Shown: in pieces, positions 1-64,000 of the stretch | Layout of the letters: the number at the start of each line of letters is the position of its first letter | Numbering within the stretch: position 1 is the first letter of the stretch | Notes under the pieces: generated by a model | Database searches by the model: none | The model's input: only the letters and a program-made list of their open reading frames with translations | Told to the model about the DNA's origin: nothing | Origin: Ideonella sp. | Lineage (GTDB): Bacteria > Pseudomonadota > Gammaproteobacteria > Burkholderiales > Burkholderiaceae_C | Length of the DNA stretch: 64,000 nucleotides | NCBI GenBank assembly: GCA_015075545.1 | Contig: JABTUC010000002.1 | Location: 372,001-436,000 of the forward strand | Reading direction: 5' to 3' | Made by a program: the position numbers and the translations under genes

Positions 1-465
1 CCGGAGTAGCTGGTGGCGCGCAAGCTGGCGCCCAATCGCGGCGTGCTGTGCGCCTCTCCCGCCTACATCGAGCGCTGCGGGTTGCCGCGCCGCGTCGAGG
101 ATCTCGCCAAGCACGCGTGCGTGCTGTTCCCGGCGCTCGCGCCGAAAGGCGTCTGGACGCTGCTGCGCGACGGCCGCAAGGTTTCGGTGCCGGTGGCCGG
201 CAGCTTCGAGACCGACGAGATGGACGCGGTCTTCGCCGCTGTCGCCGCCGGGCTGGGCATTGGCGCCCTGCCGCTCTACATGGCGGCCGACGCCGTGCGG
301 CAGGGTCGGCTGGTGCCGTTGCTGCGCCAGTATCACTTTGCGCAGGAGAGCGCCATCTACCTGGTCTATCTGCCCAACCGCACGCTCCCTTCGCGCGTGC
401 GCGTGCTGATCGACTTCCTCGTCGCGCGCTTCGCGCGCACGCCTTCATGGGAGACCGGTTGGTGA
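1..465 (+). CDS. LysR-family regulator, C-terminal fragment with in-frame TAG
   Basis: The visible part matches the effector-binding domain of LysR regulators: a VARKLAPNR-like segment, then a Ser-Pro-Ala-Tyr motif typical of the second lobe, a hydrophobic GLGIGALP stretch and a C-terminal helix ending in FLVARF. The DNA-binding half lies left of the window. Reading the frame back to base 1 gives Pro-Glu-stop-Leu-Val-Ala-Arg. LysR proteins commonly have Asp-Ser-Ser-Leu-Val-Ala-Arg there, so TAG at 7-9 looks like a serine codon changed by one base. The gene is either broken or carries a sequence error; a GTG at 13 could only start a domain fragment. It lies 225 bp upstream of ivd on the same strand, and that gap shows nothing beyond the ivd ribosome-binding site. 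Confidence 0.7.
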
Positions 466-690
466 CCGCTCCGGCTTCGGGTCGCATCACGGTGGCCCGA
501 CATCCATGCCGGCGCCGGGCGGCGCAAGGCGGCGACGCCCGCAGTCATAGGTGTCGCGCGGGGATGGCGCGCCGCCGAGTGACGCCCGCAAGCCGCGGCG
601 GAGCGCCCCTGTTACGCTCGCATTCCCCGGCGGCGGCTTGCCCGCGCGCGCGCCTGTGGCGTCGCGCGCCGGGCCTGACAGGAGACGACC

Positions 691-1861
691 GTGTTCGAGT
701 CCACCTTCCAGATCGACCTCGGCCGACATCGCGATGCTGCGCGACGCGGTGCGCGATTTCGCTCAAGCCGAGATCGCGCCGCGCGCGGCCGACATCGAGC
801 GCGCCAACCACTTTCCGGCCGACCTCTGGCGCAAGCTCGGCGAGATCGGCGTCATGGGGCTCACCGTCGCCGAGGCCTACGGCGGCACCGCGATGGGCTA
901 CCTGGCGCACATGGTGGCGCTCGAGGAGATCAGCCGCGCCAGCGCGGCGGTGGGGCTGAGCTACGGCGCGCACTCGAACCTGTGCGTCAACCAGATCCAC
1001 CGCAACGGCAGCGAGGCGCAGAAGCAGAAGTACTTGCCCAGGCTGATCAGCGGCGAGCACGTCGGCGCGCTGGCGATGAGCGAGCCGGGCGCCGGATCCG
1101 ACGTGGTGAGCATGACGCTGAAGGCCGAGCGCCGCGGCGACCGCTTCGTGCTCAACGGCAGCAAGATGTGGATCACCAACGGCGGCGACGCCGACACCCT
1201 GGTCGTCTACGCCAAGACCGAGCCGCAGATGGGCGCGCGCGGCATGACCGCGTTCATCGTCGAGAAGGGCTTCGCCGGCTTCACGCACGGCCGGCATCTC
1301 GACAAGCTCGGCATGCGCGGCTCCAACACCTACCCGCTGTTCTTTCAGGATTGCGAGGTGCCGGCCGACAACGTGCTCGGCGGCGAGGGCAACGGCGCCA
1401 AGGTGTTGATGAGCGGGCTCGACTACGAGCGCGCGGTGCTGGCCGCCGGGCCGCTGGGCATCATGGCGGCGTGCATGGACGTGGTGGTGCCGTACGTGCA
1501 CGAGCGCAAGCAGTTCGGCCAGAGCATCGGCGAGTTCCAGCTCATGCAGGGCAAGGTGGCCGACATGTACACCACGCTGCAGGCGTGCCGCGCCTACGTC
1601 TATGCGGTGGGCCGCGCCTGCGACGGCGCCGACCACGCGCGCACGCTGCGCAAGGACGCCGCCGGCGCCATCCTCTACGCCGCCGAGAAGGCCACCTGGA
1701 TGGCCGGCGAGGCGATCCAGGCGCTGGGCGGCGTCGGCTACACCAACGAGTTCCCTGCCGGCCGCCTGTGGCGCGACGCGAAGCTGTATGAAATCGGCGC
1801 TGGCACTTCGGAGATCCGGCGCATGTTGATCGGCAGAGAGCTGTTTGCGGAGACCATGTGA
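691..1861 (+). CDS. ivd: Isovaleryl-CoA dehydrogenase, apparent frameshift near the N-terminus
   Basis: FAD-dependent acyl-CoA dehydrogenase of leucine degradation, oxidising isovaleryl-CoA to 3-methylcrotonyl-CoA. Family hallmarks are [15 protein letters not shown], the [10 protein letters not shown] flavin/substrate loop, MWITNGG, the LDYERA segment with the expected catalytic Glu, and a C-terminal GAGTSEIRR motif. The best start is GTG 691, six bases after an AGGAG (680-684), giving [11 protein letters not shown]. This is the usual beginning of the family, but it is in a different frame from the rest, so one net base shift occurs near 721-724. Without the shift, ATG 734 would start a 375-residue protein lacking about 14 N-terminal residues. 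The last 23 codons are partly duplicated 149 bp downstream. The 3' end uses codons (TAT GAA, AGA, TTT) unlike the body of the gene. Confidence 0.88.
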
Positions 1862-2010
1862 TGGCGAAGAGCGAAGCCGATTCGGCGCAGGCTCACGTCC
1901 GCGCAGCGGACGTGAAGGCGCACAGCGCCGGCCGTAGCCAAATTGGGGCCGGTACGTCCGAGATCCGCCGCATGCTCATCGGGCGCGAGCTGTTCGCGGA
2001 GACGATGTAA
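1790..2010 (+). repeat. Duplicated ivd 3' end flanking a hairpin insert
   Basis: Bases 1790-1861 encode the last 23 residues of ivd plus TGA. Bases 1939-2010 encode the same peptide again, 22 of 23 residues identical, plus TAA, at an offset of 149 bp. Sixteen of 72 bases differ, nearly all at synonymous positions, so this is not a fresh tandem duplication. The 77 bp between them contain a perfect 9-bp hairpin (CACGTCCGC, loop GCA, GCGGACGTG). The second copy is fused TAATG to mccB, which suggests it was the original end of ivd. Confidence 0.85.
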
Positions 2011-3635
2011 TGCCCCAGCTCGCGAGCAAGCTCAACCCGCGCTCCGAAGATTTCAAGGCCAACGCCACCGCGATGCGCGCGCTGGTCGACGACCTGCACG
2101 CGCAGGTCGAGCGCGTCGCGCAGGGCGGCCCGGCGGCGGCGCGCGCCAAGCACGAGGCGCGCGGCAAGCTGCTGCCGCGGCAGCGCGTCGAGCGGCTGCT
2201 CGACCCCGGCACGCCGTTTCTCGAGATCGGCGCGCTGGCGGCGATGGGCGTCTACAAGGAGAAGGACGGCTCCGACGCCGCGCCGAGCGCCGGCGTCATC
2301 ACCGGCATCGGCCGCGTCGCCGGCGTCGAGTGCGTGATCGTCTGCAACGACGCCACCGTCAAGGGCGGCACCTACTACCCGCTGACGGTGAAGAAGCACC
2401 TGCGCGCGCAGGAGATCGCGCAGATGAACCGGCTGCCGTGCATCTACCTGGTCGACTCAGGCGGCGCCAACCTGCCCAACCAGGACGAGGTGTTCCCCGA
2501 CCGCGAGCACTTCGGCCGCATCTTCTACAACCAGGCGAACCTCTCGGCGCAGGGCATCGCGCAGATCGCGGTGGTGATGGGCTCGTGCACCGCCGGCGGC
2601 GCCTACGTGCCGGCGATGAGCGACGAGACCATCATCGTCAAGGAACAGGGCACCATCTTCCTCGGCGGCCCGCCGCTGGTGAAGGCGGCGATCGGCGAAG
2701 TGGTGAGTGCCGAGGATCTCGGCGGCGGCGACGTGCACACGCGGCTGTCGGGCGTGGCCGACCACCTGGCCGAGAACGACCTGCACGCGCTCGCGCTGGC
2801 GCGCCAGGCGGTGGCCAACCTCAACTGGGTCAAGCCGCAGCCGCTGCGGCTGCTGGCGCCGCGTGCGCCGCGCTACGCCGCCGAAGAGATCTACGGCGTG
2901 GTGCCGGCCGACACGCGCAAGCCCTACGACGTGCGCGAGGTGATCGCGCGCATCGTCGACGACAGCGAGTTCGACGAGTTCAAGGCGCGCTACGGCACCA
3001 CGCTGGTCACCGGCTTCGCGCACATCGAGGGCATGCCGGTGGGCTTCGTCGCCAACAACGGCATCCTGTTCTCCGAGAGCGCGATGAAGGGCGCGCACTT
3101 CATCGAGCTGTGCTGCCAGCGCCGCGTGCCGCTGGTCTTTCTGCAGAACATCACCGGCTTCATGGTCGGCCGGCGCTACGAGAACGAAGGCATCGCCAAG
3201 CACGGCGCCAAGATGGTCACCGCGGTGGCCACCGCCACGGTGCCGAAGTTCACGCTCATCATCGGCGGCAGCTTCGGCGCCGGCAACTACGGCATGTGCG
3301 GCCGCGCGTACTCGCCGCGCTTCCTGTGGATGTGGCCCAACGCGCGCATCTCGGTGATGGGCGGCGAGCAGGCCGCCAGCGTGCTGGCCACCGTGCGCCG
3401 CGAGGGCATCGAGGCGCGCGGCCGCCACTGGAGCGCCGACGAGGAAGCGGCGTTCCGCAAGCCGATCCTCGAGCAGTACGAGCGCCAGGGCCACCCTTAC
3501 TTCGCCAGCGCCCGGCTGTGGGACGACGGCGTGATCGACCCGGCCGACACGCGCCGCGTGCTGGCGCTGGCGATCAGCGCGAGCCTGAACGCGCCGATTC
3601 CCGAGAGCCCGAAGTTCGGCGTGTTCCGCATGTGA
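2010..3635 (+). CDS. mccB: Methylcrotonyl-CoA carboxylase, carboxyltransferase (beta) subunit
   Basis: Carboxyltransferase half of 3-methylcrotonyl-CoA carboxylase, which moves CO2 from carboxybiotin to 3-methylcrotonyl-CoA in leucine degradation. The 541 residues are the family length. They contain the biotin-dependent carboxyltransferase fold with [16 protein letters not shown] near the N-terminus, the [20 protein letters not shown] segment specific to MCC beta, glycine-rich oxyanion loops ([10 protein letters not shown] and [16 protein letters not shown]) and a C-terminal [20 protein letters not shown] 2010 overlaps the TAA of the displaced ivd tail, indicating ancestral translational coupling to ivd. 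It partners with the biotin-carrying alpha subunit at 5707, four genes downstream. Confidence 0.95.
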
Positions 3636-3642
3636 GCGCACC

Positions 3643-4158
3643 ATGAACGCACGCAACCACTTCCTGATGCTGGCCCGCTACCAGGTATGGGCCACCGATC
3701 GGCTGCTCGACGGCCCTGTGGCCGGTCTGAGCGACGAGGAGTACCGCCGCGACGCGGGCCTGTTCTTCCGCAGCGTGCACGGCACGCTGAACCACCTGCT
3801 GGTGACCGATCGCGGCCTGTGGTTCGAGCGCTTCGCCAACGGCCGCTCGCCCGCGCGCCGGCTCGACGAGGAGGTGCACGCCGACCGCGCCGCGCTGCAC
3901 GCGGCGCTGAAGCAGGCCGCGCGCGAGTGGCTGCCGGCGATCGGCGCGTGGGACGAGGCGCGCTTCGACGGCACGCTGCGCTACACCAGCGCCAAGGGCG
4001 TGCCGTACGCCGTGCCGTTCGCGCCGACGCTGACCCATGTGTTCAACCACGGCACGCACCACCGCGGCCAGATCAGCGCGGCGCTGACGCGGCTCGGCCG
4101 CGAGGCGCCCGAACTCGATCTGATCTACATGGTGCTGGCCGACGCGCCGCCGCCATGA
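3643..4158 (+). CDS. DinB-family metal-binding protein
   Basis: 171-residue four-helix DinB/YfiT-type protein. The N-terminus (LARYQVWATDRLL) and the two metal-ligand regions, a His in HGTLNHLL near residue 50 and HxxxHHRGQ near residue 140, match the family, whose members bind a divalent metal and sometimes act as thiol transferases. The specific reaction is not evident. It begins 7 bp after mccB and overlaps the next gene by ATGA, so it is part of the leucine operon. Why a DinB protein sits there is unclear; similar placement is common in betaproteobacterial liu loci as far as I recall. Confidence 0.85.
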   Translation: MNARNHFLMLARYQVWATDRLLDGPVAGLSDEEYRRDAGLFFRSVHGTLNHLLVTDRGLWFERFANGRSPARRLDEEVHADRAALHAALKQAAREWLPAIGAWDEARFDGTLRYTSAKGVPYAVPFAPTLTHVFNHGTHHRGQISAALTRLGREAPELDLIYMVLADAPPP

Positions 4159-4934
4159 CCAGCACGTTGGACATCCAACGCCGAGACGGCGTCGCCCGCG
4201 TGTGGCTCAACAGGCCCGACGTGCGCAACGCGTTCAACGACGCGGTGGTCGCCGAGCTGGATGCTGCGTTTCGCGAGCTGGGCGCCGACGCCTCGCTGCG
4301 CGCCATCGTGCTCGGCGGCCACGGCAAGGCGTTCTGCGCCGGCGGCGACCTGAACTGGATGCGCGCGATGGCCGGCTACTCGTGGCAGCGCAACCGCGCC
4401 GACGCGCAGGCACTGGCCGACATGCTGTGGACGATCTACACCTGCCCCGTTCCGGTGGTGGGCCGCGTGCACGGCGACTGCTACGCCGGCGGCGTCGGGC
4501 TGGCCGCCGTGTGCGACGTGCTGGTGGCTGCCGAGGGCGTGCACTTCTGCCTCAGCGAGGCGCGGCTCGGTCTGCTGCCGGCGACCATCGGGCCGTACGT
4601 CGTGCGCGCGCTGGGGCAGCAGGCGTCGCGCCGCTACTTCACCACCGCCGAGCGCTTCAGTGCCGCCGAGGCGCACCGGCTCGGCTTCGTGCACGAGCTG
4701 GCGAGCGCCGGGGCGATCGACGCCAAGGTCGATGCGGTCGTGCAGTCGCTGCTGGCCAACGGCCCGGCCGCGGTGAAGGCGGCCAAGCAACTGGTGCGCG
4801 ACCTCGCCGGCGCGCCATTGAGCGCCGAGCTGCGCGCCGACACCGCACGCCGCATCGCCGACATCCGCGCCAGCGACGAAGGCCGCGAGGGCGTGCAGGC
4901 GTTTCTCGACAAGCGCAAACCGGGCTGGCAATGA
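4155..4934 (+). CDS. Enoyl-CoA hydratase/isomerase family, probable methylglutaconyl-CoA hydratase
   Basis: 259-residue crotonase-fold enzyme. NRPDVRNAFN near the N-terminus, the oxyanion loop GHGKAFCAGGDLNWM, and the second loop GDCYAGGVGLAAVCDV with the SEARLGLLPATIGPYV segment are typical of LiuC-type 3-methylglutaconyl-CoA hydratases. Its position between the two MCC subunits supports this: it would hydrate the carboxylase product to HMG-CoA for the lyase at 8275. The start ATG overlaps the upstream stop (ATGA), and the stop overlaps the start of the next gene in the same way. Confidence 0.9.
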   Translation: MTSTLDIQRRDGVARVWLNRPDVRNAFNDAVVAELDAAFRELGADASLRAIVLGGHGKAFCAGGDLNWMRAMAGYSWQRNRADAQALADMLWTIYTCPVPVVGRVHGDCYAGGVGLAAVCDVLVAAEGVHFCLSEARLGLLPATIGPYVVRALGQQASRRYFTTAERFSAAEAHRLGFVHELASAGAIDAKVDAVVQSLLANGPAAVKAAKQLVRDLAGAPLSAELRADTARRIADIRASDEGREGVQAFLDKRKPGWQ

Positions 4935-5554
4935 ACCTGGCGGCGATCGACCTCGACACCACGCAGCTGCTCGCGCTGGCGGCAGCGCTCGGCTGGGCCA
5001 GCGGCCTGCGCCTCTATGCGGTGGTGTTCCTCACCGGTCTTGTGGGCTGGCTCGGCTGGGTCACGCTGCCGTCGGGGCTGCAGATCCTGCAGCAGCCCGT
5101 GCTGCTCAGTGTGTCGGGGCTGATGTTGCTGGTGGAGTTCTTCGCCGACAAGGTTCCCGGGCTCGACTCGGTATGGGACGCGGTGCACACCTTCATCCGC
5201 ATTCCCGCCGGCATGGCGTTGGCCGCCGCGGTGTTCGGCGGCGACTCGGCCGTCTGGACGACGGTGGCGGCGCTGATGGGCGGCGCCCTCGCTGCCACCT
5301 CGCATGCCGCCAAGGCCACCACGCGCGCGGCGGCCAACACCTCGCCCGAGCCTTTCTCCAACATCGGCCTGTCGCTGCTCGGCGACGCCGCGGTGCCGTC
5401 GATGCTGTGGCTGGCGTGGGCGCATCCGGCGTGGTTCTTCGTGGCGCTGGCGGTCGCGCTGGTGGCGATGGTCGGCGTCACCGTGCTGTTGTTCAGGTTC
5501 CTGCGCGCGCTGCTGCGCTCGCTGCGCGCGCGCTTCGGAACCGTGGGAGCTTGA
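4931..5554 (+). CDS. DUF4126 membrane protein
   Basis: 207-residue hydrophobic protein with about five predicted membrane segments. It matches the DUF4126 pattern: an N-terminal ASGLRLYAVVFLTGLVGWLG, a FFADKVPGLDSVWDAVHTFIRIPAG segment around residues 60-85, then the loop SHAAKATTRAAANTSPEPFSN around residues 120-140. No function is established for the family. It is translationally coupled to the enoyl-CoA hydratase. Its last codons overlap the first copy of the duplicated mccA start region (see 5545-5742), so its exact C-terminus may have been altered by that rearrangement. Confidence 0.85.
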   Translation: MNLAAIDLDTTQLLALAAALGWASGLRLYAVVFLTGLVGWLGWVTLPSGLQILQQPVLLSVSGLMLLVEFFADKVPGLDSVWDAVHTFIRIPAGMALAAAVFGGDSAVWTTVAALMGGALAATSHAAKATTRAAANTSPEPFSNIGLSLLGDAAVPSMLWLAWAHPAWFFVALAVALVAMVGVTVLLFRFLRALLRSLRARFGTVGA

Positions 5555-5706
5555 GGTGTTTCAGAAGATCCTGATTGCGAATCGCGGGGACAAGCGAAGC
5601 GCAGCGCAGCTTGCGGCGAAGGCTCATGCCGGCGCAGCCGGCGTGATGCCGAAGCCAGAATGCCGGCGTCGCGCAGCGACGCGCGATCGCGCCGCGGGAG
5701 CCTGAG

Positions 5707-7728
<2,022 letters not shown>

Positions 7729-7808
7729 TACCGAGAGTTGGCGGGGCTCGCTGTGCCCGCTGCCTGCCGAAAAGCCAGCCGCGAACGCGGCGGCCGGGTC
7801 GACCCCGA

Positions 7809-8123
7809 CTACTCGGCCGGCACCGACTCGGGCGGCATCGACAGCAGCGACGACGACCAGCCCTGCGACGCCCCGAAACTCGACGCCGCACCGCTGCGGC
7901 CGCCTTCGGCCTCGGCCTGCAGCGCCGCGGCGCGAAACGCGGTGGCCAGGCGCCGCAGGTCGTGCGCTTCGCCGCAGGCCTCGCACACCAGCAGCACGTC
8001 GCGCGCGTACGGCGGCTGCTTCAGCAGGCGGCCGACGTCGGCGGCGATGCCGGTCTCGCGCAGCAGTGCGTAGTGGATTCGCGTGGCCAGTTGCAGGCGA
8101 CGGTTGGTACTGCGGTCGATCAT
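7809..8123 (-). CDS. Hypothetical protein, 104 residues
   Basis: A short reading frame on the minus strand between mccA and the HMG-CoA lyase gene, beginning MIDRSTNRRLQLATRIHYAL. The N-terminal 70 residues look like a genuine soluble helical protein (LRETGIAADVGRLLKQPPYARDVLLVCEACG), with a Cys-Glu-Ala-Cys pair. The C-terminal tail is Ser/Gly-rich and low in information. Codon choice matches the surrounding genes. No family was recognised. The frame stays open further upstream into the lyase gene, so ATG 8123 is chosen because it is the first methionine outside that gene. Confidence 0.55.
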   Translation of the reverse strand: MIDRSTNRRLQLATRIHYALLRETGIAADVGRLLKQPPYARDVLLVCEACGEAHDLRRLATAFRAAALQAEAEGGRSGAASSFGASQGWSSSLLSMPPESVPAE

Positions 8124-8239
8124 CGCTGCAACGCTCTCGGTGCGGCCATTGTGGCCGGCGACGCGCGGCGCGCCCATCCCGCGACTGCGGCTGCGGTGGC
8201 GGCCAAGCCCGCGCGCCGGCGCGGGCCGCGGCCCGCCGC

Positions 8240-8258
8240 TATATTGGGGGCATCCCCC
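8240..8258 (+). promoter_or_regulatory. Putative -10 element and GGGGG/CCCCC hairpin before HMG-CoA lyase
   Basis: TATATT at 8240-8245 is an unusually AT-rich hexamer in GC-rich surroundings and fits a -10 box. It runs directly into a perfect inverted repeat, GGGGG-CAT-CCCCC, at 8246-8258, which would lie at or near the transcription start, 17 bases before the lyase ATG. No good -35 is visible. Confidence 0.4.
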
Positions 8259-8274
8259 GAGAGTGAGGCCGATC

Positions 8275-9189
8275 ATGATGCCCAGCCGCGTCACGCTGGT
8301 CGATGTGGGGCCGCGCGACGGCCTGCAGAACGAGAAGGAGCCGGTGGCCACCGCGCACAAGGTCGAGCTGGTGCAGCGCCTGCAGGCCGCCGGCCTGCGC
8401 GAGATCGAGGTCACCAGCTTCGTCAGCCCGAAGTGGGTGCCGCAGATGGCCGACAACGCGCAGGTGATGGCCGGCATCGCGCGCGCGCCCGGCGTGCGCT
8501 ACTCGGTGCTCACCCCCAACATGAAGGGGCTGGAGGCGGCGCTGGCCAGCAGGCCCGACGAGATCGTGGTGTTCGGCGCGGCCACCGAGGCCTTCAGCCA
8601 GCGCAACATCAACTGCTCGATCGCCGAGAGCATCGAGCGCTTCGCGCCGGTGGTGGCCGCCGCACGCGAGGCCGGCATCAAGGTGCGCGGCGCGATCTCG
8701 TGCGCGCTCGGCTGCCCGTACCAGGGCGAGGTGTCGGCCGACGAGGTGGAGCACGTGGTGCGGCTGATGAAGGGCATCGGCGTGCACCACGTCGGCGTCG
8801 CCGACACCATCGGCGTCGGCACGCCGCGCAAGGTGCAGGCGGCGCTGGAGCGCGCGCTCGAGCACTTTCCGCTGGCCGAGGTGAGCGGGCATTTCCACGA
8901 CACCTACGGCCAGGCGCTGGCCAACATCTACGCCTGCCTCGAGATCGGCGTGCACACCTTCGACGCCAGCGTCGCCGGCCTCGGCGGCTGCCCGTACGCC
9001 AAGGGCGCCACCGGCAACGTCGCCACCGAGGACGTGGTGTTCATGCTGCAAGGCCTCGGCATCGACACCGGCGTCGACCTCGACGCGCTGGTCGACGCCG
9101 GCGAGTTCATCTCGGCGCAGCTCGGCCGGCCGCCCGTCTCGCGCGTCGGCCGCGCGCTGCTGGCCAAGCGCGGCAAGGTGTTCGTCTGA
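8275..9189 (+). CDS. mvaB: Hydroxymethylglutaryl-CoA lyase
   Basis: 304-residue TIM-barrel lyase splitting HMG-CoA into acetyl-CoA and acetoacetate, the last step of leucine degradation. Diagnostic features are VDVGPRDGLQNE near the N-terminus (metal and catalytic residues), EVTSFVSPKWVPQMAD, the signature loop SVAGLGGCPYAKGATGN with the catalytic Cys near residue 240, and HFHDTYGQALAN carrying metal-ligand histidines. ATG 8275 follows a GAGTGAGG ribosome-binding site; ATG 8278 is an alternative. It is followed without a gap (TGATG) by a YbaK-like gene. Confidence 0.94.
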   Translation: MMPSRVTLVDVGPRDGLQNEKEPVATAHKVELVQRLQAAGLREIEVTSFVSPKWVPQMADNAQVMAGIARAPGVRYSVLTPNMKGLEAALASRPDEIVVFGAATEAFSQRNINCSIAESIERFAPVVAAAREAGIKVRGAISCALGCPYQGEVSADEVEHVVRLMKGIGVHHVGVADTIGVGTPRKVQAALERALEHFPLAEVSGHFHDTYGQALANIYACLEIGVHTFDASVAGLGGCPYAKGATGNVATEDVVFMLQGLGIDTGVDLDALVDAGEFISAQLGRPPVSRVGRALLAKRGKVFV

Positions 9190-9677
9190 TGAGCGCAGTG
9201 GAGCGGCCCGAGGGTTTCAGGCGCGTCGCGCAGGCGCTGGCGCAGCTCGGCCACGCGCACGCGCCGCTGTGGCTCGACGTCGCGGCGCGCACGTCGCAAG
9301 ACGCCGCCACCGCGTTGGGGGTGGCCGTCGGCCAGATCGCCAAGAGCGTGATCTTCCGCCGCCGCAGCGACGACCGCGCGGTGCTGGTGATCGCCTCGGG
9401 CGACCGTCGCGTCGACGAGGCCAAGGTCGGCGCGGTCACCGGCGCGCTCGGTCGCGCCGACGCCGGCTTCGTCAAGGCCAGCACCGGTTTCGCGATCGGC
9501 GGCGTCGCGCCGCTGGCGCACGCCAGTGCGCCGCTGACGCTGATCGACCGCGACCTGTTCCGCTTCGACGAGATCTGGGCCGCCGCCGGTCACCCCAACG
9601 GCGTGTTCAAGCTGACGCCGGCCGAACTCGAGCGCTACACCGGCGCGCCGGTGGCCGACGTCGTGGTGGCGTCGTGA
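9189..9677 (+). CDS. YbaK/aminoacyl-tRNA deacylase family protein
   Basis: 162-residue single-domain YbaK/ProX-type protein; relatives hydrolyse mischarged aminoacyl-tRNAs in trans. The sequence shows the family's GQIAKSVIFR motif with its conserved Lys near residue 55, VLVIASGDRRVD, and the GFAIGGVAPLAH glycine loop, then WAAAGHPNGVFKLTP near the C-terminus. The ATG overlaps the HMG-CoA lyase stop and the stop overlaps the next start (GTGA), so it is cotranslated in a housekeeping trio. Which tRNA it edits cannot be judged from sequence alone. Confidence 0.85.
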   Translation: MSAVERPEGFRRVAQALAQLGHAHAPLWLDVAARTSQDAATALGVAVGQIAKSVIFRRRSDDRAVLVIASGDRRVDEAKVGAVTGALGRADAGFVKASTGFAIGGVAPLAHASAPLTLIDRDLFRFDEIWAAAGHPNGVFKLTPAELERYTGAPVADVVVAS

Positions 9678-9946
9678 GCTCCCGCCCGGCCGCCACGAGC
9701 CGCGGGCCCGGAGACGGCACCGCGGGCGCCGCGGTGCAAACGGGCGCCGGCGTCGCGTCGCCGTGCATCGACGTCTGCCGCATCGACTCGGCCAGCGGCT
9801 GGTGCGAGGGCTGCCTGCGCACGATCGACGAGATCGCGGCGTGGAGCAGCCTGTCCGACGACGGCAAGCGCGCGGTGTGGCAGCGGCTGGAGCAGCGCCG
9901 CACGCACCGGCAGGCGCAGCGTGGCGCGGGCGAGGCGGTGCGATGA
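9674..9946 (+). CDS. DUF1289 cysteine-motif small protein
   Basis: 90-residue protein beginning at GTG 9674 inside the preceding stop. After a low-complexity N-terminus comes the DUF1289 core: SPCIDVCRID, then GWCEGCLRTIDEIAAWSSLSD and a Trp-containing helix. The four cysteines (C-x3-C ... C-x2-C) are usually interpreted as a metal or Fe-S site; function is unknown. Start choice is uncertain because the first 30 residues are not conserved-looking. It overlaps the following gene by four bases. Confidence 0.82.
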   Translation: MSSRPAATSRGPGDGTAGAAVQTGAGVASPCIDVCRIDSASGWCEGCLRTIDEIAAWSSLSDDGKRAVWQRLEQRRTHRQAQRGAGEAVR

Positions 9947-10581
9947 AGCGCGTCGGCTTCTGGTTCGACGTCGTCTCGCCGTTCGCCTACCTGGCGTTCG
10001 AGCACCTGCCGCAGGCGCTCGTCGGCTGCAGCTACGAGGTGCAGTACCGGCCGGTGCTGTTCGCCGGGCTGCTCTCGCACTGGGGCCACAAGGGGCCGGC
10101 CGAGATCGCGCCCAAGCGCGCCTGGACGTTCCGCCACATCGCGTGGCTTTCGCACACGCTCAGCGTCCCGTGCGAGACGCCGGCGACGCATCCGTTCAAC
10201 CCGCTGCCGCTGCTGCGGCTCGCGCTGGCGTGCTGCGACGCGGGCGGCACGCCGAACCGCCACGTCGTCGAGACGCTGATGCGCCACGTCTGGCGCGGCG
10301 GTGCCGAGGCCGGCGACCCGGCGCGGCTGCGCGCGTTGAGCGAGGCGCTGGCGCCGCGCCGCGACCCGGCCGGCGACGAGGTCAAGGCCGAGTTGCGCAG
10401 GTGGTCCGACGAGGCGCTGGCGCGCGGTGTGTTCGGCGTGCCGACCTTCGATCTCGACGGCCGCCTGTTCTGGGGGCTCGATGCGCTGCCGATGCTGCGC
10501 GCCGCGCTGCACGGCGACGCCTGGTTCGACGGCCCGCAGTGGGATGCCGCCGGCATCGCGCCGCCGGGCGTGACGCGCTGA
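9943..10581 (+). CDS. DsbA-fold 2-hydroxychromene-2-carboxylate isomerase family protein
   Basis: 212-residue thioredoxin-like HCCA isomerase/kappa-class GST relative. It begins with WFDVVSPFAYLAFEHLP, the strand-turn-helix where the family places its glutathione-binding Ser, and ends with GVFGVPTFDLDGRLFWGLDALPML, the conserved GVP cis-proline segment. Characterised members isomerise naphthalene-degradation intermediates with glutathione, but no aromatic-degradation genes are nearby, so the substrate is open. It overlaps the DUF1289 gene and converges on the PAP2 gene with a 5-bp gap. Confidence 0.87.
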   Translation: MKRVGFWFDVVSPFAYLAFEHLPQALVGCSYEVQYRPVLFAGLLSHWGHKGPAEIAPKRAWTFRHIAWLSHTLSVPCETPATHPFNPLPLLRLALACCDAGGTPNRHVVETLMRHVWRGGAEAGDPARLRALSEALAPRRDPAGDEVKAELRRWSDEALARGVFGVPTFDLDGRLFWGLDALPMLRAALHGDAWFDGPQWDAAGIAPPGVTR

Positions 10582-10586
10582 GGCTG

Positions 10587-11324
10587 CTAGCGCGAGGTTT
10601 GCGCGTCGAGCCGGCGCGCACGCCACCATTGCGCCGCGGCGCACACCGCCCAGCACAGCCAGGCCGACCACAATGTGTGGCTGACGTAGTGCGCGCCGCG
10701 CGCGAGCTGGGCCCAGCCGTAGAGCACGCCTGCCACGCACACCGCGGCCAGACAGCCGCGCGCCAGCCGCGGCCGCAGCGCGCGCCAGTCGAAGTAAAGC
10801 GTCAGGAAAGCGAACGCCGCCACCGCGTGGCCCGATGGGAAGCAGTGGCCCGGCCCGCCGTCGCGCACGCCGAACCGCCAGTGCGACACGTAGGCGGCGA
10901 CGCCGCCGAACTCGGCCAGATCCCACGGGCAACTGCTGCTGCTGAGGCGTTTGATGGTCGGAATCAGCACCAGGCACAGCAGCGTGATGCCGATCCAGTA
11001 GCCGTGCTGACGGCGCAGCGCCTCGTCGTCGGTGCGCCACCACGCGATGCCGACCATCGCGGCCAGCACACACCAGCCCAGGGCGCGGCCGCCGTCGTGC
11101 AGCAGCGCGCGTGTCAGCCAGGCGTTGCGCCACAGGAAGCCGTGGATCGTGCCGTAGTGGCGCGACACCGCGAGGTCGAACCCGCCGATCTCCCACGCCA
11201 CCAGCAGCGCCAGCCCGCTCAGCGCCACCGCCAGATCGATCCGCCGCGGGTCCGGCTCGCGTGCCTTGCCGCGCCGGCCGCGGGCCTGCGCCGACGCGAT
11301 TGCGGCTGCGTGCAGTGCACTCAT
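10587..11324 (-). CDS. PAP2-family membrane phosphatase
   Basis: 245-residue membrane protein with about six membrane segments and the three PAP2 signature parts: Lys-Arg in IKRLSSSSCPWD near residue 125, FPSGHAVAAFAF near residue 163, and ARGAHYVSHTLWSAW near residue 212. Such enzymes dephosphorylate lipid phosphates such as phosphatidate, undecaprenyl-PP or lipid A. It lies 58 bp downstream of the phosphoethanolamine transferase on the same strand, so a role in lipid A or lipid carrier phosphate turnover is plausible but unproven. Confidence 0.9.
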   Translation of the reverse strand: MSALHAAAIASAQARGRRGKAREPDPRRIDLAVALSGLALLVAWEIGGFDLAVSRHYGTIHGFLWRNAWLTRALLHDGGRALGWCVLAAMVGIAWWRTDDEALRRQHGYWIGITLLCLVLIPTIKRLSSSSCPWDLAEFGGVAAYVSHWRFGVRDGGPGHCFPSGHAVAAFAFLTLYFDWRALRPRLARGCLAAVCVAGVLYGWAQLARGAHYVSHTLWSAWLCWAVCAAAQWWRARRLDAQTSR

Positions 11325-11382
11325 TGCGCCGCCCTGCGCGCCGCGTACTGCGAGGTTCGCGCTTCGCAGCGCCCGTTTGCGT

Positions 11383-13065
11383 TCATCGCGCGGGCGCGCC
11401 GCGGCAGGCAGCGCTCGAGTCCCACTGCGGCTCGTACAGCGAAGTGCGGACGTCGAGCAGCCCGAGCACGGTGTGAAACAGGTTGTCGTGGCTCGCGCTC
11501 GCTCGCGAGCGCTGGCGCAGGCAGGCCAAGTCGAGCCGCGCCGCCGCGGCGAAGCCGGGCGAGGCCCAGAACACCATCGGCACGTGGGTCTGCACGTCGG
11601 GGGCGATGGCGTACGGGATGCCGTGCAGGAACAGGCGGTTCTCGCCCAGCGACTCGCCGTGGTCCGACACGTACAGCATCGCGCTGTCGACGCGGTCGGC
11701 GTGCGCCGCGAGCTGCCGGATCAGTTGCGCCAGCACGTGGTCGGTGTACAGCAGCGCGTTGTCGTAGGCGTTGACGATCTCCTCGCGCGTGCAGCGCTGC
11801 AGGTCGTCGCTGCGGCACTCCGGCTCGAAGCGCGCGAATGCCTCGGGGTGACGGCGGAAGTACGACGGCCCGTGGTTGCCGAGCTGGTGCAGCACCAGCA
11901 ACTGCGTGCCGCTGGCTTGCGCCAGCCGCTGGTCGAGCCCGGCCAGCAGGCCTTCGTCGAGGCAGCGGCCCGCGTGGCACAGGCCCGGCGGCGCAAGGTC
12001 CTTCACGCTGTCGTGCGACAGGCCCTCGCAGACGCGCTTGCAGCCCGACTGGTTGTCGCGCCAGTGCACCGCCACGCCGGCGCGCGCCAGCACGTGCAAC
12101 AGGCCCTGACTGCCGCGGATGCGGCGCTCGTCGTAGTCGCGCCGCCCCACCGGCGCGAACATGCACGGCAGCGACACCTCGGTGCTGGTGCCGCAGGCGG
12201 TGACGTCGCTGAAGTTGATCAACGCTGGCAGCGCTGCCAGCTCCGGCGTGGTCTGCCGCGCATAGCCGTCGAGCCCCCAGTTGGCCGCGCGCGCGGTTTC
12301 GCCCACCACCAGCACCAGCAGCATCGGCTTGCTGCGCTGTGACCACAGCGGCCCGGGTGCCGCATCGAGGCCGATCGGCTGCAGCGGCCTGGCCGCCTGA
12401 CGCGAGTCTCGCGCCAGCACCGCGCCGAGCGACCACACCGCGGCGCCCGGCGTGATCAGGTAGCGCACCTCACGGTGGTTGCGCATCAACGCGAAGAACG
12501 GCTGCGACACGGCGAGCACCGACCCCACCACCGCCAGCGCCGCGACCAGCATCGTTGCGGCGCGCACCAGCGCCGCGCGCAGCAGCGGCCGCCGCACGAC
12601 GTGCACGCGCCACAGCAGCGCCAGCGGCAGCACCGCGTAGAGCAGCAGGTGCAGCCACAGCGCCGGCGAGACCAGCTCGCGTGCCTCGCCGAAATCGGTG
12701 CGCAGCACGTTGCGCATCATCGAGGTGTCGAAGTACACGCCGTAGCGCAGCGTGTAGTAGCTCGCCAGCGCGCTGGCCACGATCAGCACCGCCAGCAGCG
12801 GCTTCAGCGTCCGGCGCGTCGCCACCAGCCCCATCAGCAGGAAGTGGGCGGCCGCAAGCAGCACGACGAGTGCGGCCACGAATCCCCACGCCGCCGCGCT
12901 CGAGACCTCCTGGCCGCGCAGCGCCGCGGCGAAGAACGGCCGGTTGGCCGCCAGCGCGAAGAACACGCTGGCCGCGAGCAGCGCCTGCTCGACCGTGGCG
13001 GAGAAGGTGAGGCGAGGGGCAGAATCGGGCGCGGACGCCGTCCGCGCTCGCCAGAAGGCACGCAC
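11383..13065 (-). CDS. eptA: Lipid A phosphoethanolamine transferase (EptA-like)
   Basis: About 560-residue inner-membrane enzyme that adds phosphoethanolamine to lipid A, reducing cationic peptide binding. Five N-terminal membrane helices (including TLRYGVYFDTSMMRNVLRTD) precede an alkaline-phosphatase-like domain: VVGETARAANWGLDGY with the zinc-ligand Glu, CGTSTEVSLPCMF with the catalytic Thr, and SDHGESLGENRLFLHG with the zinc-ligand Asp-His. Multiple Cys pairs fit periplasmic disulfides. GTG 13065 is the likeliest start; no clear Met exists before the first helix. It is divergent from a PmrAB-like two-component system across a 95-bp gap with a PmrA-like box. Confidence 0.9.
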   Translation of the reverse strand: MRAFWRARTASAPDSAPRLTFSATVEQALLAASVFFALAANRPFFAAALRGQEVSSAAAWGFVAALVVLLAAAHFLLMGLVATRRTLKPLLAVLIVASALASYYTLRYGVYFDTSMMRNVLRTDFGEARELVSPALWLHLLLYAVLPLALLWRVHVVRRPLLRAALVRAATMLVAALAVVGSVLAVSQPFFALMRNHREVRYLITPGAAVWSLGAVLARDSRQAARPLQPIGLDAAPGPLWSQRSKPMLLVLVVGETARAANWGLDGYARQTTPELAALPALINFSDVTACGTSTEVSLPCMFAPVGRRDYDERRIRGSQGLLHVLARAGVAVHWRDNQSGCKRVCEGLSHDSVKDLAPPGLCHAGRCLDEGLLAGLDQRLAQASGTQLLVLHQLGNHGPSYFRRHPEAFARFEPECRSDDLQRCTREEIVNAYDNALLYTDHVLAQLIRQLAAHADRVDSAMLYVSDHGESLGENRLFLHGIPYAIAPDVQTHVPMVFWASPGFAAAARLDLACLRQRSRASASHDNLFHTVLGLLDVRTSLYEPQWDSSAACRGAPAR

Positions 13066-13088
13066 GTCCGCGATTGCAGGGCGGCGAC

Positions 13089-13130
13089 CTGAAGCCGCGC
13101 TGAAGCCGGCCGGGCGGGCAGGCCTAGAGT
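13089..13130 (+). promoter_or_regulatory. PmrA-like direct-repeat box and -10 element
   Basis: CTGAAG at 13089-13094 and CTGAAG at 13100-13105 form a direct repeat with a 5-bp spacer, the geometry of PmrA/OmpR-type boxes (CTTAAG-N5-CTTAAG in enterobacteria). TAGAGT at 13125-13130 follows 19 bp later and could be the -10 of the regulator operon. The box lies between the divergent eptA and regulator starts, so it could serve both. Confidence 0.5.
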
Positions 13131-13160
13131 GTGGCCTTTGGCAACCCGAGTTGACCCTTC

Positions 13161-13826
13161 GTGCGCCTGCTGCTGATCGAAGACGACGACATCCTCGGCG
13201 AAGGCCTGCGCGACTACCTGCGCGCCGACGGCCATGCGGTCGACTGGTTCCGCAGCCTGGGCCAGGCCGAAGCGGCGCGCGGCGAGCCGTTCGACGCCTG
13301 GCTGCTCGACTGGCAACTGCCCGACGGCTCGGGCCTCGAATGGCTGCGCGCCCGCCGCGCACGCGGCGATGCGACGCCCGCGCTGATGCTCACCGCTCGC
13401 GACCGGCTCGGCGATCGTGTCAGCTCGCTCGACGGCGGCGCCGACGACTACCTGATCAAGCCGTTCGCGGCCGAGGAGCTGGCCGCGCGCCTGCGCGCGG
13501 TGTGCCGGCGCAGCGCGGGCACGGCCGACGCGCGCGTGCGGGCAGGCGACGTGCTGATCGACCTGCGCGCGCGCGGCGCGCAGCGCGAAGGCCGGCGCGT
13601 CGAGCTGACGGCGCGTGAATGGGCGCTGCTCGAGGCGCTGGCGCTGCGCAGCGGCCGCATCGTGCTGAAGGGCGAACTGGAGCGCCTGGTGCACGGCTTC
13701 GATGCCGAGATCGCCAGCAACGCGCTCGAGGTGCACATCTCGAGCCTGCGACGCAAGCTCGGCCGCGACCTCATCGTCACCGTGCGCGGCCTCGGCTACC
13801 GGCTCGACGACAGCGAGGCCGCATGA
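13161..13826 (+). CDS. OmpR-family response regulator (PmrA/QseB-like)
   Basis: 221-residue response regulator. The receiver domain has the acidic pocket EDDD (residues 7-10), the phosphoacceptor Asp50 in LLDWQLPDG, and the conserved Lys in YLIKPF near residue 100. The C-terminal winged-helix effector domain starts near residue 125 and ends VTVRGLGYRLDD. GTG start at 13161. It is coupled by ATGA to the sensor kinase and divergent from eptA, indicating a PmrAB-type system controlling lipid A modification, probably autoregulated through the repeat at 13089-13105. Confidence 0.92.
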   Translation: MRLLLIEDDDILGEGLRDYLRADGHAVDWFRSLGQAEAARGEPFDAWLLDWQLPDGSGLEWLRARRARGDATPALMLTARDRLGDRVSSLDGGADDYLIKPFAAEELAARLRAVCRRSAGTADARVRAGDVLIDLRARGAQREGRRVELTAREWALLEALALRSGRIVLKGELERLVHGFDAEIASNALEVHISSLRRKLGRDLIVTVRGLGYRLDDSEAA

Positions 13827-15097
13827 CGCCGCGCGACGACGCGCCCGCGCGGCTGCCGTCGATCCGCCGCCGACTGGCGCGTGCGATGTGGGTCGGTTCG
13901 CTGCTCAGCGGCCTGGCGGTCGCGCTCGCCGTGTGGCTGGCGGCCAACGAGGAGGTCGACGAACTGCTCGACGACACGCTGCGCTCGTCGGCCGAGGTGA
14001 TGAGCGTCCTGCTGCCGCGCCACGGCGAGCCGATCACGCTGAGCGCGCCCACCAAGGCCGACGAGCGCTTCGCTTGGCAGGTGGTCGATGCGTCGCAGCG
14101 CGTGGTGATGCACTCGGCGCGGGCGCCCGGCGAGCCGTTCGTGCGGGTGCCGCTGTCGGGCTTTGCCGACAGCGCGCGGTGGCGCGTCTTCGGCATGGCG
14201 CTCGGCGACGGCGGGCGCATGCTGTACGTGGCGCAGACGCGCGCCGAGCGCGCCGAAGCCGAGGTCGAGGTGGCGTTCAGCTCGGTGCTGGCGGCGATCG
14301 CGGTGGGAATCCTCGGGTACTTCTGGCTCAGTGCCCTGGTGCGTCACGAGTGGGCGCCGCTGCAACGGCTGTCGGATCGACTGGCCACGCACGACCCGCT
14401 GGCCCCCGGGGCCACACTGGGCGCGGCCGAGCGCGCCGAGCTGGGGGCGGTGCACCGCGCGGTCGACCAGCTCGGCCAGCGGCTGGCGCAGCGCCTGGCG
14501 CACGAACGCGCCTTTGCGGCGCAGGCGGCGCACGCGCTGCGCACGCCGCTGGCTGGCATCGACGCGCAGCTGGCGGTGTGTCTGCGCGAGAGCCCGCCGC
14601 CGCTGAACTCGCGCCTGCAGCGAGTGCGCGAGGGCGCCGCACGGCTGCAGCGCGTGGTGAGCGCGCTGCTGACGCTGTTTCGCAGCGACAGCCGGCCGCG
14701 GCGCAACGCGGTCGATCTGCACGAGCTGCTGCGGCAATTCGCGTTCGAGCGCCTGCAGATCGATGTGCAGGCCACCGCGCCGCTGCAGGCCGACGGCGAC
14801 CTGCTCGCCGCGGCGTTGGCCAACCTGCTCGACAACGCCCAGCGCCACGGTGCGTCGCGGGTCGCGGTGTCGACGCCATCGGCCGGCACCGTGCGCCTGG
14901 ACGACGACGGCCCGGGCGTGACGCCCGAGCACGGCCAGTCGCTGCAGGCGACGCTCGATGCACAGGCCTACGACGACGCGCCGGGCCTCGGTCTCGTGCT
15001 GGCCGACCTGGTGGCGCGCGCGCACGGTGGTCGGCTGCGCTTGTGTGTGCCGGCCTCGGGGAAGGGTTTTGCGGTCGAGCTGTCGCTCGGCACTTGA
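13823..15097 (+). CDS. Sensor histidine kinase (PmrB/QseC-like)
   Basis: 424-residue membrane kinase. One membrane helix at about residues 22-41, a periplasmic sensor region of about 110 residues, a second helix at about 153-172, then a HAMP-like linker. The dimerisation/phosphoacceptor box is AAHALRTPLAG with His237. The catalytic domain keeps the N-box NLLDNAQRHG, the G1 box DDGPGV and a GLGLVLADLVARAHGG G2 region. It is translationally coupled to the response regulator. The stimulus is not readable from the sequence; lipid A-modifying relatives sense cationic peptides, metal ions or low pH. Confidence 0.9.
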   Translation: MTPRDDAPARLPSIRRRLARAMWVGSLLSGLAVALAVWLAANEEVDELLDDTLRSSAEVMSVLLPRHGEPITLSAPTKADERFAWQVVDASQRVVMHSARAPGEPFVRVPLSGFADSARWRVFGMALGDGGRMLYVAQTRAERAEAEVEVAFSSVLAAIAVGILGYFWLSALVRHEWAPLQRLSDRLATHDPLAPGATLGAAERAELGAVHRAVDQLGQRLAQRLAHERAFAAQAAHALRTPLAGIDAQLAVCLRESPPPLNSRLQRVREGAARLQRVVSALLTLFRSDSRPRRNAVDLHELLRQFAFERLQIDVQATAPLQADGDLLAAALANLLDNAQRHGASRVAVSTPSAGTVRLDDDGPGVTPEHGQSLQATLDAQAYDDAPGLGLVLADLVARAHGGRLRLCVPASGKGFAVELSLGT

Positions 15098-15117
15098 TCG
15101 AAGCGAGAAAAGGCATT

Positions 15118-15137
15118 GCCCGCCGGTTGAGGCGGGC
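15118..15137. terminator. GC-rich hairpin between convergent genes
   Basis: GCCCGCC (15118-15124) pairs perfectly with GGCGGGC (15131-15137) across a 6-base loop. It lies 20 bp after the kinase stop and before the end of the convergent small gene, so it may act as a transcription barrier in both directions. There is no T-run, so intrinsic termination is uncertain. Confidence 0.35.
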
Positions 15138-15212
15138 CGCTGGTCGCGCCGGCCGATCGGCCGCATGCCAGCCGGGCGGGCCGACCGCGGCGGCCTGTGC
15201 GGGCGGGCTGGC

Positions 15213-15410
15213 TCAGCGGATGCCGGCGACGGCCTTCGCGGTGGCCACGGCGATCGGCGCCGACGCGGCCTCACGCGCCTTGGCACGGGCGAGCATCTCG
15301 GGGTAGGCGGCCGACTGCGTGTCGGCGATGTGGCTGACCCCGGCCAGCACGGCCAGCGTGACGACGGCCGAGAGCGTGGCGGAAACGGTGCGGATGGCGG
15401 TGCGCTTCAT
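15213..15410 (-). CDS. Small exported protein, 65 residues
   Basis: Starts MKRTAIRTVSATLSAVVTLAVLAG: a positively charged n-region and hydrophobic stretch that form a signal peptide or single membrane anchor, followed by a short Ala-rich tail (AYPEMLARAKAREAAS). A GGAG ribosome-binding site lies 6 bases before ATG 15410. It sits 50 bp downstream of the sigma-factor gene on the same strand, so the two may be cotranscribed. No family recognised. Confidence 0.65.
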   Translation of the reverse strand: MKRTAIRTVSATLSAVVTLAVLAGVSHIADTQSAAYPEMLARAKAREAASAPIAVATAKAVAGIR

Positions 15411-15460
15411 GAGGGTCTCCTTGCTGGTCGACCCTGGGTTGCCGCCGGTCGCACGCCGGT

Positions 15461-16783
15461 TCAAGCCCCGTTGTCCGCCGCCCTGCCTGCCGGCGGCTGC
15501 CCCGCCGCCGCCCGCGAGCGCTCGAGCAGCAGTTCGCGCTCGCGCGCGTTGCGCGCCAGTGCCGCGGCGCGCTCGAACTCGGCGCGTGCCTCCTCGTGGC
15601 GGCCGAGCTTGGCCAGCAGATCGGCGCGCACACTGGGCAGCCACTGGTAGTCGCGCAGCGTGCCGTCGCTTTGCAGCGCGTCGACGATCTCGAGCGCCGC
15701 CGCCGGCCCGAACGCCATGCCCACCGCCACCGCGCGGTTGAGCTGCACCACCGGCGTCGGCACCACCTGCGCGAGCGCGTCGTACAGCGCGACGATGCCC
15801 GGCCAGTCGGTGTCGGCGGCGCTGGCCGCGAGCGCGTGGCGCTCGGCGATCGCCGCCTGCAGCGCGTAGGGCCCGAGCGCCTGGCGGGCTGCCATCGCCA
15901 GCGCACGGGCACGGTCGAGCGCGGCCAGGCCGCGGCGGATCAGCAGGCGATCCCAGCGCGAGCGATCCTGCTGGCTCAGCAGCACCGGACGGCCGGCGTC
16001 GTCGACACGCGCGGCGCTGCGCGATGCCTGCAGCTCGAGCAGCGCCGCCAGCCCGTGCACTTCGCTCTCGCCGCGCGCCAGCTCGGTCAGCATGCGCGCC
16101 AGGCGCAGCGCGTCGTGCATCAGATTCAGGCGCATCCAGTCGTCGCCGCGGGTGGCGGTGTAGCCCTCGTTGAAGATCGCATACACGACTTCGAGCACCG
16201 AGGCCAGCCGCTGCGGCAGCGCATCGCGGCCGGGCACCTCGAACGGCACCTTCGCCTCGCCCAGCGCGCGCTTGGCGCGCACGATGCGCTGCGCCACCGT
16301 CGCCTCGCTCACCAGGAAGGCGCGCGCGATCTCCTCGGTCGTCAGGCCGCCGAGCAGCTTGAGCGTGAGTGCGATGCGCGCGTCGGCCGACAGCACCGGG
16401 TGGCAGGCGGCGAAGATCAGCCGCAGCAGGTCGTCGCCGATGACGTCGCCCTCGGCGTCGGCCACCGCCTGCGCGATGTCGGGCACCACGTGGTCGCCGC
16501 GCGCGTCGGCGTCGCGGCCGAGCTCGTCGTGCTTGCGCGCGTGCAGCGCCGCCTGGCGCAGCCAGTCGAGCGCGCGGCGCTTGGCCGCCGTCATCAGCCA
16601 GGCGCCCGGGTTGTCGGGCACGCCGTCGGCCGGCCAGTGCTCGAGCGCCGACACCAGCGCGTCGTGCGCGAACTCCTCGGCCAGGCCGACGTCGCGCACC
16701 AGCCGTGCGACGCCGGCCACCACCTTGGCCGATTCGATGCGCCAGACGGCATCGATCGCGCGCTGCACATCGTGGGTCGCCAT
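15461..16783 (-). CDS. ECF-type sigma factor with C-terminal TPR-like extension (ECF42-like)
   Basis: 440-residue sigma factor. The N-terminal 60 residues are region 2 (VWRIESAKVVAGVARLVRDVGLAEEFAHDALVSALE), and region 4 follows near residue 125 (LTLKLLGGLTTEEIARAFLVSEATVAQRIVRAKRAL). The remaining 250 residues are the DUF6596/TPR-like domain of this unusual ECF group (IFNEGYTATRGDDWMRLNLMHDALRLARML). Members typically lack an anti-sigma factor and are paired with YCII/DGPF-domain proteins; here a shortened YCII protein lies 175 bp upstream on the same strand. ATG 16783 begins MATHDVQRAID, directly before region 2. Confidence 0.9.
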   Translation of the reverse strand: MATHDVQRAIDAVWRIESAKVVAGVARLVRDVGLAEEFAHDALVSALEHWPADGVPDNPGAWLMTAAKRRALDWLRQAALHARKHDELGRDADARGDHVVPDIAQAVADAEGDVIGDDLLRLIFAACHPVLSADARIALTLKLLGGLTTEEIARAFLVSEATVAQRIVRAKRALGEAKVPFEVPGRDALPQRLASVLEVVYAIFNEGYTATRGDDWMRLNLMHDALRLARMLTELARGESEVHGLAALLELQASRSAARVDDAGRPVLLSQQDRSRWDRLLIRRGLAALDRARALAMAARQALGPYALQAAIAERHALAASAADTDWPGIVALYDALAQVVPTPVVQLNRAVAVGMAFGPAAALEIVDALQSDGTLRDYQWLPSVRADLLAKLGRHEEARAEFERAAALARNARERELLLERSRAAAGQPPAGRAADNGA

Positions 16784-16958
16784 CGTGTGCCTGTTGCTTG
16801 GATGCGGCTCGACCGGCCGGCTGGTCACGCGACGACGACACGCATGGCGATCTCCATCGGGGGCGCGATCGGGCTGGATGCTCTGCGGGCCCTCATGGAC
16901 CACGACGCGCGAACGCAGGCGGTTTCGACAGCGCAGGCCGCCGGGCCGGCGATCGACC

Positions 16959-17114
16959 TCAGGCGTTGCTGTCGTCGTGGCACGGGGCCAGCGACCGCAC
17001 CTCGACCGTGCCCCACTCGGCTGCCGGGCAGCGCTCGGCGATCGCCAGCGCCGCCTCGCGCGTGTCGCAGGCGACGATGAAGAAGCCGTCGATCATCAGC
17101 AGCATGTAGGTCAT
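16959..17114 (-). CDS. Truncated YCII-related (DGPF-type) protein, 51 residues
   Basis: A strong GGAGGTG ribosome-binding site precedes ATG 17114. The product begins MTYMLLMIDG, like the first strand of YCII/DGPF proteins, and continues GFFIVACDTREAALAIAERCPAAEWGTVEVRSL, like their last 35 residues. The roughly 65 residues normally between these parts, including the DGPF loop, are absent without any frame disruption. It accompanies the ECF42-like sigma factor gene, as full-length relatives do. It could be a minimal functional version or a decayed partner. Confidence 0.65.
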   Translation of the reverse strand: MTYMLLMIDGFFIVACDTREAALAIAERCPAAEWGTVEVRSLAPCHDDSNA

Positions 17115-17262
17115 CGGCACCTCCGTTCGGCCGCGATTAGAGCATCGGCCTGCGCGATTCGTTGCGCCTGCGGTCGGCGATCGGTCGCAGACACGCCTCG
17201 CCGCGATGGGCCCCCGGTATCCGCGCCACTCCCACTGCAGTGACAACACTGGCCTCCCGGTC

Positions 17263-17304
17263 TTGATGGCCATCAACCCGACCGGCTCGGGCGCTGCCTA
17301 CAGT
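17263..17304 (+). promoter_or_regulatory. FNR/DNR-type box with class II promoter
   Basis: TTGATGGCCATCAA at 17263-17276 is a perfect FNR-family palindrome (TTGAT-N4-ATCAA). TACAGT at 17299-17304 begins 29.5 bp after the box centre, the spacing expected when the regulator sits at -41.5. The universal stress gene starts at 17338. The same spacing recurs before the genes at 33588 and 49069. Confidence 0.8.
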
Positions 17305-17337
17305 GCAGACGCCCATGCCAAACGACGGAAGCGTGTG

Positions 17338-17781
17338 ATGTACAAGAAACTGCTGGTGCCGGTCGACGGCAGCGAGCTGTCGGAGCGCGCGATGCGCGAG
17401 GGTCTCGAGCTGGCCAGGCAGCTCGGTGCGGCGGTGGTCGGCTTCGTCGCCGAACCGGAGATGCCGATGCCCAACGAAGGCAGCCAACCGCTCGAGTACG
17501 CGCACCAGCGCGACCTGCACGAGACCCGCACCGATACCCACGCGCACGAGGTGCTGGCGCGGTTCGGCGAACTGGCGCGCGCGGCCGGCGTCGCGTTCAC
17601 CGGCCGCCATCTGCGCACCGACCAGATCGACAAGGCGATCGTTGGCATGGCCGGCGAGTACGACTGCGACCTGATCGTGATGGCCACGCACGGGCGCGGC
17701 GTGTTCGGCGAACTGCTGTTCGGCTCGCACACCAAGAGCGTGCTGGCCAAGAGCACGCTGCCGCTGCTGATACTGCGCTGA
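17338..17781 (+). CDS. Universal stress protein (UspA family)
   Basis: 147-residue UspA-fold protein. It opens with YKKLLVPVDGSELSERAM, the ATP-site strand and Asp of the family. Near the end it carries CDLIVMATHGRGVFGELLFGSHTKSVLAKSTLPLLILR, containing the G-x2-G-x9-G-S/T nucleotide-binding signature. A perfect FNR-type box with matching -10 element precedes it, so it should be induced at low oxygen or by NO. Such anaerobically induced USPs are common in FNR/ANR regulons and support survival without oxygen. Confidence 0.92.
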   Translation: MYKKLLVPVDGSELSERAMREGLELARQLGAAVVGFVAEPEMPMPNEGSQPLEYAHQRDLHETRTDTHAHEVLARFGELARAAGVAFTGRHLRTDQIDKAIVGMAGEYDCDLIVMATHGRGVFGELLFGSHTKSVLAKSTLPLLILR

Positions 17782-17790
17782 CTCGCTGCA

Positions 17791-17808
17791 GCGCGGCACG
17801 CGCCGCGC
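17791..17808 (+). terminator. Stem-loop after the universal stress gene
   Basis: GCGCGGC (17791-17797) and GCCGCGC (17802-17808) form a perfect 7-bp stem with a 4-base loop 10 bp after the stop codon. It is followed by C-rich sequence, not a T-run, so it is only a candidate terminator. Confidence 0.3.
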
Positions 17809-17965
17809 CCCGCTCGCTACCATGGGCGGCCGTGTCGCACCGTCGAATCCTGAGCGTTCCCTCCAGCGAGCCCGAAGCCACGGCGCGGCTGGCGCGTGCA
17901 GCCACGGCGCAGCGGCACCCGACTTGCTGGCCGCCTGCGGCATCGGGCCGCTCGGGCGATCCGCG

Positions 17966-18871
17966 ATGGCCGATTCGGTGAGCCCGGCGGCCGAGTCGCT
18001 GGCCGACAAGCGGCTGGTCGGGCTGATCGGCGCGGGCATCCAGCGCTCGCTGTCGCCGGCCTTGCACGAGCAGGAAGCGCGCGCGCTTGGGTTGCGCCTG
18101 CACTACCAGCTGATCGACCTCGACCGCTCGCCGCAGGGCGCCCGCGCGCTGCCGGGGCTGATCGAGGCGGCGCGCACGATGGGCTTTGCCGGGCTCAACA
18201 TCACCTACCCGTGCAAGCAGGCGGTGGTCCCGCTGCTCGATGCGCTATCCGACGAGGCGGCGGCGATGGGCGCGGTCAACACCGTGGTGTTTCGCGCCGA
18301 GGGCGGCGCCACGCGCGCGATCGGCCACAACACCGACGGCCCGGGCTGGGCCTGGGGCTTTCGGCGCACGCTGCCGCGCGCCGACCTGTCGCGCGTCGTG
18401 CTGCTGGGCGCCGGCGGCGCCGGCTCGGCGATCGCCCATGCGGCGCTGCGGCTGGGCACGGGCACGCTCGTGCTGGTCGACCGCGAGGCCGGGCGCGCCG
18501 AGGCGTTGGCCGCGTCGCTGCGCGAGCGCCATGGCGACCGCGTGCTCGCCGAGGCCGACGTCGAGCGGGCGCTGCGCGGCGCCAGCGGCGTGATCCACGC
18601 CACCCCCACCGGCATGGACAAGCTGCCGGGCCTGCCGTTGCCCGCAGCGCTGCTGCACCCATCGCTGTGGGTGTCGGAGATCGTCTACTTTCCGCTCGAG
18701 ACGGCGTTGCTGCGCGCCGCGCGCGCCGCCGGCTGCGCGGTGTGCGACGGCGGCACGATGGCGGTAGGCCAGGCCGTGGGGGCGTTCGAGCTTTTCACCG
18801 GGCGCGCGCCCGATGCGCAGCGGATGCAAGCGCATTTCCGGTCGCTGGTCGCAGCGCGCGGCAGCGCCTGA
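17966..18871 (+). CDS. Shikimate/quinate dehydrogenase family enzyme
   Basis: 301-residue AroE-type NAD(P)-dependent dehydrogenase. The substrate half has [19 protein letters not shown] and [16 protein letters not shown] with the catalytic Lys; the Asp of the catalytic pair lies in [12 protein letters not shown]. The Rossmann half carries [17 protein letters not shown]. The C-terminus has [20 protein letters not shown]. The NITYPCKQ form and the Ala-rich spacing look more like the quinate/shikimate catabolic paralogues than biosynthetic AroE. Pairing with a type II dehydroquinase directly downstream supports quinate/shikimate use, though biosynthesis cannot be excluded. ATG 17966 is chosen because upstream residues look non-coding. 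Confidence 0.88.
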
Positions 18872-19001
18872 GCCGCCTGGACCCACGAGGCCGAGCTCAC
18901 GGCGGTGGCCACCGACCGATAGCTTGCCGCGCCGATCGGTACCATTGCCGAACAACGATGTGCCGGCGCAAGGCGCGCGCAGCCACGGAGTCGATCCCGC
19001 C

Positions 19002-19460
19002 TTGAAGAAGATCCTCGTCCTCAACGGACCCAACCTCAACCTGCTCGGCAGCCGCGAGCCGGCGGTGTACGGCTCGGCCACGCTGGCCGACGTCGAGGCG
19101 CTTTGTCTCGACACGGCCGCGCGCCTGGGCGTCGCCGTCGAGTGCCGGCAGTCGAACCACGAAGGCCTGCTGATCGACTGGATCCACGAGGCCGGCGCCG
19201 CGCAACGCGCGGGGCAACTGCTCGGCGTGGTGCTCAACGCCGGCGCATACACCCACACCTCGCTGGCGCTGCACGATGCGATCAAGGGCACCGGGCTGGC
19301 AGTGATCGAGGTGCATATCTCCAACGTGCATGCACGCGAGGCGTTCCGCCATCGCTCGTTCCTGTCGCCGGCGGCCGCCGGGGTCGTGGTCGGCTTCGGC
19401 GTCGACGGTTACCGGCTGGCGATCGAAGGCCTGGTGCGCCGCGCGGGCGCACAGCCCTGA
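19002..19460 (+). CDS. aroQ: Type II 3-dehydroquinate dehydratase
   Basis: 152-residue dodecameric-type dehydroquinase converting 3-dehydroquinate to 3-dehydroshikimate. It shows the full signature: [19 protein letters not shown] at the start with the active-site Arg/Tyr loop (the Tyr is in AVYGS), [30 protein letters not shown] and [20 protein letters not shown] 19002 gives the normal family N-terminus. It follows the AroE-like gene by 130 bp on the same strand. Confidence 0.93.
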
Positions 19461-19540
19461 ACGCGTCGGGGTCGCTTGCGCGATCGCTTGGCCGACGTAT
19501 CCTCGCTCGCACGGGGGGTGAGGGGCAGGAGCCCCTGACG

Positions 19541-19996
19541 ATGGCCAGCGACCGTACCGCCAACCCCGCCGCCCCGACCGAGCCGCCGCTGCGCGGCAAG
19601 GTGGTCTACATCGAGGACGACGAAACCAACGTGCTGCTGGTGCGGGCGATGGTGGCACGGCACCCGGGCGTCGAGTTGCTGCATGCGGCCACCGGGCGCG
19701 AAGGCGTGCTGCTGGTGCGTCGCGAGCAGCCCGACTTCGTGCTGCTCGACATGAACCTGCCCGACATCTCCGGCCTCGAGGTGGTGCGCGAGCTGAACAT
19801 CGAGATCACTTCGCGCGGTCTCAAGCTGAACATCCTGACCGGCGACGCGCTGACGATGGACATCATCAAGGCGATGAGCCTCGGCGCCTACGAGTACTGG
19901 CTCAAGCCGCTGACGCCGCAGGTGTTCGACGACGGGCTGCGCCGCGCGCTGACCGGGCGCCGCCCCGACCCGGCGCGGCGCATCGCGGTGCGCTGA
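19541..19996 (+). CDS. Stand-alone CheY-like response regulator
   Basis: 151-residue receiver protein without an output domain. The acidic pair is EDD near residues 25-27, the phosphoacceptor is Asp70 in FVLLDMNLPDISG, the Thr/Ser position is in ILTGDALT, and the conserved Lys is in YWLKPLTP. An AGGAG lies before ATG 19541. About 18 disordered residues precede the fold. No kinase gene is adjacent, so its partner is unknown. Comparable single-domain regulators sit at the end of hybrid phosphorelays or act by protein contact. Confidence 0.88.
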   Translation: MASDRTANPAAPTEPPLRGKVVYIEDDETNVLLVRAMVARHPGVELLHAATGREGVLLVRREQPDFVLLDMNLPDISGLEVVRELNIEITSRGLKLNILTGDALTMDIIKAMSLGAYEYWLKPLTPQVFDDGLRRALTGRRPDPARRIAVR

Positions 19997-20036
19997 GCGT
20001 TCGGGCGCTCGAGCTCGCCATCGCACAATCGGTGCG

Positions 20037-20654
20037 GTGGAGGGGTCGCTGGTTTCGCTGTTCCTGCAGTCGCTGCTGATCGGGCTGTCGATCGCCGCGC
20101 CCGTCGGGCCGATCGGGCTGCTGACGATCCAGCGCACGCTGCAGCGGGGGCCGGCGACCGGCCTGGCCACTGGACTCGGCGCGGCAGTGGCCGATGCCGT
20201 GTACGGCGCCGTCGGCGCCTACGGCGTCAGCGGCTTGATCGACGCCTTGACCGCGGCCCGGCTGCCGCTGGCGGTGGGCGGCGGCCTGTTCATGCTGTGG
20301 CTGGCCTGGACGATCGTGCGCGCGCCGGTGGCGCAGCAGGCGGCGCAGGTCGGCGGTGGCAACGACCTGCTGCGCTGCTTCGCCGGCACCTTCGTTCTCA
20401 CGCTGAGCAACCCGGCGACCATTCTGTCGTTCATCGCGGTGTTCGGAGCGATGGCGGGGCGGGCGAACGTGACCTCGCCGCCGCTGATGATCGCCGGCGT
20501 GCTGATCGGCTCGGCGCTGTGGTGGTTGCTGCTCACCAGCGCGGTCGGACGCCTGCGCGAGCGCTTCGATGCGCATTGGCGGCGCCGCGTCAACCTCGCC
20601 TCGGCGCTGGTGCTGGCCGGCTTCGCGCTGTGGCAGTTCGCGGCGCTGTGGTGA
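20037..20654 (+). CDS. LysE/RhtB-family amino-acid exporter
   Basis: 205-residue inner-membrane protein with about six hydrophobic segments. The family N-terminus is present (LFLQSLLIGLSIAAPVGPIGLLTIQRTL, including the conserved PVGP), and there is a central FVLTLSNPATILSFIAVFGA matching the Asn-Pro loop of LysE transporters. GTG start at 20037. The substrate is not predictable. It converges on the RNA ligase-like gene with a 7-bp gap. Confidence 0.9.
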   Translation: MEGSLVSLFLQSLLIGLSIAAPVGPIGLLTIQRTLQRGPATGLATGLGAAVADAVYGAVGAYGVSGLIDALTAARLPLAVGGGLFMLWLAWTIVRAPVAQQAAQVGGGNDLLRCFAGTFVLTLSNPATILSFIAVFGAMAGRANVTSPPLMIAGVLIGSALWWLLLTSAVGRLRERFDAHWRRRVNLASALVLAGFALWQFAALW

Positions 20655-20661
20655 GGCTCGT

Positions 20662-21270
20662 TCATGACCATGGCGGGGCCGGCTCGATCCGGCGCTCGCG
20701 CCGCCCCGGTCTGACGCCGCGCGGACCGTAGTGTGCGAGCACGCGATAGCCCAGCCGATCGGAGTTCACCAGCGCGTAGCCATTGGCGCGCCAGCGCAGC
20801 GGCTCGCCCGGCGAAGGCAGCGCCGCGCCGGCGGCGCGCCGTGCCAGCGTCACGTGCGGGCGAAACGGGCGCGCCTCAACCGGCAGCCCCAGCCCCGTCA
20901 GCGCGCTGGCCAGCGCCGCATGCAGTGCGCGCAGCGGCTCGGGCACGGCCAGCGCTGGCAGCACCACCAGGCCTTGGCGCCAGGCCTGCGGGTCGGCCAG
21001 TTCGAGTACGGCGGGTGCGCAAGGCACCCGCAGCGCCGGCAGCAGCCGCGGCCACAGCGCGCACGGCACGGCGCCGATGAAGTGCAGCGTCAAGTGCAGC
21101 CGCTCGTCGGCGACCACGCTCGACCCCGCGGGCCAGCCGATGGCGTCGCGCCGTGCGCGCAGCGCTTCGCGCACGGCCGGCGTCGGCCAGAGCGCGACGA
21201 ACAGGCGCAGCGCGGGGGGCTCGTGGAGCACGCGAGCGCCCGCGGTCGTCGCGCGCGAGCCCCTGTGCAT
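20662..21270 (-). CDS. 2'-5' RNA ligase / cyclic phosphodiesterase family (ThpR-like)
   Basis: 202-residue 2H phosphoesterase-fold protein. The two catalytic HxTx motifs are HLTLHFIG near residue 60 and HVTLAR near residue 145, and LRLFVALWPTPAVREAL marks the N-terminal strand. Bacterial ThpR members open or close 2'-5' RNA linkages or hydrolyse cyclic phosphates; the cellular role is poorly defined. Its ATG overlaps the stop of the upstream FAD oxidoreductase by one base (TGATG), so the two are cotranslated. Confidence 0.85.
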   Translation of the reverse strand: MHRGSRATTAGARVLHEPPALRLFVALWPTPAVREALRARRDAIGWPAGSSVVADERLHLTLHFIGAVPCALWPRLLPALRVPCAPAVLELADPQAWRQGLVVLPALAVPEPLRALHAALASALTGLGLPVEARPFRPHVTLARRAAGAALPSPGEPLRWRANGYALVNSDRLGYRVLAHYGPRGVRPGRRERRIEPAPPWS

Positions 21271-22388
21271 CAGCGTGAAGCCGCAAGCTGCGCCACCACG
21301 CGCTCGGCGATTGCCAGCGACGCGGTCAGCCCTGGCGACTCGATGCCGAACAGGTTCACCAGGCCCGGCACGCCGTGCGTTTCGGGCCCGTCGATGCGAA
21401 AGTCCTGCGCCGGCTCGCCGGGGCCGCGGATCTTCGGGCGGATGCCCACGTAGCCCGGTTGCAGCGCGCCGTCGGGCAGGCCGGGCCAGTAGCGGCGCAC
21501 CTCGTCGTAGAAGTGCTCCGCCTCGTGTTCGTCGACCCGGTAGTCGAGGCCGTCGACCCAGTGAAAGCTCGGCCCGAACTTGGCCTGGCCGCCGAGGTCG
21601 AGCGTCAGGTGCACGCCGAGGTGGCCCGACTCGCCCGGTGCCGGGTACACCAGGCGCGAGAACGGCGCGCGGCCGCTCAGCGTGAAGTAGTTGCCCTTGG
21701 CGAAGAAGCGCGGCGGCACGTGCGCGGCGGCCAGGCCGCGCGTGGCGGCCGCCAGCGGCGGCGCGCCGTGACCCGCGCTGTTGACCACCGCGCCGGCCAG
21801 CAGCGTGGTGGCGGCATCGCCGCCGACTTCGAGCTCGATCCCCTGCGGCGTCGCGGCCGCGCACAGCACCGGCGAGCGCAGCGCCAGCATCGTGCCGGCT
21901 CCTTCCGCGTCGCCGAGCAGCGCCAGCATCAGGCCGTGGCTGTCGACGATGCCGGTCGACGGCGACAGCAGCGCGCGCGCGCAGCGCAACTGCGGCTCGA
22001 GCGCGCGCGCTTCGTCGCGCGCGAGCCAGCGCAGATCGGCGACGCCGTTGGCGCGCGCGCGCTGCTCGATCGCCTGCAGTTGCACGGTCTCGACGTCGTT
22101 CTGCGCCACGATCAGCTTGCCGCAGCGCCGGTGATCCACCCGATGCGCAGCGCAGAAGTCGTACAGCAGCGCCTTGCCGCGCACGCACAACTGCGCGCGC
22201 AGCGACCCCGTGGGGTAGTAGATGCCGGCGTGGATCACCTCGCTGTTGCGCGAGCTGGTGGCGGTGCCGAACGCGCCCTCGGCCTCGACGACGATCACCT
22301 CTCGGCCGGCCCGCGCCAGCGCACGCGCGCACGCCAGGCCGACCACGCCGGCGCCGACCACCACGCAATCCACGCGCTGATGCACCAT
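21270..22388 (-). CDS. FAD-dependent oxidoreductase, L-2-hydroxyglutarate oxidase-like
   Basis: 372-residue DAO-family flavoprotein. The N-terminal Rossmann motif is [27 protein letters not shown], followed by [29 protein letters not shown], very typical of the LhgO/YgaF group oxidising L-2-hydroxyglutarate to 2-oxoglutarate. The C-terminal [17 protein letters not shown] holds the second FAD contact. Adjacent genes do not reveal the substrate. ATG 22388 or 22397 are both possible starts; the gene is divergent from the zinc-ribbon gene with overlapping upstream regions. Confidence 0.88.
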
Positions 22389-22464
22389 GGCCTGCATTGT
22401 CGGCGCGGCCTCGCCGGCGTTGGCCGTGGCGGATTCACGGCGTGCGCGCGGGCGGCCGCCGACA

Positions 22465-23391
22465 ATGCGCGGCGTGAGCGACGCGCCGACCGAACTGCTG
22501 CGCCACTGCCCGCAATGCGCGCAGCCGATGGCGCACCTGTCGCTGCAGGGCCACGGCGCGCAGCCGGTGACGGTGGACCACTGCGCACCGTGCCGCCTGG
22601 TGTGGTTCGACACCCTGGAGTCGGTGCACCTCTCGGGCCTGGGCTGGATCCGGCTGCTGCGCGAACTGCGGCGTGGCGCCACCGGGCAACCGCCCGCCGC
22701 GCGGCCGCCGGCGCTGCCGTGTCCGGTGTGCGGCAGTGCGCTCGAGGCGGTGCACAACGCCACGCGGTTCGGACGCTTTCCGGTGCTCCAATGCCCGCGC
22801 TCGCACGGCTACCTGCACGGCCACAGCGGCATCCTGGCCGAGCGCGGGCTGGTGCGCCCGCTGCTCGGACCCGAGCGGCGCGCGCTGGCCGAGGAGCGGC
22901 GCACCCTGCATTGCCTGAACTGCGGCGCGCCGTGCGACGGCAGCAGCGACACCTGCAGCTACTGCGCAAGCCCGCTGGTGGTAATCGACCTGCCGCGCCT
23001 GGCCAGCGCGTTGCGCCAGCGCGCTGGCCACTGGAGCGACTCGCCGCCACCCGATGGCGTGCCGATGCGCTGGCCGTGCCGCGGCTGCGGCGCCGCGGTC
23101 GACCCCAGTCGCCAGGCCGCCTGCGGCGCCTGCGGCCACGCGGTGGTGGCGCCATCGCTGCTGGACATCGATCCGCTGCTGTCGGCGGTGGAGCACGAAC
23201 TGCGCTCGGCCGAGGTGGCGGCGCGGCCGTACCGCAAGAAGGAGAAGCGGCCGCTGCACTGGCAGGAGACGGGGTTGGGGATGCTGCGGCGGTTCTGGCG
23301 CGCCGACGAGATCGATCGCATGCGGGACTTCCGGCAGGGCTTGTGGATTGCGGCTGCCCTGCTGGTGTTGATGTGGTTCTTCGGTCGCTGA
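22465..23391 (+). CDS. Zinc-ribbon membrane-anchored protein of unknown function
   Basis: About 308 residues with four Cys-pair knuckles: CPQCAQPM...CAPC at the N-terminus (TFIIB-type zinc-finger pattern), CPVCG with a downstream Cys near residue 110, CLNCGAPC...CSYC near residue 155, and CRGCG...CGACG near residue 210. A charged segment ([10 protein letters not shown]) and a C-terminal hydrophobic helix ([15 protein letters not shown]) suggest attachment to the inner membrane with the ribbons in the cytoplasm. No function is known. GTG 22474 is an alternative start. Confidence 0.75.
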
Positions 23392-23507
23392 GGCACACAA
23401 AGCTGGCGGGCGCCTGGGATACACACCCGAATCGGGGCGGCAATGGGGTCAGGTTCGCGTCATGATGACGCCATGATGCGAGCGTCCATGGGATCGGGGC
23501 AGCACCA

Positions 23508-25595
23508 GTGGACCGACCGCACGCGCTGACTGCGCTCGCGCTGGCGCACACGGTCTGTCTGCTGGCCGTACTGGCGCTGCTGATTCAGTTGCTGCGCGGC
23601 CCGCGTTGGCAGCGCGGCACCTGGGCACTGGCGATTGCGCTCGGTGTCAGCGCGGCATGGACGGTGTGCGGTATAGCCTTTGCGTTGGGCCCGAGTCCCG
23701 GCCGTTGGAGTGCGCTGCGCTCGCTCGAACTCCTGCGCGGTGCCGCCTGGCCGGTGTTCATCCTGGCGTTGCTGCACGAAAAGCCGGAATCCGGGGTGGG
23801 CGCGGCGGCGCGCTCGGGCGTCGGATGGGTGATGGCAATCGCGCTGCTGGTCACGGTGCTGCTCGGTGGGTTGGGCACCGCGGCCGAGCCGCTCGCTCGA
23901 CTGAGTCTGCTGGCTTCGCTCGGCCAGGCGGTGATCGGACTGGTGTGTATCGAACAACTGCTGCGCAGTGTGCCGGTGGGACAGCACTGGGGAATTCGCC
24001 CGTTGGCTGTCGGGCTTGGCGGGGTGTTCGCATTCGATCTGTACTTGTACTCCGATGCGCTGCTGCTGGGACAGGTCGACTTCGTCGTCTGGAGTGTCCA
24101 GGCCGCGATCCTGGCTTGCAGCACGCCGCTGCTGTCATTGGCGACGGCGCGCAGCCAGAAATGGTCCAGAAGGCTGGCCATCTCGCATGGTGTCGTATTC
24201 CAAAGCACCGTGCTGTTGACTGCCGCGGCTTACTTGCTCGGCGTGGCCGCGCTGGGCTATCTGGTGCGGATCTTCGGTGGCGTCTGGGGCCCTGCGCTGC
24301 AGATCGTGCTGTTCGCTGCTGCGCTGATGGTGCTGGGAACCTTGTTGAGCCTGGGCACATTCCGCGCCAAGCTGCGCGTGGCGATCCGCAAGCACTTCTT
24401 CGCGCGCCGCTACGACTATCGAGAGGAATGGCTGCGCTTCACGCGGCTGCTGTCGGTGCGCGATGGAGACGCCGACACCCACGTGCGCTGCATCCGGGCG
24501 CTGGCCGATCTGGTGGAGGGCACAGCCGGGTCAGTCTGGATCCGGCGCAATGTCGGGTTCCGGCAGGTTGCGCAGTGGAACACGCCTGCGGTGGTCGAAG
24601 TCGAGGCCGCGGGCGGTAGTCTGGTGTCGTTTCTCGCCCGCACGGGCTGGGTCATCGATCTGAAACAGTGGCGGCGCGAGCCCGAACGCTATGCGGGGCT
24701 GGAACTGCCGTACTGGCTGGCCTCCACTCCTACTGCGTGGCTGGTGGTTCCGCTGCTGGCCGGCGATCGCCTCACCGGATTCATCGTGCTGATGGCCCCG
24801 CGCGTCGCGGTCGACATCGATTGGGAGGCGATCGAGTTGCTGAAGGCAGCCGGCTGTCAGGTGGCCGTGCTGCTGGGGCAACTCGAGGCCAACGACGCAC
24901 TGTCGGAGGCAGAGAAGTTCGCCGCCGTGAATCGGTTGTCGACGTTCATGGTGCACGACTTGAAGAATCTGGTCGCGCAGCTGTCGCTGATGGCGAAGAA
25001 TGCCGAACGACACGGCGAGAACCCCGAGTTTCGGCGCGACATGCTCGCCACCTTGCAGCACGTGGTGGCCCGAATGGGCCATTTGGTGAACCAGGCCCGG
25101 TTGAGCGTGCAACCGATCCAGAACCCGCAGTCGGCCAACCTCTCTGCGATCGCGCACCGGGTCTGCGAGCAGCGGCGCGCGCAGCACCCCGGCCTCGTGT
25201 GCATCGCCTCGCAATCGGTTTTCGCCATCTGCCATGCCGACCGGATGGAGCATGTGCTGGCCCATGTCGTGCAGAACGCCATCGACGCCACCAGCGGAAG
25301 TGGCAGCATTCGGGTGACGGTCGAGACTCAGGGGTCGAACGCCGCGATCGAAGTGATCGATAACGGTATCGGCATGGCGCCGGAGTTCGTCCAGCAGCGA
25401 CTGTTCAAGGCGTTTCAGACCACCAAGGAGTCAGGCATGGGGATCGGCGTCTACGAGAGCCACCAGTACGTGACCAGCCTGGGCGGGCAGATGACCATCG
25501 ACAGCGCGCCTGGCTCAGGCACCAAGGTGCGCATCGTGCTGCCAGCGGCCACGGTCGGCGCGTTCGACGCGCAAGCCGCGATCGGAGCCGCGTGA
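23508..25595 (+). CDS. prsK: PrsK: PEP-CTERM system sensor histidine kinase
   Basis: 695-residue membrane kinase. Eight or so N-terminal membrane helices fill residues 10-285, followed by KLRVAIRKHFFARRYDYREEWLRFTRLLS, a segment characteristic of PrsK. A GAF-like region covers about 320-460. The phosphoacceptor box is FMVHDLKNLVAQLSLM with His483 (HDLKN form). The catalytic domain has HVVQNAIDAT, DNGIGM and a GMGIGVYES loop. GTG start. It is separated by four bases from the sigma-54 regulator prsR, with which it should form the two-component switch for PEP-CTERM protein genes. Confidence 0.93.
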   Translation: MDRPHALTALALAHTVCLLAVLALLIQLLRGPRWQRGTWALAIALGVSAAWTVCGIAFALGPSPGRWSALRSLELLRGAAWPVFILALLHEKPESGVGAAARSGVGWVMAIALLVTVLLGGLGTAAEPLARLSLLASLGQAVIGLVCIEQLLRSVPVGQHWGIRPLAVGLGGVFAFDLYLYSDALLLGQVDFVVWSVQAAILACSTPLLSLATARSQKWSRRLAISHGVVFQSTVLLTAAAYLLGVAALGYLVRIFGGVWGPALQIVLFAAALMVLGTLLSLGTFRAKLRVAIRKHFFARRYDYREEWLRFTRLLSVRDGDADTHVRCIRALADLVEGTAGSVWIRRNVGFRQVAQWNTPAVVEVEAAGGSLVSFLARTGWVIDLKQWRREPERYAGLELPYWLASTPTAWLVVPLLAGDRLTGFIVLMAPRVAVDIDWEAIELLKAAGCQVAVLLGQLEANDALSEAEKFAAVNRLSTFMVHDLKNLVAQLSLMAKNAERHGENPEFRRDMLATLQHVVARMGHLVNQARLSVQPIQNPQSANLSAIAHRVCEQRRAQHPGLVCIASQSVFAICHADRMEHVLAHVVQNAIDATSGSGSIRVTVETQGSNAAIEVIDNGIGMAPEFVQQRLFKAFQTTKESGMGIGVYESHQYVTSLGGQMTIDSAPGSGTKVRIVLPAATVGAFDAQAAIGAA

Positions 25596-25599
25596 GCCG

Positions 25600-26973
25600 A
25601 TGGAGAAGCGCCGTCCCCTGCTGATCGTCGAGGACGATCCAGCCCTGCTCAAGCAGCTCAAGTGGTCGCTCAGCGACTACGAATGCCTGCTGGCAAGCGA
25701 TCGCGACCAGGCGCTGGCGCAGGTGCGCCGTCACGCCCCTGCAGTGGTGACGCTCGATCTGGGGCTGCCACCGAGCCCCGATGCGCCCGATGTGGGGCTG
25801 GCGGTGCTGCGCGAAGTGGCTGACGTGGCGCCCGACACCAAGGTGATCGTGATGACGGGCCAGAACGATCGCGCGAATGCCCTGAGAGCCATTGCCTTGG
25901 GCGCCTACGACTTCCTGTCCAAGCCGGTCGAGCCGGACGTTCTGGCACTGACTCTGGAGCGCGCGTATCGACTCTACGAGTTGCAGCAGGAAAACCAGCG
26001 TCTCGTCGAGGCTCAGGGCGGCAATGCACTGACCCATGTCATCACGGGCGATCCCGAGATGCTTCGCCTGGCGCGCATGACCGAGAAGGTCGCCGCGGCC
26101 GACGTGAGCGTGATGCTGCTCGGTGAATCCGGCACCGGCAAGGAGCTGTTCGCACGCGCGCTGCACGAGCTCTCGGGGCGCAAGCGAGAGCGTTTCGTGG
26201 CCATCAACTGCGCCGCCATACCGGAGACGCTGCTCGAGGCCGAGTTGTTCGGCTACGAGCGCGGCGCCTTCACCGGCGCCACTCGGCAAACACCCGGCAA
26301 GATCGAGACCGCGCACAGGGGGACGCTGTTCCTCGACGAGATCGGCGATTTGCCGTTGGCGTTGCAGCCCAAGCTGCTGCGGTTCCTGCAAGAGAGAGCG
26401 ATCGAGCGCCTGGGCGGGCGCGACAGCATTGCGGTCGATGTGCGGGTGGTCTGCGCGACCCATCGTGATCCGAAGGCGCAGATCGCCGCCGGTGAACTGC
26501 GGGAAGATCTTTACTACCGCCTGGCGGAGATCGTGTTGTCGATCCCGCCGTTGCGCAGCCGTATCGGCGATCCGGGGCTGCTGGCCCACTTCTTCTTGCG
26601 CAAGTTCTCGGCATCCAGCAAGCGGGGATCGATGTCCCTCAGTGCTGGGGCGATCGAGGCGATCGAGGCGCACCCATGGGCGGGCAATGTGCGCGAGCTG
26701 GAGAGCGCGATCAAGCGCGCGGTGATCATGGCCGAGCGCAATCAGCTCCAGGCCTCCGACCTCGGGCTGCAAGATGCCGACGGCGCGGCTCCGGTGCTGA
26801 ATCTGCAGGCGATTCGAGAGCGCGCGGAGCGCGAAGCGGTGGCCCGTGCGCTGGGACGCGCGAACGGCAACATCACGAAGGCGGCCGAATTGCTCGGGGT
26901 GAGCCGGCCGACGTTGTACGACCTCATGGCGCGGGCGGGGCTGAGATCGGCGGGGCCGCCGGCGGACGAATGA
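25600..26973 (+). CDS. prsR: PrsR: sigma-54-dependent PEP-CTERM response regulator
   Basis: 457-residue NtrC-class activator. The receiver domain has EDDP and phosphoacceptor Asp53 (TLDLGLPPSPDAPDVGLAVL, the extended loop typical of PrsR). The AAA+ domain carries Walker A GESGTGKE at 175-182 and an intact GAFTGA sigma-54 contact loop at 222-227. A Fis-type helix-turn-helix closes the protein (NITKAAELLGVSRPTLYDLM). An intact GAFTGA means it should activate sigma-54 promoters; one lies at 31625-31640 before the PEP-CTERM protein gene. Confidence 0.94.
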   Translation: MEKRRPLLIVEDDPALLKQLKWSLSDYECLLASDRDQALAQVRRHAPAVVTLDLGLPPSPDAPDVGLAVLREVADVAPDTKVIVMTGQNDRANALRAIALGAYDFLSKPVEPDVLALTLERAYRLYELQQENQRLVEAQGGNALTHVITGDPEMLRLARMTEKVAAADVSVMLLGESGTGKELFARALHELSGRKRERFVAINCAAIPETLLEAELFGYERGAFTGATRQTPGKIETAHRGTLFLDEIGDLPLALQPKLLRFLQERAIERLGGRDSIAVDVRVVCATHRDPKAQIAAGELREDLYYRLAEIVLSIPPLRSRIGDPGLLAHFFLRKFSASSKRGSMSLSAGAIEAIEAHPWAGNVRELESAIKRAVIMAERNQLQASDLGLQDADGAAPVLNLQAIRERAEREAVARALGRANGNITKAAELLGVSRPTLYDLMARAGLRSAGPPADE

Positions 26974-27141
26974 TTCTTCCAGCCGAGCGTCGGACGCTCC
27001 CTCGTTCAGGGGGCTGTCCCGTGTTCCGCAAGAGTGTGTTGCTGCACGCACAAGCGACCGGCTTGGCGCAAGAATAGAGCGCTCTTGTCCGAGGGGGGTC
27101 CGCCAGGGCCGCCTTTCCAATGCACGCCTGTGGAGTTCGCG

Positions 27142-29931
27142 ATGCCCACGATCCGTCTTGAGTTGATGGCTCGCGCGCTGACCGCCGCGTTGCCGTTCGC
27201 GCTCCTGGCCTTGGGGCTCGGCGCCTGTACCAAGTCGACGCCCGAGGGGTCGATCGCCGCCGCCCAGCAGTACATCGCGCAGAAAAACGATCAGGCGGCC
27301 CAGATCGAACTGCGCAACGCCGTTCAGCAGGCGCCTTCGAACGGCTTGGCGCATCGGTTGCTGGGCGAGGCCCTGTTGCGGCTCGGCGATCCAGTGGCAG
27401 CGGAGGTGAACCTGCGCAAGGCACAGGCGCTCGGGGAAAGCTCCGACTCGGTTGCCCCGAGTCTCGCGCTGGCGCTGCTGCGTCAGGGCCAGGCCAAGAA
27501 GGTGATCGACGAGTTCGGCAGCGCCAGCGTTCGAGATGCGGCTGGGAATGCGTCGCTGCGAGCTACGCTCGGGCATGCCTGGCTCGCGCGCTCGGAGCTG
27601 CAGCCTGCGGCAGAGGCCTTCGCGGCTGCGCTCGGCCAGCAGCCGGCGAACGCGTCGGCGTTGTTCGGCAAGGCTCGTATCGCTGCGCTGGAGGGCAAAC
27701 CCGAAGAGGCCCTGACACTCACCGAAAGCGCACTGCAGGCCGACCCGAGACTCCTGGACGGCTATGTCTTCAAGGGCCAGCTGCTGGCTTCGAAGGGGCA
27801 ACGTCAACAGGCCAGCGAGACGATCGAGAAGGCGTTGGCCATCGACGGCCACTACGTGCCGGCCCGGCTGGGGCTGGCATCGATTCTCATCGACGCGAAG
27901 GACTACGAGCGGGCCAAGGCCGTCCTCGGCGCGGCAGGAGCTGTCGCGAGCGATCCGCGCGTTTCGTACTTGCAGGGCTTGGTGGCGGTGCGTCAGCGTG
28001 ACCTCCCGAAGGCGAAAGAGCTCCTGGCCGGCACGCTGAAGGCGGCGCCCGAGTTCGCAGCCGCGCTCGCCCTGGCCGGAGAGGTCGAACTGCTTCTGGA
28101 CAACCCGATGCTCGCGGAAATGCACCTGACCCGGGCGATGCGGGCTCAGCCAACGGCCGCGGCTCGTCGCCTGTTGGCCGTCGCGTTGCTGCGGCAGAAC
28201 CGGCCGGGCAAGGCGATCGAAACGCTTCAGCCCCTGCTGCAAGAGGCAGAACCGAAGGATGCCGAGCTGGCCATGCTGGCTGGCGAAGCGCACCTGGCCA
28301 ACGGCGACTACCGGCGCGCAGGCGAGTACTTCGAGGCAGCGAAGGCGGCCGGGGCGAGCATGGGCGCGGTGCGTACCCGCATGGGGCGGCTCGCGCTGGT
28401 GCAGGGTGACCTGGCGCGTGGAGCGCAAGAACTGCAGGCCGCTGCGGCCGCGAGCCCGCAGACTGTCGAGCCGGATCTGCTGCTCGTCTCCGTGCTGCTG
28501 CGCCAGCATCAACCTGCCAAGGCGCTGGCGGCCGCGAACGGCTTCATCAAGAAGCAGCCGAGCAATCCGGTTGGTCACGTGCTCGCAGGTACCGCGCAGG
28601 TGCTGCTGCGCAACTCGAAAGGTGCGCGCCAGAGCTTCGAGGCGGCGCTGGCGATCAAGCCCGATCACGTACCGGCGCTGCGTGGCCTGGCGGACCTCGA
28701 TCTGGCCGAGGGCAAACCGTCCGACGCTCAGCGGCGTTACGACGCAGCACTGAGCAAGAAGCCCGAAGACGACCAGTTGCTCGTGGCCGCGGCGCAGCTC
28801 CAGGAGCGAAGCGGGCAGCTCGACGCCGCCGTCAAGACCTTGCAGAAGGCCATCACCGCCAATCCGGCGGCGCGCGACCCGGTGGTTGCGCTGGTCGGTC
28901 TGCAGCTTCGCCGCAAGGCCGCGGCCGCTGCGCTGTCGATCGCGCAGGAGGCAGTTGCGCGCAATCCCGATGAGATGAACCTGGTGATGCTGCTGGGTGT
29001 GACGCAGGAGGCGGCGGGGGCGGGCCGGGATGCGCTGCGTACCCTCAACGCACTCGTGCTGAAGGAGCCATACGCGGTCGAGCCCTTGGTCCGCCTGGCG
29101 CAGCTGCAGGCCCGGCAGCGCGATTTCGACGGCGCCGCCAAGTCATTGCTGCGGGCACAGGAGAGGTCGCCCAACAGTGAGGCGGTGGCGCGCGATCTGG
29201 TGGCCGTTTATCTTCAGGGCGGCCAGGCGGATGAGGCGCTCGCGGTAGCCACGCGCCTGCAGGCGAGCCGGCCCGGATCCCCCGGCGGCTTTGTGCTCGA
29301 AGGTGACGTTCGGGCGCACGCGAAGAAGTGGGCCGAAGCCGAGCGCGCCTATCGTGCTGCGCTGAAGAGCGACCCCGACGCGGTCAGCGTTGCGGCCAAG
29401 GTCTACCGTGTGATGCTCGCCGGGGATCGAGGAAAGCGGGCCGACGAGTGGGTGGCCGACTGGATCGCGCGGCATCCATCGGACCTGTCGATGCGAAAGG
29501 CCGCTGCCGACACCGCGCTTCGTGCCGGCAATTTCGCGGGGGCCGTCAAGCTGTACGAGGAATCGCTTCGTCTCGAGCCCGATCAGGCCTTGGTGCTGAA
29601 CAACATGGCGTGGGCGCTGGGGCAGATCAAGGATGCCCGAGCGCTCGCCACGGCGCAGCGGGCCGCGCAGTTGGCTCCGAACAGCGCCGATGTGCTGGAC
29701 ACGCTGGGTGTGCTCCACCTGCAGGCAGGCGATGCGAAGGAAGGCCTCGAGGCGCTCAACCGCGCGCGCCAACTGCAGCCCGATCGACTGGACGTGCGAC
29801 TGCACTACGCCAAGGCCCTGTTGCAGAACGGGCAAACGCAGGAGGGCAAGGTCGAGTTGCGCGCGCTGGCCGCGAGCAAGATCGATTTCCCCGGCAAGTC
29901 GGGGATTCCGGCGCTGCTGGCGACGCCGTAG
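27142..29931 (+). CDS. prsT: PrsT: PEP-CTERM system TPR-repeat lipoprotein
   Basis: 929 residues. A lipoprotein signal peptide ends at Cys29 (LLALGLGACTKS). The rest is a long array of about 20 tetratricopeptide-like repeats (A-x3-A, G-A, P hallmarks such as YLQGLVAVRQRDLPKAKELL). The size and position between prsR and xrtA match PrsT. It is expected at the outer or inner membrane face in the periplasm, probably scaffolding export or sorting of PEP-CTERM proteins, although its mechanism is not established. ATG 27142 has GGAG upstream. The 168 bp between prsR and this gene include an AGAGCGCTCT palindrome but no clear promoter. Confidence 0.92.
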   Translation: MPTIRLELMARALTAALPFALLALGLGACTKSTPEGSIAAAQQYIAQKNDQAAQIELRNAVQQAPSNGLAHRLLGEALLRLGDPVAAEVNLRKAQALGESSDSVAPSLALALLRQGQAKKVIDEFGSASVRDAAGNASLRATLGHAWLARSELQPAAEAFAAALGQQPANASALFGKARIAALEGKPEEALTLTESALQADPRLLDGYVFKGQLLASKGQRQQASETIEKALAIDGHYVPARLGLASILIDAKDYERAKAVLGAAGAVASDPRVSYLQGLVAVRQRDLPKAKELLAGTLKAAPEFAAALALAGEVELLLDNPMLAEMHLTRAMRAQPTAAARRLLAVALLRQNRPGKAIETLQPLLQEAEPKDAELAMLAGEAHLANGDYRRAGEYFEAAKAAGASMGAVRTRMGRLALVQGDLARGAQELQAAAAASPQTVEPDLLLVSVLLRQHQPAKALAAANGFIKKQPSNPVGHVLAGTAQVLLRNSKGARQSFEAALAIKPDHVPALRGLADLDLAEGKPSDAQRRYDAALSKKPEDDQLLVAAAQLQERSGQLDAAVKTLQKAITANPAARDPVVALVGLQLRRKAAAAALSIAQEAVARNPDEMNLVMLLGVTQEAAGAGRDALRTLNALVLKEPYAVEPLVRLAQLQARQRDFDGAAKSLLRAQERSPNSEAVARDLVAVYLQGGQADEALAVATRLQASRPGSPGGFVLEGDVRAHAKKWAEAERAYRAALKSDPDAVSVAAKVYRVMLAGDRGKRADEWVADWIARHPSDLSMRKAAADTALRAGNFAGAVKLYEESLRLEPDQALVLNNMAWALGQIKDARALATAQRAAQLAPNSADVLDTLGVLHLQAGDAKEGLEALNRARQLQPDRLDVRLHYAKALLQNGQTQEGKVELRALAASKIDFPGKSGIPALLATP

Positions 29932-29934
29932 AAC

Positions 29935-31596
29935 ATGTCTTCGACGAGCGCGGCGAAGTCTGGAGCGATGGGTGCCCCCCTGCGTGCGGTTGCGCGCGTG
30001 GCAGCAACCGTCGCCGCGGTGGTGCTGATCTTCTGGTCGACCAGCGCGTCGATGGTGGCCACCTGGAACAGCTCCGGCACCTACTCGCACGGGTTCTTCG
30101 TGGTGCCGGCGTTTCTGTGGCTCGTCTGGGGTCGCCGCGACGAACTGGCGCAGCTGCCGATCGCGCCGACCCGGTGGGCGTTGCTGCCGCTGGCGATCGC
30201 GGGCAGCGTCTGGCTGATCGCCGACTGGATGGCTCTGGCGCTGCCGGCGCAACTGGCCCTGGTAGCGATGGTGCCGCTGGCGATCGCGGGCGTGCTCGGC
30301 TTGGCGTGGGTGCGGGCGTTGCTGTTCCCGCTGGCATTCCTGCTTTTCGCCGTACCGATCGGCGAGTCGATCGTTCCGGTGTTGATGGACTGGACGGCCG
30401 ACTTCACGGTGACCGCCCTGCGGGCTTCGGGCGTACCGGTCTATCGCGATGGTCTGCACTTCGAGATTCCGAGCGGTAGCTGGTCGGTGGTCGACTCGTG
30501 CAGCGGCATTCGCTACCTCTTCGCCAGCCTGGCAGCTTCATCGCTCTATAGCTGGACGATCTATCGCGGCACGGTCCGAAGGTTGACGTTCGTCGGTCTC
30601 GCGGCGGCGATCGCGGTGGTGGCGAACTGGCTGCGCGCCTACGGCATCGTGATGCTGGGGCATCTCAGCAACAACCGGATCGCCGTCGGCGTGGACCATC
30701 TGATCTATGGGGGTCTGTTCTTCGCGGTCATCATGGCAGCCGTGTTTCTGCTGGGGGTTGTCTGGCGCGAAGACGCGAGGTCGAGCCGCCTGGCTGAGCG
30801 CGGCGCGCTGGCGGAGGTCCGGGCCGCGTCAAGGCATGGTGCGCACAAGGGCGGTTGGCTCAGCACAGTGGCAGCGACGGTGGCCACGCTCGCCGTCTGG
30901 CCCATTCTCTCGTTCGGGTATGGCCGCTCGGACGAACATGTCGCCGCGCGTCCCGATCTGCAGCCGGCGTCGGGCTGGGCCGAGGTTCAGGAGTTGCCGT
31001 GGCACTGGCGGCCGGTCGTACAGAACCCGTCGGCAGTCTGGACGCGGGCCTTCTCCAAGGGCAACGAAACTGTCGGTCTTTACGTCGGTATCTTCGGGCG
31101 CTCCACGGCGGAATCGAAGCTGACGAGCGCGATGAACCGCTTCCTGGCGCCCGACGGTGTCGACCCGCGGTGGAGGTTGACCGATCAAGGCCCGGCCGAG
31201 GCCCGCTTCGGTGACTCCCTGCTGCAGGTTCACTCCGGCGTACTCGTCGGCAGTGGGACGCGTCTGCTGGCCTGGCAGTGGTACTGGGTCGACGGTGCTG
31301 TAACCGCCAGCCCCACGCGGGCGGCGCTGCTGCAACTGCTGGCCCGTCTGCGCGGCCGCCATGAAACGTCCGCCTGGGTCGCCATCCATGCACGGGAAAC
31401 CGACTCGCCAGGCCGTGCTGCGGGCGTGCTTCGAGGTTTCGTGTCGGACATGGCGGGGCCGCTGGATGCAGCTTTGCGCCAGGCCGCCGCCGTGAGCGCC
31501 ACCGGCGGCCTATCGAGCGCGAGGGATCGTGATCTGGATTCGGCACCATCCCGGCCGTCGGCTTTCTTTACGGTTGTCCGCCGAGTGCCACCATGA
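29935..31596 (+). CDS. xrtA: Exosortase A fused to an EpsI domain
   Basis: 553-residue inner-membrane protein. Residues 20-275 form the exosortase, about eight helices with the catalytic triad Cys189 (DSCSGIRYLF), Arg234 (NWLRAYGIV) and His255 (VDHLIYGG); the N-terminal YSHGFFVVP loop is also typical. It should cleave PEP-CTERM proteins at the membrane and transfer them to an acceptor. Residues 310-500 form an EpsI/DUF3485-type periplasmic domain (WKPVVQNPS-like segment, GLYVGIFGRS, LLAWQWYWVDG) found fused in XrtA systems. It starts three bases after prsT and is followed by its probable substrate gene. Confidence 0.93.
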   Translation: MSSTSAAKSGAMGAPLRAVARVAATVAAVVLIFWSTSASMVATWNSSGTYSHGFFVVPAFLWLVWGRRDELAQLPIAPTRWALLPLAIAGSVWLIADWMALALPAQLALVAMVPLAIAGVLGLAWVRALLFPLAFLLFAVPIGESIVPVLMDWTADFTVTALRASGVPVYRDGLHFEIPSGSWSVVDSCSGIRYLFASLAASSLYSWTIYRGTVRRLTFVGLAAAIAVVANWLRAYGIVMLGHLSNNRIAVGVDHLIYGGLFFAVIMAAVFLLGVVWREDARSSRLAERGALAEVRAASRHGAHKGGWLSTVAATVATLAVWPILSFGYGRSDEHVAARPDLQPASGWAEVQELPWHWRPVVQNPSAVWTRAFSKGNETVGLYVGIFGRSTAESKLTSAMNRFLAPDGVDPRWRLTDQGPAEARFGDSLLQVHSGVLVGSGTRLLAWQWYWVDGAVTASPTRAALLQLLARLRGRHETSAWVAIHARETDSPGRAAGVLRGFVSDMAGPLDAALRQAAAVSATGGLSSARDRDLDSAPSRPSAFFTVVRRVPP

Positions 31597-31624
31597 GTCC
31601 TGAAGAATCAACAGGTTAAGCGAC

Positions 31625-31640
31625 TGGCACGGGTCGTGCT
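31625..31640 (+). promoter_or_regulatory. Sigma-54 promoter for the PEP-CTERM gene
   Basis: TGGCACGGGTCGTGCT matches the -24/-12 consensus TGGCACR-N4-TTGCW with one mismatch (G for T at position 12). The GG and GC dinucleotides have the required spacing. It lies 50 bp before the PEP-CTERM gene ATG and 28 bp after the xrtA stop. PrsR, encoded in the same cluster, is the obvious activator. Its binding sites, probably upstream inside xrtA, could not be defined. Confidence 0.85.
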
Positions 31641-31689
31641 TCATAAGGCATGAGTGCAAGGGCTTAGGCAGTTTTCTCAGGAGGATCGA

Positions 31690-32250
31690 ATGAATTCAAT
31701 GAAGTCGCTTGTTGCCGCAGGGTTCGCGGCGGCCGCATTGGTTGCCGCGCCGGCTGCGCACAGCGCGCCGTTCTGGGGCGAGACGGTCAACTACACGTAC
31801 TACTTCCCCACCAGCGGCAACACCTACGGCTACTCCGACAACGGCAACGTGGTCGTCGGCGCGGGGGTGGAAGTCGCCAACATGGTCGACAACGTGGCGT
31901 CGATGGACATCTCGGACACGAACATCCGTGTCGATTTCCGTGCCGACAGCAGCTTCGTTGGATCCGCGTTCAACGGCTGGGTGCTGACCGACGTCCTCTC
32001 GAGCATCGATGCCTTCACGTCGGTCACCATCGACGCGATCACCAACATGGCTGGGTTCAGTTCGTCGAACATCTCGTTCGACGCCGATCACATCCGTGTC
32101 AACTGGCAGGGGCTGTCCTTCAATCGCGACACGGTGGTGTCGCTCACCGTCAGCAGCGGCTCGAAGATTCCCGAGCCGAGCGCGCTGATCCTGATGGGGT
32201 TGGGTCTGCTCGGTGCGGCGGGCGTCGCGCGTCTGCGTCGGCGCGGCTGA
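31690..32250 (+). CDS. PEP-CTERM sorting-domain protein
   Basis: 186-residue exported protein. A perfect AGGAGG ribosome-binding site precedes ATG 31690. A signal peptide of about 26 residues (MKSLVAAGFAAAALVAAPAAHSA) is followed by a cysteine-free domain rich in Asn, Ser, Thr, Asp, Val and Gly, with a predicted beta-sandwich character. The C-terminus is a classical sorting signal: IPEPSALILMGLGLLGAAGV, then an Arg-rich tail. It is the likely client of the adjacent exosortase. Its own sigma-54 promoter and strong terminator indicate a highly and separately expressed unit. The mature domain matched no family I know. Confidence 0.93.
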   Translation: MNSMKSLVAAGFAAAALVAAPAAHSAPFWGETVNYTYYFPTSGNTYGYSDNGNVVVGAGVEVANMVDNVASMDISDTNIRVDFRADSSFVGSAFNGWVLTDVLSSIDAFTSVTIDAITNMAGFSSSNISFDADHIRVNWQGLSFNRDTVVSLTVSSGSKIPEPSALILMGLGLLGAAGVARLRRRG

Positions 32251-32273
32251 GCAGCGCCGCGAGCGCTCGATTC

Positions 32274-32297
32274 AAGTGGGACTTCGGTCCCACTTTT
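32274..32297 (+). terminator. Intrinsic terminator with UUCG loop
   Basis: AAGTGGGAC (32274-32282), loop TTCG, GTCCCACTT (32287-32295), then TT and CGC. The 9-bp stem is perfect, the tetraloop is the very stable UUCG type, and the T-run is four bases counted with the stem end. It ends the PEP-CTERM transcript. Confidence 0.9.
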
Positions 32298-32343
32298 CGC
32301 TTTCTGGCGCGCTCGAGGTGGGTCTGGCGCCGAAGCAGGCCGT

Positions 32344-33435
32344 TCAGTTGCCTTGCACCACGCGCTGCGCGATTGCCGCGCCCATCTCGGTGGTCGATGC
32401 CGTGCCTCCCAGATCGGCCGTCTTCGGCCCCTCGCGCAGCACCGCCTCGATCGCGTGCACGATCGCGTCATGCGCGGCGCGGCCGGCGCCGCTGCCGTGG
32501 CTCAGGAAGTCGAGCATCATCGCGCCGGCCCAGATCTGGCCCACCGGGTTGGCGATGTTCTTGCCGTAGATGTCGGGCGCCGAGCCGTGCACCGGCTCGA
32601 ACAGACTCGGAAACCTGCGCTCCGGGTTCATGTTGGCGCTCGGCGCGATGCCGATGGTGCCGGTGCAGGCGGGGCCGAGGTCGCTGAGGATGTCGCCGAA
32701 CAGGTTGGTCGCCGCCACCACGTCGAAGCGCTGCGGCTGCATCACGAAGCGCGCGGCGAGGATGTCGATGTGCTGCCTGTCCCAGGCGATGTCGGGGTAG
32801 GCGGCGGCCACCTCGGCGCAGCGCTCGTCCCACCACGGCATCGAGATCGAGATGCCGTTGCTCTTGGTGGCCAGCGTCAACTGCTTGCGCGGCCGCGTGC
32901 GCGCAAGATCGAACGCGAAGCGCAGCAGCCGCTCGCTGCCGATGCGGCTGAAGATCGACGTCTGCTGCACGAACTCGCGCTCGGTGCCCGGGAACATCAC
33001 GCCGCCGACGGCCGAATACTCGCCCTCGGTGTTCTCGCGCACGATCATCATGTCGATGTCGCCCGGCTTGCGGTTTGCCAGCGGGCACGGCACGCCGTCG
33101 AACAGCCGCGCCGGCCGCAGGTTGATGTACTGGTCGAACTCGCGGCGGAACTTGATCAGCGAGCCCCACAGCGACACGTGGTCGGGCACGGTGGCCGGCC
33201 AGCCCACGGCGCCGAAGTACAGCGCATCCATGCCTTCGAGCCGGCGCTTCCAGTCGTCGGGCATCATCTGGCCGTGCTGCCGGTAGTAGTCGCAGCTTGC
33301 CCACTCGATCGGCTGCCAGTGCAACTGCAGGCCGAAGCGCCGGGCCGCGGCGTCGAGCACGCGCACGCCTTCGGGCATTACCTCCTTGCCGATGCCGTCG
33401 CCGGGGATCGCCGCGATGCGGAAGGTGAGGGACAT
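32344..33435 (-). CDS. Tartrate dehydrogenase/decarboxylase-type beta-decarboxylating dehydrogenase
   Basis: 363-residue member of the isocitrate/isopropylmalate dehydrogenase family. IAAIPGDGIGKEVMPEGVRVLD opens the protein. MMIVRENTEGEYSAVGG holds the substrate-binding Arg-Glu-Asn loop, where the TTUC group has this wording, and DVVAATNLFGDILSDL and EPVHGSAPDIYGKNIANP mark the metal and NAD sites. Family members act on tartrate or D-malate. No dedicated tartrate genes are adjacent, so the physiological substrate remains open. It is convergent with the PEP-CTERM gene and divergent from the nitronate monooxygenase. Confidence 0.9.
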   Translation of the reverse strand: MSLTFRIAAIPGDGIGKEVMPEGVRVLDAAARRFGLQLHWQPIEWASCDYYRQHGQMMPDDWKRRLEGMDALYFGAVGWPATVPDHVSLWGSLIKFRREFDQYINLRPARLFDGVPCPLANRKPGDIDMMIVRENTEGEYSAVGGVMFPGTEREFVQQTSIFSRIGSERLLRFAFDLARTRPRKQLTLATKSNGISISMPWWDERCAEVAAAYPDIAWDRQHIDILAARFVMQPQRFDVVAATNLFGDILSDLGPACTGTIGIAPSANMNPERRFPSLFEPVHGSAPDIYGKNIANPVGQIWAGAMMLDFLSHGSGAGRAAHDAIVHAIEAVLREGPKTADLGGTASTTEMGAAIAQRVVQGN

Positions 33436-33513
33436 GGAGCGCTCCTGAGTCGTCGCCTCGCGATGCTAGGGCATCGAGGGCCGGTGCGAGGCTGCAAGCC
33501 AATCGGAGCGCGT

Positions 33514-33555
33514 TTGCATCAGATCAAACCCCCCGCCGCCGCGCACCGCTAGGGT
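33514..33555 (+). promoter_or_regulatory. Imperfect FNR/DNR box with class II promoter
   Basis: TTGCATCAGATCAA (33514-33527) has one perfect half-site, ATCAA, and a weaker TTGCA half. TAGGGT at 33550-33555 lies exactly 29.5 bp from the box centre, as in the promoters at 17263 and 48995. It would drive the nitronate monooxygenase gene at 33588. The shared spacing raises confidence despite the weak half-site. Confidence 0.55.
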
Positions 33556-33587
33556 GCCGTTCAGCTCGTTGGTCGAGCTGCGCGCGC

Positions 33588-34826
33588 ATGAACCCAGCCT
33601 TCACGACCGGCATCGTCCCCGAACTGCAGGCTGCGTTCGCGCGCAGCGGCCTGGCGCCCATGCGGCTGGCCGGCCGCCTGCTGCTGCCGATCGTGCAAGG
33701 CGGCATGGGCATCGGCGTGTCGGCGCACCGGCTAGCCGGCGCGGTGGCGGCGCTCGGCGCGGTCGGCACCATCAGCTCGGTGGATCTGCGGCGCCACCAT
33801 CCCGACCTGATGGCGCGCACGCACGGACTGGCGGCGCGCCCTTCGGCCTGCGACGACGACACGCGCGCTGCGATCGACGAGGCCAACCGCGAGGCGCTGC
33901 GTCGCGAACTGCTTGCGGCGCGCGAGCTGGCCGGCGGACGCGGCCTGATCGCGGTCAACGTGATGCGCGCGGTCAGCGACTACGCGGGCTACGTGAAGGT
34001 GTCGCTCGAGTCCGGGGCCGACATGGTGGTGGTCGGCGCCGGCCTGCCGCTGGATCTGCCCGATCTGGCGGCCGAGCATCCGCAGGTGCTGCTGGTGCCG
34101 ATCCTGTCCGACGCGCGCGGCGTGCAGCTCGTCGTGCGCAAGTGGGAGCGCAAGAAGCGGCTGCCCGACGCGATCGTGATCGAGCACCCGCGCTTGGCCG
34201 GCGGCCACCTCGGTGCCGCGCGGATTGCCGACCTCGCCGACCCGCGTTTCGAGTTCGCCCAGGTGCTGCCGGCGTCGCGCAGGTTCCTGGAGAGCGCGGG
34301 CATCGAGCGCGATGTTCCGCTGATCGCCGCCGGCGGCATCCGCCGCTGCGAAGACATCGCGCAGGTGCAGTCGCTGGGTGCCGCCGGCGCTCAGTTGGGC
34401 ACGCCGTTCGCGGTCACCACCGAAGGCGACGCCAGCGACGAGTTCAAGCGCGTGCTGGCGCAGGCGCGCGACGACGAGGTGGTCGAGTTCACCAGCGTCG
34501 CCGGCCTGCCGGCGCGCGCGGTGGCCACGCCGTGGCTGAAGGCCTACCTGGCGGTGGAGAGCAAGCTGCAGGGCGTGGCGCACGTGCGCAGGCGCTGCAC
34601 CAAGGTGTTCGACTGCCTGGCGCAGTGCGGCCTGCGTGACGGGCTGAAGGACTGGGGCCAGTTCTGCATCGACAACCAACTCGCAGCCGCACTGCGCGGC
34701 GACCTGAAGAAGGGTCTGTTCTTCCGTGGCGCCGGCGCGCTGCCGTTCGGCGCCCAGATCCGCAGCGTGCGCGAGCTGATCGAGCGCCTGCTGACACCGG
34801 GCATGGCCGTGCCGCAGCCGGTCTGA
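33588..34826 (+). CDS. Nitronate monooxygenase-like FMN enzyme
   Basis: 412-residue TIM-barrel flavoprotein of the 2-nitropropane dioxygenase/nitronate monooxygenase family. Family marks are [15 protein letters not shown] at the N-terminus, [63 protein letters not shown] (FMN phosphate loop). It is about 60-90 residues longer than typical class I enzymes, with a C-terminal region holding several Cys ([15 protein letters not shown]) that may bind a metal or cluster. It has an FNR-type promoter. Enoyl reductase activity (FabK/PfaD relatives) is an alternative. Confidence 0.82.
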
Positions 34827-34956
34827 GCCGGGCCGGTCGGCCGCCCCGTCTCTGCGGCGAGCGCCGGTACGCCCGCGATGGCAGCGAGTAAGGCCCTCCC
34901 CCGAGGCGCCCGGGCGCGCCATGGCAGACTCGCGGGCTCGACCTCCGGAGATGCCG

Positions 34957-35745
34957 ATGAACGCGAACCCTGCAGGCAAGCCGCACAACCGCGTGGCGCT
35001 GATCACCGGCGCCGGCTCGGGCATCGGCGCGGCGTGCGCGCAGGCGCTGCTGGCCGACGGCTGGCGCGTGGCCTTCACCGGGCGCCGCGCCGACGCGCTG
35101 CAGCGCGCGCTGGCCGCGGCGGGCGACCCGTTCGGCGACATCGCGCAGCGTGCATTGGCACTGCCGTGCGACGTCACCCAGCCGACCGCGGTGGCGGCGC
35201 TGTTCGACGCCGTGGTGGCGCGCTTCGGCCGGCTCGACCTGCTGTTCAACAACGCCGGCATGGGTGCGCCGGCGGTGCCGATCGACGAGTTGCCGCTGGA
35301 GAAGTGGCAGCAGGTGGTCGACACCAATCTCAACGGCTCGTTCTACTGCATCCGCGAGGCGTTTCGCGTCATGAAGGCGCAAAGCCCGAAAGGCGGCCGC
35401 ATCGTCAACAACGGCTCGATCTCGGCCTACGCGCCGCGCCCGATGTCGATCGCCTACACCGCCACCAAGCATGCGGTGAGCGGCCTCACGCGCACGGCCG
35501 CGCTCGACGGCCGCGCGCACGACATCGCGGTGGGGCAGCTCGACATCGGCAACGCCGCCAGCGAGATGACCGAGCGCATGGCGGTCGGGGTGCCGCAGGC
35601 CGACGGCTCGACGAAGCCCGAGCCGCGCATGCCGCTGAAGTCGGTGTCCGACGCGCTGCTGATGATGGCCGCTCTGCCGCTGGACAGCAACGTGCTGTTC
35701 ATGACGGTGATGGCCACCAAGATGCCGTTCGTCGGCCGGGGGTGA
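34957..35745 (+). CDS. Short-chain dehydrogenase/reductase
   Basis: 262-residue classical SDR. NAD(P) motif [16 protein letters not shown] at residues 15-30, [11 protein letters not shown] near 95, active-site Ser in [23 protein letters not shown] with the Tyr-x3-Lys pair near 155-159. A hydroxy-containing substrate is expected but not identifiable. ATG 34957 is preferred, with CCGGAG six bases upstream; ATG 34951 is possible. It is 9 bp before the ferredoxin-NADP reductase gene, so the two are probably cotranscribed. Confidence 0.88.
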
Positions 35746-35754
35746 AGCGAGCGC

Positions 35755-36528
35755 ATGGCTGCATTCAACGAAGAGACGGTGCAATCGGTCCACCACTGGA
35801 CGAACCGGCTGTTCACCTTCACCACCACGCGCGACGCGGGCCTGCGCTTCTCCAACGGCCACTTTACGATGCTCGGCCTGCGGGTGCAGGACAAGCCGCT
35901 GCTGCGCGCCTACTCGATCGTCAGCGCGAACTACGAGGAGCACCTCGAGTTCCTCAGCATCAAGGTGCCGCACGGGCCGCTGACCTCGCGCCTGCAGCAC
36001 GTGCGCCCGGGCGACAAGGTGATGGTCGGTCGCAAGCCCACCGGCACGCTGGTGATCGACTACCTGCTGCCGGGCCAGCGGCTGTACCTGCTGGGCACCG
36101 GCACCGGCCTGGCGCCGTTCATGAGCATCGTGCGCGATCCGCAAACCTACGAGAAGTTCGAGCAGGTGATCCTCGTGCACGGCGTGCGGCAGGTCGACGA
36201 GCTGGCGTACCACGACCTGCTGGTCAAGCACCTGCCGAACCATGAGGTGCTGGGCGAACTGGTGACCAGCAAGCTGCGCTACTACCCGACCGTGACGCGC
36301 GAGAGCTACCGCAACATGGGCCGCATCACGTCGCTGATCGAATCGGGCAAGCTGTGTGCCGACCTGAAACTGCCGGCGATCGACCCGGCGCACGACCGCG
36401 CGATGATCTGCGGCAGCCCCGCGATGCTGCGCGACCTCAAGCACCTGCTGGCCGCGCGCGGCTTCGCCGAGGGCAACACCTCGGCACCTGGCGACTTCGT
36501 GGTCGAGCGCGCGTTCGTCGAGCAGTAG
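35755..36528 (+). CDS. fpr: Ferredoxin/flavodoxin-NADP+ reductase
   Basis: 257-residue bacterial subclass I FPR. FAD site RAYSIVSANYEEHLEF near residue 50 and the phosphate-binding VPHGPLTSRLQHV; NADP site LLGTGTGLAPFMSIVRDP near residue 115 and MICGSPAMLRDL near the end, finishing VVERAFVEQ. The C-terminal tail is of the bacterial AFVEK type seen in Rhodobacter/Azotobacter enzymes, which exchange electrons with ferredoxins in oxidative stress, nitrogen fixation or biosynthesis. It follows the SDR gene by 9 bp. Confidence 0.94.
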   Translation: MAAFNEETVQSVHHWTNRLFTFTTTRDAGLRFSNGHFTMLGLRVQDKPLLRAYSIVSANYEEHLEFLSIKVPHGPLTSRLQHVRPGDKVMVGRKPTGTLVIDYLLPGQRLYLLGTGTGLAPFMSIVRDPQTYEKFEQVILVHGVRQVDELAYHDLLVKHLPNHEVLGELVTSKLRYYPTVTRESYRNMGRITSLIESGKLCADLKLPAIDPAHDRAMICGSPAMLRDLKHLLAARGFAEGNTSAPGDFVVERAFVEQ

Positions 36529-36642
36529 CCTTCCAGGGGCACCGGCGGCGCCGCCCGACTTCGCCCGCGGGCGATTGCCGCCGGGCCGAGTTGCGGCCCG
36601 GGCCGGTCGCTAAGATCGGCGCCTCCACTCGACGGGGCGGGC

Positions 36643-37398
36643 ATGGCAGGGCGACTGGCCGGCAAGACGGCGTTCCTCACCGCGGCGGCGCACGGCATCG
36701 GCCGCGCCACCGCGCTGGCGTTCGCGCGCGAAGGCGCGCGCGTGATCGCCACCGACATCGACGACGCGGGGCTGGCCTCGCTGGCGCGCGAGTGCGGCTG
36801 CACGACGCGGCGGCTCGACGTGCTCGACGCTGCGGCGATCGAGGCGGCAGCCCGCGAGGTGGGTACCGTCCAGGTGCTGTTCAACGCCGCCGGCGTCGTG
36901 CACGCGGGCAACGTGCTCGAGGCGAGCGAGGCCGACTGGGAGCTGGCGTTCGACCTCAACGCGCGCGCGATGGCGCGCACGATCAGGGCGTTCCTGCCGG
37001 GCATGCTGGCCGCCGGCGGCGGCGCGATCGTCAACGTCGCCTCGGTGGCCAGCAGCGTGAAGGGCGTGCCCAACCGCTTTGTCTATGCGGCCAGCAAGGC
37101 CGCGGTGATCGGCCTCACCAAGGCGGTGGCGGCCGACTTCGTGACGCGCGGCATTCGCTGCAACGCGATCTGCCCCGGCACGGTCGAGTCGCCGTCGCTC
37201 GCTGCGCGCATCGCGGCGCAGGCGCGCGCCAGCGGCAAGAGCGAGGCCGAGGTGCGCGCCGCCTTCGTCGGCCGCCAGCCGATGGGGCGCCTGGGCCGCG
37301 CCGACGAGATCGCCGCGCTGGCGGTGCACCTGGCCAGCGACGAGGCCGCCTTCACCACCGGCAGCGTGATGATCGCCGACGGCGGCATGTCGAATTGA
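36643..37398 (+). CDS. SDR, probable 2-keto-3-deoxy-L-fuconate/rhamnonate dehydrogenase
   Basis: 251-residue SDR with the NAD motif TAAAHGIGRATALAFAREGARVIATDID, NAAGVVHAGNV, active Ser in VNVASVASSVKGVPNRFVYAASKAA (Tyr-x3-Lys) and a C-terminal TGSVMIADGGMSN. Sequence style and pairing with an FAH-type hydrolase 37 bp downstream resemble the non-phosphorylative L-fucose/L-rhamnose branch, where a 2-keto-3-deoxy acid is oxidised and then hydrolysed. A 3-hydroxybutyrate dehydrogenase role is the main alternative. The other pathway genes are not in the window. Confidence 0.82.
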   Translation: MAGRLAGKTAFLTAAAHGIGRATALAFAREGARVIATDIDDAGLASLARECGCTTRRLDVLDAAAIEAAAREVGTVQVLFNAAGVVHAGNVLEASEADWELAFDLNARAMARTIRAFLPGMLAAGGGAIVNVASVASSVKGVPNRFVYAASKAAVIGLTKAVAADFVTRGIRCNAICPGTVESPSLAARIAAQARASGKSEAEVRAAFVGRQPMGRLGRADEIAALAVHLASDEAAFTTGSVMIADGGMSN

Positions 37399-37435
37399 GT
37401 CCTCCGCCGAAGAACCCCGCAACAAGGAGCACACG

Positions 37436-38302
37436 ATGAAGCTGATGCGCTATGGCGCCAAGGGCAGCGAACGTCCCGGGCTGATCGATTCGCACGGCAG
37501 GGTGCGCTCGCTGTCGGGGGTGGTGGCCGACATCGGCCCGGACGAGCTGTCGCCGACGGGCCTGGCCAGTCTGCGCAGCGTCGACCCCGCCACGCTGCCG
37601 CTGGTGGCGCAGCCCGGACGCATCGCGCCGCCGTGGAGCTGGTGCGGCAAGTTCCTGTGCATCGGCCTGAACTATGCCGACCACGCGGCCGAGTCGGGTA
37701 TGCCGGTGCCCAAGGAGCCGATCCTCTTCATGAAGCCGATCAGCGCGCGCGTCGGCGCCAACGATGCCGTCGTGCTGCCGCAGGGCTCGGTCAAGGGCGA
37801 CTGGGAGGTCGAGCTCGGCGTGGTGATCGGCGCGCGCGCGCGCTACGTGTCGGAGGACGATGCACTGAATCACGTGGCAGGCTACTGCGTGGTCAACGAC
37901 GTCTCGGAGCGCGAGTACCAGCTCGAGCGCGGCGGTCAGTGGGACAAGGGCAAGGGCTGCGACACCTTCGGCCCGGTGGGACCGTGGCTGGTGACCAGCG
38001 ACGAGATCGCCGACCCGCAGACCCTGCCGATGTGGCTGGAGGTCAACGGCCGGCGCATGCAGAACGGAAATACGCGTACCATGGTGTTCGGCGTCAGGCA
38101 ACTGGTGAGCTACCTCAGCCGTTTCATGACGCTGGAGCCGGGGGACTTGATCGCGACGGGCACACCGCCCGGCGTGGGCATGGGCTTGAAGCCGCAACCT
38201 CAGTTCTTGAAGCCGGGCGACACCATGCGCGTCGGCATCGAGGGCCTGGGGGTGCAGCAGCAGGCCGTGCACGCCTGGAACCCGGAGCTGATCGACAACT
38301 GA
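37436..38302 (+). CDS. FAH-family hydrolase, probable 2,4-diketo-3-deoxy-sugar-acid hydrolase
   Basis: 288-residue fumarylacetoacetase-fold enzyme with AAGGAG seven bases before ATG. It begins KLMRYGAKGSERPGLID, a start strongly associated with 2,4-didehydro-3-deoxy-L-rhamnonate hydrolases (often misnamed ureidoglycolate lyase). Core motifs are FLCIGLNYADHAAESG, KGDWEVELGVVIG with the metal-ligand Glu residues, GYCVVNDVSEREYQ and GDLIATGTPPGVG. Together with the SDR just upstream it forms a plausible two-step oxidation and cleavage unit. Confidence 0.87.
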   Translation: MKLMRYGAKGSERPGLIDSHGRVRSLSGVVADIGPDELSPTGLASLRSVDPATLPLVAQPGRIAPPWSWCGKFLCIGLNYADHAAESGMPVPKEPILFMKPISARVGANDAVVLPQGSVKGDWEVELGVVIGARARYVSEDDALNHVAGYCVVNDVSEREYQLERGGQWDKGKGCDTFGPVGPWLVTSDEIADPQTLPMWLEVNGRRMQNGNTRTMVFGVRQLVSYLSRFMTLEPGDLIATGTPPGVGMGLKPQPQFLKPGDTMRVGIEGLGVQQQAVHAWNPELIDN

Positions 38303-38324
38303 ACCGGCAAAGGAGTTTTGAAGC

Positions 38325-38846
38325 GTGAAGACACGAGTCGTCCGGATCTTCACGGGAGCAACCTTTCGAGTCCCAGAACACATTCAACGCATCGACTCGA
38401 AGCACACCCACGGCTGGCAGCTGCGGTACGGAAAATCGAAGATGTTCTCCGACCACAGCAACGACGGCAGCAAGGCGCGCGCGGCGCTGAAGCTGGCCAC
38501 CGCCGAACTGCTGAAGCGCATCGCCAGGCTGCCGGCGCCGTCGGGCCTGCGCCGCGGCATCGCATCGAACAAGGGCTCGAGCCTGCCGGTGGGCATCTCG
38601 GGGCCGATCGTGCGCACACGCCCCGGGCGCAACACGCGCGACGCCAGCTTCGGCGTCACGCTGCCGCGCTTCGGCATGAAGCCCACCACGCGCAGCGTCT
38701 ACATCGCCACCGAGAACACCTACACGCTGGCACGCTACAAGGCGGCGCTGGCCAAGGCGATCGAACTGCGCAAGTCTGCCGAGCGGGCGTATCAGCTCGC
38801 GGCCACCAAGGCCAAGCGGGCGTCGGCACGCAAGGCGATGAAGTAG
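38325..38846 (+). CDS. Conserved-looking hypothetical basic protein
   Basis: 173 residues from GTG 38325 with AAAGGAG upstream. It is strongly basic. The N-terminus reads TRVVRIFTGATFRVPEHIQRIDSK, a WQLRYGKSKMFSDHS segment follows, then a region around residues 85-140 (SSLPVGISGPIVRTR ... ASFGVTLPRFGMKPTTRSVYIATENTY) with alternating strands that recalls AP2-like DNA-binding folds. The tail is Lys/Ala-rich (KAKRASARKAMK). A nucleic-acid-binding role is a guess from charge and strand pattern. It lies 22 bp after the FAH hydrolase, so it may share the transcript. The 216 bp after it show nothing recognisable. Confidence 0.7.
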   Translation: MKTRVVRIFTGATFRVPEHIQRIDSKHTHGWQLRYGKSKMFSDHSNDGSKARAALKLATAELLKRIARLPAPSGLRRGIASNKGSSLPVGISGPIVRTRPGRNTRDASFGVTLPRFGMKPTTRSVYIATENTYTLARYKAALAKAIELRKSAERAYQLAATKAKRASARKAMK

Positions 38847-39062
38847 CGCGTTCCCAGGCTTGGTGTAGGTCGCTCGGGCTGGGCGAGAGCCAGCACGGCG
38901 GTCCATGCGCGGGCGGTCGATGGCGGTGGCATGGCTGCGGCCGTGGCGTGCGACGCGCCGTCCATCCACATCCACGGCTGCGGCGTGGTGTTCGCGAGCG
39001 TTGCTGCGCGCGCGACTGATGCGAGCCGCGACAGGCATCGCGCGGGGAGGTCGCGCGGTCGA

Positions 39063-40502
39063 TCAGGTCCTCAATGCCGACAGCGGCGCGCCCTGCAGGC
39101 GCCGCGTCGAGCGCGAGCGAAGCCAGGCCCAGAGCCTTTCGGTCACGCGGCCGCCCGACACGACGGCTTCGAGGGCATCGACCGCGCGATCCACCTCGTC
39201 GAGCGTGTTGTAGAAGTAGAAGCTGAAGCGGCAGCTTGCCGGCACTGCGAGGCCGAGCGCGTGGTGGGCCAGCGTCGCGCAGTGGCAGCCCGCGCGCGAT
39301 TCGACGCCGCGCCCGTTGAGCGCTTCGGCCAGCTCCATCGGGTTGCGGTCGGCGACGTTGAACGCCACCAGCGCCGTGCGCCGCGCGGCGTCTCGCGGGC
39401 CGTAGATCGTGATGCCGGGCACCTCGGCCAGGCGCTGCAGCGCGTGTGCGGTCAGCGTGCGGTTCCAGTGACCGATGCGCTGCATCGCCAGCCGCACCGC
39501 GTCGCGGTCGATGGCGCGCGCGCTGCCGAAGTAGGTGGCGCGCTGCGGCGTCAACGCCAGATCGAGCACGATGCGCAGCGCCTGCGCCGACACGATGGTG
39601 CCGAGGATGTTCGGCGTGCCGGCGGCGAACTTCCACGGCAGCGCGTTGTAGTCGACGTGGTCGGGGAAGACTCGTCCCTCGGCGATCATGTCGCCGCCGT
39701 AGAGGAACGGCAGCGACGAGCGCAGCAGGTGCTCCTTGGCGTACAGCACGCCGACGCCGAACGGCGCCAGCATCTTGTGGAACGAGAACGACAGGTAGTC
39801 CACATCGAGTGCCTGCACGTCGACGAACGTGCCGGGCACGAGTTGCGCGCCGTCGACCAGCAGGTACGAGCGCTGTTCGCCGCCGGGCTGGCGGTAGCCG
39901 CTGGCGTCGGCCAGCGCGCGGATCGAGGGCAACGGGTTCTTGGTGCCGAAGAAGTTCGACGCGCCGGTGCAGCACACCAGCTTGGTACGTGCGTCGATCA
40001 GCGAGGCCAGGTGCTCGAGGTCGAGCTCGCCGGTGGTGGGGTCGAAGCGCACCAGCCGGTACTCCACGCGGCGGCCGAAGCGCGGCAGGATGTCGCGGCA
40101 CATCGCGTACCACGGCACGTAGTTGGAGTTGTGCTCCATCATCGTCGTGACGACGTTGTCGCCGTCGCGGAACTCGCTCATCAGCGAATACATCACCGCG
40201 TTGTGCGCCTCGGTGGTGTTGCGCACCACGACGATGTTTCTGCGGCTCGGGGCGCCGATGAAGCGCGCGATGTCGTCGTAGGCCGACTCGAAGCGCTCGG
40301 TGGTGATCTGCGAGGCGTCGGATTGGCCGCGGTGCACGTTGTCGTAGGCCGGTGCCAGCGCCTGGAACAGCGCCAGCAGCGCGCGCGGCGGTTGCGTGCT
40401 GGCGGCGTTGTTGGTCACCACGCGCCCCTGCTGGGGGAACACGAAGTGGCTGCGGATGGCGTCCAGGTTCCAGGGCAGGGGTAGGCTCACGGCGTGCTCC
40501 AT
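39063..40502 (-). CDS. Class V aminotransferase, cysteine desulfurase/SufS-like
   Basis: 479-residue PLP enzyme. TNNAASTQPPRALLALFQA near the N-terminus, VVRNTTEAHNAVMYSL, the conserved MMEHNSNYVPWY helix, the Asp of LLVDGAQLVPG, and the PLP-Lys in LSFSFHKMLAPFGVGVLY are all present. Near the C-terminus RAGCHCATLAHHALG keeps a Cys at the position of the SufS catalytic cysteine (RxGxHCA) plus an extra Cys two residues earlier. It is about 60-70 residues longer than SufS. The class includes cysteine desulfurases, selenocysteine lyases and isopenicillin epimerase-like enzymes; no Fe-S assembly genes are adjacent. Confidence 0.82.
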   Translation of the reverse strand: MEHAVSLPLPWNLDAIRSHFVFPQQGRVVTNNAASTQPPRALLALFQALAPAYDNVHRGQSDASQITTERFESAYDDIARFIGAPSRRNIVVVRNTTEAHNAVMYSLMSEFRDGDNVVTTMMEHNSNYVPWYAMCRDILPRFGRRVEYRLVRFDPTTGELDLEHLASLIDARTKLVCCTGASNFFGTKNPLPSIRALADASGYRQPGGEQRSYLLVDGAQLVPGTFVDVQALDVDYLSFSFHKMLAPFGVGVLYAKEHLLRSSLPFLYGGDMIAEGRVFPDHVDYNALPWKFAAGTPNILGTIVSAQALRIVLDLALTPQRATYFGSARAIDRDAVRLAMQRIGHWNRTLTAHALQRLAEVPGITIYGPRDAARRTALVAFNVADRNPMELAEALNGRGVESRAGCHCATLAHHALGLAVPASCRFSFYFYNTLDEVDRAVDALEAVVSGGRVTERLWAWLRSRSTRRLQGAPLSALRT

Positions 40503-40688
40503 GCGGCAACGGCGATGCGCCCGCGAGCGCCGGCGAGTGGCTCGCCGACGCTTGGACGGACGCCCACTGTGTTGCCGGTCTCGCGAGTCCGGTTCAACAT
40601 CTGCGCCGTTGGCGGGCCTTCGAGCGCACAATGGGCCGGCTGCTGCCTCGCGTTCAGCCGCGGCTGCCGGCGACGGACTTCACAACAC

Positions 40689-40880
40689 ATGCGCATTCGC
40701 ATCGCGTGGGCCATCGTGGCGCTGATCATCGTCGGCGCCGCGGTATCGGCGGTGTTCCGCGTGGCGACCGCGCCCGATCGCATTCGCGACCGGCGCGATC
40801 ACGCGAAGGAGGTCTGCCTCAAGGCCGGTGGCGAGTGGGTCGTCGCCGAGGACCGCCGCGAGGCTTGCAAGCGGACCTGA
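40689..40880 (+). CDS. Small single-pass membrane protein, 63 residues
   Basis: ATG 40689 begins MRIRIAWAIVALIIVGAAVSAVF, an N-in membrane helix, followed by a short charged tail with two cysteines (EVCLKAGGEWVV ... REACKRT) whose spacing suggests a small disulfide-bonded periplasmic domain. Codon use fits neighbouring genes. It converges on the RND pump gene with three bases between stops. No family recognised. Confidence 0.65.
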   Translation: MRIRIAWAIVALIIVGAAVSAVFRVATAPDRIRDRRDHAKEVCLKAGGEWVVAEDRREACKRT

Positions 40881-40883
40881 GCA

Positions 40884-43800
40884 TCAGGCGGGCTGCTCGG
40901 GCCGGTGCCGCAGCAGACCGACCAGCCAGCGCAGCGCGCGAACAAGCAAGCGCCACACAGCGCGCAGCCCGATCAGGGTGGCCATCGCTTCGAGCAAGGT
41001 CACCACGAGCGCCGGCGCCGGGTGCCAGGCTTCTGCACGCCGCCCGAACTTGGCCAGCGCGCGGTCGCGCCAGATCTCGATCGAATCGTAGAAGCACGGG
41101 ATCACCAGCAGCGTCAGCAGCGTCGAGGTGATCGTGCCGCCGATGATCGCCACCGCCATCGGGCGGTAGAACTCGCCGCCCTCGCCGACGCCGACGGCCA
41201 CCGGCGTCATGCCGGCGATCAGCGCGAAGGTGGTCATCAGGATCGGCCGCAGCCGCTTGCGGCCGGCGCGCATCAGCGCCTCCTCGCGGTCGACGCCCTC
41301 GCCCTCGAGCACGCGCGCGGCGTCGAGCAGCAGGATCGCGTTCTTGGCCACCAGCCCGCACAGCATGATGACGCCGATGAAGCTCATCAGGTTGAGCGTG
41401 CCGCGCGTCAGCAGCAGCGCGATCACCACGCCGATCAGCGACAGCGGCAGCGAGATCATCACCGGCAGCGGTGCGGTGAACGAGCCGAACTGGATCACCA
41501 GGATCAGGTACATCAGCGCGATGCCGCTGGCGAGCGCGATGGCCATGCGCGAGAACACCTCCTCCTGGTCGCGCGATGCGCCGGCCAGCTCGATGCCGTA
41601 GCCTGGCGGCAGGTTCATCGCGTGCGCCAGCTTCAGCGCATCGGCGGTCACCTCGCCCGGCGAGCGGCCCTGCGCGTTGGCCGACACGGTGATCGTGCGC
41701 CGGCCCTCGGAGTGCTGGATCTGGCTCGGGCCCTTGCCCATCGTGACCGTGGCGATCTGCTCCAGCGGCACGATCAGGTTGGTGCCGGTCACTGCGATCG
41801 GCAGGCGCTCGATGTTGGCGGCGCTGACGCGGTCGTCGGGGTGCAGGCGCAGCGCGACGTCGCGTGTCTCGCCCGACGGGTCGATCCAGTCGCCGACCTC
41901 GATGCCGGCGAATGCCACGCGCAGCGCCTGCGCGGCGTCGGCCACCGAGATGCCCAGCGCGTTGGCCAGCCCGCGGTCGAGCTCGATCTTCAGCTCGTTC
42001 TGCGGATCCTGCTCCGACAGGCCGACGTCCACCGCGCCGGGCAGCTGGCGCAGCCGCGCCATGAACTCATTGGTCAGCTCGAGCAGCCGGCGCGAGTCGG
42101 CGCCGCTGAAGCGCACCTGCACCGGCTTCTGCACGCCGCTGTTGAGGTCTTCGATCACCGTGTACTCGGCACCCACCAGCCGCGCGGTGAGGCTGCGCAG
42201 GTCGCCCGCGATCTGCTGCGCCGAGCGCTCGCGCCGGGTGCTCTTGCCGATGTCGACCCACACCCGCCCGCCGTTGGGGGTGACGTTGGTGTTGGTGGCC
42301 ACCGTCTCGGGGATCGTGCGCGCCAGCGTGGCCGCCGCCTCGACCTTCAGCTTCGAGTAGTGCAGGCTGCTCGACGACGGCGTGCGCACGTCGATCACCA
42401 GCACGCCGTTGTCGGAGGCCGGCAGGAAGCTCGACCCGCCGAAGCCGGCGTGCAGCGCGATGGCGCCGAAGAAGCTGGCGATCGCCAGCAGGAACATCTT
42501 CACCCGGTGGTGCAGCGCCCAGGTGATGACCGCACCGTAGCGGTCGGCCTGGCGGTCGAACCAGGCGTTGAATCGCGCCAGCAAGCGACTCAGCCCGCGC
42601 CGCGGTGCGGCGTGCAGCCCCGGCGGGTCGCCCCAGTAGGCCGACAGCATCGGGTCGAGAGTGAACGAGATGAACAGGCTCACCAGCACCGAGGCCACTA
42701 CGGTCAGCCCGAACGGCCGGAACCATTCGCCGGCCACGCCGGGCATGAAGGCCACCGGCACGAACACCGCGACGATCGAGAAGGTGGTGGCCGCCACCGC
42801 CAGCCCAATCTCGGCGGTGCCGGCGAGCGCCGCGCTGCGGCGGTCGGCGCCGGCCTGCATGTGGCGCACGATGTTCTCGCGCACGACGATGGCGTCGTCG
42901 ATCAGCACGCCGATCGCCAGCGAGAGCCCGAGCAGGCTCATGAAGTTGAGCGTGAAGCCGCACAACCACACCGCGATGAACGCCGCGATCACCGAGGTCG
43001 GCAGGCTCAGCGCGGTGATCGCCGTCGAGCGCCACGAATTGAGGAAGAGGTAGACCACGAGGATCGTCAGCCCGGCGCCGAAGATCAGCGCGTGGATCAC
43101 GTTGTTCAGGCTGTCCTGTGCCTCGTTGCCGCCGTCGCGCGTGACCACCAGCGCGGTGCCCTTGGGCAGCTCCCGGTTGATGTCGGCCACCAGCGCGCGC
43201 ACGCGCTCGGCCACCCACACGGTGCTGGCGTCGCGCGAGCGGATCACCGAGATCGCGACGTTGGGGTGGCCGTTGCGCAGCGACACGCTGGTCTGCTCGG
43301 CGAAGCCGTCCTCGACCTGGGCGATCTGGCCCAGACGCACGATCTCGTCGCCTCGCCGGCGCACGACGATCTGCTCGAACTGGCTCGGCGACTCGATGCG
43401 CCCGACCAGGCGGATGCTCTCATCCTCGAGCCGGCCGCGCACCTTGCCCACCGGCGCGGTGGTGTTCTGCGCGCGCAGCGCGGCCACGACCTCGGGCACC
43501 GAGATCGAGAACTCGCGCAGCTTCTGTGCGCGCAGCAGCACCGACAGCTCGCGCTGCAGCGCGCCGCTGACGTTGACGATCGAGACGCCGGGGATGGCGC
43601 GGAAGCGATCGGCCAGGTCGTCCTCGGCCAGTCGCGAGATCTCCGCCTGAGTCTGCGCGGTGCTCGAAAGCGCCATGTCCATGATCGGCTGGGCGCCCGG
43701 ATCCATGCGCGTCAGCACCGGCTCGCGCATCTCGAGCGGGAGTTTGTGGCGCACGGCGCCGATCGCGTTGCGCACCTCGTCGGCGGCCTCGACGAGGTTC

Positions 43801-44096
43801 TTGTCGAAGTTGAACACCAGCACGATCTGCGCGCTGCCCTCCTTGGCGGTGGAGTAGAGCTTGTCGACGCCGGAGATCGTCTGCATCGACTTCTCGATGC
43901 GGTCGATCAGCTCGCGCTCCACCGTCTCGGGCGACGCGCCGGGGTAGGGAATGGTCACCACCAGCACCGGCTGCTCGACGTCGGGGATCTGGTTGACGCG
44001 CAGCTTGCCCAGCGCCAGCAGCCCCGCACCCATCAGAGCGATGATGATCACGATCATCGCGATCGGCCGCGTGACACTGAAGTTCGAGAGGAACAT
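40884..44096 (-). CDS. RND multidrug efflux pump, inner-membrane transporter
   Basis: 1070-residue HAE1-type RND protein with 12 membrane helices. It begins FLSNFSVTRPIAMIVIIIALMGAGLLAL. The proton-relay Asp-Asp in TM4 is present in SLAIGVLIDDAIVVRENIVRH, followed by the signature GTAEIGLAVAATTFSIVAVFVPVAFMPGVAGEWF. Two large periplasmic loops contain porter-domain motifs (NFDKNLVEAADEVRNAI). It works with the membrane-fusion protein 19 bp upstream in transcription order; no outer-membrane channel gene is adjacent, so a TolC-type partner must come from elsewhere. Substrates are not predictable. Confidence 0.94.
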   Translation of the reverse strand: MFLSNFSVTRPIAMIVIIIALMGAGLLALGKLRVNQIPDVEQPVLVVTIPYPGASPETVERELIDRIEKSMQTISGVDKLYSTAKEGSAQIVLVFNFDKNLVEAADEVRNAIGAVRHKLPLEMREPVLTRMDPGAQPIMDMALSSTAQTQAEISRLAEDDLADRFRAIPGVSIVNVSGALQRELSVLLRAQKLREFSISVPEVVAALRAQNTTAPVGKVRGRLEDESIRLVGRIESPSQFEQIVVRRRGDEIVRLGQIAQVEDGFAEQTSVSLRNGHPNVAISVIRSRDASTVWVAERVRALVADINRELPKGTALVVTRDGGNEAQDSLNNVIHALIFGAGLTILVVYLFLNSWRSTAITALSLPTSVIAAFIAVWLCGFTLNFMSLLGLSLAIGVLIDDAIVVRENIVRHMQAGADRRSAALAGTAEIGLAVAATTFSIVAVFVPVAFMPGVAGEWFRPFGLTVVASVLVSLFISFTLDPMLSAYWGDPPGLHAAPRRGLSRLLARFNAWFDRQADRYGAVITWALHHRVKMFLLAIASFFGAIALHAGFGGSSFLPASDNGVLVIDVRTPSSSSLHYSKLKVEAAATLARTIPETVATNTNVTPNGGRVWVDIGKSTRRERSAQQIAGDLRSLTARLVGAEYTVIEDLNSGVQKPVQVRFSGADSRRLLELTNEFMARLRQLPGAVDVGLSEQDPQNELKIELDRGLANALGISVADAAQALRVAFAGIEVGDWIDPSGETRDVALRLHPDDRVSAANIERLPIAVTGTNLIVPLEQIATVTMGKGPSQIQHSEGRRTITVSANAQGRSPGEVTADALKLAHAMNLPPGYGIELAGASRDQEEVFSRMAIALASGIALMYLILVIQFGSFTAPLPVMISLPLSLIGVVIALLLTRGTLNLMSFIGVIMLCGLVAKNAILLLDAARVLEGEGVDREEALMRAGRKRLRPILMTTFALIAGMTPVAVGVGEGGEFYRPMAVAIIGGTITSTLLTLLVIPCFYDSIEIWRDRALAKFGRRAEAWHPAPALVVTLLEAMATLIGLRAVWRLLVRALRWLVGLLRHRPEQPA

Positions 44097-44115
44097 CGTC
44101 GCTCCTGCCGCGGCT

Positions 44116-45240
44116 TCAGCGCCGGGACACCAGCGGCGTCGCGGCGGCCCCGCGTGCGGCGGCCGCGAACTCGACCTTCTGGCCGTCGACCAGCGCGCTG
44201 CCGGGTGCGCGCAGGATGCGGTCGCCGGCGGCCAGGCCGGCCAGCACCGGATATTCGCCGCGCCGCGCGTCGCGCTCGCCGAGCCGCACCGCCACCTTCT
44301 GCAAGGTGGCGCCGTTGACGCGCCAGGCGTAGGTGGCGTCGGCGCTGCGCACCACCGCGGCTTCGGGCACCATCAGCACCTGCGTGGTCCCGGTCTCGAT
44401 GCGGCCCTCGGCATACAGCCCGGCCACGCGCGGCAACCCGCCACCGCTGAAGGCCACCACCACCTCCACCTGGCGCGTGGTGGCGTTGGCCGAGGCGTCG
44501 ATGCGCTTGAGCGTGCCCGCGAACTCGGTGGTGCCATAGCCGTTGACTCGAAAGCTCACCGGCTGGCCGAGCCGCAGTTCGGCCATGTGGTCGGACGACA
44601 CCAGGCCCTCGAAGCGCATGGTGCGCGGGTCGATCACCTTCAGCAGTTCCTTGCCGACCTGCGCGGTGTCGCCGGAGGACACCTTGCGGTCGCTGACCAC
44701 ACCGTCGAACGGCGCGCGCACCTCGGTGCGCTGCAGCATCTGGCGCGCCGACGCCTGGCGCGCGCGCGCCGCGACGAGGTCGCTCTGCGCACCGTTGCGG
44801 CGCACCTCGGCGTCTTCGAGCGCCTGCATCGAGGTCATGCCCTGCGCCTGCAGCGTCTTCAACCGCTGCACCTGGCGCTCGGATTGCTCGAACGCCTGCG
44901 CACTCGCGCGCACGGCCTCGTCGGCCGACGCGAGGCTGTCGCGGATCGCGGTGTCGTCGAGCCGCACCAGCAGATCGCCCCTGCGCACCGGCTCGCCGTT
45001 GTCCTTCAGCACCTGCAGCACCACCGACGACACCTCGGCGCGCAGGTCGGCGCGGCGCTCGGGCTGCACCGAACCGGTGACCACCGGGCCCTCCGAGCGG
45101 GCGCTGGTGCCGAGCGTGCGCAGGTCCTCGGGCGCCAGCAGCAGCACGGCAGCCGCGGCGCCCGGGTCAGGGGCAGGCCCCTTGCTGCATGCCGTCGCGA
45201 GCACGGCAGCAATCAGCGGGACGACCAGACGGCTCAGCAT
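44116..45240 (-). CDS. RND efflux periplasmic adaptor (membrane-fusion lipoprotein)
   Basis: 374-residue HlyD/AcrA-type adaptor. A lipoprotein signal peptide ends LIAAVLATACSKG, with the lipidated Cys near residue 18. The lipoyl half-motif appears as EVSSVVLQVLKDNGEPVRRGDLLVRLDD; an alpha-helical hairpin spans about 85-135; the second lipoyl half is RTEVRAPFDGVVSDRKVSSGD. Beta-barrel and membrane-proximal domains follow. It is the first gene of the efflux operon. The 245 bp upstream contain no obvious regulator or operator. Confidence 0.92.
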   Translation of the reverse strand: MLSRLVVPLIAAVLATACSKGPAPDPGAAAAVLLLAPEDLRTLGTSARSEGPVVTGSVQPERRADLRAEVSSVVLQVLKDNGEPVRRGDLLVRLDDTAIRDSLASADEAVRASAQAFEQSERQVQRLKTLQAQGMTSMQALEDAEVRRNGAQSDLVAARARQASARQMLQRTEVRAPFDGVVSDRKVSSGDTAQVGKELLKVIDPRTMRFEGLVSSDHMAELRLGQPVSFRVNGYGTTEFAGTLKRIDASANATTRQVEVVVAFSGGGLPRVAGLYAEGRIETGTTQVLMVPEAAVVRSADATYAWRVNGATLQKVAVRLGERDARRGEYPVLAGLAAGDRILRAPGSALVDGQKVEFAAAARGAAATPLVSRR

Positions 45241-45485
45241 GCGATGGCGCTCCAGGGTGGGGAGTGGCGAACGACGACGGCAAGGCGGATCCGGGGTTGG
45301 CCCGAAGGCGACGCCGGCGCGGCGCGAGGGCGGAAGTCTCGCATCGATCGGTACCCTTGCCCCGCCCCTTGCGACGAAACGCCGATGCCGCGGAGCGAGA
45401 CGTTCGTGCTGGGGGTGAAGCCCGGCAGGTCGAGCCGTCCAGCGGGCGGCCGGCGTTGATCGGGGTGGTATCGGCCGGCGCGGCC

Positions 45486-45725
45486 TCAGGCCTTGGCCGG
45501 CGGCTTGTCGGCCGCCTCGTCGAGCCACTGCGCCGGCATCGTGTCGGGCGGGTCTTCGCGCACCTCGAGCCCCTGCCAGAGGTCGTACGACGACTCGCGC
45601 CACCAGCGGTCGACCTTGACCGGCTTCAGGTCGCTTGCCGTGCTCGCTTCGGTGCCGTTGGCGTTGATGGCGCCTGTGGCCGGGCCGTGGTGCAGCCCCT
45701 TGTAGACGAAACGGATGGTGGCCAT
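45486..45725 (-). CDS. Hypothetical protein, 79 residues
   Basis: Begins MATIRFVYKGLHHGPATGAINANG and ends with a Pro/Asp-rich tail (REDPPDTMPAQWLDEAADK). There is no signal peptide or membrane segment. The regular composition, Trp-Trp pair (VDRWWRESSYDLW) and an AT-rich -10-like element upstream suggest a real gene. Function is unknown. The 262 bp between it and the HiPIP gene hold a probable promoter and otherwise nothing recognised. Confidence 0.6.
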   Translation of the reverse strand: MATIRFVYKGLHHGPATGAINANGTEASTASDLKPVKVDRWWRESSYDLWQGLEVREDPPDTMPAQWLDEAADKPPAKA

Positions 45726-45773
45726 GTGCTGTACCGCGACTGCCGGCGCATCGGCGGCGCGCCGCGAAGTGTC

Positions 45774-45800
45774 CTTATACGATGGATTGTCGTGGCACAA
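45774..45800 (-). promoter_or_regulatory. Putative sigma-70 promoter for the 79-residue protein gene
   Basis: On the minus strand TTGTGC (45800-45795) and TATAAG (45779-45774) are separated by 15 bp. The hexamers are good but the spacer is short. TATAAG stands out in this GC-rich DNA and lies about 50 bp before the start codon. Confidence 0.4.
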
Positions 45801-45987
45801 CAGGCGGCTTGCCCGCAGTGGGCGCGCGGCGAGTTAGGGGGTGGGCCGCCGGTCGGCGGCGTGCGAACACGGCTCGCGCCGAGAACCTGCCCGCGCGGGC
45901 GCTTCGCACCGCGGCACGCAGGCGCATCGACCAGCCGTCGCACTCGCTGCAGCCGGCGCTTCGCTGCAGCAGCGCGACGGCGAGCGC

Positions 45988-46311
45988 TCAAGCCTTGGCG
46001 CCGTAGCCCGCGCACCAGCCCTTGGCGTTGACGTCGAAGCCCGGGAACAGCGCGCACGGGCCGTAGGCCTGCCCGGCCTTGCCCTGGTAGTGCTGGCAGT
46101 TCGAGCAATCCTGGCCGGGCTTGTGGGGTGCCCCCGCCTTGCTCGCATCTTCGGTGTACTTCAACGCGGCGGCGGTCGGGCTGGCAGCGACGGTCAAGTG
46201 CGGCAGGGGCGCCGCCTGTGCGCTGCGCGGCAGCGAAGCCAGCCAGATCACCGGGCCAGCGGACCCCACCAGCGCGAGGAAACCGCGCCGCGTGGACGAT
46301 GGTGAGTTCAT
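45988..46311 (-). CDS. High-potential iron-sulfur protein (HiPIP)
   Basis: 107-residue periplasmic electron carrier. A Tat-type signal (STRRGFLALVGSAGPVIWLASLPRSAQA) precedes a mature domain with the four [4Fe-4S] cysteines in HiPIP spacing: DCSNCQHYQG, then GPCALFPG, then GWCAGYGAKA. AAGGAG precedes ATG 46311. HiPIPs donate electrons to photosynthetic reaction centres, terminal oxidases or, in some denitrifiers, nitrite/NO reductases. Its position next to the respiratory cluster makes the latter attractive but unproven. Confidence 0.94.
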   Translation of the reverse strand: MNSPSSTRRGFLALVGSAGPVIWLASLPRSAQAAPLPHLTVAASPTAAALKYTEDASKAGAPHKPGQDCSNCQHYQGKAGQAYGPCALFPGFDVNAKGWCAGYGAKA

Positions 46312-46339
46312 GCTCTCTCCTTTCGACCCGAGGCGAGAG

Positions 46340-46361
46340 GCCGGCGTGGTTGCACGCCGGC
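46340..46361. terminator. Strong 9-bp hairpin between glyoxalase and HiPIP genes
   Basis: GCCGGCGTG (46340-46348), loop GTTG, CACGCCGGC (46353-46361): a perfect stem. On the plus strand it is followed by TTTGTG. Both flanking genes run on the minus strand, so it could end the glyoxalase transcript or structure the HiPIP leader. Confidence 0.4.
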
Positions 46362-46473
46362 TTTGTGCCGACCCTCGGCGTCCAGTTGAGAACCGGAAAC
46401 CTGCCGACGGTTCCCGTCGCATGACCCCGGCGGGCGCATGGGCTGCCGGCAGCGCCGGCGCCCGCTCACCGCA

Positions 46474-46860
46474 TCAGGCGATGTCCTCGTGCAGGCACAG
46501 GATGTTGCCTTCGGGGTCCTCGAACCACGCGGCCTTCTCCGAGCCCAGCACGCAGACATGCTCGACCGTCTTCAGGCCAGGGTAGTCGTAGTCGGCGAAG
46601 CGCACCCCTCGGTCCTTCAACTCGGCGATCGCGCTGCCGATGTCGGCTACCTTGAAGCTGATCGCGGTGTGTTCGGCCTTGGTTCCCTCGGCCTTCGGGA
46701 ACAACGCGATCTCGGTGCCGCCGCAGCGATAGACGAACTTGCCGTCGGGCCGGGCGGCGCCGGCCTCGAGGCCGAGCGCCTGCTCGTAGAAGCGACGCGC
46801 GCGCGCCAGATCCTTCACCGGCAGCATGCAGGTCACGGTGGTTTGCGTGAGCGTCGCCAT
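46474..46860 (-). CDS. VOC/glyoxalase-family protein
   Basis: 128-residue single-unit vicinal-oxygen-chelate protein made of two beta-alpha-beta-beta-beta modules. TCMLPVKDLARARRFYEQALGLE opens module one; KVADIGSAIAELKDRGVRF opens module two and KAAWFEDPEGNILCLHE closes it. Metal ligands are hard to assign: a His is replaced at the first site, while Glu residues fit the last. Function may be glyoxalase, fosfomycin-type resistance or dioxygenase-like. GGAGGG precedes ATG 46860. Confidence 0.85.
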   Translation of the reverse strand: MATLTQTTVTCMLPVKDLARARRFYEQALGLEAGAARPDGKFVYRCGGTEIALFPKAEGTKAEHTAISFKVADIGSAIAELKDRGVRFADYDYPGLKTVEHVCVLGSEKAAWFEDPEGNILCLHEDIA

Positions 46861-46961
46861 GCGTCCCTCCGGCGCAGCAGAGCTGCCGCGAAGGCGCTGT
46901 TGTAGCGCGTTCCGGCGCGGGCTGCAAAGGGCAGCCGCGGCCGCCGCCGGTGCGGCGGCCG

Positions 46962-48872
46962 CTATGCCGGCGTCGCGGTCGCGCTGGCCGCCGGCGTGAA
47001 GGCGTCGGAGAAGCACATCTCGTCGGACAGCCCCTGGGCGACGAACGCGGGCTTGGCGGCCTGCACCATGCGCACCGAGCCGCAGGCGTACACCAAGTGG
47101 CCCGACAGGTCGGGGAAGTCGTGCAGGATCGCCTCGTGCACGAGGCCGGTGCGGCCGCTCCAGCCGTCACCGGGGCGCGGCTCGGAGATCACCGGCACGA
47201 AATGGAATTGCGGGTGCTCGCGCGCCCAGCCCTCGGCCAGCGTGCGCAGGTACAGATCCTCGGGCCGGCGCACGCCCCAGTAGAAGTGGATCGGCTTCTT
47301 GATGCCGGCGCGGAACGCCTGCTCGAGCAGGCTCTTCACCGGTGCGAAACCCGTGGCGCCGGCCACGAAGATCAGCGGCCGCGGGCTCGGCTCGCGCAGC
47401 ACGAAGGCGCCGAACGGCCCCTCGAACCGCAGCGTGTCGCCGACTTTCATGCGCTCGAACACCTGTGTCGTGAACAGCCCTTCGGGCATGCGCCGCACGT
47501 GGAGGTCGAGCTGGTGCTCGCTGCCGCTGGGCGTGGTGAACGAATAGGCGCGGCGCTGGCCGTCGGGCAGCACGATCTGCAGGTACTGCCCGGCCTGGAA
47601 CGCGATGCGCCGGCCCTGCGCCAGCGTGAGCGTCAGCTTCATCACCTCGGGGGCCAGCAGCTCCAGCGCGGTCACGGTGGCCTCGTAGGTGGCGTCGGCA
47701 TGCGGCACGATGGCGTCGGGCGCGAGTTCGATCTCCACATCGGACAGCGCCGTGGCGCAGCACAGCAGGATGTCGCCGTGCGCGCGCTGCTCGGGGGTGA
47801 GCGACGACGCGGTGTCGCCGCCGTCGTCGACGTGGCCTTGCAGCAGGTGCACGCGGCAGCGCCCGCAGCCGCCCGAGCGGCACTCGAAGGGCAGCGTCAG
47901 CTCGGCGCGCAGCCCGGCGTCGAGCAGCGTCTCGCCGGCACGCGCGGCATAGCTCGCCGCCCCCGGATGCAGCGTGACCTGCCACGCCGACACGCTCTTG
48001 TCCAGCCGCTTGGGCGGCAGCCACGGCAGCGCCACCGCCAGCAGCGTGAGCCCGCCGACCACGCCCCACAACGCCAGCGCGTGACCCTGCTGCACCAGCG
48101 GCAGCACCGACAGGTAGAACCAGTCCAGCGATACCCGCTGCGGCAGCGAGGCGAACTCCGCCGCGCCCTGGCTCACCACCGGCCGCGCCAGCGACAGCGC
48201 CAGCAGCATCACGACGAGCCCGATCGCCAGCGGCCGCGGCGGGATCACGCGCGCGCGCGGCACGCGCTGCACGTGGATCCACAGCGCCGCCAGCGCCGCC
48301 AGCGGAATGCCGATGTGCAGGAACTGCAGCAGCGAGAAGAAGCGGTCGCTGATCGACTCGGGCAGGATGAAGTTGCGCACCAGCGTGCCGCGAAACGCCG
48401 GCAGCGCGTCGAACCACTCGGCCACGCTCACCACGGTGTACTGCGCCAGCCGGTCCCACGGCAGCATGTAGCCGTTGACGCCGCTGACGTACACCAGCCA
48501 CAGCAGCACCATGCCGGTGATCCACGAGAAGGCGCGGAAGCTGCGGTAGCGGTCGAAGCAGAAGTGGCGCGCCAGGTGCAGCAGCATCGTCAGCACCATC
48601 GCGTCGCTGGCGTAGCGGTGCACGCTGCGCATCACGCCGCCGAGCCACCACTGGTTGTGCGTGAGGTGCTCGACCGACGCGTAGGTGGTGTCGACGCCGG
48701 TCTCGTAGAACGCGTAGAGGTAGAAGCCGCTGACCGTGACCAGCGCGAACATCAGGCAGCTGATCGTGCCCAGGTAGTACAGCGGATTGGTCGCGTTGCC
48801 GAACAGCCAGTTGAACAGCCGGTCGGCCAGCAGAAAGAGGCGGCGGCCGACGGCCGGGATGAGGCGCAGCAC
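46962..48872 (-). CDS. Cytochrome b fused to 2Fe-2S ferredoxin and FAD/NAD(P)H reductase
   Basis: 636 residues, three modules. Residues 25-290 form a b6-type cytochrome b with two bis-His hemes: His85/His99 on one helix and His186/His200 on another, each pair 14 apart. Residues 295-385 are a plant-type ferredoxin (Cys331, 336, 339 and 371). Residues 395-620 are a ferredoxin-reductase domain with FAD motif RRAYSFTTPSG and NAD(P) motif FVAGATGFAPVKSL. This predicts transfer between NAD(P)H and the membrane hemes/quinone. The cytochrome part is paralogous to that of the protein at 53294. GTG start. It is divergent from the heme-copper operon across an FNR-box region. Confidence 0.88.
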   Translation of the reverse strand: MLRLIPAVGRRLFLLADRLFNWLFGNATNPLYYLGTISCLMFALVTVSGFYLYAFYETGVDTTYASVEHLTHNQWWLGGVMRSVHRYASDAMVLTMLLHLARHFCFDRYRSFRAFSWITGMVLLWLVYVSGVNGYMLPWDRLAQYTVVSVAEWFDALPAFRGTLVRNFILPESISDRFFSLLQFLHIGIPLAALAALWIHVQRVPRARVIPPRPLAIGLVVMLLALSLARPVVSQGAAEFASLPQRVSLDWFYLSVLPLVQQGHALALWGVVGGLTLLAVALPWLPPKRLDKSVSAWQVTLHPGAASYAARAGETLLDAGLRAELTLPFECRSGGCGRCRVHLLQGHVDDGGDTASSLTPEQRAHGDILLCCATALSDVEIELAPDAIVPHADATYEATVTALELLAPEVMKLTLTLAQGRRIAFQAGQYLQIVLPDGQRRAYSFTTPSGSEHQLDLHVRRMPEGLFTTQVFERMKVGDTLRFEGPFGAFVLREPSPRPLIFVAGATGFAPVKSLLEQAFRAGIKKPIHFYWGVRRPEDLYLRTLAEGWAREHPQFHFVPVISEPRPGDGWSGRTGLVHEAILHDFPDLSGHLVYACGSVRMVQAAKPAFVAQGLSDEMCFSDAFTPAASATATPA

Positions 48873-48994
48873 GGACTGGGATTCTGGCGCAGTGGCGAGT
48901 GGCCGGCATCCTGAAGGCCCGCGCCGAGTGCGGGTTTGATGCCTCTCAAGCTTTCGTTGCTTCGGCGTGACACCGCCGCGGCGATGCCGAAAAG

Positions 48995-49036
48995 TTGAAC
49001 CAGTTCAATTTGCCTTGCGGGCGTGCTGCCTAGAGT
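48995..49036 (+). promoter_or_regulatory. FNR/DNR box with class II promoter for the heme-copper operon
   Basis: TTGAACCAGTTCAA at 48995-49008 is a perfect palindrome of the FNR/DNR/NNR type. TAGAGT at 49031-49036 starts 29.5 bp from its centre, placing the box at -41.5 of a start near 49043. The first gene begins at 49069. The divergent cytochrome b-reductase gene starts 123 bp away on the other side but has no matching -10. Confidence 0.82.
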
Positions 49037-49068
49037 GCCGACCACATCCGAACCGAGGAGAACCGATC

Positions 49069-49248
49069 ATGGCCGACCCCGCAGCGCCCGAGCCCGGCGA
49101 AGACGAAGGCCGCATCCCCGCGATGCAGCATCTGCTGGAAAACCCGTTCCTGCTGCTGTTCATCGGCGTGGCGATGCCCACCGTGCTCTACATCGTGTGG
49201 GGCGTGATGGAGATCGCCGGCATCCCGATCAGCCCGCTGGGCAAGTGA
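49069..49248 (+). CDS. Small membrane protein at head of heme-copper operon
   Basis: 59 residues with GAGGAG before ATG 49069. A hydrophilic acidic N-terminus (ADPAAPEPGEDEGRIPAMQHL) precedes one membrane helix (FLLLFIGVAMPTVLYIVWGVMEI). Small single-helix subunits are common partners of B-type (ba3-like) heme-copper enzymes, and this gene is only 12 bp before the CuA subunit gene, so it is probably an accessory subunit. No specific family was recognised. Confidence 0.75.
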   Translation: MADPAAPEPGEDEGRIPAMQHLLENPFLLLFIGVAMPTVLYIVWGVMEIAGIPISPLGK

Positions 49249-49260
49249 GAGAGGGAACAC

Positions 49261-49800
49261 ATGAGCGCCATCCTCCCGCCCGCCAGGCGAATCTGGTGGA
49301 AGCAGCCGGTCGACAAGGTCGAGATCGTCTGGATCGCCATCGCCTTCATCTGGTGCATGGTGATGTTCTTCATGATGCCGTACTGGCACGTGTACGGTAA
49401 GCAGAACCTCTCGAACGAGACCTACCGCGTCAAGCCCGAGCAGTTCTCGCGCGCGGCGCAGGAGATGGTCGACAAGTACACCGTGCGCACCGAGACCGAC
49501 GAGAAGATCCCGGTGGTCAAGCCGCCGGTGGGCTCCGACGTCTTCCTGATCGCGCGCCTGTGGGCCTGGTGGCCGATCCTCGAGCTGGAACAGGGCAAGA
49601 CCTACCGCCTGCACCTCACCGCGATGGACTACCAGCACGGCTTCTCGCTGCAGCCGGAGAACATCAACATCCAGGTGGTGCCCGGCTACGAGCACGTGGT
49701 GACCGTCACGCCCAACCGGGCCGGCACCTACGCCATCGTCTGCAACGAGTTCTGCGGCATCGGCCACCACAAGATGGTGACCAAGCTCTACGTCAAATAA
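49261..49800 (+). CDS. CuA-containing subunit II of a heme-copper NO reductase/oxidase
   Basis: 179 residues. One N-terminal membrane helix (VEIVWIAIAFIWCMVMFFMMPYW) anchors a periplasmic cupredoxin domain. The CuA site is complete: His126 (DYQHGF) and the loop CNEFCGIGHHKM giving Cys161, Glu163, Cys165, His169 and Met172. One-helix CuA subunits are typical of ba3-type oxidases and of their NO-reducing relatives. The order small protein, subunit II, subunit I, and nearby SenC resembles the norSY-senC clusters described in ammonia oxidisers, so this is the NorS position. Confidence 0.9.
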   Translation: MSAILPPARRIWWKQPVDKVEIVWIAIAFIWCMVMFFMMPYWHVYGKQNLSNETYRVKPEQFSRAAQEMVDKYTVRTETDEKIPVVKPPVGSDVFLIARLWAWWPILELEQGKTYRLHLTAMDYQHGFSLQPENINIQVVPGYEHVVTVTPNRAGTYAIVCNEFCGIGHHKMVTKLYVK

Positions 49801-49809
49801 GAGGGTGAC

Positions 49810-51507
49810 ATGACGACCATCGCGGCCATGTTCCGTGTCTGCCCCCGCTCGGGGCTGCAATTCCACAAGTCGGCCGAAACGCTGATCAAGCTCAACGCAG
49901 TGGCTGCCGTGGTGGCGCTGCTGCTGGGCGGCGTGCTGGCGCTGCTGATCACGCTGACGCGCTGGCAGGCGGTGCACCTGACCGATGCCGAGACCTTCTA
50001 CATGATCCTCACCGCGCATGGTCTCGACATGCTGGTGATCTGGATCATCTTCTTCGAGATCGCGGTGCTGTACTTCTGCTCGTCGACGCTGCTGCGCTGT
50101 CGATTGGCGGCGCCCAACTGGGCCTGGCTCGGGTTCGCACTGATGGTGATCGGCACCATCGTCTTCAACGTCGCGATCTTCACCGGCAACGCCTCGGTGA
50201 TGATGACCTCGTACGTGCCGCTGCCGGCCAACCCTTCCTTCTACCTCGGGCTGATCCTGTTCGCGGTGGGGGCGCTGATCGGCTGCTTCGTCTTCCTCGG
50301 CACGCTGGTGATCGCCAAGGCCGAGAAGACCTACCAGGGCTCGATCCCGCTGGTGACCTTCGGCGCGCTGACGGCATGCATCATCGCGATCTTCACGATC
50401 GCCTCGGGCGCGATCATCCTGATCCCGACCTTCCTGTGGTCGCTGGGCTACATCAAGAGCATCGACCCGCTGATGTACCGCACCATCTGGTGGGCCTTCG
50501 GCCACAGCTCGCAGCAGATCAACGTCAGCGCGCACGTGGCGGTGTGGTACGCCATCGCCGCCATCGTGTTCGGCGCCAAGCCGATGAGCGAGCGCGTGTC
50601 GCGCGGCGCGTTCCTGCTGTACATCTTCTTCCTGCAACTGGCCAGCGCGCACCACCTGCTGAGCGACCCGGGCCTGTCGGTCGAGTGGAAGGTGTTCAAC
50701 ACCAGCTACGCGATGTACCTGGCGGTGCTGGCCTCGATGATCCACGGCCTCACGGTGCCCGGTGCGATCGAGATCGCGCAGCGCGAGAAGGGCTACACCA
50801 AGGGGCTGTTCGAGTGGGTGCGCAAGGCGCCGTGGGGCAACCCGGTGTTCTCGGGCATGTTCATCTCGCTGATCGGCTTCGGCTTCCTGGGCGGCATCTC
50901 GGGCGTGATGATGGGCACCGAGCAGCTCAACATGCTGATCCACAACACGCTGTACGTGCCGGGGCACTTCCACGCCACGGTGGTGATCGGCACCACGCTG
51001 GCGTTCATGGCGCTGACCTACTTCCTGCTGCCCACGCTGTTCAACCGCGAGGTGATCATGCCCGGGCTGGCCAAGTGGCAGCCCTACCTGTTCGGCGGCG
51101 GCATGGGCGTGTTCTGCCTGGCGATGATGGGCGCCGGCACGCTCGGCGTACCGCGGCGGCACTGGGACATCACCTTCGCCGGCGCGGCACTGCCGTACGA
51201 GTTCCCCGGCTCGGCGTGGCTGATGATCGCGATCTTCGCGATCGGCGGCATCCTGGCGGTCATCGGCGGTGGAGCCTACATCCTGATCACCGTCGGCTCG
51301 CTGCTGTGGGGCAAGCGGCTCGACGCCGGCGCCTACGGCACCACCGGCACCGTGCTGAAGATGCCCGCGCTGGTCGGCCACGGCGGTCACGGTGGCGGCT
51401 TCGCGGCACCGGGCACCTTCGTGTTCGCGCTGGTGTTCCTGACCGCGTTCGTGCTGTACTACTTCGTCAACTGGAAGTACCTCTCGACCGTCTGGGGTCT
51501 GAGCTGA
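49810..51507 (+). CDS. Heme-copper catalytic subunit lacking the active-site Tyr; probable NO reductase
   Basis: 565 residues, about 13 membrane helices, B-type (ba3-like) architecture. Low-spin heme His70 (LTAHGLDML). Helix VI reads FGHSSQQINVSAH: the metal-ligand His232 is present, but the residue four positions on, Tyr in oxygen reductases, is Gln236. His281-His282 (ASAHHLLSDPG) and the heme ligands His386/His388 (VPGHFHATVV) are intact. Loss of the Tyr is a hallmark of NO-reducing members. Context (CuA subunit, Sco, FNR promoter, heme d1 genes) supports NO reduction, NorY-like. Oxygen reduction without Tyr is unlikely. Confidence 0.85.
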   Translation: MTTIAAMFRVCPRSGLQFHKSAETLIKLNAVAAVVALLLGGVLALLITLTRWQAVHLTDAETFYMILTAHGLDMLVIWIIFFEIAVLYFCSSTLLRCRLAAPNWAWLGFALMVIGTIVFNVAIFTGNASVMMTSYVPLPANPSFYLGLILFAVGALIGCFVFLGTLVIAKAEKTYQGSIPLVTFGALTACIIAIFTIASGAIILIPTFLWSLGYIKSIDPLMYRTIWWAFGHSSQQINVSAHVAVWYAIAAIVFGAKPMSERVSRGAFLLYIFFLQLASAHHLLSDPGLSVEWKVFNTSYAMYLAVLASMIHGLTVPGAIEIAQREKGYTKGLFEWVRKAPWGNPVFSGMFISLIGFGFLGGISGVMMGTEQLNMLIHNTLYVPGHFHATVVIGTTLAFMALTYFLLPTLFNREVIMPGLAKWQPYLFGGGMGVFCLAMMGAGTLGVPRRHWDITFAGAALPYEFPGSAWLMIAIFAIGGILAVIGGGAYILITVGSLLWGKRLDAGAYGTTGTVLKMPALVGHGGHGGGFAAPGTFVFALVFLTAFVLYYFVNWKYLSTVWGLS

Positions 51508-51534
51508 GCGCGCGCTGACGAGAAGAGGCACCCG

Positions 51535-52434
51535 ATGAACACGGTCACCCTCCAACGCCGCAGCGGCCGCTTCGCTGTGCGCCAGGTGCTGTCGCTGTTC
51601 AAGCTGCGCATCGGCGTGGTGATCGCGATCACCGCGCTGGGCGGGGTCGCGGTACAGCCCGGGGCGGGCCCGGGCTGGGCTGCGGTGGCGGCGCTGTTCG
51701 GCTGCGTGCTGCTCGCCTCGGCCGCCGCAGGCGCCTTCAACCAGTGGTGGGAGGTCGACCTCGACCGCACGATGCGCCGCACCCGCGGCCGGCCGTTCGC
51801 CACCGGTGCGCTGCAGCCGCACGCCGGCTGGCTGGTGCTGATGGCCGCGATGACGGCGCTGGCCGGCCTGGCAGCCTGGGCCGTCACCAACGCGGCCGCC
51901 GCCGTGTACACGGTGGCCGGCGCGCTCGTCTATGCGGTGGTCTACACCGTGTGGTTGAAGCGCCGCACCTGGTGGAACATCGTGATCGGCGGGCTGGCCG
52001 GCAGCTTCGCGGTGCTCGCCGGTGCGGCCGCGGTCAACCCCGAGCTGTCGCTCGAGGCATGGCTGCTGACGGTGGTGCTCTTCCTGTGGACGCCGCCGCA
52101 CTTCTGGAGCCTGGCGATCGCCTGCCGCGACGACTACGCGGCCGCCGCGGTGCCGATGCTGCCGGTGGTCAAGGGCGACCGTGTCGCCGCCTTCGCCATC
52201 AGCGCGCATGCGCTGGCCCTGGCGCTGCTGGGGCTGGCGCTCGGCGTGGTCGCCGACAGCCTGGTGGTCACGCTGGCGGCGCTGGCCGGCGGCGGCTGGT
52301 TCGTGATCGAGGCCGTGCGGCTGCAACTGCAGCCCACACGCGCGCGCGCCATGCGCAGCTTCTTCGCGTCGCTGGCGCAGCTCACGCTGCTGCTGGTGGG
52401 CGTGATGCTCGCCGCGGCGATACCCGGGGTCTGA
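51535..52434 (+). CDS. ctaB: Protoheme IX farnesyltransferase (heme O synthase)
   Basis: 299-residue UbiA-fold prenyltransferase with about eight helices. The first Asp-rich motif is FNQWWEVDLDRTMRRTRGRPF and the second region is FLWTPPHFWSLAIACRDDYAAAAVPMLPVV. It farnesylates heme b to heme O. Its place in this operon implies that the adjacent catalytic subunit carries heme O or A rather than only heme b; a CtaA-like protein follows at 56843. Confidence 0.93.
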   Translation: MNTVTLQRRSGRFAVRQVLSLFKLRIGVVIAITALGGVAVQPGAGPGWAAVAALFGCVLLASAAAGAFNQWWEVDLDRTMRRTRGRPFATGALQPHAGWLVLMAAMTALAGLAAWAVTNAAAAVYTVAGALVYAVVYTVWLKRRTWWNIVIGGLAGSFAVLAGAAAVNPELSLEAWLLTVVLFLWTPPHFWSLAIACRDDYAAAAVPMLPVVKGDRVAAFAISAHALALALLGLALGVVADSLVVTLAALAGGGWFVIEAVRLQLQPTRARAMRSFFASLAQLTLLLVGVMLAAAIPGV

Positions 52435-52436
52435 GC

Positions 52437-53297
52437 ATGCGCCGCGCGGTGCTCGCAGCGGCGCTGCTGGTCGCCGTGGCGGTGCACGCGCGGTCCGCGC
52501 CCGGACTCGCCAGCACGGTTGCACTGGGGCCTGCGCAGCCGGTGGCTGCTGGCGCGGCCGCGCCGGGCTGGACCGACGCGCTGCGCGCCAGCCAGGCGGC
52601 GATCGGTCGCCCGCTGGAGGCCGACGGCATCGCCCGGCTCGAGCTGCGCGACGCGCTCAACCAGCCCGTCACGTTGGCCGACTACCGCGGCAAGCCGCTG
52701 GTGGTGAGCTTCATCTACACCGGCTGCTTCCAGGCCTGCCCCATCACCACGCAGCGCCTGGCCGAGGGCGTGAAGGCGGCGCGGCAGGCGCTGGGCGCCG
52801 ACAGCTTTCGCGTCGTCAGCATCGGTTTCAACCAGCCGTTCGACGACCCGGTGGCGATGGGCGCGTTCGCGCGCCAGATGCGCATCGCCGACCCGCAGTG
52901 GCAGTTTCTGTCGCTGGCAGCGGCCGACGTGCCGCGGCTGACGCAGGCGTTCGGTTTCTCGTTCACCGCCACGCCCAAGGGTTTCGATCACCTGGCGCAG
53001 CTCACGGTGGTCGACGCCGGCGGCAGGATCGCCGCCCAGGTGTACGGCGAGAACTTCGAGCTGCCGATGTTCGTCGGCCCGCTGAAGGATCTGATGTCGG
53101 GCCAGGCCGCGCAGCAGCTCGACCTCGAGAGCGTGTGGCGCAAGGTCAAGCTGTACTGCACGGTGTACGACCCGGTGGCCGGCAACTACCGGCTCAACTA
53201 CTCGCTGTTCTTCGAGATCTTCTGCGGCGTCACCGTGCTCGCCGGCGTGGCGATCTTCATGCTGCGCTCGCTGCGAAGACCGCGCGTCGCGCGATGA
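52437..53297 (+). CDS. SenC/SCO1-family copper chaperone
   Basis: 286 residues: signal peptide, thioredoxin-like Sco domain with the copper motif Cys97-x3-Cys101 (TGCFQACP) and His185 (GFDHLA), then an unusual extra C-terminal membrane helix (FFEIFCGVTVLAGVAIFMLRSL). It should load the CuA site of the operon's subunit II. Starts two bases after ctaB and overlaps the next gene by ATGA. Classical Sco proteins are N-terminally anchored, so the C-terminal anchor is noteworthy. Confidence 0.9.
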   Translation: MRRAVLAAALLVAVAVHARSAPGLASTVALGPAQPVAAGAAAPGWTDALRASQAAIGRPLEADGIARLELRDALNQPVTLADYRGKPLVVSFIYTGCFQACPITTQRLAEGVKAARQALGADSFRVVSIGFNQPFDDPVAMGAFARQMRIADPQWQFLSLAAADVPRLTQAFGFSFTATPKGFDHLAQLTVVDAGGRIAAQVYGENFELPMFVGPLKDLMSGQAAQQLDLESVWRKVKLYCTVYDPVAGNYRLNYSLFFEIFCGVTVLAGVAIFMLRSLRRPRVAR

Positions 53298-54835
53298 CTG
53301 GCGAGGCGGGTCGCGCGGCACGCTCCGTGCGTGCCGCCGAGCGTGCCTTCGACGCCGTCTTCGGCCTGCGCGCCAACCCGCTGCGCCAGCTCGGCGCGCT
53401 GGCCTTCTGGATGCTGTGGATCGTGGTCGCCAGCGGCTTGTGGATCTACGTGCTGTACGACACCAGCGTCGCCGGTGCCTGGCGCTCGGTGAACGACATG
53501 ACCGAGCATCAGCCATGGGCCGCCGGCCTGATGCGCAGCCTGCACCGCTACGCCAGCGACGCGTTGATCGTGCTGACCACGCTGCACCTGCTGCGCGAGG
53601 CGCTGCTCGGGCGCTTCCGGCGTTTTCGCTGGTTCAGCTGGGTCAGCGGCGTGCCGCTGCTGCCGCTGGCGATCGCCTCGGGCATCGTCGGCTACTGGAT
53701 GGTGTGGGACCAGCGTGCGCTGGCGACCGGCGTCGCGCTGTTCGAGTGGTTCGCGCAGCTGCCCGGCTTCGGGCTGGCGATGGTGCGCAACTTCATCGAC
53801 CCGCAAGCCGTCACCGACCGCTTCTTCAGCCTGCTGGCGTTCACCCACATCGGCCTGCCGCTGCTGCTGCTGCTGGGTGCCTGGGCGCACCTGCTGCGGC
53901 TGGCGCGGCCGCAGACGCAGCCCGCCGCACCGCTGGCGGTGGGCAGCCTGCTCGCGCTGCTGGCGTTGGCGCTGCTGTGGCCCGCGCGTTCGATGGCGCT
54001 CGCCGACGTGCTGCACTGGCCGGCGCGCATCGACCTCGACTGGTTCACGCTCGGCGTGCTGCCGCTGGCCGAGGCGGCGCCGATCTTCACCTGGCTCGCG
54101 CTGGTGCTCGGGATCGGCGCGCTGCTGGCGATGCCCTGGCTGCCCGGCGCGCCGCCGGCGCTGCCGGTGGCGGTGGTCGACCCCGCGCATTGCAACGGCT
54201 GCACCTGGTGCTTTGCCGACTGCCCGTACGGCGCGATCACGATGGTGCCGCACCCCAACGCGCGCGCCGGTGCGCGGCTGGCGCAGGTCGATGCCGATCT
54301 GTGCGCCGGTTGCGGCGTGTGCGTCGGCGCGTGCCCGTCGGCCACGCCGTTCCGGCGCGGCGCACCGCTGGCCACCGGCATCGATCTGCCTGCACCGGCG
54401 CTGGCCACGCTGCGTGCGCGACTCGACGACGCCCTCGATGCGCTCGATGACCCTGAGGCCACCAAGGTGGTGGTGCTGGGTTGCGACAGTGCCGCGCGAC
54501 TCGACGACGCGCCGCCCGGCACCGTGATGCTCACGGCCCCGTGTACGGCTCAGTGGCCCCCGGTGTTCATCGAGTACGCACTGCGGCGCGGCGTCGATGG
54601 CGTGCTGGTGACGGGCTGCCCGCCGGGCGATTGCCAGTGGCGGCTCGGTGCGCGCTGGGTCGAGCAGCGCATGGCCGGGCAGCGGATGCCGCAGTTGCGC
54701 AGCCAGGTGCCGCGCGAGCGCGTGCGCTTGCACTGGGCCTTGACCGGGAGCAAGGCAGACCTGCTGCACGAGGTGCAAGCTTTCCACCGTGCGCTGGCGG
54801 CCTTGTCGCGGCCGCGCGTGCCAGAAGACGCCTAG
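53294..54835 (+). CDS. Cytochrome b fused to dicluster ferredoxin and MvhD-like domain
   Basis: 513 residues. Residues 30-285 are a b6-type cytochrome b with His84/His98 and His185/His199. Residues 292-352 form a ferredoxin with two [4Fe-4S] sites (Cys300, 303, 306, 310 and Cys337, 340, 343, 347). Residues 388-470 match the MvhD/hydrogenase iron-sulfur subunit (GCDSA Cys397, PCTAQ Cys417, GCPPGDC Cys442 and 447), a domain linking flavin and ferredoxin modules in Hdr complexes. This combination suggests electron exchange between a soluble ferredoxin or flavoprotein and the quinone pool. It is coupled to senC. Confidence 0.87.
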   Translation: MTGEAGRAARSVRAAERAFDAVFGLRANPLRQLGALAFWMLWIVVASGLWIYVLYDTSVAGAWRSVNDMTEHQPWAAGLMRSLHRYASDALIVLTTLHLLREALLGRFRRFRWFSWVSGVPLLPLAIASGIVGYWMVWDQRALATGVALFEWFAQLPGFGLAMVRNFIDPQAVTDRFFSLLAFTHIGLPLLLLLGAWAHLLRLARPQTQPAAPLAVGSLLALLALALLWPARSMALADVLHWPARIDLDWFTLGVLPLAEAAPIFTWLALVLGIGALLAMPWLPGAPPALPVAVVDPAHCNGCTWCFADCPYGAITMVPHPNARAGARLAQVDADLCAGCGVCVGACPSATPFRRGAPLATGIDLPAPALATLRARLDDALDALDDPEATKVVVLGCDSAARLDDAPPGTVMLTAPCTAQWPPVFIEYALRRGVDGVLVTGCPPGDCQWRLGARWVEQRMAGQRMPQLRSQVPRERVRLHWALTGSKADLLHEVQAFHRALAALSRPRVPEDA

Positions 54836-54845
54836 ACCAAACCCG

Positions 54846-55349
54846 ATGCCCAACTTGCTGCGATACCTCGGTCAGTTCGTTGCCTATGCGGCCTTCGCCG
54901 CGGTGATCGGCGTGTTCGCCACCTGGCCGGCGCACCGCCTGCTCGGGCCCGACCAGGCGTTGCTGCGGCTGTCGTTCTCGCACCCCGGCAAGGTCAGCAC
55001 CGAGTGCCGTCAACGCACGGCCGAAGAGCTGGCGAAGATGCAGCCGCAGATGCGCACGCCGCTCGATTGCCAGCGCGAGCGCTCGCCGGTGCAGGTGCGT
55101 GTCGTGCTCGACGACCATGTGCTGATCGATCGCGCCTACGCACCGGCCGGCCTGTCGCGCGACGGCGCCTCCAGTGCCTACTGGCGCGAGCCGATCGCCG
55201 CCGGCACGCATCGCCTGTCGGTGACGCTGCGCGACGACCTGCGTCCGGGTGCCCCCGCCTACCACGACGAAACCACGCTCGACGTGAAGCCCGGGCAGAT
55301 CGTGCTGATCGACTTCAAGCCCGAGCAGGGCGGCGTGGTGATCCGATGA
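54846..55349 (+). CDS. Membrane-anchored periplasmic protein of unknown function
   Basis: 167 residues. An N-terminal helix (FVAYAAFAAVIGVFATWPAHRLL) leads to a periplasmic beta-rich domain with two Cys (STECRQRT and TPLDCQRE) and repeated strand patterns (PVQVRVVLDDHVLIDRAY, THRLSVTLRDD). It overlaps the divergent heme-copper subunit gene by ATGA, implying a fixed stoichiometric partnership. It could take the place of an electron-donor or assembly subunit, but it has no heme or copper motif. I do not recognise the family. Confidence 0.8.
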   Translation: MPNLLRYLGQFVAYAAFAAVIGVFATWPAHRLLGPDQALLRLSFSHPGKVSTECRQRTAEELAKMQPQMRTPLDCQRERSPVQVRVVLDDHVLIDRAYAPAGLSRDGASSAYWREPIAAGTHRLSVTLRDDLRPGAPAYHDETTLDVKPGQIVLIDFKPEQGGVVIR

Positions 55350-56827
55350 GCCGGCCGCTGGGCAGCGCTCGCGAATCGCGCACGCCGCGCACCGAGTCGC
55401 TCGTGAGCGCAGCACCGCCGCTGCGCGGCGCATGGGCGTGGCCCGCCTATCGCTACGAGCTGGCGGTGCCCGCCGGCGAGCAGCGCGCGCTGGCCAGCGC
55501 CTGGCTCGCGCTGGCCACCGCGGCGCTGATCGGCTCCGGCCTGTTCGCGCTGTTGCTGGTGGGCGCGCGCACGCCGGGTGTCAACGCGCTGCTGCCGGGG
55601 GTCGATTTCTTCCACGTGGCCCTGGTCGTGCACGTCGACCTGTCGGTGCTGGTGTGGTTCCTGGCGATGGCGGGGCTGCTGTGGTCGCTCGCCGGCTCGC
55701 AGCGCTGGCTGGCGCTCGGCTGGGCGGGCTTCACGCTGAGCGCGCTGGGCGCGCTGGTGATGACGCTGGCACCGTTCTTCGGCGCCGCGGCGCCGGTGAT
55801 GTCCAACTACGTGCCGGTGCTCGACGATCCGCGCTTCCTGTTCGGGCTGGCGCTGTTCGGTGCCGGCATGGCGCTCACCTGCCTGCGGGCGCTGGCGGTG
55901 CCGGGGCGCGTCGGCATGACGTTGCCGGGTGCCGGCGTGCTGCGCTTCGGCCTCAATGCCGCGGCGGTGGCCACCGCACTGACGCTGATCGCGCTGGTCT
56001 GGTCGGCACTCGCGCTGCGCAACGGCACCGCCGCGGGCCTGCAGGGCAAGCCCTACTACGAGCTGCTGTTCTGGGGTGCCGGCCACGTGGTGCAGTTCAC
56101 CTGGACGCTGCTGATGCTGGTGAGCTGGCTGTGGCTGGCCAGCCGCATCGAGGCGCTGCTGCCGCTGTCGCCGCGGGTGGTGCTGCTGCTGTTCGGCGTG
56201 GCGCTGGTGTCGGTGTTCGCGACGCCGGTGATCTACCTCGCGTTCGAGGTCGGCTCGGTCGAGCATCAGCGCATGTTCACCTGGCTGATGCGCTTCGGCG
56301 GCGGGCTGGCGATCGTACCGATCGTGCTGGCGCTGGCGCTCGCATTGTGGCGAGCGCCCACTTGCCCGCTGGATGCGCGGCCGCTGCGCGCCTGCCTGCT
56401 GGCGTCGGTGACCCTGTTCTGCGTGGGCGGGGCGATCGGCTTCCTGATCCAGGGCAGCGATGTGCGCGTGCCCGCGCACTACCACGGCGCCATCGTCGGC
56501 GTGACGCTGGCGCTGATGGGCGCCACCTATGCGCTGCTGCCGGCGCTCGGGCTGGGCCAGCCCGGTCGCCTGGCGCGCTGGCAGCCGTTGCTGTACGGCG
56601 CGGGGCAGCTGATGCACATCATCGGCCTGGTGTGGTCCGGCGGCTATGGCGTGCAGCGCAAGGTGGCGGGCGCCGACCAGGTGCTGCGCACCCCGCAGGA
56701 GGTGGCCGGCATGGGGCTGATGGGGCTGGGTGGCCTGGTCGCGATCATCGGCGGGCTGCTGTTCGTGGTGGTGGTGCTGCAGGCGGCGCGCCGCCGCGCC
56801 GCGCCGGCCGCGCGCCAGGCTGCCTGA
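55346..56827 (+). CDS. Highly divergent heme-copper oxidase-like catalytic subunit
   Basis: 493 residues, about 12 helices. Helix II has His96 (VVHVDLSVLVW) as low-spin heme ligand. Helix VI reads GAGHVVQFTW with His247, Gln250 and Phe251, so the Tyr position is Phe. The usual His-His pair is His307-Gln308 (SVEHQRMFTW). The heme ligands remain as His378/His380 (VPAHYHGAIVG). Thus the three-His copper site and the Tyr are both altered while both hemes look retained. This fits an NO reductase-like or non-catalytic electron-transfer role; no family name can be assigned with confidence. It is coupled to the upstream anchored protein. Confidence 0.8.
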   Translation: MSRPLGSARESRTPRTESLVSAAPPLRGAWAWPAYRYELAVPAGEQRALASAWLALATAALIGSGLFALLLVGARTPGVNALLPGVDFFHVALVVHVDLSVLVWFLAMAGLLWSLAGSQRWLALGWAGFTLSALGALVMTLAPFFGAAAPVMSNYVPVLDDPRFLFGLALFGAGMALTCLRALAVPGRVGMTLPGAGVLRFGLNAAAVATALTLIALVWSALALRNGTAAGLQGKPYYELLFWGAGHVVQFTWTLLMLVSWLWLASRIEALLPLSPRVVLLLFGVALVSVFATPVIYLAFEVGSVEHQRMFTWLMRFGGGLAIVPIVLALALALWRAPTCPLDARPLRACLLASVTLFCVGGAIGFLIQGSDVRVPAHYHGAIVGVTLALMGATYALLPALGLGQPGRLARWQPLLYGAGQLMHIIGLVWSGGYGVQRKVAGADQVLRTPQEVAGMGLMGLGGLVAIIGGLLFVVVVLQAARRRAAPAARQAA

Positions 56828-56842
56828 GGGCGCGCGCCGGCG

Positions 56843-57679
56843 ATGCGCGCGCTGCTGTGGCTGGCGTTCGCGCTGGTGCTGGTGGTGTGCCTGTGCAGCG
56901 CCGCGCTGCGCCTGTCGGGCGCCGCGGTCGCCTGTGCCCCCGCCCCGGCGTGCCTGGCACCACAAGCCGCCGGCGCGCCGGCGGTCGGCACGGGTGCGGC
57001 TGCCGGCGCCCAGGCCGAAGGCCCAACGGTTGCATCGGCCACGGCGCCGGCCAACACCGGCTGGCAGCGAACGCTGCGACTGACGCACCGCGTCACCGCG
57101 TCGCTGGCCGGTCTGGTGTTCCTGTTCATCGTGGCGTTCGGGTTCGCGCGCTGGTCGATCAGCGAGCGCATCGCGGGGCTCTCGCTGCTGGCGCTGACGC
57201 TGCTGCTGGCGCTGGTGGGGCGCATCACGCCGTCGCTGTCGGCTGCGGTGGGGCTGGTCAACCTGCTCGGTGGCCACCTGCTGCTGGCCGCGCTGGCGTG
57301 GCTGCTCGCTGCGCGCGCCGGCGACCTCGTGCGCTGGGTCGGCGCGCCGCTGTTCGTCACGGTGGTGCTTGCGTCGGCCACCGGCTCGGCCGTGGCTGCG
57401 CCCGGTCGCGGCGGGTGGCTGACCGTGCATGCGGCGCTGGGCGTGGTCGTGGTGGCGCCGCTCGTCGCTGCGGTCTGGCGGCTGCGCCGCGCAGGCATGG
57501 GCGGCGGCACGGTCGCTGTCTTCGCGATCACGACGGCGCTCGCCGCCGCCATCGCCGCCGCGCTCGGTCTGGTGCTGCTGCGGCCCGGCGGGCCGTGGCC
57601 GGTCGCGCTGGTGCATAGCGCCGCCGGCGGCCTCGTGCTCGCCGGCTGTGCCGCACTCTGGCGGAGTTCGCGGCGCTGA
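56843..57679 (+). CDS. CtaA/COX15-like heme A synthase family membrane protein
   Basis: 278 residues with about eight helices and a low-complexity Ala/Pro-rich first loop with a Cys pair (CAPAPAC), like the Cys loop of CtaA. Candidate heme-ligand histidines occur in the expected places: LTHRVTASLAGLVF, NLLGGHLLLAAL, TVHAALGVVVV and LVHSAAGGLVL. Full-length CtaA is usually longer with better-conserved His motifs, so this is a diverged member. With ctaB upstream it suggests local synthesis of heme A or a related heme for these enzymes. Last gene of the operon before the regulator. Confidence 0.75.
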   Translation: MRALLWLAFALVLVVCLCSAALRLSGAAVACAPAPACLAPQAAGAPAVGTGAAAGAQAEGPTVASATAPANTGWQRTLRLTHRVTASLAGLVFLFIVAFGFARWSISERIAGLSLLALTLLLALVGRITPSLSAAVGLVNLLGGHLLLAALAWLLAARAGDLVRWVGAPLFVTVVLASATGSAVAAPGRGGWLTVHAALGVVVVAPLVAAVWRLRRAGMGGGTVAVFAITTALAAAIAAALGLVLLRPGGPWPVALVHSAAGGLVLAGCAALWRSSRR

Positions 57680-57713
57680 GTCGAGGCGTCGCCGACCCCG
57701 GCGCGGACGCCCG

Positions 57714-57727
57714 TTGACTTTTAGCAA
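57714..57727 (+). promoter_or_regulatory. FNR/DNR-like box upstream of the Crp/Fnr regulator gene
   Basis: TTGACTTTTAGCAA matches eight of ten FNR-family positions (TTGAC-N4-AGCAA) and lies 56 bp before the regulator ATG, suggesting autoregulation or control by another Fnr protein. The sequence at the expected -10 (AAGATG, 57750-57755) is poor. Confidence 0.5.
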
Positions 57728-57782
57728 CCCGTCGCCGCGGCGGTGGGCGAAGATGGGGCCCCGGACCGCCGGCGAGCATTGC

Positions 57783-58598
57783 ATGCAAGACACCGCCTTC
57801 GACCTGCCGCGTTACCTCGCCGCCCTGCCGCTGTTCAAGGACATGCCGGCCGAAGCGCTGGCGCGCGTGGCGGCGGGCACCCGGGTCTGCCGCTTCGCCC
57901 GTAACGACACGTTGTTCCGGGTGGGCGCGCCGTGCCAGGAGTTCTTCATCGTGGTGTTCGGCCAGATCAAGATGTTCGCGCTGTCGGCGGCCGGGCAGGA
58001 GAAGGTGCTCGAGCTGGTGGGCCCGGGCATGAGCTTCGCCGAGGCGCCGATGTTCGTCGGCGGCATGCACCGGGTGAGTGCGCAGGCGCTGGTCGACTCG
58101 CTGCTGCTGGCGGTGGGCAAGCCGACCGTGCTCGACGAGATCGCGCGCGACCCGGGGCTCGCGCTGCGCATGCTGGCGGGGCTGTCGCGCCGCCTGCACC
58201 GGCTCAACGAGGACGTCGAGGCCAGCGCGCTGCATACCGGCCTGCGCCGCGTCGCCGATTACCTGCTCAACGAGTTGCAGGAGGCCGGCGTCGGTGCGCG
58301 CGCGGTCTCGCTGCCCGCCAGCAAGGCGACGATCGCGCTGCGCCTGTCGCTGACGCCGGAGTACTTCTCGCGCATGCTGCACCAGCTCGAATCGGAAGGG
58401 CTGATCCGCATCGACAAGCGCGCGATCACGATCACCAACGCCGAATGCCTGCGCACCTACTCGTCGCTCGGTGCGGGTGCGCCGGAACCGCCGTGCCACA
58501 ACGGCGTCCAGTGCCTGCGTGCGCAGGCCAAGCAGCGCGGCAAGGCCACTGCGCCGTGCCCCGCTGCGTCGCGCGCGGCGACCGCGCGCAGCGCCTGA
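57783..58598 (+). CDS. Crp/Fnr-family regulator, Dnr-like
   Basis: 271 residues. The cyclic-nucleotide-like sensor domain spans 10-125, the long dimer helix about 125-150, and a Crp-type winged helix 175-215 (SKATIALRLSLTPEYFSRMLHQLESEGLI; the Glu-Ser-Arg-like ETFSR motif here is EYFSR). No N-terminal four-Cys set is present, so it does not bind the FNR [4Fe-4S] cluster; this fits Dnr/NnrR heme-based NO sensors. A 40-residue C-terminal extension with Cys238, 244 and 259 is unusual. Lying between the heme-copper operon and nirN, it is the likely regulator of both. Confidence 0.88.
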   Translation: MQDTAFDLPRYLAALPLFKDMPAEALARVAAGTRVCRFARNDTLFRVGAPCQEFFIVVFGQIKMFALSAAGQEKVLELVGPGMSFAEAPMFVGGMHRVSAQALVDSLLLAVGKPTVLDEIARDPGLALRMLAGLSRRLHRLNEDVEASALHTGLRRVADYLLNELQEAGVGARAVSLPASKATIALRLSLTPEYFSRMLHQLESEGLIRIDKRAITITNAECLRTYSSLGAGAPEPPCHNGVQCLRAQAKQRGKATAPCPAASRAATARSA

Positions 58599-58610
58599 GG
58601 GCTCGCCGCC

Positions 58611-60209
58611 TCAGTGCGACGTGCCCTCCGAGCGCGTGATCTTGTTGAACACGTTGTACTTGCCCACCGGTTTGCTCATCGGCAGGCGCTTCACCTCGGT
58701 GAACGTCGCCGCGTCGTAGACCACCAGCGCGCCGTCGGCCTCCCACACGCTGGCCAGCGCGTGGCGGCCGTCTTTCGTGAACTCGATGTGCGCCAGCGTC
58801 CTGCCGGGTTCGCGCACCTGCGCCACCACCTGCAGCGTGCGCTTGTCGACGATGGTCAGCGTGTCGCGGGCGCCCGCGCTCATCATCGAATCGACCCAGG
58901 CGTACGGCGTCTTCTCGTGACTGCGCACGAAGAAGCCCGGGCCCGGCGTGGCGATGGTCTTCAGCGGCTTCCAGGTCTTCATGTCGATCACGTCGAGCGC
59001 TCCGTCCTTCAGATTGGGGCTCATCAGCACCGTGGTGCCGCCCCACGCGAAGGTGATGCCCGAGCCGAGGTGAGGCATGCCCGCGATCGGCAACTCGGCG
59101 ATCTTTCGCCGCACGTCGAGGTTGATCACCTGCGCGGTCGGCGTGCCGTCGGCCCGCGGGCGCGTCGCCCCGAGCACGTGCGCGTAGCCCTGGTCGAAGA
59201 AGAAGTCGTCCAGCGGCTGCTCGAGCTTCGTGCGCCGGATGCCGAGGAAGCCGGGCCTGGCGACGGCCTCGCCCATGCGGTAGTCGTGCACCAGGCCGTC
59301 GTGGATCGGCTCGGCCTTGGGGTCGTACGAGATCTCCCACAGCTCCGGCAGATCCTTCAGCGCGACGATGAAGCTCGAGCGCGGCTGTGCGTCGTATACC
59401 GCCGACACGCGCGAGGTCGACCGGCCGTCGGCGCCGGCGGCGGCGTAGGTTCTCACCAAGTTCAACTGCGCGTCGAACAGCGCCAGCGTGTGCGGAAAAT
59501 AGTTCGCCGCCAGCACCCACCGGCCGTCGCCGGACACCGCGACGTTGCGCATGTTCAGACCCGCGCGCACCTCGGCGACGATCGTGAGGTTCCAGAGGTC
59601 GACCTTGGTGATCCAGCCGTCGCGCGAGCCGAAGAACACGTGGCGCCCGTCGGGCGTGAACTTCGGTCCGCCGTGCAGCGCGTAGCGGCTGGCGAAGCGG
59701 TGGATCGGCTCGAAGCGGTCGCCGTCGACCAGGCTCACGTGGTGGTCGCCGCCTTCGACCACGACGAACAGGTTCATCGGGTCGGCGCTCCACTGCGGCT
59801 TGGCCGGCAACCTGTCGGCGCCGGGCGTCTCGATGCGCGAGGCGCGGATGTCGGCCTCGCTCCAGGTGGGCGCCGGCTGCAGCGGCGTGTAGATCCAGGC
59901 TGCCAGTGCCTGCAACTGCGCCGCGCTCAACTGCTCGGCAAAGCCCGGCATCTGCGTGGCCGGCCGCCCCTGGCCGATGACCTTGGCCGCCTCGGGCCGG
60001 CGCAGGCGCTCCAGGCTCTCGGGCAGCAACGCCGGGCCCATGCCGCCGGTGCGCTGCGTGCCGTGGCAGGCGGCGCAGTGCTGTCGATACAGCGCTGCCG
60101 CATCGAGCGACGCCGCGCTCGCATCCTGCGCGCGCGGCGCGGTCGGCATCGCCGCCAGCGCCACCAGCGCAGCGAAAGTACCGGCCGGCGCCCACCGCCG
60201 CGGCGTCAT
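58611..60209 (-). CDS. nirN: NirN: heme d1-binding cytochrome c, dihydro-heme d1 dehydrogenase
   Basis: 532 residues. A signal peptide of about 28 residues is followed by a cytochrome c domain with Cys45-x2-Cys48-His49 (QHCAACHG) and an eight-bladed d1-type propeller (residues 140-520; MNLFVVVEGGDHHVSLVD, GGPKFTPDGRHVFFGSRDGW). NirN catalyses the last step of heme d1 synthesis, oxidising dihydro-heme d1. The end of a nirFDLGHJ series favours NirN over the nitrite reductase NirS, which heads such operons. Start overlaps nirJ by four bases. Confidence 0.87.
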   Translation of the reverse strand: MTPRRWAPAGTFAALVALAAMPTAPRAQDASAASLDAAALYRQHCAACHGTQRTGGMGPALLPESLERLRRPEAAKVIGQGRPATQMPGFAEQLSAAQLQALAAWIYTPLQPAPTWSEADIRASRIETPGADRLPAKPQWSADPMNLFVVVEGGDHHVSLVDGDRFEPIHRFASRYALHGGPKFTPDGRHVFFGSRDGWITKVDLWNLTIVAEVRAGLNMRNVAVSGDGRWVLAANYFPHTLALFDAQLNLVRTYAAAGADGRSTSRVSAVYDAQPRSSFIVALKDLPELWEISYDPKAEPIHDGLVHDYRMGEAVARPGFLGIRRTKLEQPLDDFFFDQGYAHVLGATRPRADGTPTAQVINLDVRRKIAELPIAGMPHLGSGITFAWGGTTVLMSPNLKDGALDVIDMKTWKPLKTIATPGPGFFVRSHEKTPYAWVDSMMSAGARDTLTIVDKRTLQVVAQVREPGRTLAHIEFTKDGRHALASVWEADGALVVYDAATFTEVKRLPMSKPVGKYNVFNKITRSEGTSH

Positions 60210-61453
60210 GGCTGCTGCCCGACCGGGCGGCGCTTGCCGGCGAAAGGCGTCAACGCCACGCGCGGCGACGCTCCGGGCGCCTGCGCTGCGAGGCCGATCT
60301 CGTCGTCGTCGAGGTAGCAGCCCGGGTCTTCGGCCCAGGCGTCGCCGGTGACCTGCTGCGCGCGCACGCGCGTGTTGCCGCCGCAGATGTCGAAGTGCGC
60401 GCAGCGCGCGCAGCGCCCGCCCACCGGGCGCGGGCGCGACTTCAGCCCGCGCATCAGCGGGTCGCTGCGGTCGGCCCAGATGGCCGAGAACGGCCGCTCG
60501 CGCACGCTGCCCAGGCTGTGGTGCCACCACATGGTGTCGGGGTGCACGTGGCCGAGGTTGTCGATGTTGGCGACATTGACGCCCGAGGCGTTGCCGCCCC
60601 AGGCCACCAGGTGCTCGCGCAGCGGCCGCTGCCAGCGCCGATGCAGCTCGGGGTGCCTGCGCGCGAGCCAGTGCAGCAGGTAGGGGCCGTCGGCGTCGTT
60701 GTTGCCGGTGACGATCTCCTCCGGCAGGCCCTCGCTCGCCGCGCACCACGCGCGATCGAACAGCAGATCGAGCGCGTCGCGGGTGGCGGCGAACTGCGCA
60801 TCCTTGGCGCGGTGGATGTTGCCGCGGCCGGCGTAGTTGAGGTGCGAGAAGTAGAACTTGTCGACGCCCTCGTCGCGCATCAGTTGCAGCAGCGCGGGCA
60901 GGTCGTGCGCGTTGAGCGCGGTCATCGTGAAGCGCAGGCCGAGCTTGACGCCGCGCGCGCGCAGCAGGCGCACGGCGCGCAGGCTGCGGTCGAAGGCGCC
61001 ATCGAGGCGGCGGAAGCGGTCGTGCGTGGCGCGCAGGCCGTCGAGGCTGATGCCGACGTAGTCGAAGCCCGCGCCGGCGATGCGCTCGGCCATCGCGGCG
61101 TCGATCAGCGTGCCGTTGGTCGACAGGCCGACGAAGAAGCGCATGGCCTTGGCGCGCGCGGCGACTTCGAACAGATCGCCGCGCAGCAGCGGCTCGCCGC
61201 CCGAGAGGATCAGCACCGGCACGCGGGCGCGCCGCAGGTCGTCCATCACCGCGAACACCTCGGCCGTGTTCAGCTCGCCGGCGTAGTCGTGGTCGGCCGA
61301 CAGCGCGTAGCAGTGCGTGCAGGTGAGGTTGCAGCGGCGGATCAGGTTCCAGATCACCACCGGGCCCGCGGGCCTCGCGGTGCTCGGCAGCGGCATCGCG
61401 CCGCTGCGCTTCGCCTCGGCGAGCAGCCGCATGAAGTGCGACACGCGGAACAT
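60206..61453 (-). CDS. nirJ: NirJ: radical SAM enzyme of heme d1 biosynthesis
   Basis: 415 residues. Radical SAM motif Cys41-x3-Cys45-x2-Cys48 (RRCNLTCTHCYA) followed by LILSGGEPLLRGD; the C-terminal cluster region is SPASM-like (GGRCARCAHFDICGGNTRVRA, plus CYLDDDE). NirJ replaces propionate side chains of didecarboxysiroheme with oxo groups. The tail after about residue 375 is variable. It follows nirH by 23 bp and overlaps nirN. Confidence 0.93.
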   Translation of the reverse strand: MFRVSHFMRLLAEAKRSGAMPLPSTARPAGPVVIWNLIRRCNLTCTHCYALSADHDYAGELNTAEVFAVMDDLRRARVPVLILSGGEPLLRGDLFEVAARAKAMRFFVGLSTNGTLIDAAMAERIAGAGFDYVGISLDGLRATHDRFRRLDGAFDRSLRAVRLLRARGVKLGLRFTMTALNAHDLPALLQLMRDEGVDKFYFSHLNYAGRGNIHRAKDAQFAATRDALDLLFDRAWCAASEGLPEEIVTGNNDADGPYLLHWLARRHPELHRRWQRPLREHLVAWGGNASGVNVANIDNLGHVHPDTMWWHHSLGSVRERPFSAIWADRSDPLMRGLKSRPRPVGGRCARCAHFDICGGNTRVRAQQVTGDAWAEDPGCYLDDDEIGLAAQAPGASPRVALTPFAGKRRPVGQQP

Positions 61454-61476
61454 GGTGCGATGGCCGGGTGACCGAA

Positions 61477-61968
61477 TCAGGCGCTGTCGGCCCAGTGGCT
61501 GCGCAGCCGCAGGCCGGTCTTCTTGAGGATGGCGGTCGAGTACAGGATGTCGTGGCCACAACAAGCCGACCCGAGCAGCTTCGCGATGCCTTGCGCCTGC
61601 GCGACCACCTGGTCGCGCGAGCGGCCGTGCAGCATGACGAACAGGTTGTACGGCCAGTCGGGCAAGCGGCGCGGCCGGCGGTAGCAGTGGCTCACGCCGG
61701 GCAGCGTGGCCACCTGCGCGCCGAGCGCGTCGACCGACTCGTCGGCGACGTCCCACACGCTCATGCCGTTGGCGGTGTAGCCGAGCTTGTAGTGGTTGGG
61801 CACCGCGCCGATGCGTCGCACCAGGCCGCTGGCCAGCATGGCGGCCAGGCGATCGCGCACCGCTGCCGCGCTGACGCCGAGCATCGCGCCCACCGCCTCG
61901 TAGGGTTGCGGCACCAGCGGCAGGCCGCTCTGCAGTGCCGCCACCAGCGCGCGGTCGAACTCAGTCAT
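61477..61968 (-). CDS. nirH: NirH: siroheme decarboxylase subunit
   Basis: 163-residue Lrp/AsnC-like siroheme decarboxylase subunit. The helix-turn-helix-like N-terminus (PLVPQPYEAVGAMLGVSAAAVRDRLAAML) no longer serves DNA binding. GLVRRIGAVPNHYKLGYTANGMSVWDV carries the substrate-region His, then CYRRPRRLPDWPYNLFVMLHGRS. NirD/L/G/H together decarboxylate siroheme to 12,18-didecarboxysiroheme. ATG 61968 overlaps nirG; 61974 is an alternative. Confidence 0.87.
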   Translation of the reverse strand: MTEFDRALVAALQSGLPLVPQPYEAVGAMLGVSAAAVRDRLAAMLASGLVRRIGAVPNHYKLGYTANGMSVWDVADESVDALGAQVATLPGVSHCYRRPRRLPDWPYNLFVMLHGRSRDQVVAQAQGIAKLLGSACCGHDILYSTAILKKTGLRLRSHWADSA

Positions 61969-62542
61969 CGCCATCGTCGCTCTCCAGCTCGACACCCAGC
62001 GGCAGCTTCAGCTCGACCTTGAACTCGCGCTCTTTCGGAAAGCGCCACACCGCCAGACCGGTGTCCGCTTCGATACGCTGCAAGACATGCTCGGCCGCGG
62101 CGGCCGACTCGGCGCCGACCACGAACCACATGTTGAGCCCCGCCGGCGGCCTCGTGGCCTTGCCGTCGGCGCACGGGCACGGCGCGCCGGGCTTGCAGGC
62201 GGCCGCCGCGCTCGCGCGATCGGATTCGCGCCGGTAGTTGTGCGCCACCTCGGGCCAGGCGTTCACCTGCTCGGCCACCGCGTCGAAGCGAGCCTCGGGC
62301 ACCGCCAGCGCCGCCAGCACGAACACGCCGCCGCTGCGCTCGATCTGGAACAACGGCCCGAAGCGCGTGAGCACGCCGTGCGCCAGCAGGCTGGTCAGGC
62401 GGTCGAGCACTTCGTCCTCGCTCAGCCGCAGCTCGCGCCCGACCTCGGCGAACGGCCGGTCGATCAGCGGCAGCCCGCCGTGCAGGCGCTGCATCAGGCG
62501 CGCATCGGTGGCGTCGAATCCGGGCGAGTGGTCTTCACGCAT
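61961..62542 (-). CDS. nirG: NirG/NirL-type siroheme decarboxylase subunit with Cys-rich insertion
   Basis: 193-residue AsnC-like subunit: HGGLPLIDRPFAEVGRELRLSEDEVLDRLTSLL, then GVLTRFGPLFQIERSG and EVAHNYRRES. It is about 40 residues longer than usual because of an insertion around residues 112-135 with a Cys-x4-Cys-x-Cys cluster (CKPGAPCPCADG) placed just before the NMWFVV strand. This may bind a metal or simply be a loop. Assignment to G rather than L is by gene order. Overlaps the neighbouring genes on both sides. Confidence 0.8.
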   Translation of the reverse strand: MREDHSPGFDATDARLMQRLHGGLPLIDRPFAEVGRELRLSEDEVLDRLTSLLAHGVLTRFGPLFQIERSGGVFVLAALAVPEARFDAVAEQVNAWPEVAHNYRRESDRASAAAACKPGAPCPCADGKATRPPAGLNMWFVVGAESAAAAEHVLQRIEADTGLAVWRFPKEREFKVELKLPLGVELESDDGDD

Positions 62543-63542
62543 GGCTGGCCTGCTCTTTCAGATCGCGAAAGCGCCGCGCGCCCTCTTGCTTGAAGCGCCG
62601 GCGCGAGAACAGGATCTCGCGCGCGTAGCCATCGAGCCCGGCGCGGCGCGACGCGCCGTCGATCGCCGCGCGCACGCGCTCGCGCTCGCGGCCGTGCACC
62701 ATGCAGTACAGGTTGTACGGCCAGCCCGGCGCGCGCGCGCGCCGGTACGCCAGCGTGACCGCGGGGTCGCGCGCCAGCGCCGCGCCGCGGGCGTCGACCG
62801 CGTCGTCGGGCACGTCGAACACCGTCATCGCGTTGGCGTCGAAGCCCAGTTCGTGGTGCCGCACGACGACGCCGAAGCGCCGCAGCGCGCCGTCGCGCAA
62901 CCAGCGCGCGAGCGTGTCGAGCACCTGCGCGGTGCCGCAGCCGAGCTGCAGCGCCCAGCGGTCGTACGGCCGGGGCACCAGCGGCAGGCCTGCCTCCACG
63001 AGCGCCGCCAGCGGCCAGTCGGCGGCCGGCAGCGGCGCGCTCGCCTCGGCGCGCGCGGCGCTGGGCGCGTGCGACACCGCGCCGCCGAGGTCGAAGCCGA
63101 GGTCGATGCGGTAGGCGCGCTGCATCGGCAGCCGCAGCATCGGCAACTGCAGCACCGCCTGCAGTGCATCGAGCGTGCGCTGCACCGCCGCGACGCTGCG
63201 GCCGCCGAGCACGAACCACAGGTTGAAACGGTGCTCGCGCTCGTAGTTGTGGTTGACGCCGGGCTGCGCCGATACCAGCGCCGCCGCCTCGGCCAGCCGG
63301 CCGTGCGGCGCCGCCAGCGCGGCGAGCACACTGGCGCCGCCGGCACCGGCGGCGAAGACGCCGCCGATGCGACTCAGTGCGCCTTCGGTGCGCAGCCGCC
63401 GATAGTGCGCGAGCACCGCGGCTTCGCCGGCACCGAGCGCCTCGGCGACGTGCGCGAACGGCGCCTCGACGAGCGGGAAGCCGCGCTGCCAGTCGTTGAG
63501 CAGGCGATGACGCAGGGTGTCGGGCGGGTTCATCGGCGCCAT
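62535..63542 (-). CDS. nirDL: NirDL fusion: siroheme decarboxylase
   Basis: 335 residues formed by two AsnC-like siroheme decarboxylase units. Unit 1 (1-165): GFPLVEAPFAHVAEALGAGEAAV, GGVFAAGAGG, GVNHNYEREHRFNLWFVLGG. Unit 2 (about 175-335): GLPLVPRPYDRWALQLGCGTAQV, RRFGVVVRHHELGFDANAMTVFDV, LAYRRARAPGWPYNLYCMVHG. NirD and NirL are separate in Pseudomonas but fused in several denitrifiers. Paired with NirG/NirH. ATG 63542 overlaps the nirF stop (TGATG). Confidence 0.88.
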   Translation of the reverse strand: MAPMNPPDTLRHRLLNDWQRGFPLVEAPFAHVAEALGAGEAAVLAHYRRLRTEGALSRIGGVFAAGAGGASVLAALAAPHGRLAEAAALVSAQPGVNHNYEREHRFNLWFVLGGRSVAAVQRTLDALQAVLQLPMLRLPMQRAYRIDLGFDLGGAVSHAPSAARAEASAPLPAADWPLAALVEAGLPLVPRPYDRWALQLGCGTAQVLDTLARWLRDGALRRFGVVVRHHELGFDANAMTVFDVPDDAVDARGAALARDPAVTLAYRRARAPGWPYNLYCMVHGRERERVRAAIDGASRRAGLDGYAREILFSRRRFKQEGARRFRDLKEQASHA

Positions 63543-64000
63543 CAGAAACCGACGCGCGCCGCGCGCGCGGTGAAGAAGATGCCGCTGGGCGAGTCCACCG
63601 GCAGCGATGCCAGGGTCTCGAAGTGCTGCGTGTCGAGCACCACGACGCGGTGGTCGTCGCGCGCGCTCAGCCACACCGCCTCGCCGCGCGGCGTGAACTC
63701 CAGGTGCAGGATCGCGCGGCCGGGCTCGAGCGTGCGCACCACGCGCTGCTCGAGGGTGTCGATCACCTGCACGCGGTGGTAATCGGGCAGCGCGAAGCTC
63801 ACCCACACCTGGCGGCCGTCGGGGCGGGCGATCACGAACACCGGCTGGCCGGCCACCGCGACGCGGCCGACCTCCTGCCAGCTCTGCGTGTCGACCACCA
63901 GCACCTCGTGGCGGCCGATCGCGGGCAGATACGCATGGTGCCCGGCCACCGCCCAGCCGCGCAGGTGCGGCATCTTGTACACCGGCAGCGGCTGCTCGCC
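63542..64000 (-). CDS. nirF: NirF: heme d1 biosynthesis propeller protein (partial, C-terminal part)
   Basis: Only the last 152 or so residues are in the window; the frame is open to base 64000 and the start lies beyond it. Repeated d1-type propeller blades are visible (HEVLVVDTQSWQEVGRVAVAG, PDYHRVQVIDTLEQRVVRTLEPG, ILHLEFTPRGEAVWLSARDDHRVVVLDT, SPSGIFFTARAARVGF). No CxxCH occurs in this part, consistent with NirF rather than NirN/NirS. NirF acts late in heme d1 synthesis. It is the visible 5'-most gene of the nir operon on this strand. Confidence 0.85.
   Translation of the reverse strand, partial: GEQPLPVYKMPHLRGWAVAGHHAYLPAIGRHEVLVVDTQSWQEVGRVAVAGQPVFVIARPDGRQVWVSFALPDYHRVQVIDTLEQRVVRTLEPGRAILHLEFTPRGEAVWLSARDDHRVVVLDTQHFETLASLPVDSPSGIFFTARAARVGF

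Follow-up and report, generated by a model that had tools for sequence, protein, structure and literature searches.

This work describes a conserved gene module in Ideonella sp. that we read, at a probability of about 0.5, as an FNR/Dnr-controlled module for nitric oxide (NO) respiration, in which an eNOR-type reductase is served by dedicated maturation proteins and by cytochrome b proteins for electron input. The module lies in a 64,000-nt stretch of DNA (assembly GCA_015075545.1, contig JABTUC010000002.1, positions 372,001 to 436,000 of the forward strand), referred to here as the window, to which the positions below refer. Judged by its sequence signature, the combination of a heme-copper subunit I (HCO1), a CuA subunit, and a small protein is most likely an eNOR-type NO reductase, for which NO activity would be expected. 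Ordinary annotation, for example in plasmid records, labels this NO reductase a cytochrome c oxidase. It is carried by many proteobacterial denitrifiers, and because of this labeling their N2O-forming step is easily missed. With its exchangeable membrane electron-input proteins, the gene set may represent an undescribed wiring of NO respiration: no description of the whole module was found in the literature searched, although the main eNOR paper (Murali et al. 2024), which lay outside the scope of that search, may contain one.

Pfam and NCBIfam searches of the window recovered, in place, every gene named in the initial annotation of this DNA. Between 49069 and 56827 on the plus strand, neighboring genes overlap or lie 2 to 27 bp apart. 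They encode a 59-aa single-helix protein (49069..49248), the CuA subunit II (49261..49800; Pfam COX2), HCO1 (49810..51507), the heme O synthase CtaB (51535..52434; NCBIfam TIGR01473, above cut-off), an SCO1/SenC copper chaperone (52437..53297; Pfam SCO1-SenC), a fusion of cytochrome b with two [4Fe-4S] sites plus FlpD/MvhD (cytbFdM; 53294..54835; Pfam), a membrane-anchored periplasmic protein (54846..55349), and a second protein of heme-copper fold (HCO2; 55346..56827). A divergent CtaA (56843..57679) follows on the same strand. The minus strand carries cytbNAD (46962..48872), a second cytochrome b fusion, with a plant-type [2Fe-2S] domain and with domains that bind FAD and NAD (Pfam Cytochrome_B, Fer2, FAD_binding_6, and NAD_binding_1). 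The stretch from 46962 to 57679 has no gene for a c-type cytochrome.

The initial annotation described the first heme-copper subunit as lacking the active-site Tyr of oxygen reductases, and this proved right: Gln236 occupies its place in HCO1, as Gln does in all 25 aligned sequences (window copy included) and in proteins from Defluviimonas, Thermus, and Thermomicrobium. The heme and CuB ligands H70, H232, H281, H282, H386, and H388 are invariant in the alignment of 25. In the tree, where Thermus, Thermomicrobium, and Defluviimonas were the only representatives of other classes, HCO1 groups with the Gln-bearing proteins of Thermus and Thermomicrobium. The eNOR of Rhodothermus marinus has reportedly been characterized. 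Among solved structures, B-family oxidases of the ba3 type come closest to HCO1. As in eNOR, a cupredoxin (CuA) subunit II adjoins subunit I, and its residues H126, C161, E163, C165, H169, and M172 are each kept in at least 95% of 25 sequences. The 59-aa protein, which matches no Pfam family, occupies a conserved position and is probably the small subunit of the reductase. Small proteins also precede the Gln-type genes in Thermus and Thermomicrobium, their likeness to the 59-aa protein being judged by eye.

In PMC8756737, eNOR is recognized by a Gln that replaces the Tyr of oxygen reductases, and signature, ligands, and grouping together support the earlier assignment to an NO-reductase-type heme-copper enzyme. 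The module shares with eNOR the CuA and heme-copper subunits, the Gln, all metal ligands, and the B-family relation; it differs in adding the cytochrome b fusions, HCO2 without CuB, the altered CtaA, and the anchored protein. The resemblance to norSY-senC clusters, the sNOR of ammonia oxidizers, noted earlier holds for the CuA subunit, the heme-copper subunit, and the nearby SCO gene but not for the active site, where Table A4 of PMC8756737 lists Asn for sNOR. HCO1 was therefore not filed as NorY. The same table lists Glu for cNOR and qNOR; these would share NO reduction with the present enzyme but are set apart from it by its Gln and its CuA subunit. The active-site Tyr that defines oxygen-reducing B-family oxidases is found in none of the 25 sequences.

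The two fusions are built on related b domains (44% identity over 271 residues). That of cytbNAD has four His for two hemes; in cytbFdM, the heme ligands are H84, H98, H185, and H199, and the 4 His and 12 Cys are kept in at least 95% of 23 sequences. The ferredoxin-MvhD part of cytbFdM matches residues 572-772 of HdrA2 (NCBIfam), and the nearest NCBIfam b-type cytochrome to the b domain is ExtP. In contrast to HdrA2 and ExtP, a single membrane protein here unites both parts, and its gene neighbors those of an NO reductase. One b domain carries several heads: 151 copies in 120 loci comprise 82 with MvhD, 63 with [2Fe-2S]/FAD/NAD (Fer2-NAD), 1 with a diflavin head, and 5 ended by the locus edge. 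The diflavin (flavodoxin-FAD-NAD) head belongs to an 827-aa protein in locus L055, and the [2Fe-2S] Cys are conserved in the other seven NAD-type rows. In L086 and L109, the NAD-type fusion stands where other loci have the MvhD type; in L085, L112, L114, and others, it precedes the MvhD type. In L063, cytbFdM shares one open frame with the anchored protein. The latter is modeled as a beta-sandwich (pLDDT 93.7) and has two Cys, C54 and C75, that are invariant in an alignment of 22; comparison with known families and solved folds gave no match in Pfam, NCBIfam, or the PDB (E ≤ 0.001).

Among the maturation proteins, SCO1/SenC has the C97xxxC101 pair and H185, kept in at least 95% of 24 sequences. 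The divergent CtaA scores below the cut-off of Pfam COX15-CtaA. It keeps three of the His, and its Cys pairs are kept in most of the set, the window copy lacking the second. In that copy, Arg replaces the catalytic Glu and Asn the His of the TLHLLGG stretch; across the set (one mis-sorted row removed), the Glu is lost and the His replaced by Asn in 60 of 60 sequences, with Arg at the Glu place in 52. The protein called CtaA-like in the initial annotation is thus a CtaA relative, but one in which the Glu and His conserved in ordinary CtaA are replaced. The window copy lacks the catalytic-half Glu (E57) and His (H123) of heme A synthase (B. subtilis numbering), an equivalence drawn from the motif and PMC8239418 rather than from alignment with the B. 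subtilis protein. Table 1 of PMC8239418 lists a CtaA type 1.1 variant (E57K and H123N) in Ca. Accumulibacter and Sulfurifustis. This variant has lost the same Glu and has the same Asn for His (the Cys pairs being mostly kept here), but carries Lys where the present set has Arg; no link to eNOR clusters was found in the part of PMC8239418 available.

HCO2 matches Pfam COX1 above cut-off, and its model shows the fold of a heme-copper subunit I (pLDDT 86.4; Foldseek to ba3, E 2.1e-9). It keeps the heme-ligand His H96, H378, and H380, plus H247/Q250. The adjacent helix VII His pair of CuB, however, is absent from all 34 sequences, with a single His there in L080. The second divergent heme-copper subunit claimed earlier is therefore present but, by its CuB ligands, is probably no second reductase. 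The HCO2 profile matches that of eNOR, and the tree places HCO2 beside eNOR on a long branch. It occurs without eNOR in 18 genomes, in several of which it adjoins ctaA, ctaB, SCO, or cox genes, and eNOR occurs without it in 6 of 34 eNOR-bearing genomes. Distant relatives were found with multiheme cytochromes. A plasmid search gave no match for HCO2 and one Defluviimonas plasmid for cytbFdM.

Conservation was gauged in 57 usable loci out of 80 fetched, each with at least 7.5 kb downstream of HCO1. The conserved order, small subunit–CuA–eNOR–CtaB–SCO–cytochrome b fusion–anchored protein–HCO2, is found across many families within the class, which puts the arrangement far outside what chance would produce. 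Laboratory isolates that carry the module include Simplicispira hankyongi NY-02, Paucibacter oligotrophus CHU3, Piscinibacter caeni MQ-18, and Acidovorax sp. 210-6. CuA, SCO, and anchored proteins are present in all 57 loci, the 59-aa protein and HCO2 in 56 each, cytbFdM in 55, and the divergent CtaA in 40; in 51 loci, cytbNAD lies no more than 11 kb from eNOR. Lack of conservation between the fusions and the heme-copper genes had been set beforehand as a refuting outcome. Instead, every usable locus has at least one fusion and 49 have both. Of the genomes taken as eNOR-bearing, 42 of 43 have a fusion; in G323, where the contig ends ∼20 bases past HCO1, no fusion match was obtained. Fusions are missing from the eNOR-type stretches of Thermus and Thermomicrobium examined. 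Sequence distances correlate with those of HCO1 for cytbFdM (r = 0.73; 22 loci), HCO2 (0.64; 19 loci), and the anchored protein (0.53; 22 loci), values reached in 0 of 2,000 permutations, in a test that ignores species phylogeny, which alone could yield them. The tie to cytochrome d1 proteins also held: they occur in 30 of 33 eNOR-bearing genomes (3 lack one) versus 42 of 335 others, the Ideonella genome left out.

In the proposed mechanism, the small protein, CuA subunit, and HCO1 would form the NO reductase, with CtaB and SCO, by family, providing farnesylated heme and copper. The fusions would serve as exchangeable transmembrane electron-input proteins: cytbNAD would draw electrons from NAD(P)H via FAD and [2Fe-2S], and cytbFdM from a cytoplasmic donor via the MvhD domain and two [4Fe-4S] clusters. 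In both, electrons would cross two b hemes toward the periplasmic side, and the anchored protein may dock the fusions on the CuA subunit. As the weakest step, HCO2 and the altered CtaA would be heme-binding helpers that make or insert the reductase heme, or an extra heme relay. Should the fusions feed the reductase directly, cytoplasmic donors could drive NO respiration while bypassing bc1 and cytochrome c. Genetic linkage alone does not establish electron flow from the fusions; a mobile carrier or a quinone supplied from elsewhere might act in between.

Diheme cytochrome b proteins commonly act on quinones, and the nearness of the b domain to ExtP points the same way. It is conceivable, if doubtful, that the fusions are oxidoreductases passing electrons from NADH (or an Fe-S donor) to quinone, and that quinol then supplies the reductase by way of bc1 and cytochrome c; in that case, the linkage would reflect co-regulation rather than a direct complex. 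Against this, almost every locus has the fusions and the anchored protein beside the reductase gene itself. We would give a similarly tentative place to a heme relay in which HCO2 and the divergent CtaA are structural parts of the reductase complex. The His kept in both proteins and the multiheme cytochromes beside distant HCO2 relatives agree with such a relay, and the profile match and long-branch position are as expected of a duplicated subunit; the ctaA, ctaB, SCO, or cox neighbors in eNOR-less genomes, on the other hand, fit a maturation role.

Ordinary CtaA needs oxygen, and a heme-copper protein without CuB, found with genes for heme A synthesis in both altered and ordinary form, offers a testable case for the making or insertion of A-type heme under low oxygen. 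We consider it unlikely that two bolder proposals hold together, namely, that the module works on its own as an NADH/Fe-S-donor:NO oxidoreductase, its exchangeable diheme cytochrome b proteins passing electrons from the cytoplasm directly to the eNOR CuA without quinone or cytochrome c, and that HCO2 and the altered CtaA are a heme-handling pair that makes or inserts A-type heme at scarce oxygen. Least probable is that HCO1 is a high-affinity B-family oxygen reductase for low oxygen and no NO reductase. Its nearest structures are compatible with such an enzyme, and the same has been argued for the sNOR of ammonia oxidizers (PMC6967387), but the missing Tyr, the association with cytochrome d1 proteins, and the counting of eNOR among biochemically characterized NO reductases in PMC11388526 all speak for NO.

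Returning to the NO-respiration module, its proposed FNR/Dnr control is supported by predicted sites in the promoter region. The strict form TTGA-N6-TCAA occurs at three places in the 64 kb, two of which (48936-48949 and 48995-49008) fall within the 196-bp divergent intergenic region (48873..49068). This form was used as the basis because a looser FNR pattern allowing 2 mismatches gave 25 matches in the window versus 2.8 expected, many within genes. The regulator and heme d1 genes reported beyond the operon are both present: a Crp/FNR-family (Dnr-like) protein on the plus strand (57783..58598; Pfam cNMP_binding and HTH_Crp_2) and, on the minus strand, a heme d1 set (58611..63982; Pfam) with cytochrome d1-domain proteins at both ends, a NirJ-like radical SAM protein, and NirDL-like siroheme decarboxylase proteins. 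The Ideonella assembly, which is 85% complete, has 7 COX1-family matches, which we take, by their motifs, to be one aa3, two cbb3-like, HCO1, HCO2, and two others (L005 and L007); no clear cNOR or qNOR is among them. A NosZ search of this assembly gave a single match, to the CuA subunit of the module itself, which falls short of the cut-off. Just beyond the end of the window lies a nirS-like gene (G000:C6:437430-438611).

All genes named in the initial annotation were recovered at their places by translation and family searches. Between 49069 and 56827, neighboring genes are separated by 2 to 27 bp or overlap (52437-53297 with 53294-54835, and 54846-55349 with 55346-56827), spaced as in one operon. 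The gene for a cytochrome b-[2Fe-2S]-FAD/NAD fusion (cytbNAD; 46962..48872, minus strand) diverges from this operon across 196 bp, and two of the three TTGA-N6-TCAA sites in the 64 kb lie within that gap. A perfect TTGATNNNNATCAA site occurs at window positions 17263-17276, away from the module. The window (G000:C6:372001-436000) comes from an assembly that is 85% complete, in which a nirS-like gene lies shortly beyond the window end.

The first heme-copper subunit (HCO1; 49810..51507, plus strand) retains all six His ligands of the hemes and CuB. Its GHSSQQIN stretch aligns with GHPEVY of the aa3 oxidase from the same genome, and Gln236, invariant in 25 aligned sequences including that of the window, occupies the Tyr place, in agreement with the initial description of a Tyr-less subunit. 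The Gln is also found in a plasmid-encoded Defluviimonas protein (63% identity) and in those of Thermus thermophilus (49%) and Thermomicrobium roseum (45%); two haloarchaeal matches and one Geobacillus match carry Tyr instead. In a tree of 68 proteins, with few outside rows and with long branches, the Gln-bearing proteins form one group (100/98). The covered parts of PMC8756737 define eNOR by this Gln, give Asn for sNOR, report eNOR from many alpha-, beta-, gamma-, and deltaproteobacteria, and include a Thermus protein among the eNOR alignment sequences, while those of PMC11388526 present eNOR as a biochemically characterized relative of the B family. The closest solved structures to HCO1 are likewise B-family oxidases. 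Based on the active-site Gln, the B-family relation, and the tree grouping, we therefore replaced the earlier comparison with norSY, whose sNOR-type subunit would carry Asn at this place, with eNOR; the eNOR-type sequences from outside the class compared for this assignment were the Thermus, Thermomicrobium, and Defluviimonas proteins.

Conservation of the module was gauged in 369 genomes of the class, own genome included, with cutoffs of E ≤ 1e-60 for HCO1 and E ≤ 1e-30 for the second heme-copper-fold protein (HCO2; 55346..56827, plus strand). HCO1 was present in 34 genomes and HCO2 in 46; 28 of the 34 also had HCO2, with a Fisher P of 2e-23 once the own genome was set aside (overlaps counted from tables). 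Cytochrome d1 proteins (E ≤ 1e-90), a family count that also takes in d1-domain proteins other than NirS, were found in 30 of 33 eNOR-bearing genomes versus 42 of 335 others, own genome excluded. A cytochrome b fusion (E ≤ 1e-20) was detected in 42 of 43 genomes, comprising the 33 other HCO1-bearing class genomes and ten relatives; in two of the 43 (G001 and G002), weak matches of the HCO2 query were the only sign of eNOR. G057 has the NAD type only, and G323, where the contig stops ∼20 bases after HCO1, gave no fusion match at this cutoff.

A scan of titled genomes matched at least 593 stretches, at least 565 of them encoding a relative. From the best 80, we used the 57 loci with at least 7.5 kb downstream of HCO1 and dropped 23. 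These 57 loci encode the small protein (56), CuA (57), CtaB (53; 51535..52434 in the window), SCO/SenC (57; 52437..53297), the cytochrome b-2x[4Fe-4S]-FlpD/MvhD fusion (cytbFdM; 55; 53294..54835), cytbNAD (51), the membrane-anchored protein (57; 54846..55349), HCO2 (56), a divergent CtaA (40), a canonical CtaA (13), and a Dnr-like protein (23). The initial annotation had proposed co-occurrence across genomes as a check on the assembly; at least one fusion accompanies eNOR in all 57 loci, with both present in 49, the NAD type alone in 2, and the MvhD type alone in 6. In a second set of 22 loci with 5 kb downstream, which overlaps the first by at least one genome, cytbFdM was found in 20, cytbNAD in 8, the anchored protein in 21, and HCO2 in 18; in L063, a fusion lies farther away on the same contig. 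The core module also occurs in an alphaproteobacterium, on Defluviimonas plasmid NZ_CP156080.1 (13.9-20.6 kb), in the order small protein, CuA, eNOR type, heme o synthase, SCO, cytochrome b fusion, anchored-size protein, and hemerythrin. On Thermus thermophilus pHB5018d, an Rrf2 regulator and a DUF542 protein are encoded after the eNOR-type genes, and no cytochrome b fusion is annotated near these genes.

The cytochrome b parts of the two window fusions share 44% identity over 271 residues, and each type has four conserved His (23 cytbFdM and 8 cytbNAD sequences). Their cytoplasmic heads differ: cytbNAD carries Fer2-FAD-NAD, with the [2Fe-2S] Cys retained in 7 of 8 long rows (the exception being L055), and cytbFdM carries two [4Fe-4S] clusters and an MvhD domain with four further conserved Cys. 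Among 151 b-domain copies in 120 loci, the head was of the MvhD type in 82, Fer2-NAD in 63, and diflavin in 1, with 5 cut off by the locus end. The single diflavin (flavodoxin-FAD-NAD) copy, a third kind of head, lies near an eNOR module at L055:2675-5155 (minus strand). The NAD type precedes the anchored protein as the sole fusion in L086 and L109; in L085, L112, L114, and others, it precedes the anchored protein and is itself followed by the MvhD type. This swapping of position between loci suggests that the fusions are exchangeable input modules. Ferredoxin, as putative donor to the MvhD head, comes from the reasoning of the initial annotation. The fusions are not described in the covered parts of PMC6967387, PMC8114936, PMC10734462, PMC12569097, PMC13274419, and PMC10732223, a set that does not include the main eNOR paper.

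A single open frame of 682 codons in L063 encodes both cytbFdM and the anchored protein; the two therefore probably act together. In the model of the anchored protein (pLDDT 93.7), a single helix at the N terminus joins a domain rich in beta structure; two Cys of this domain are invariant. No fold in the PDB matched it at E ≤ 0.001 (best, 0.019), and the protein is a putative periplasmic-side subunit with a structural or docking role.

HCO2 matches Pfam COX1 above cutoff, and its model has the subunit I fold (best structural match, ba3; E = 2.1e-9). Although H96, H247, Q250, H378, and H380 are invariant in 29 sequences, none of the 34 sequences inspected has an adjacent His pair in the helix VII stretch, making a normal CuB site unlikely on sequence grounds. 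Profile comparison relates HCO2 to eNOR (E = 3e-29), with H247 and Q250 aligned to eNOR H232 and Q235, and HCO2 adjoins eNOR in the tree on a long branch; an origin by duplication is thus possible. Our preferred reading, held with low confidence, is that HCO2 takes part in heme handling. Among the 18 class genomes with HCO2 and no eNOR match, ctaA lies within 0.7 kb in five (G270, G291, G378, G396, and G408), ctaB, SCO, or cox genes lie alongside in L070 and L072, and an anchored-protein relative and an SCO gene do so in L078. No such neighbor was found among the proteins scanned in L069 and L074, L075 and L077 fall in a distant HCO2 subgroup, and the neighbors of G126, G175, G213, G274, G361, and G424 were outside the survey. 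CtaA itself had no match in 5 of 61 HCO2- or eNOR-bearing genomes (G274, G318, G326, G394, and G424). Members of the distant subgroup (L075, L077, L080, and L081) lie partly beside multiheme cytochromes with paired CXXCH, ResB-/CcsA-like proteins, and a sigma-54 two-component system, families having been scanned in L081 and traced in the other loci through shared clusters; these loci possibly represent another undescribed respiratory system.

The CtaA-like protein of the window (56843..57679, plus strand) belongs to a divergent set whose members lie before or after many eNOR clusters, frequently as the tandem partner of a canonical CtaA. Canonical CtaA has Glu at the catalytic place in 31 of 31 sequences. 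The divergent set comprised 61 rows, 60 of which were counted after a canonical-CtaA fragment was taken out; at this place, 52 of the 60 have Arg and none has Glu. Asn replaces the His of TLHLLGG-type CtaA in all 60, and three other His are retained, 1 of 61 rows deviating at the first. An altered CtaA of this type is already known, since Table 1 of PMC8239418 lists E57K and H123N in a type 1.1 variant of betaproteobacteria; that variant shares the Asn but has Lys at the Glu place, where Arg prevails here, and the covered parts of that paper do not link it to eNOR. Heme A synthase needs oxygen, according to the covered parts of PMC9145763, and an altered copy inside a denitrification module is for this reason of interest.

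Two further heme-copper subunits were noted in the same genome. One (L005/L177; G000:C7:287992-289329) has Glu at the Tyr place (HNLME) and Met at the expected low-spin heme His place (GHTM), and lies between a frame with a CuA-like motif and a copper-ATPase-like gene. The other (L003; G000:C8:164995-166230) is a second cbb3-like subunit of the CcoN family, besides L002.
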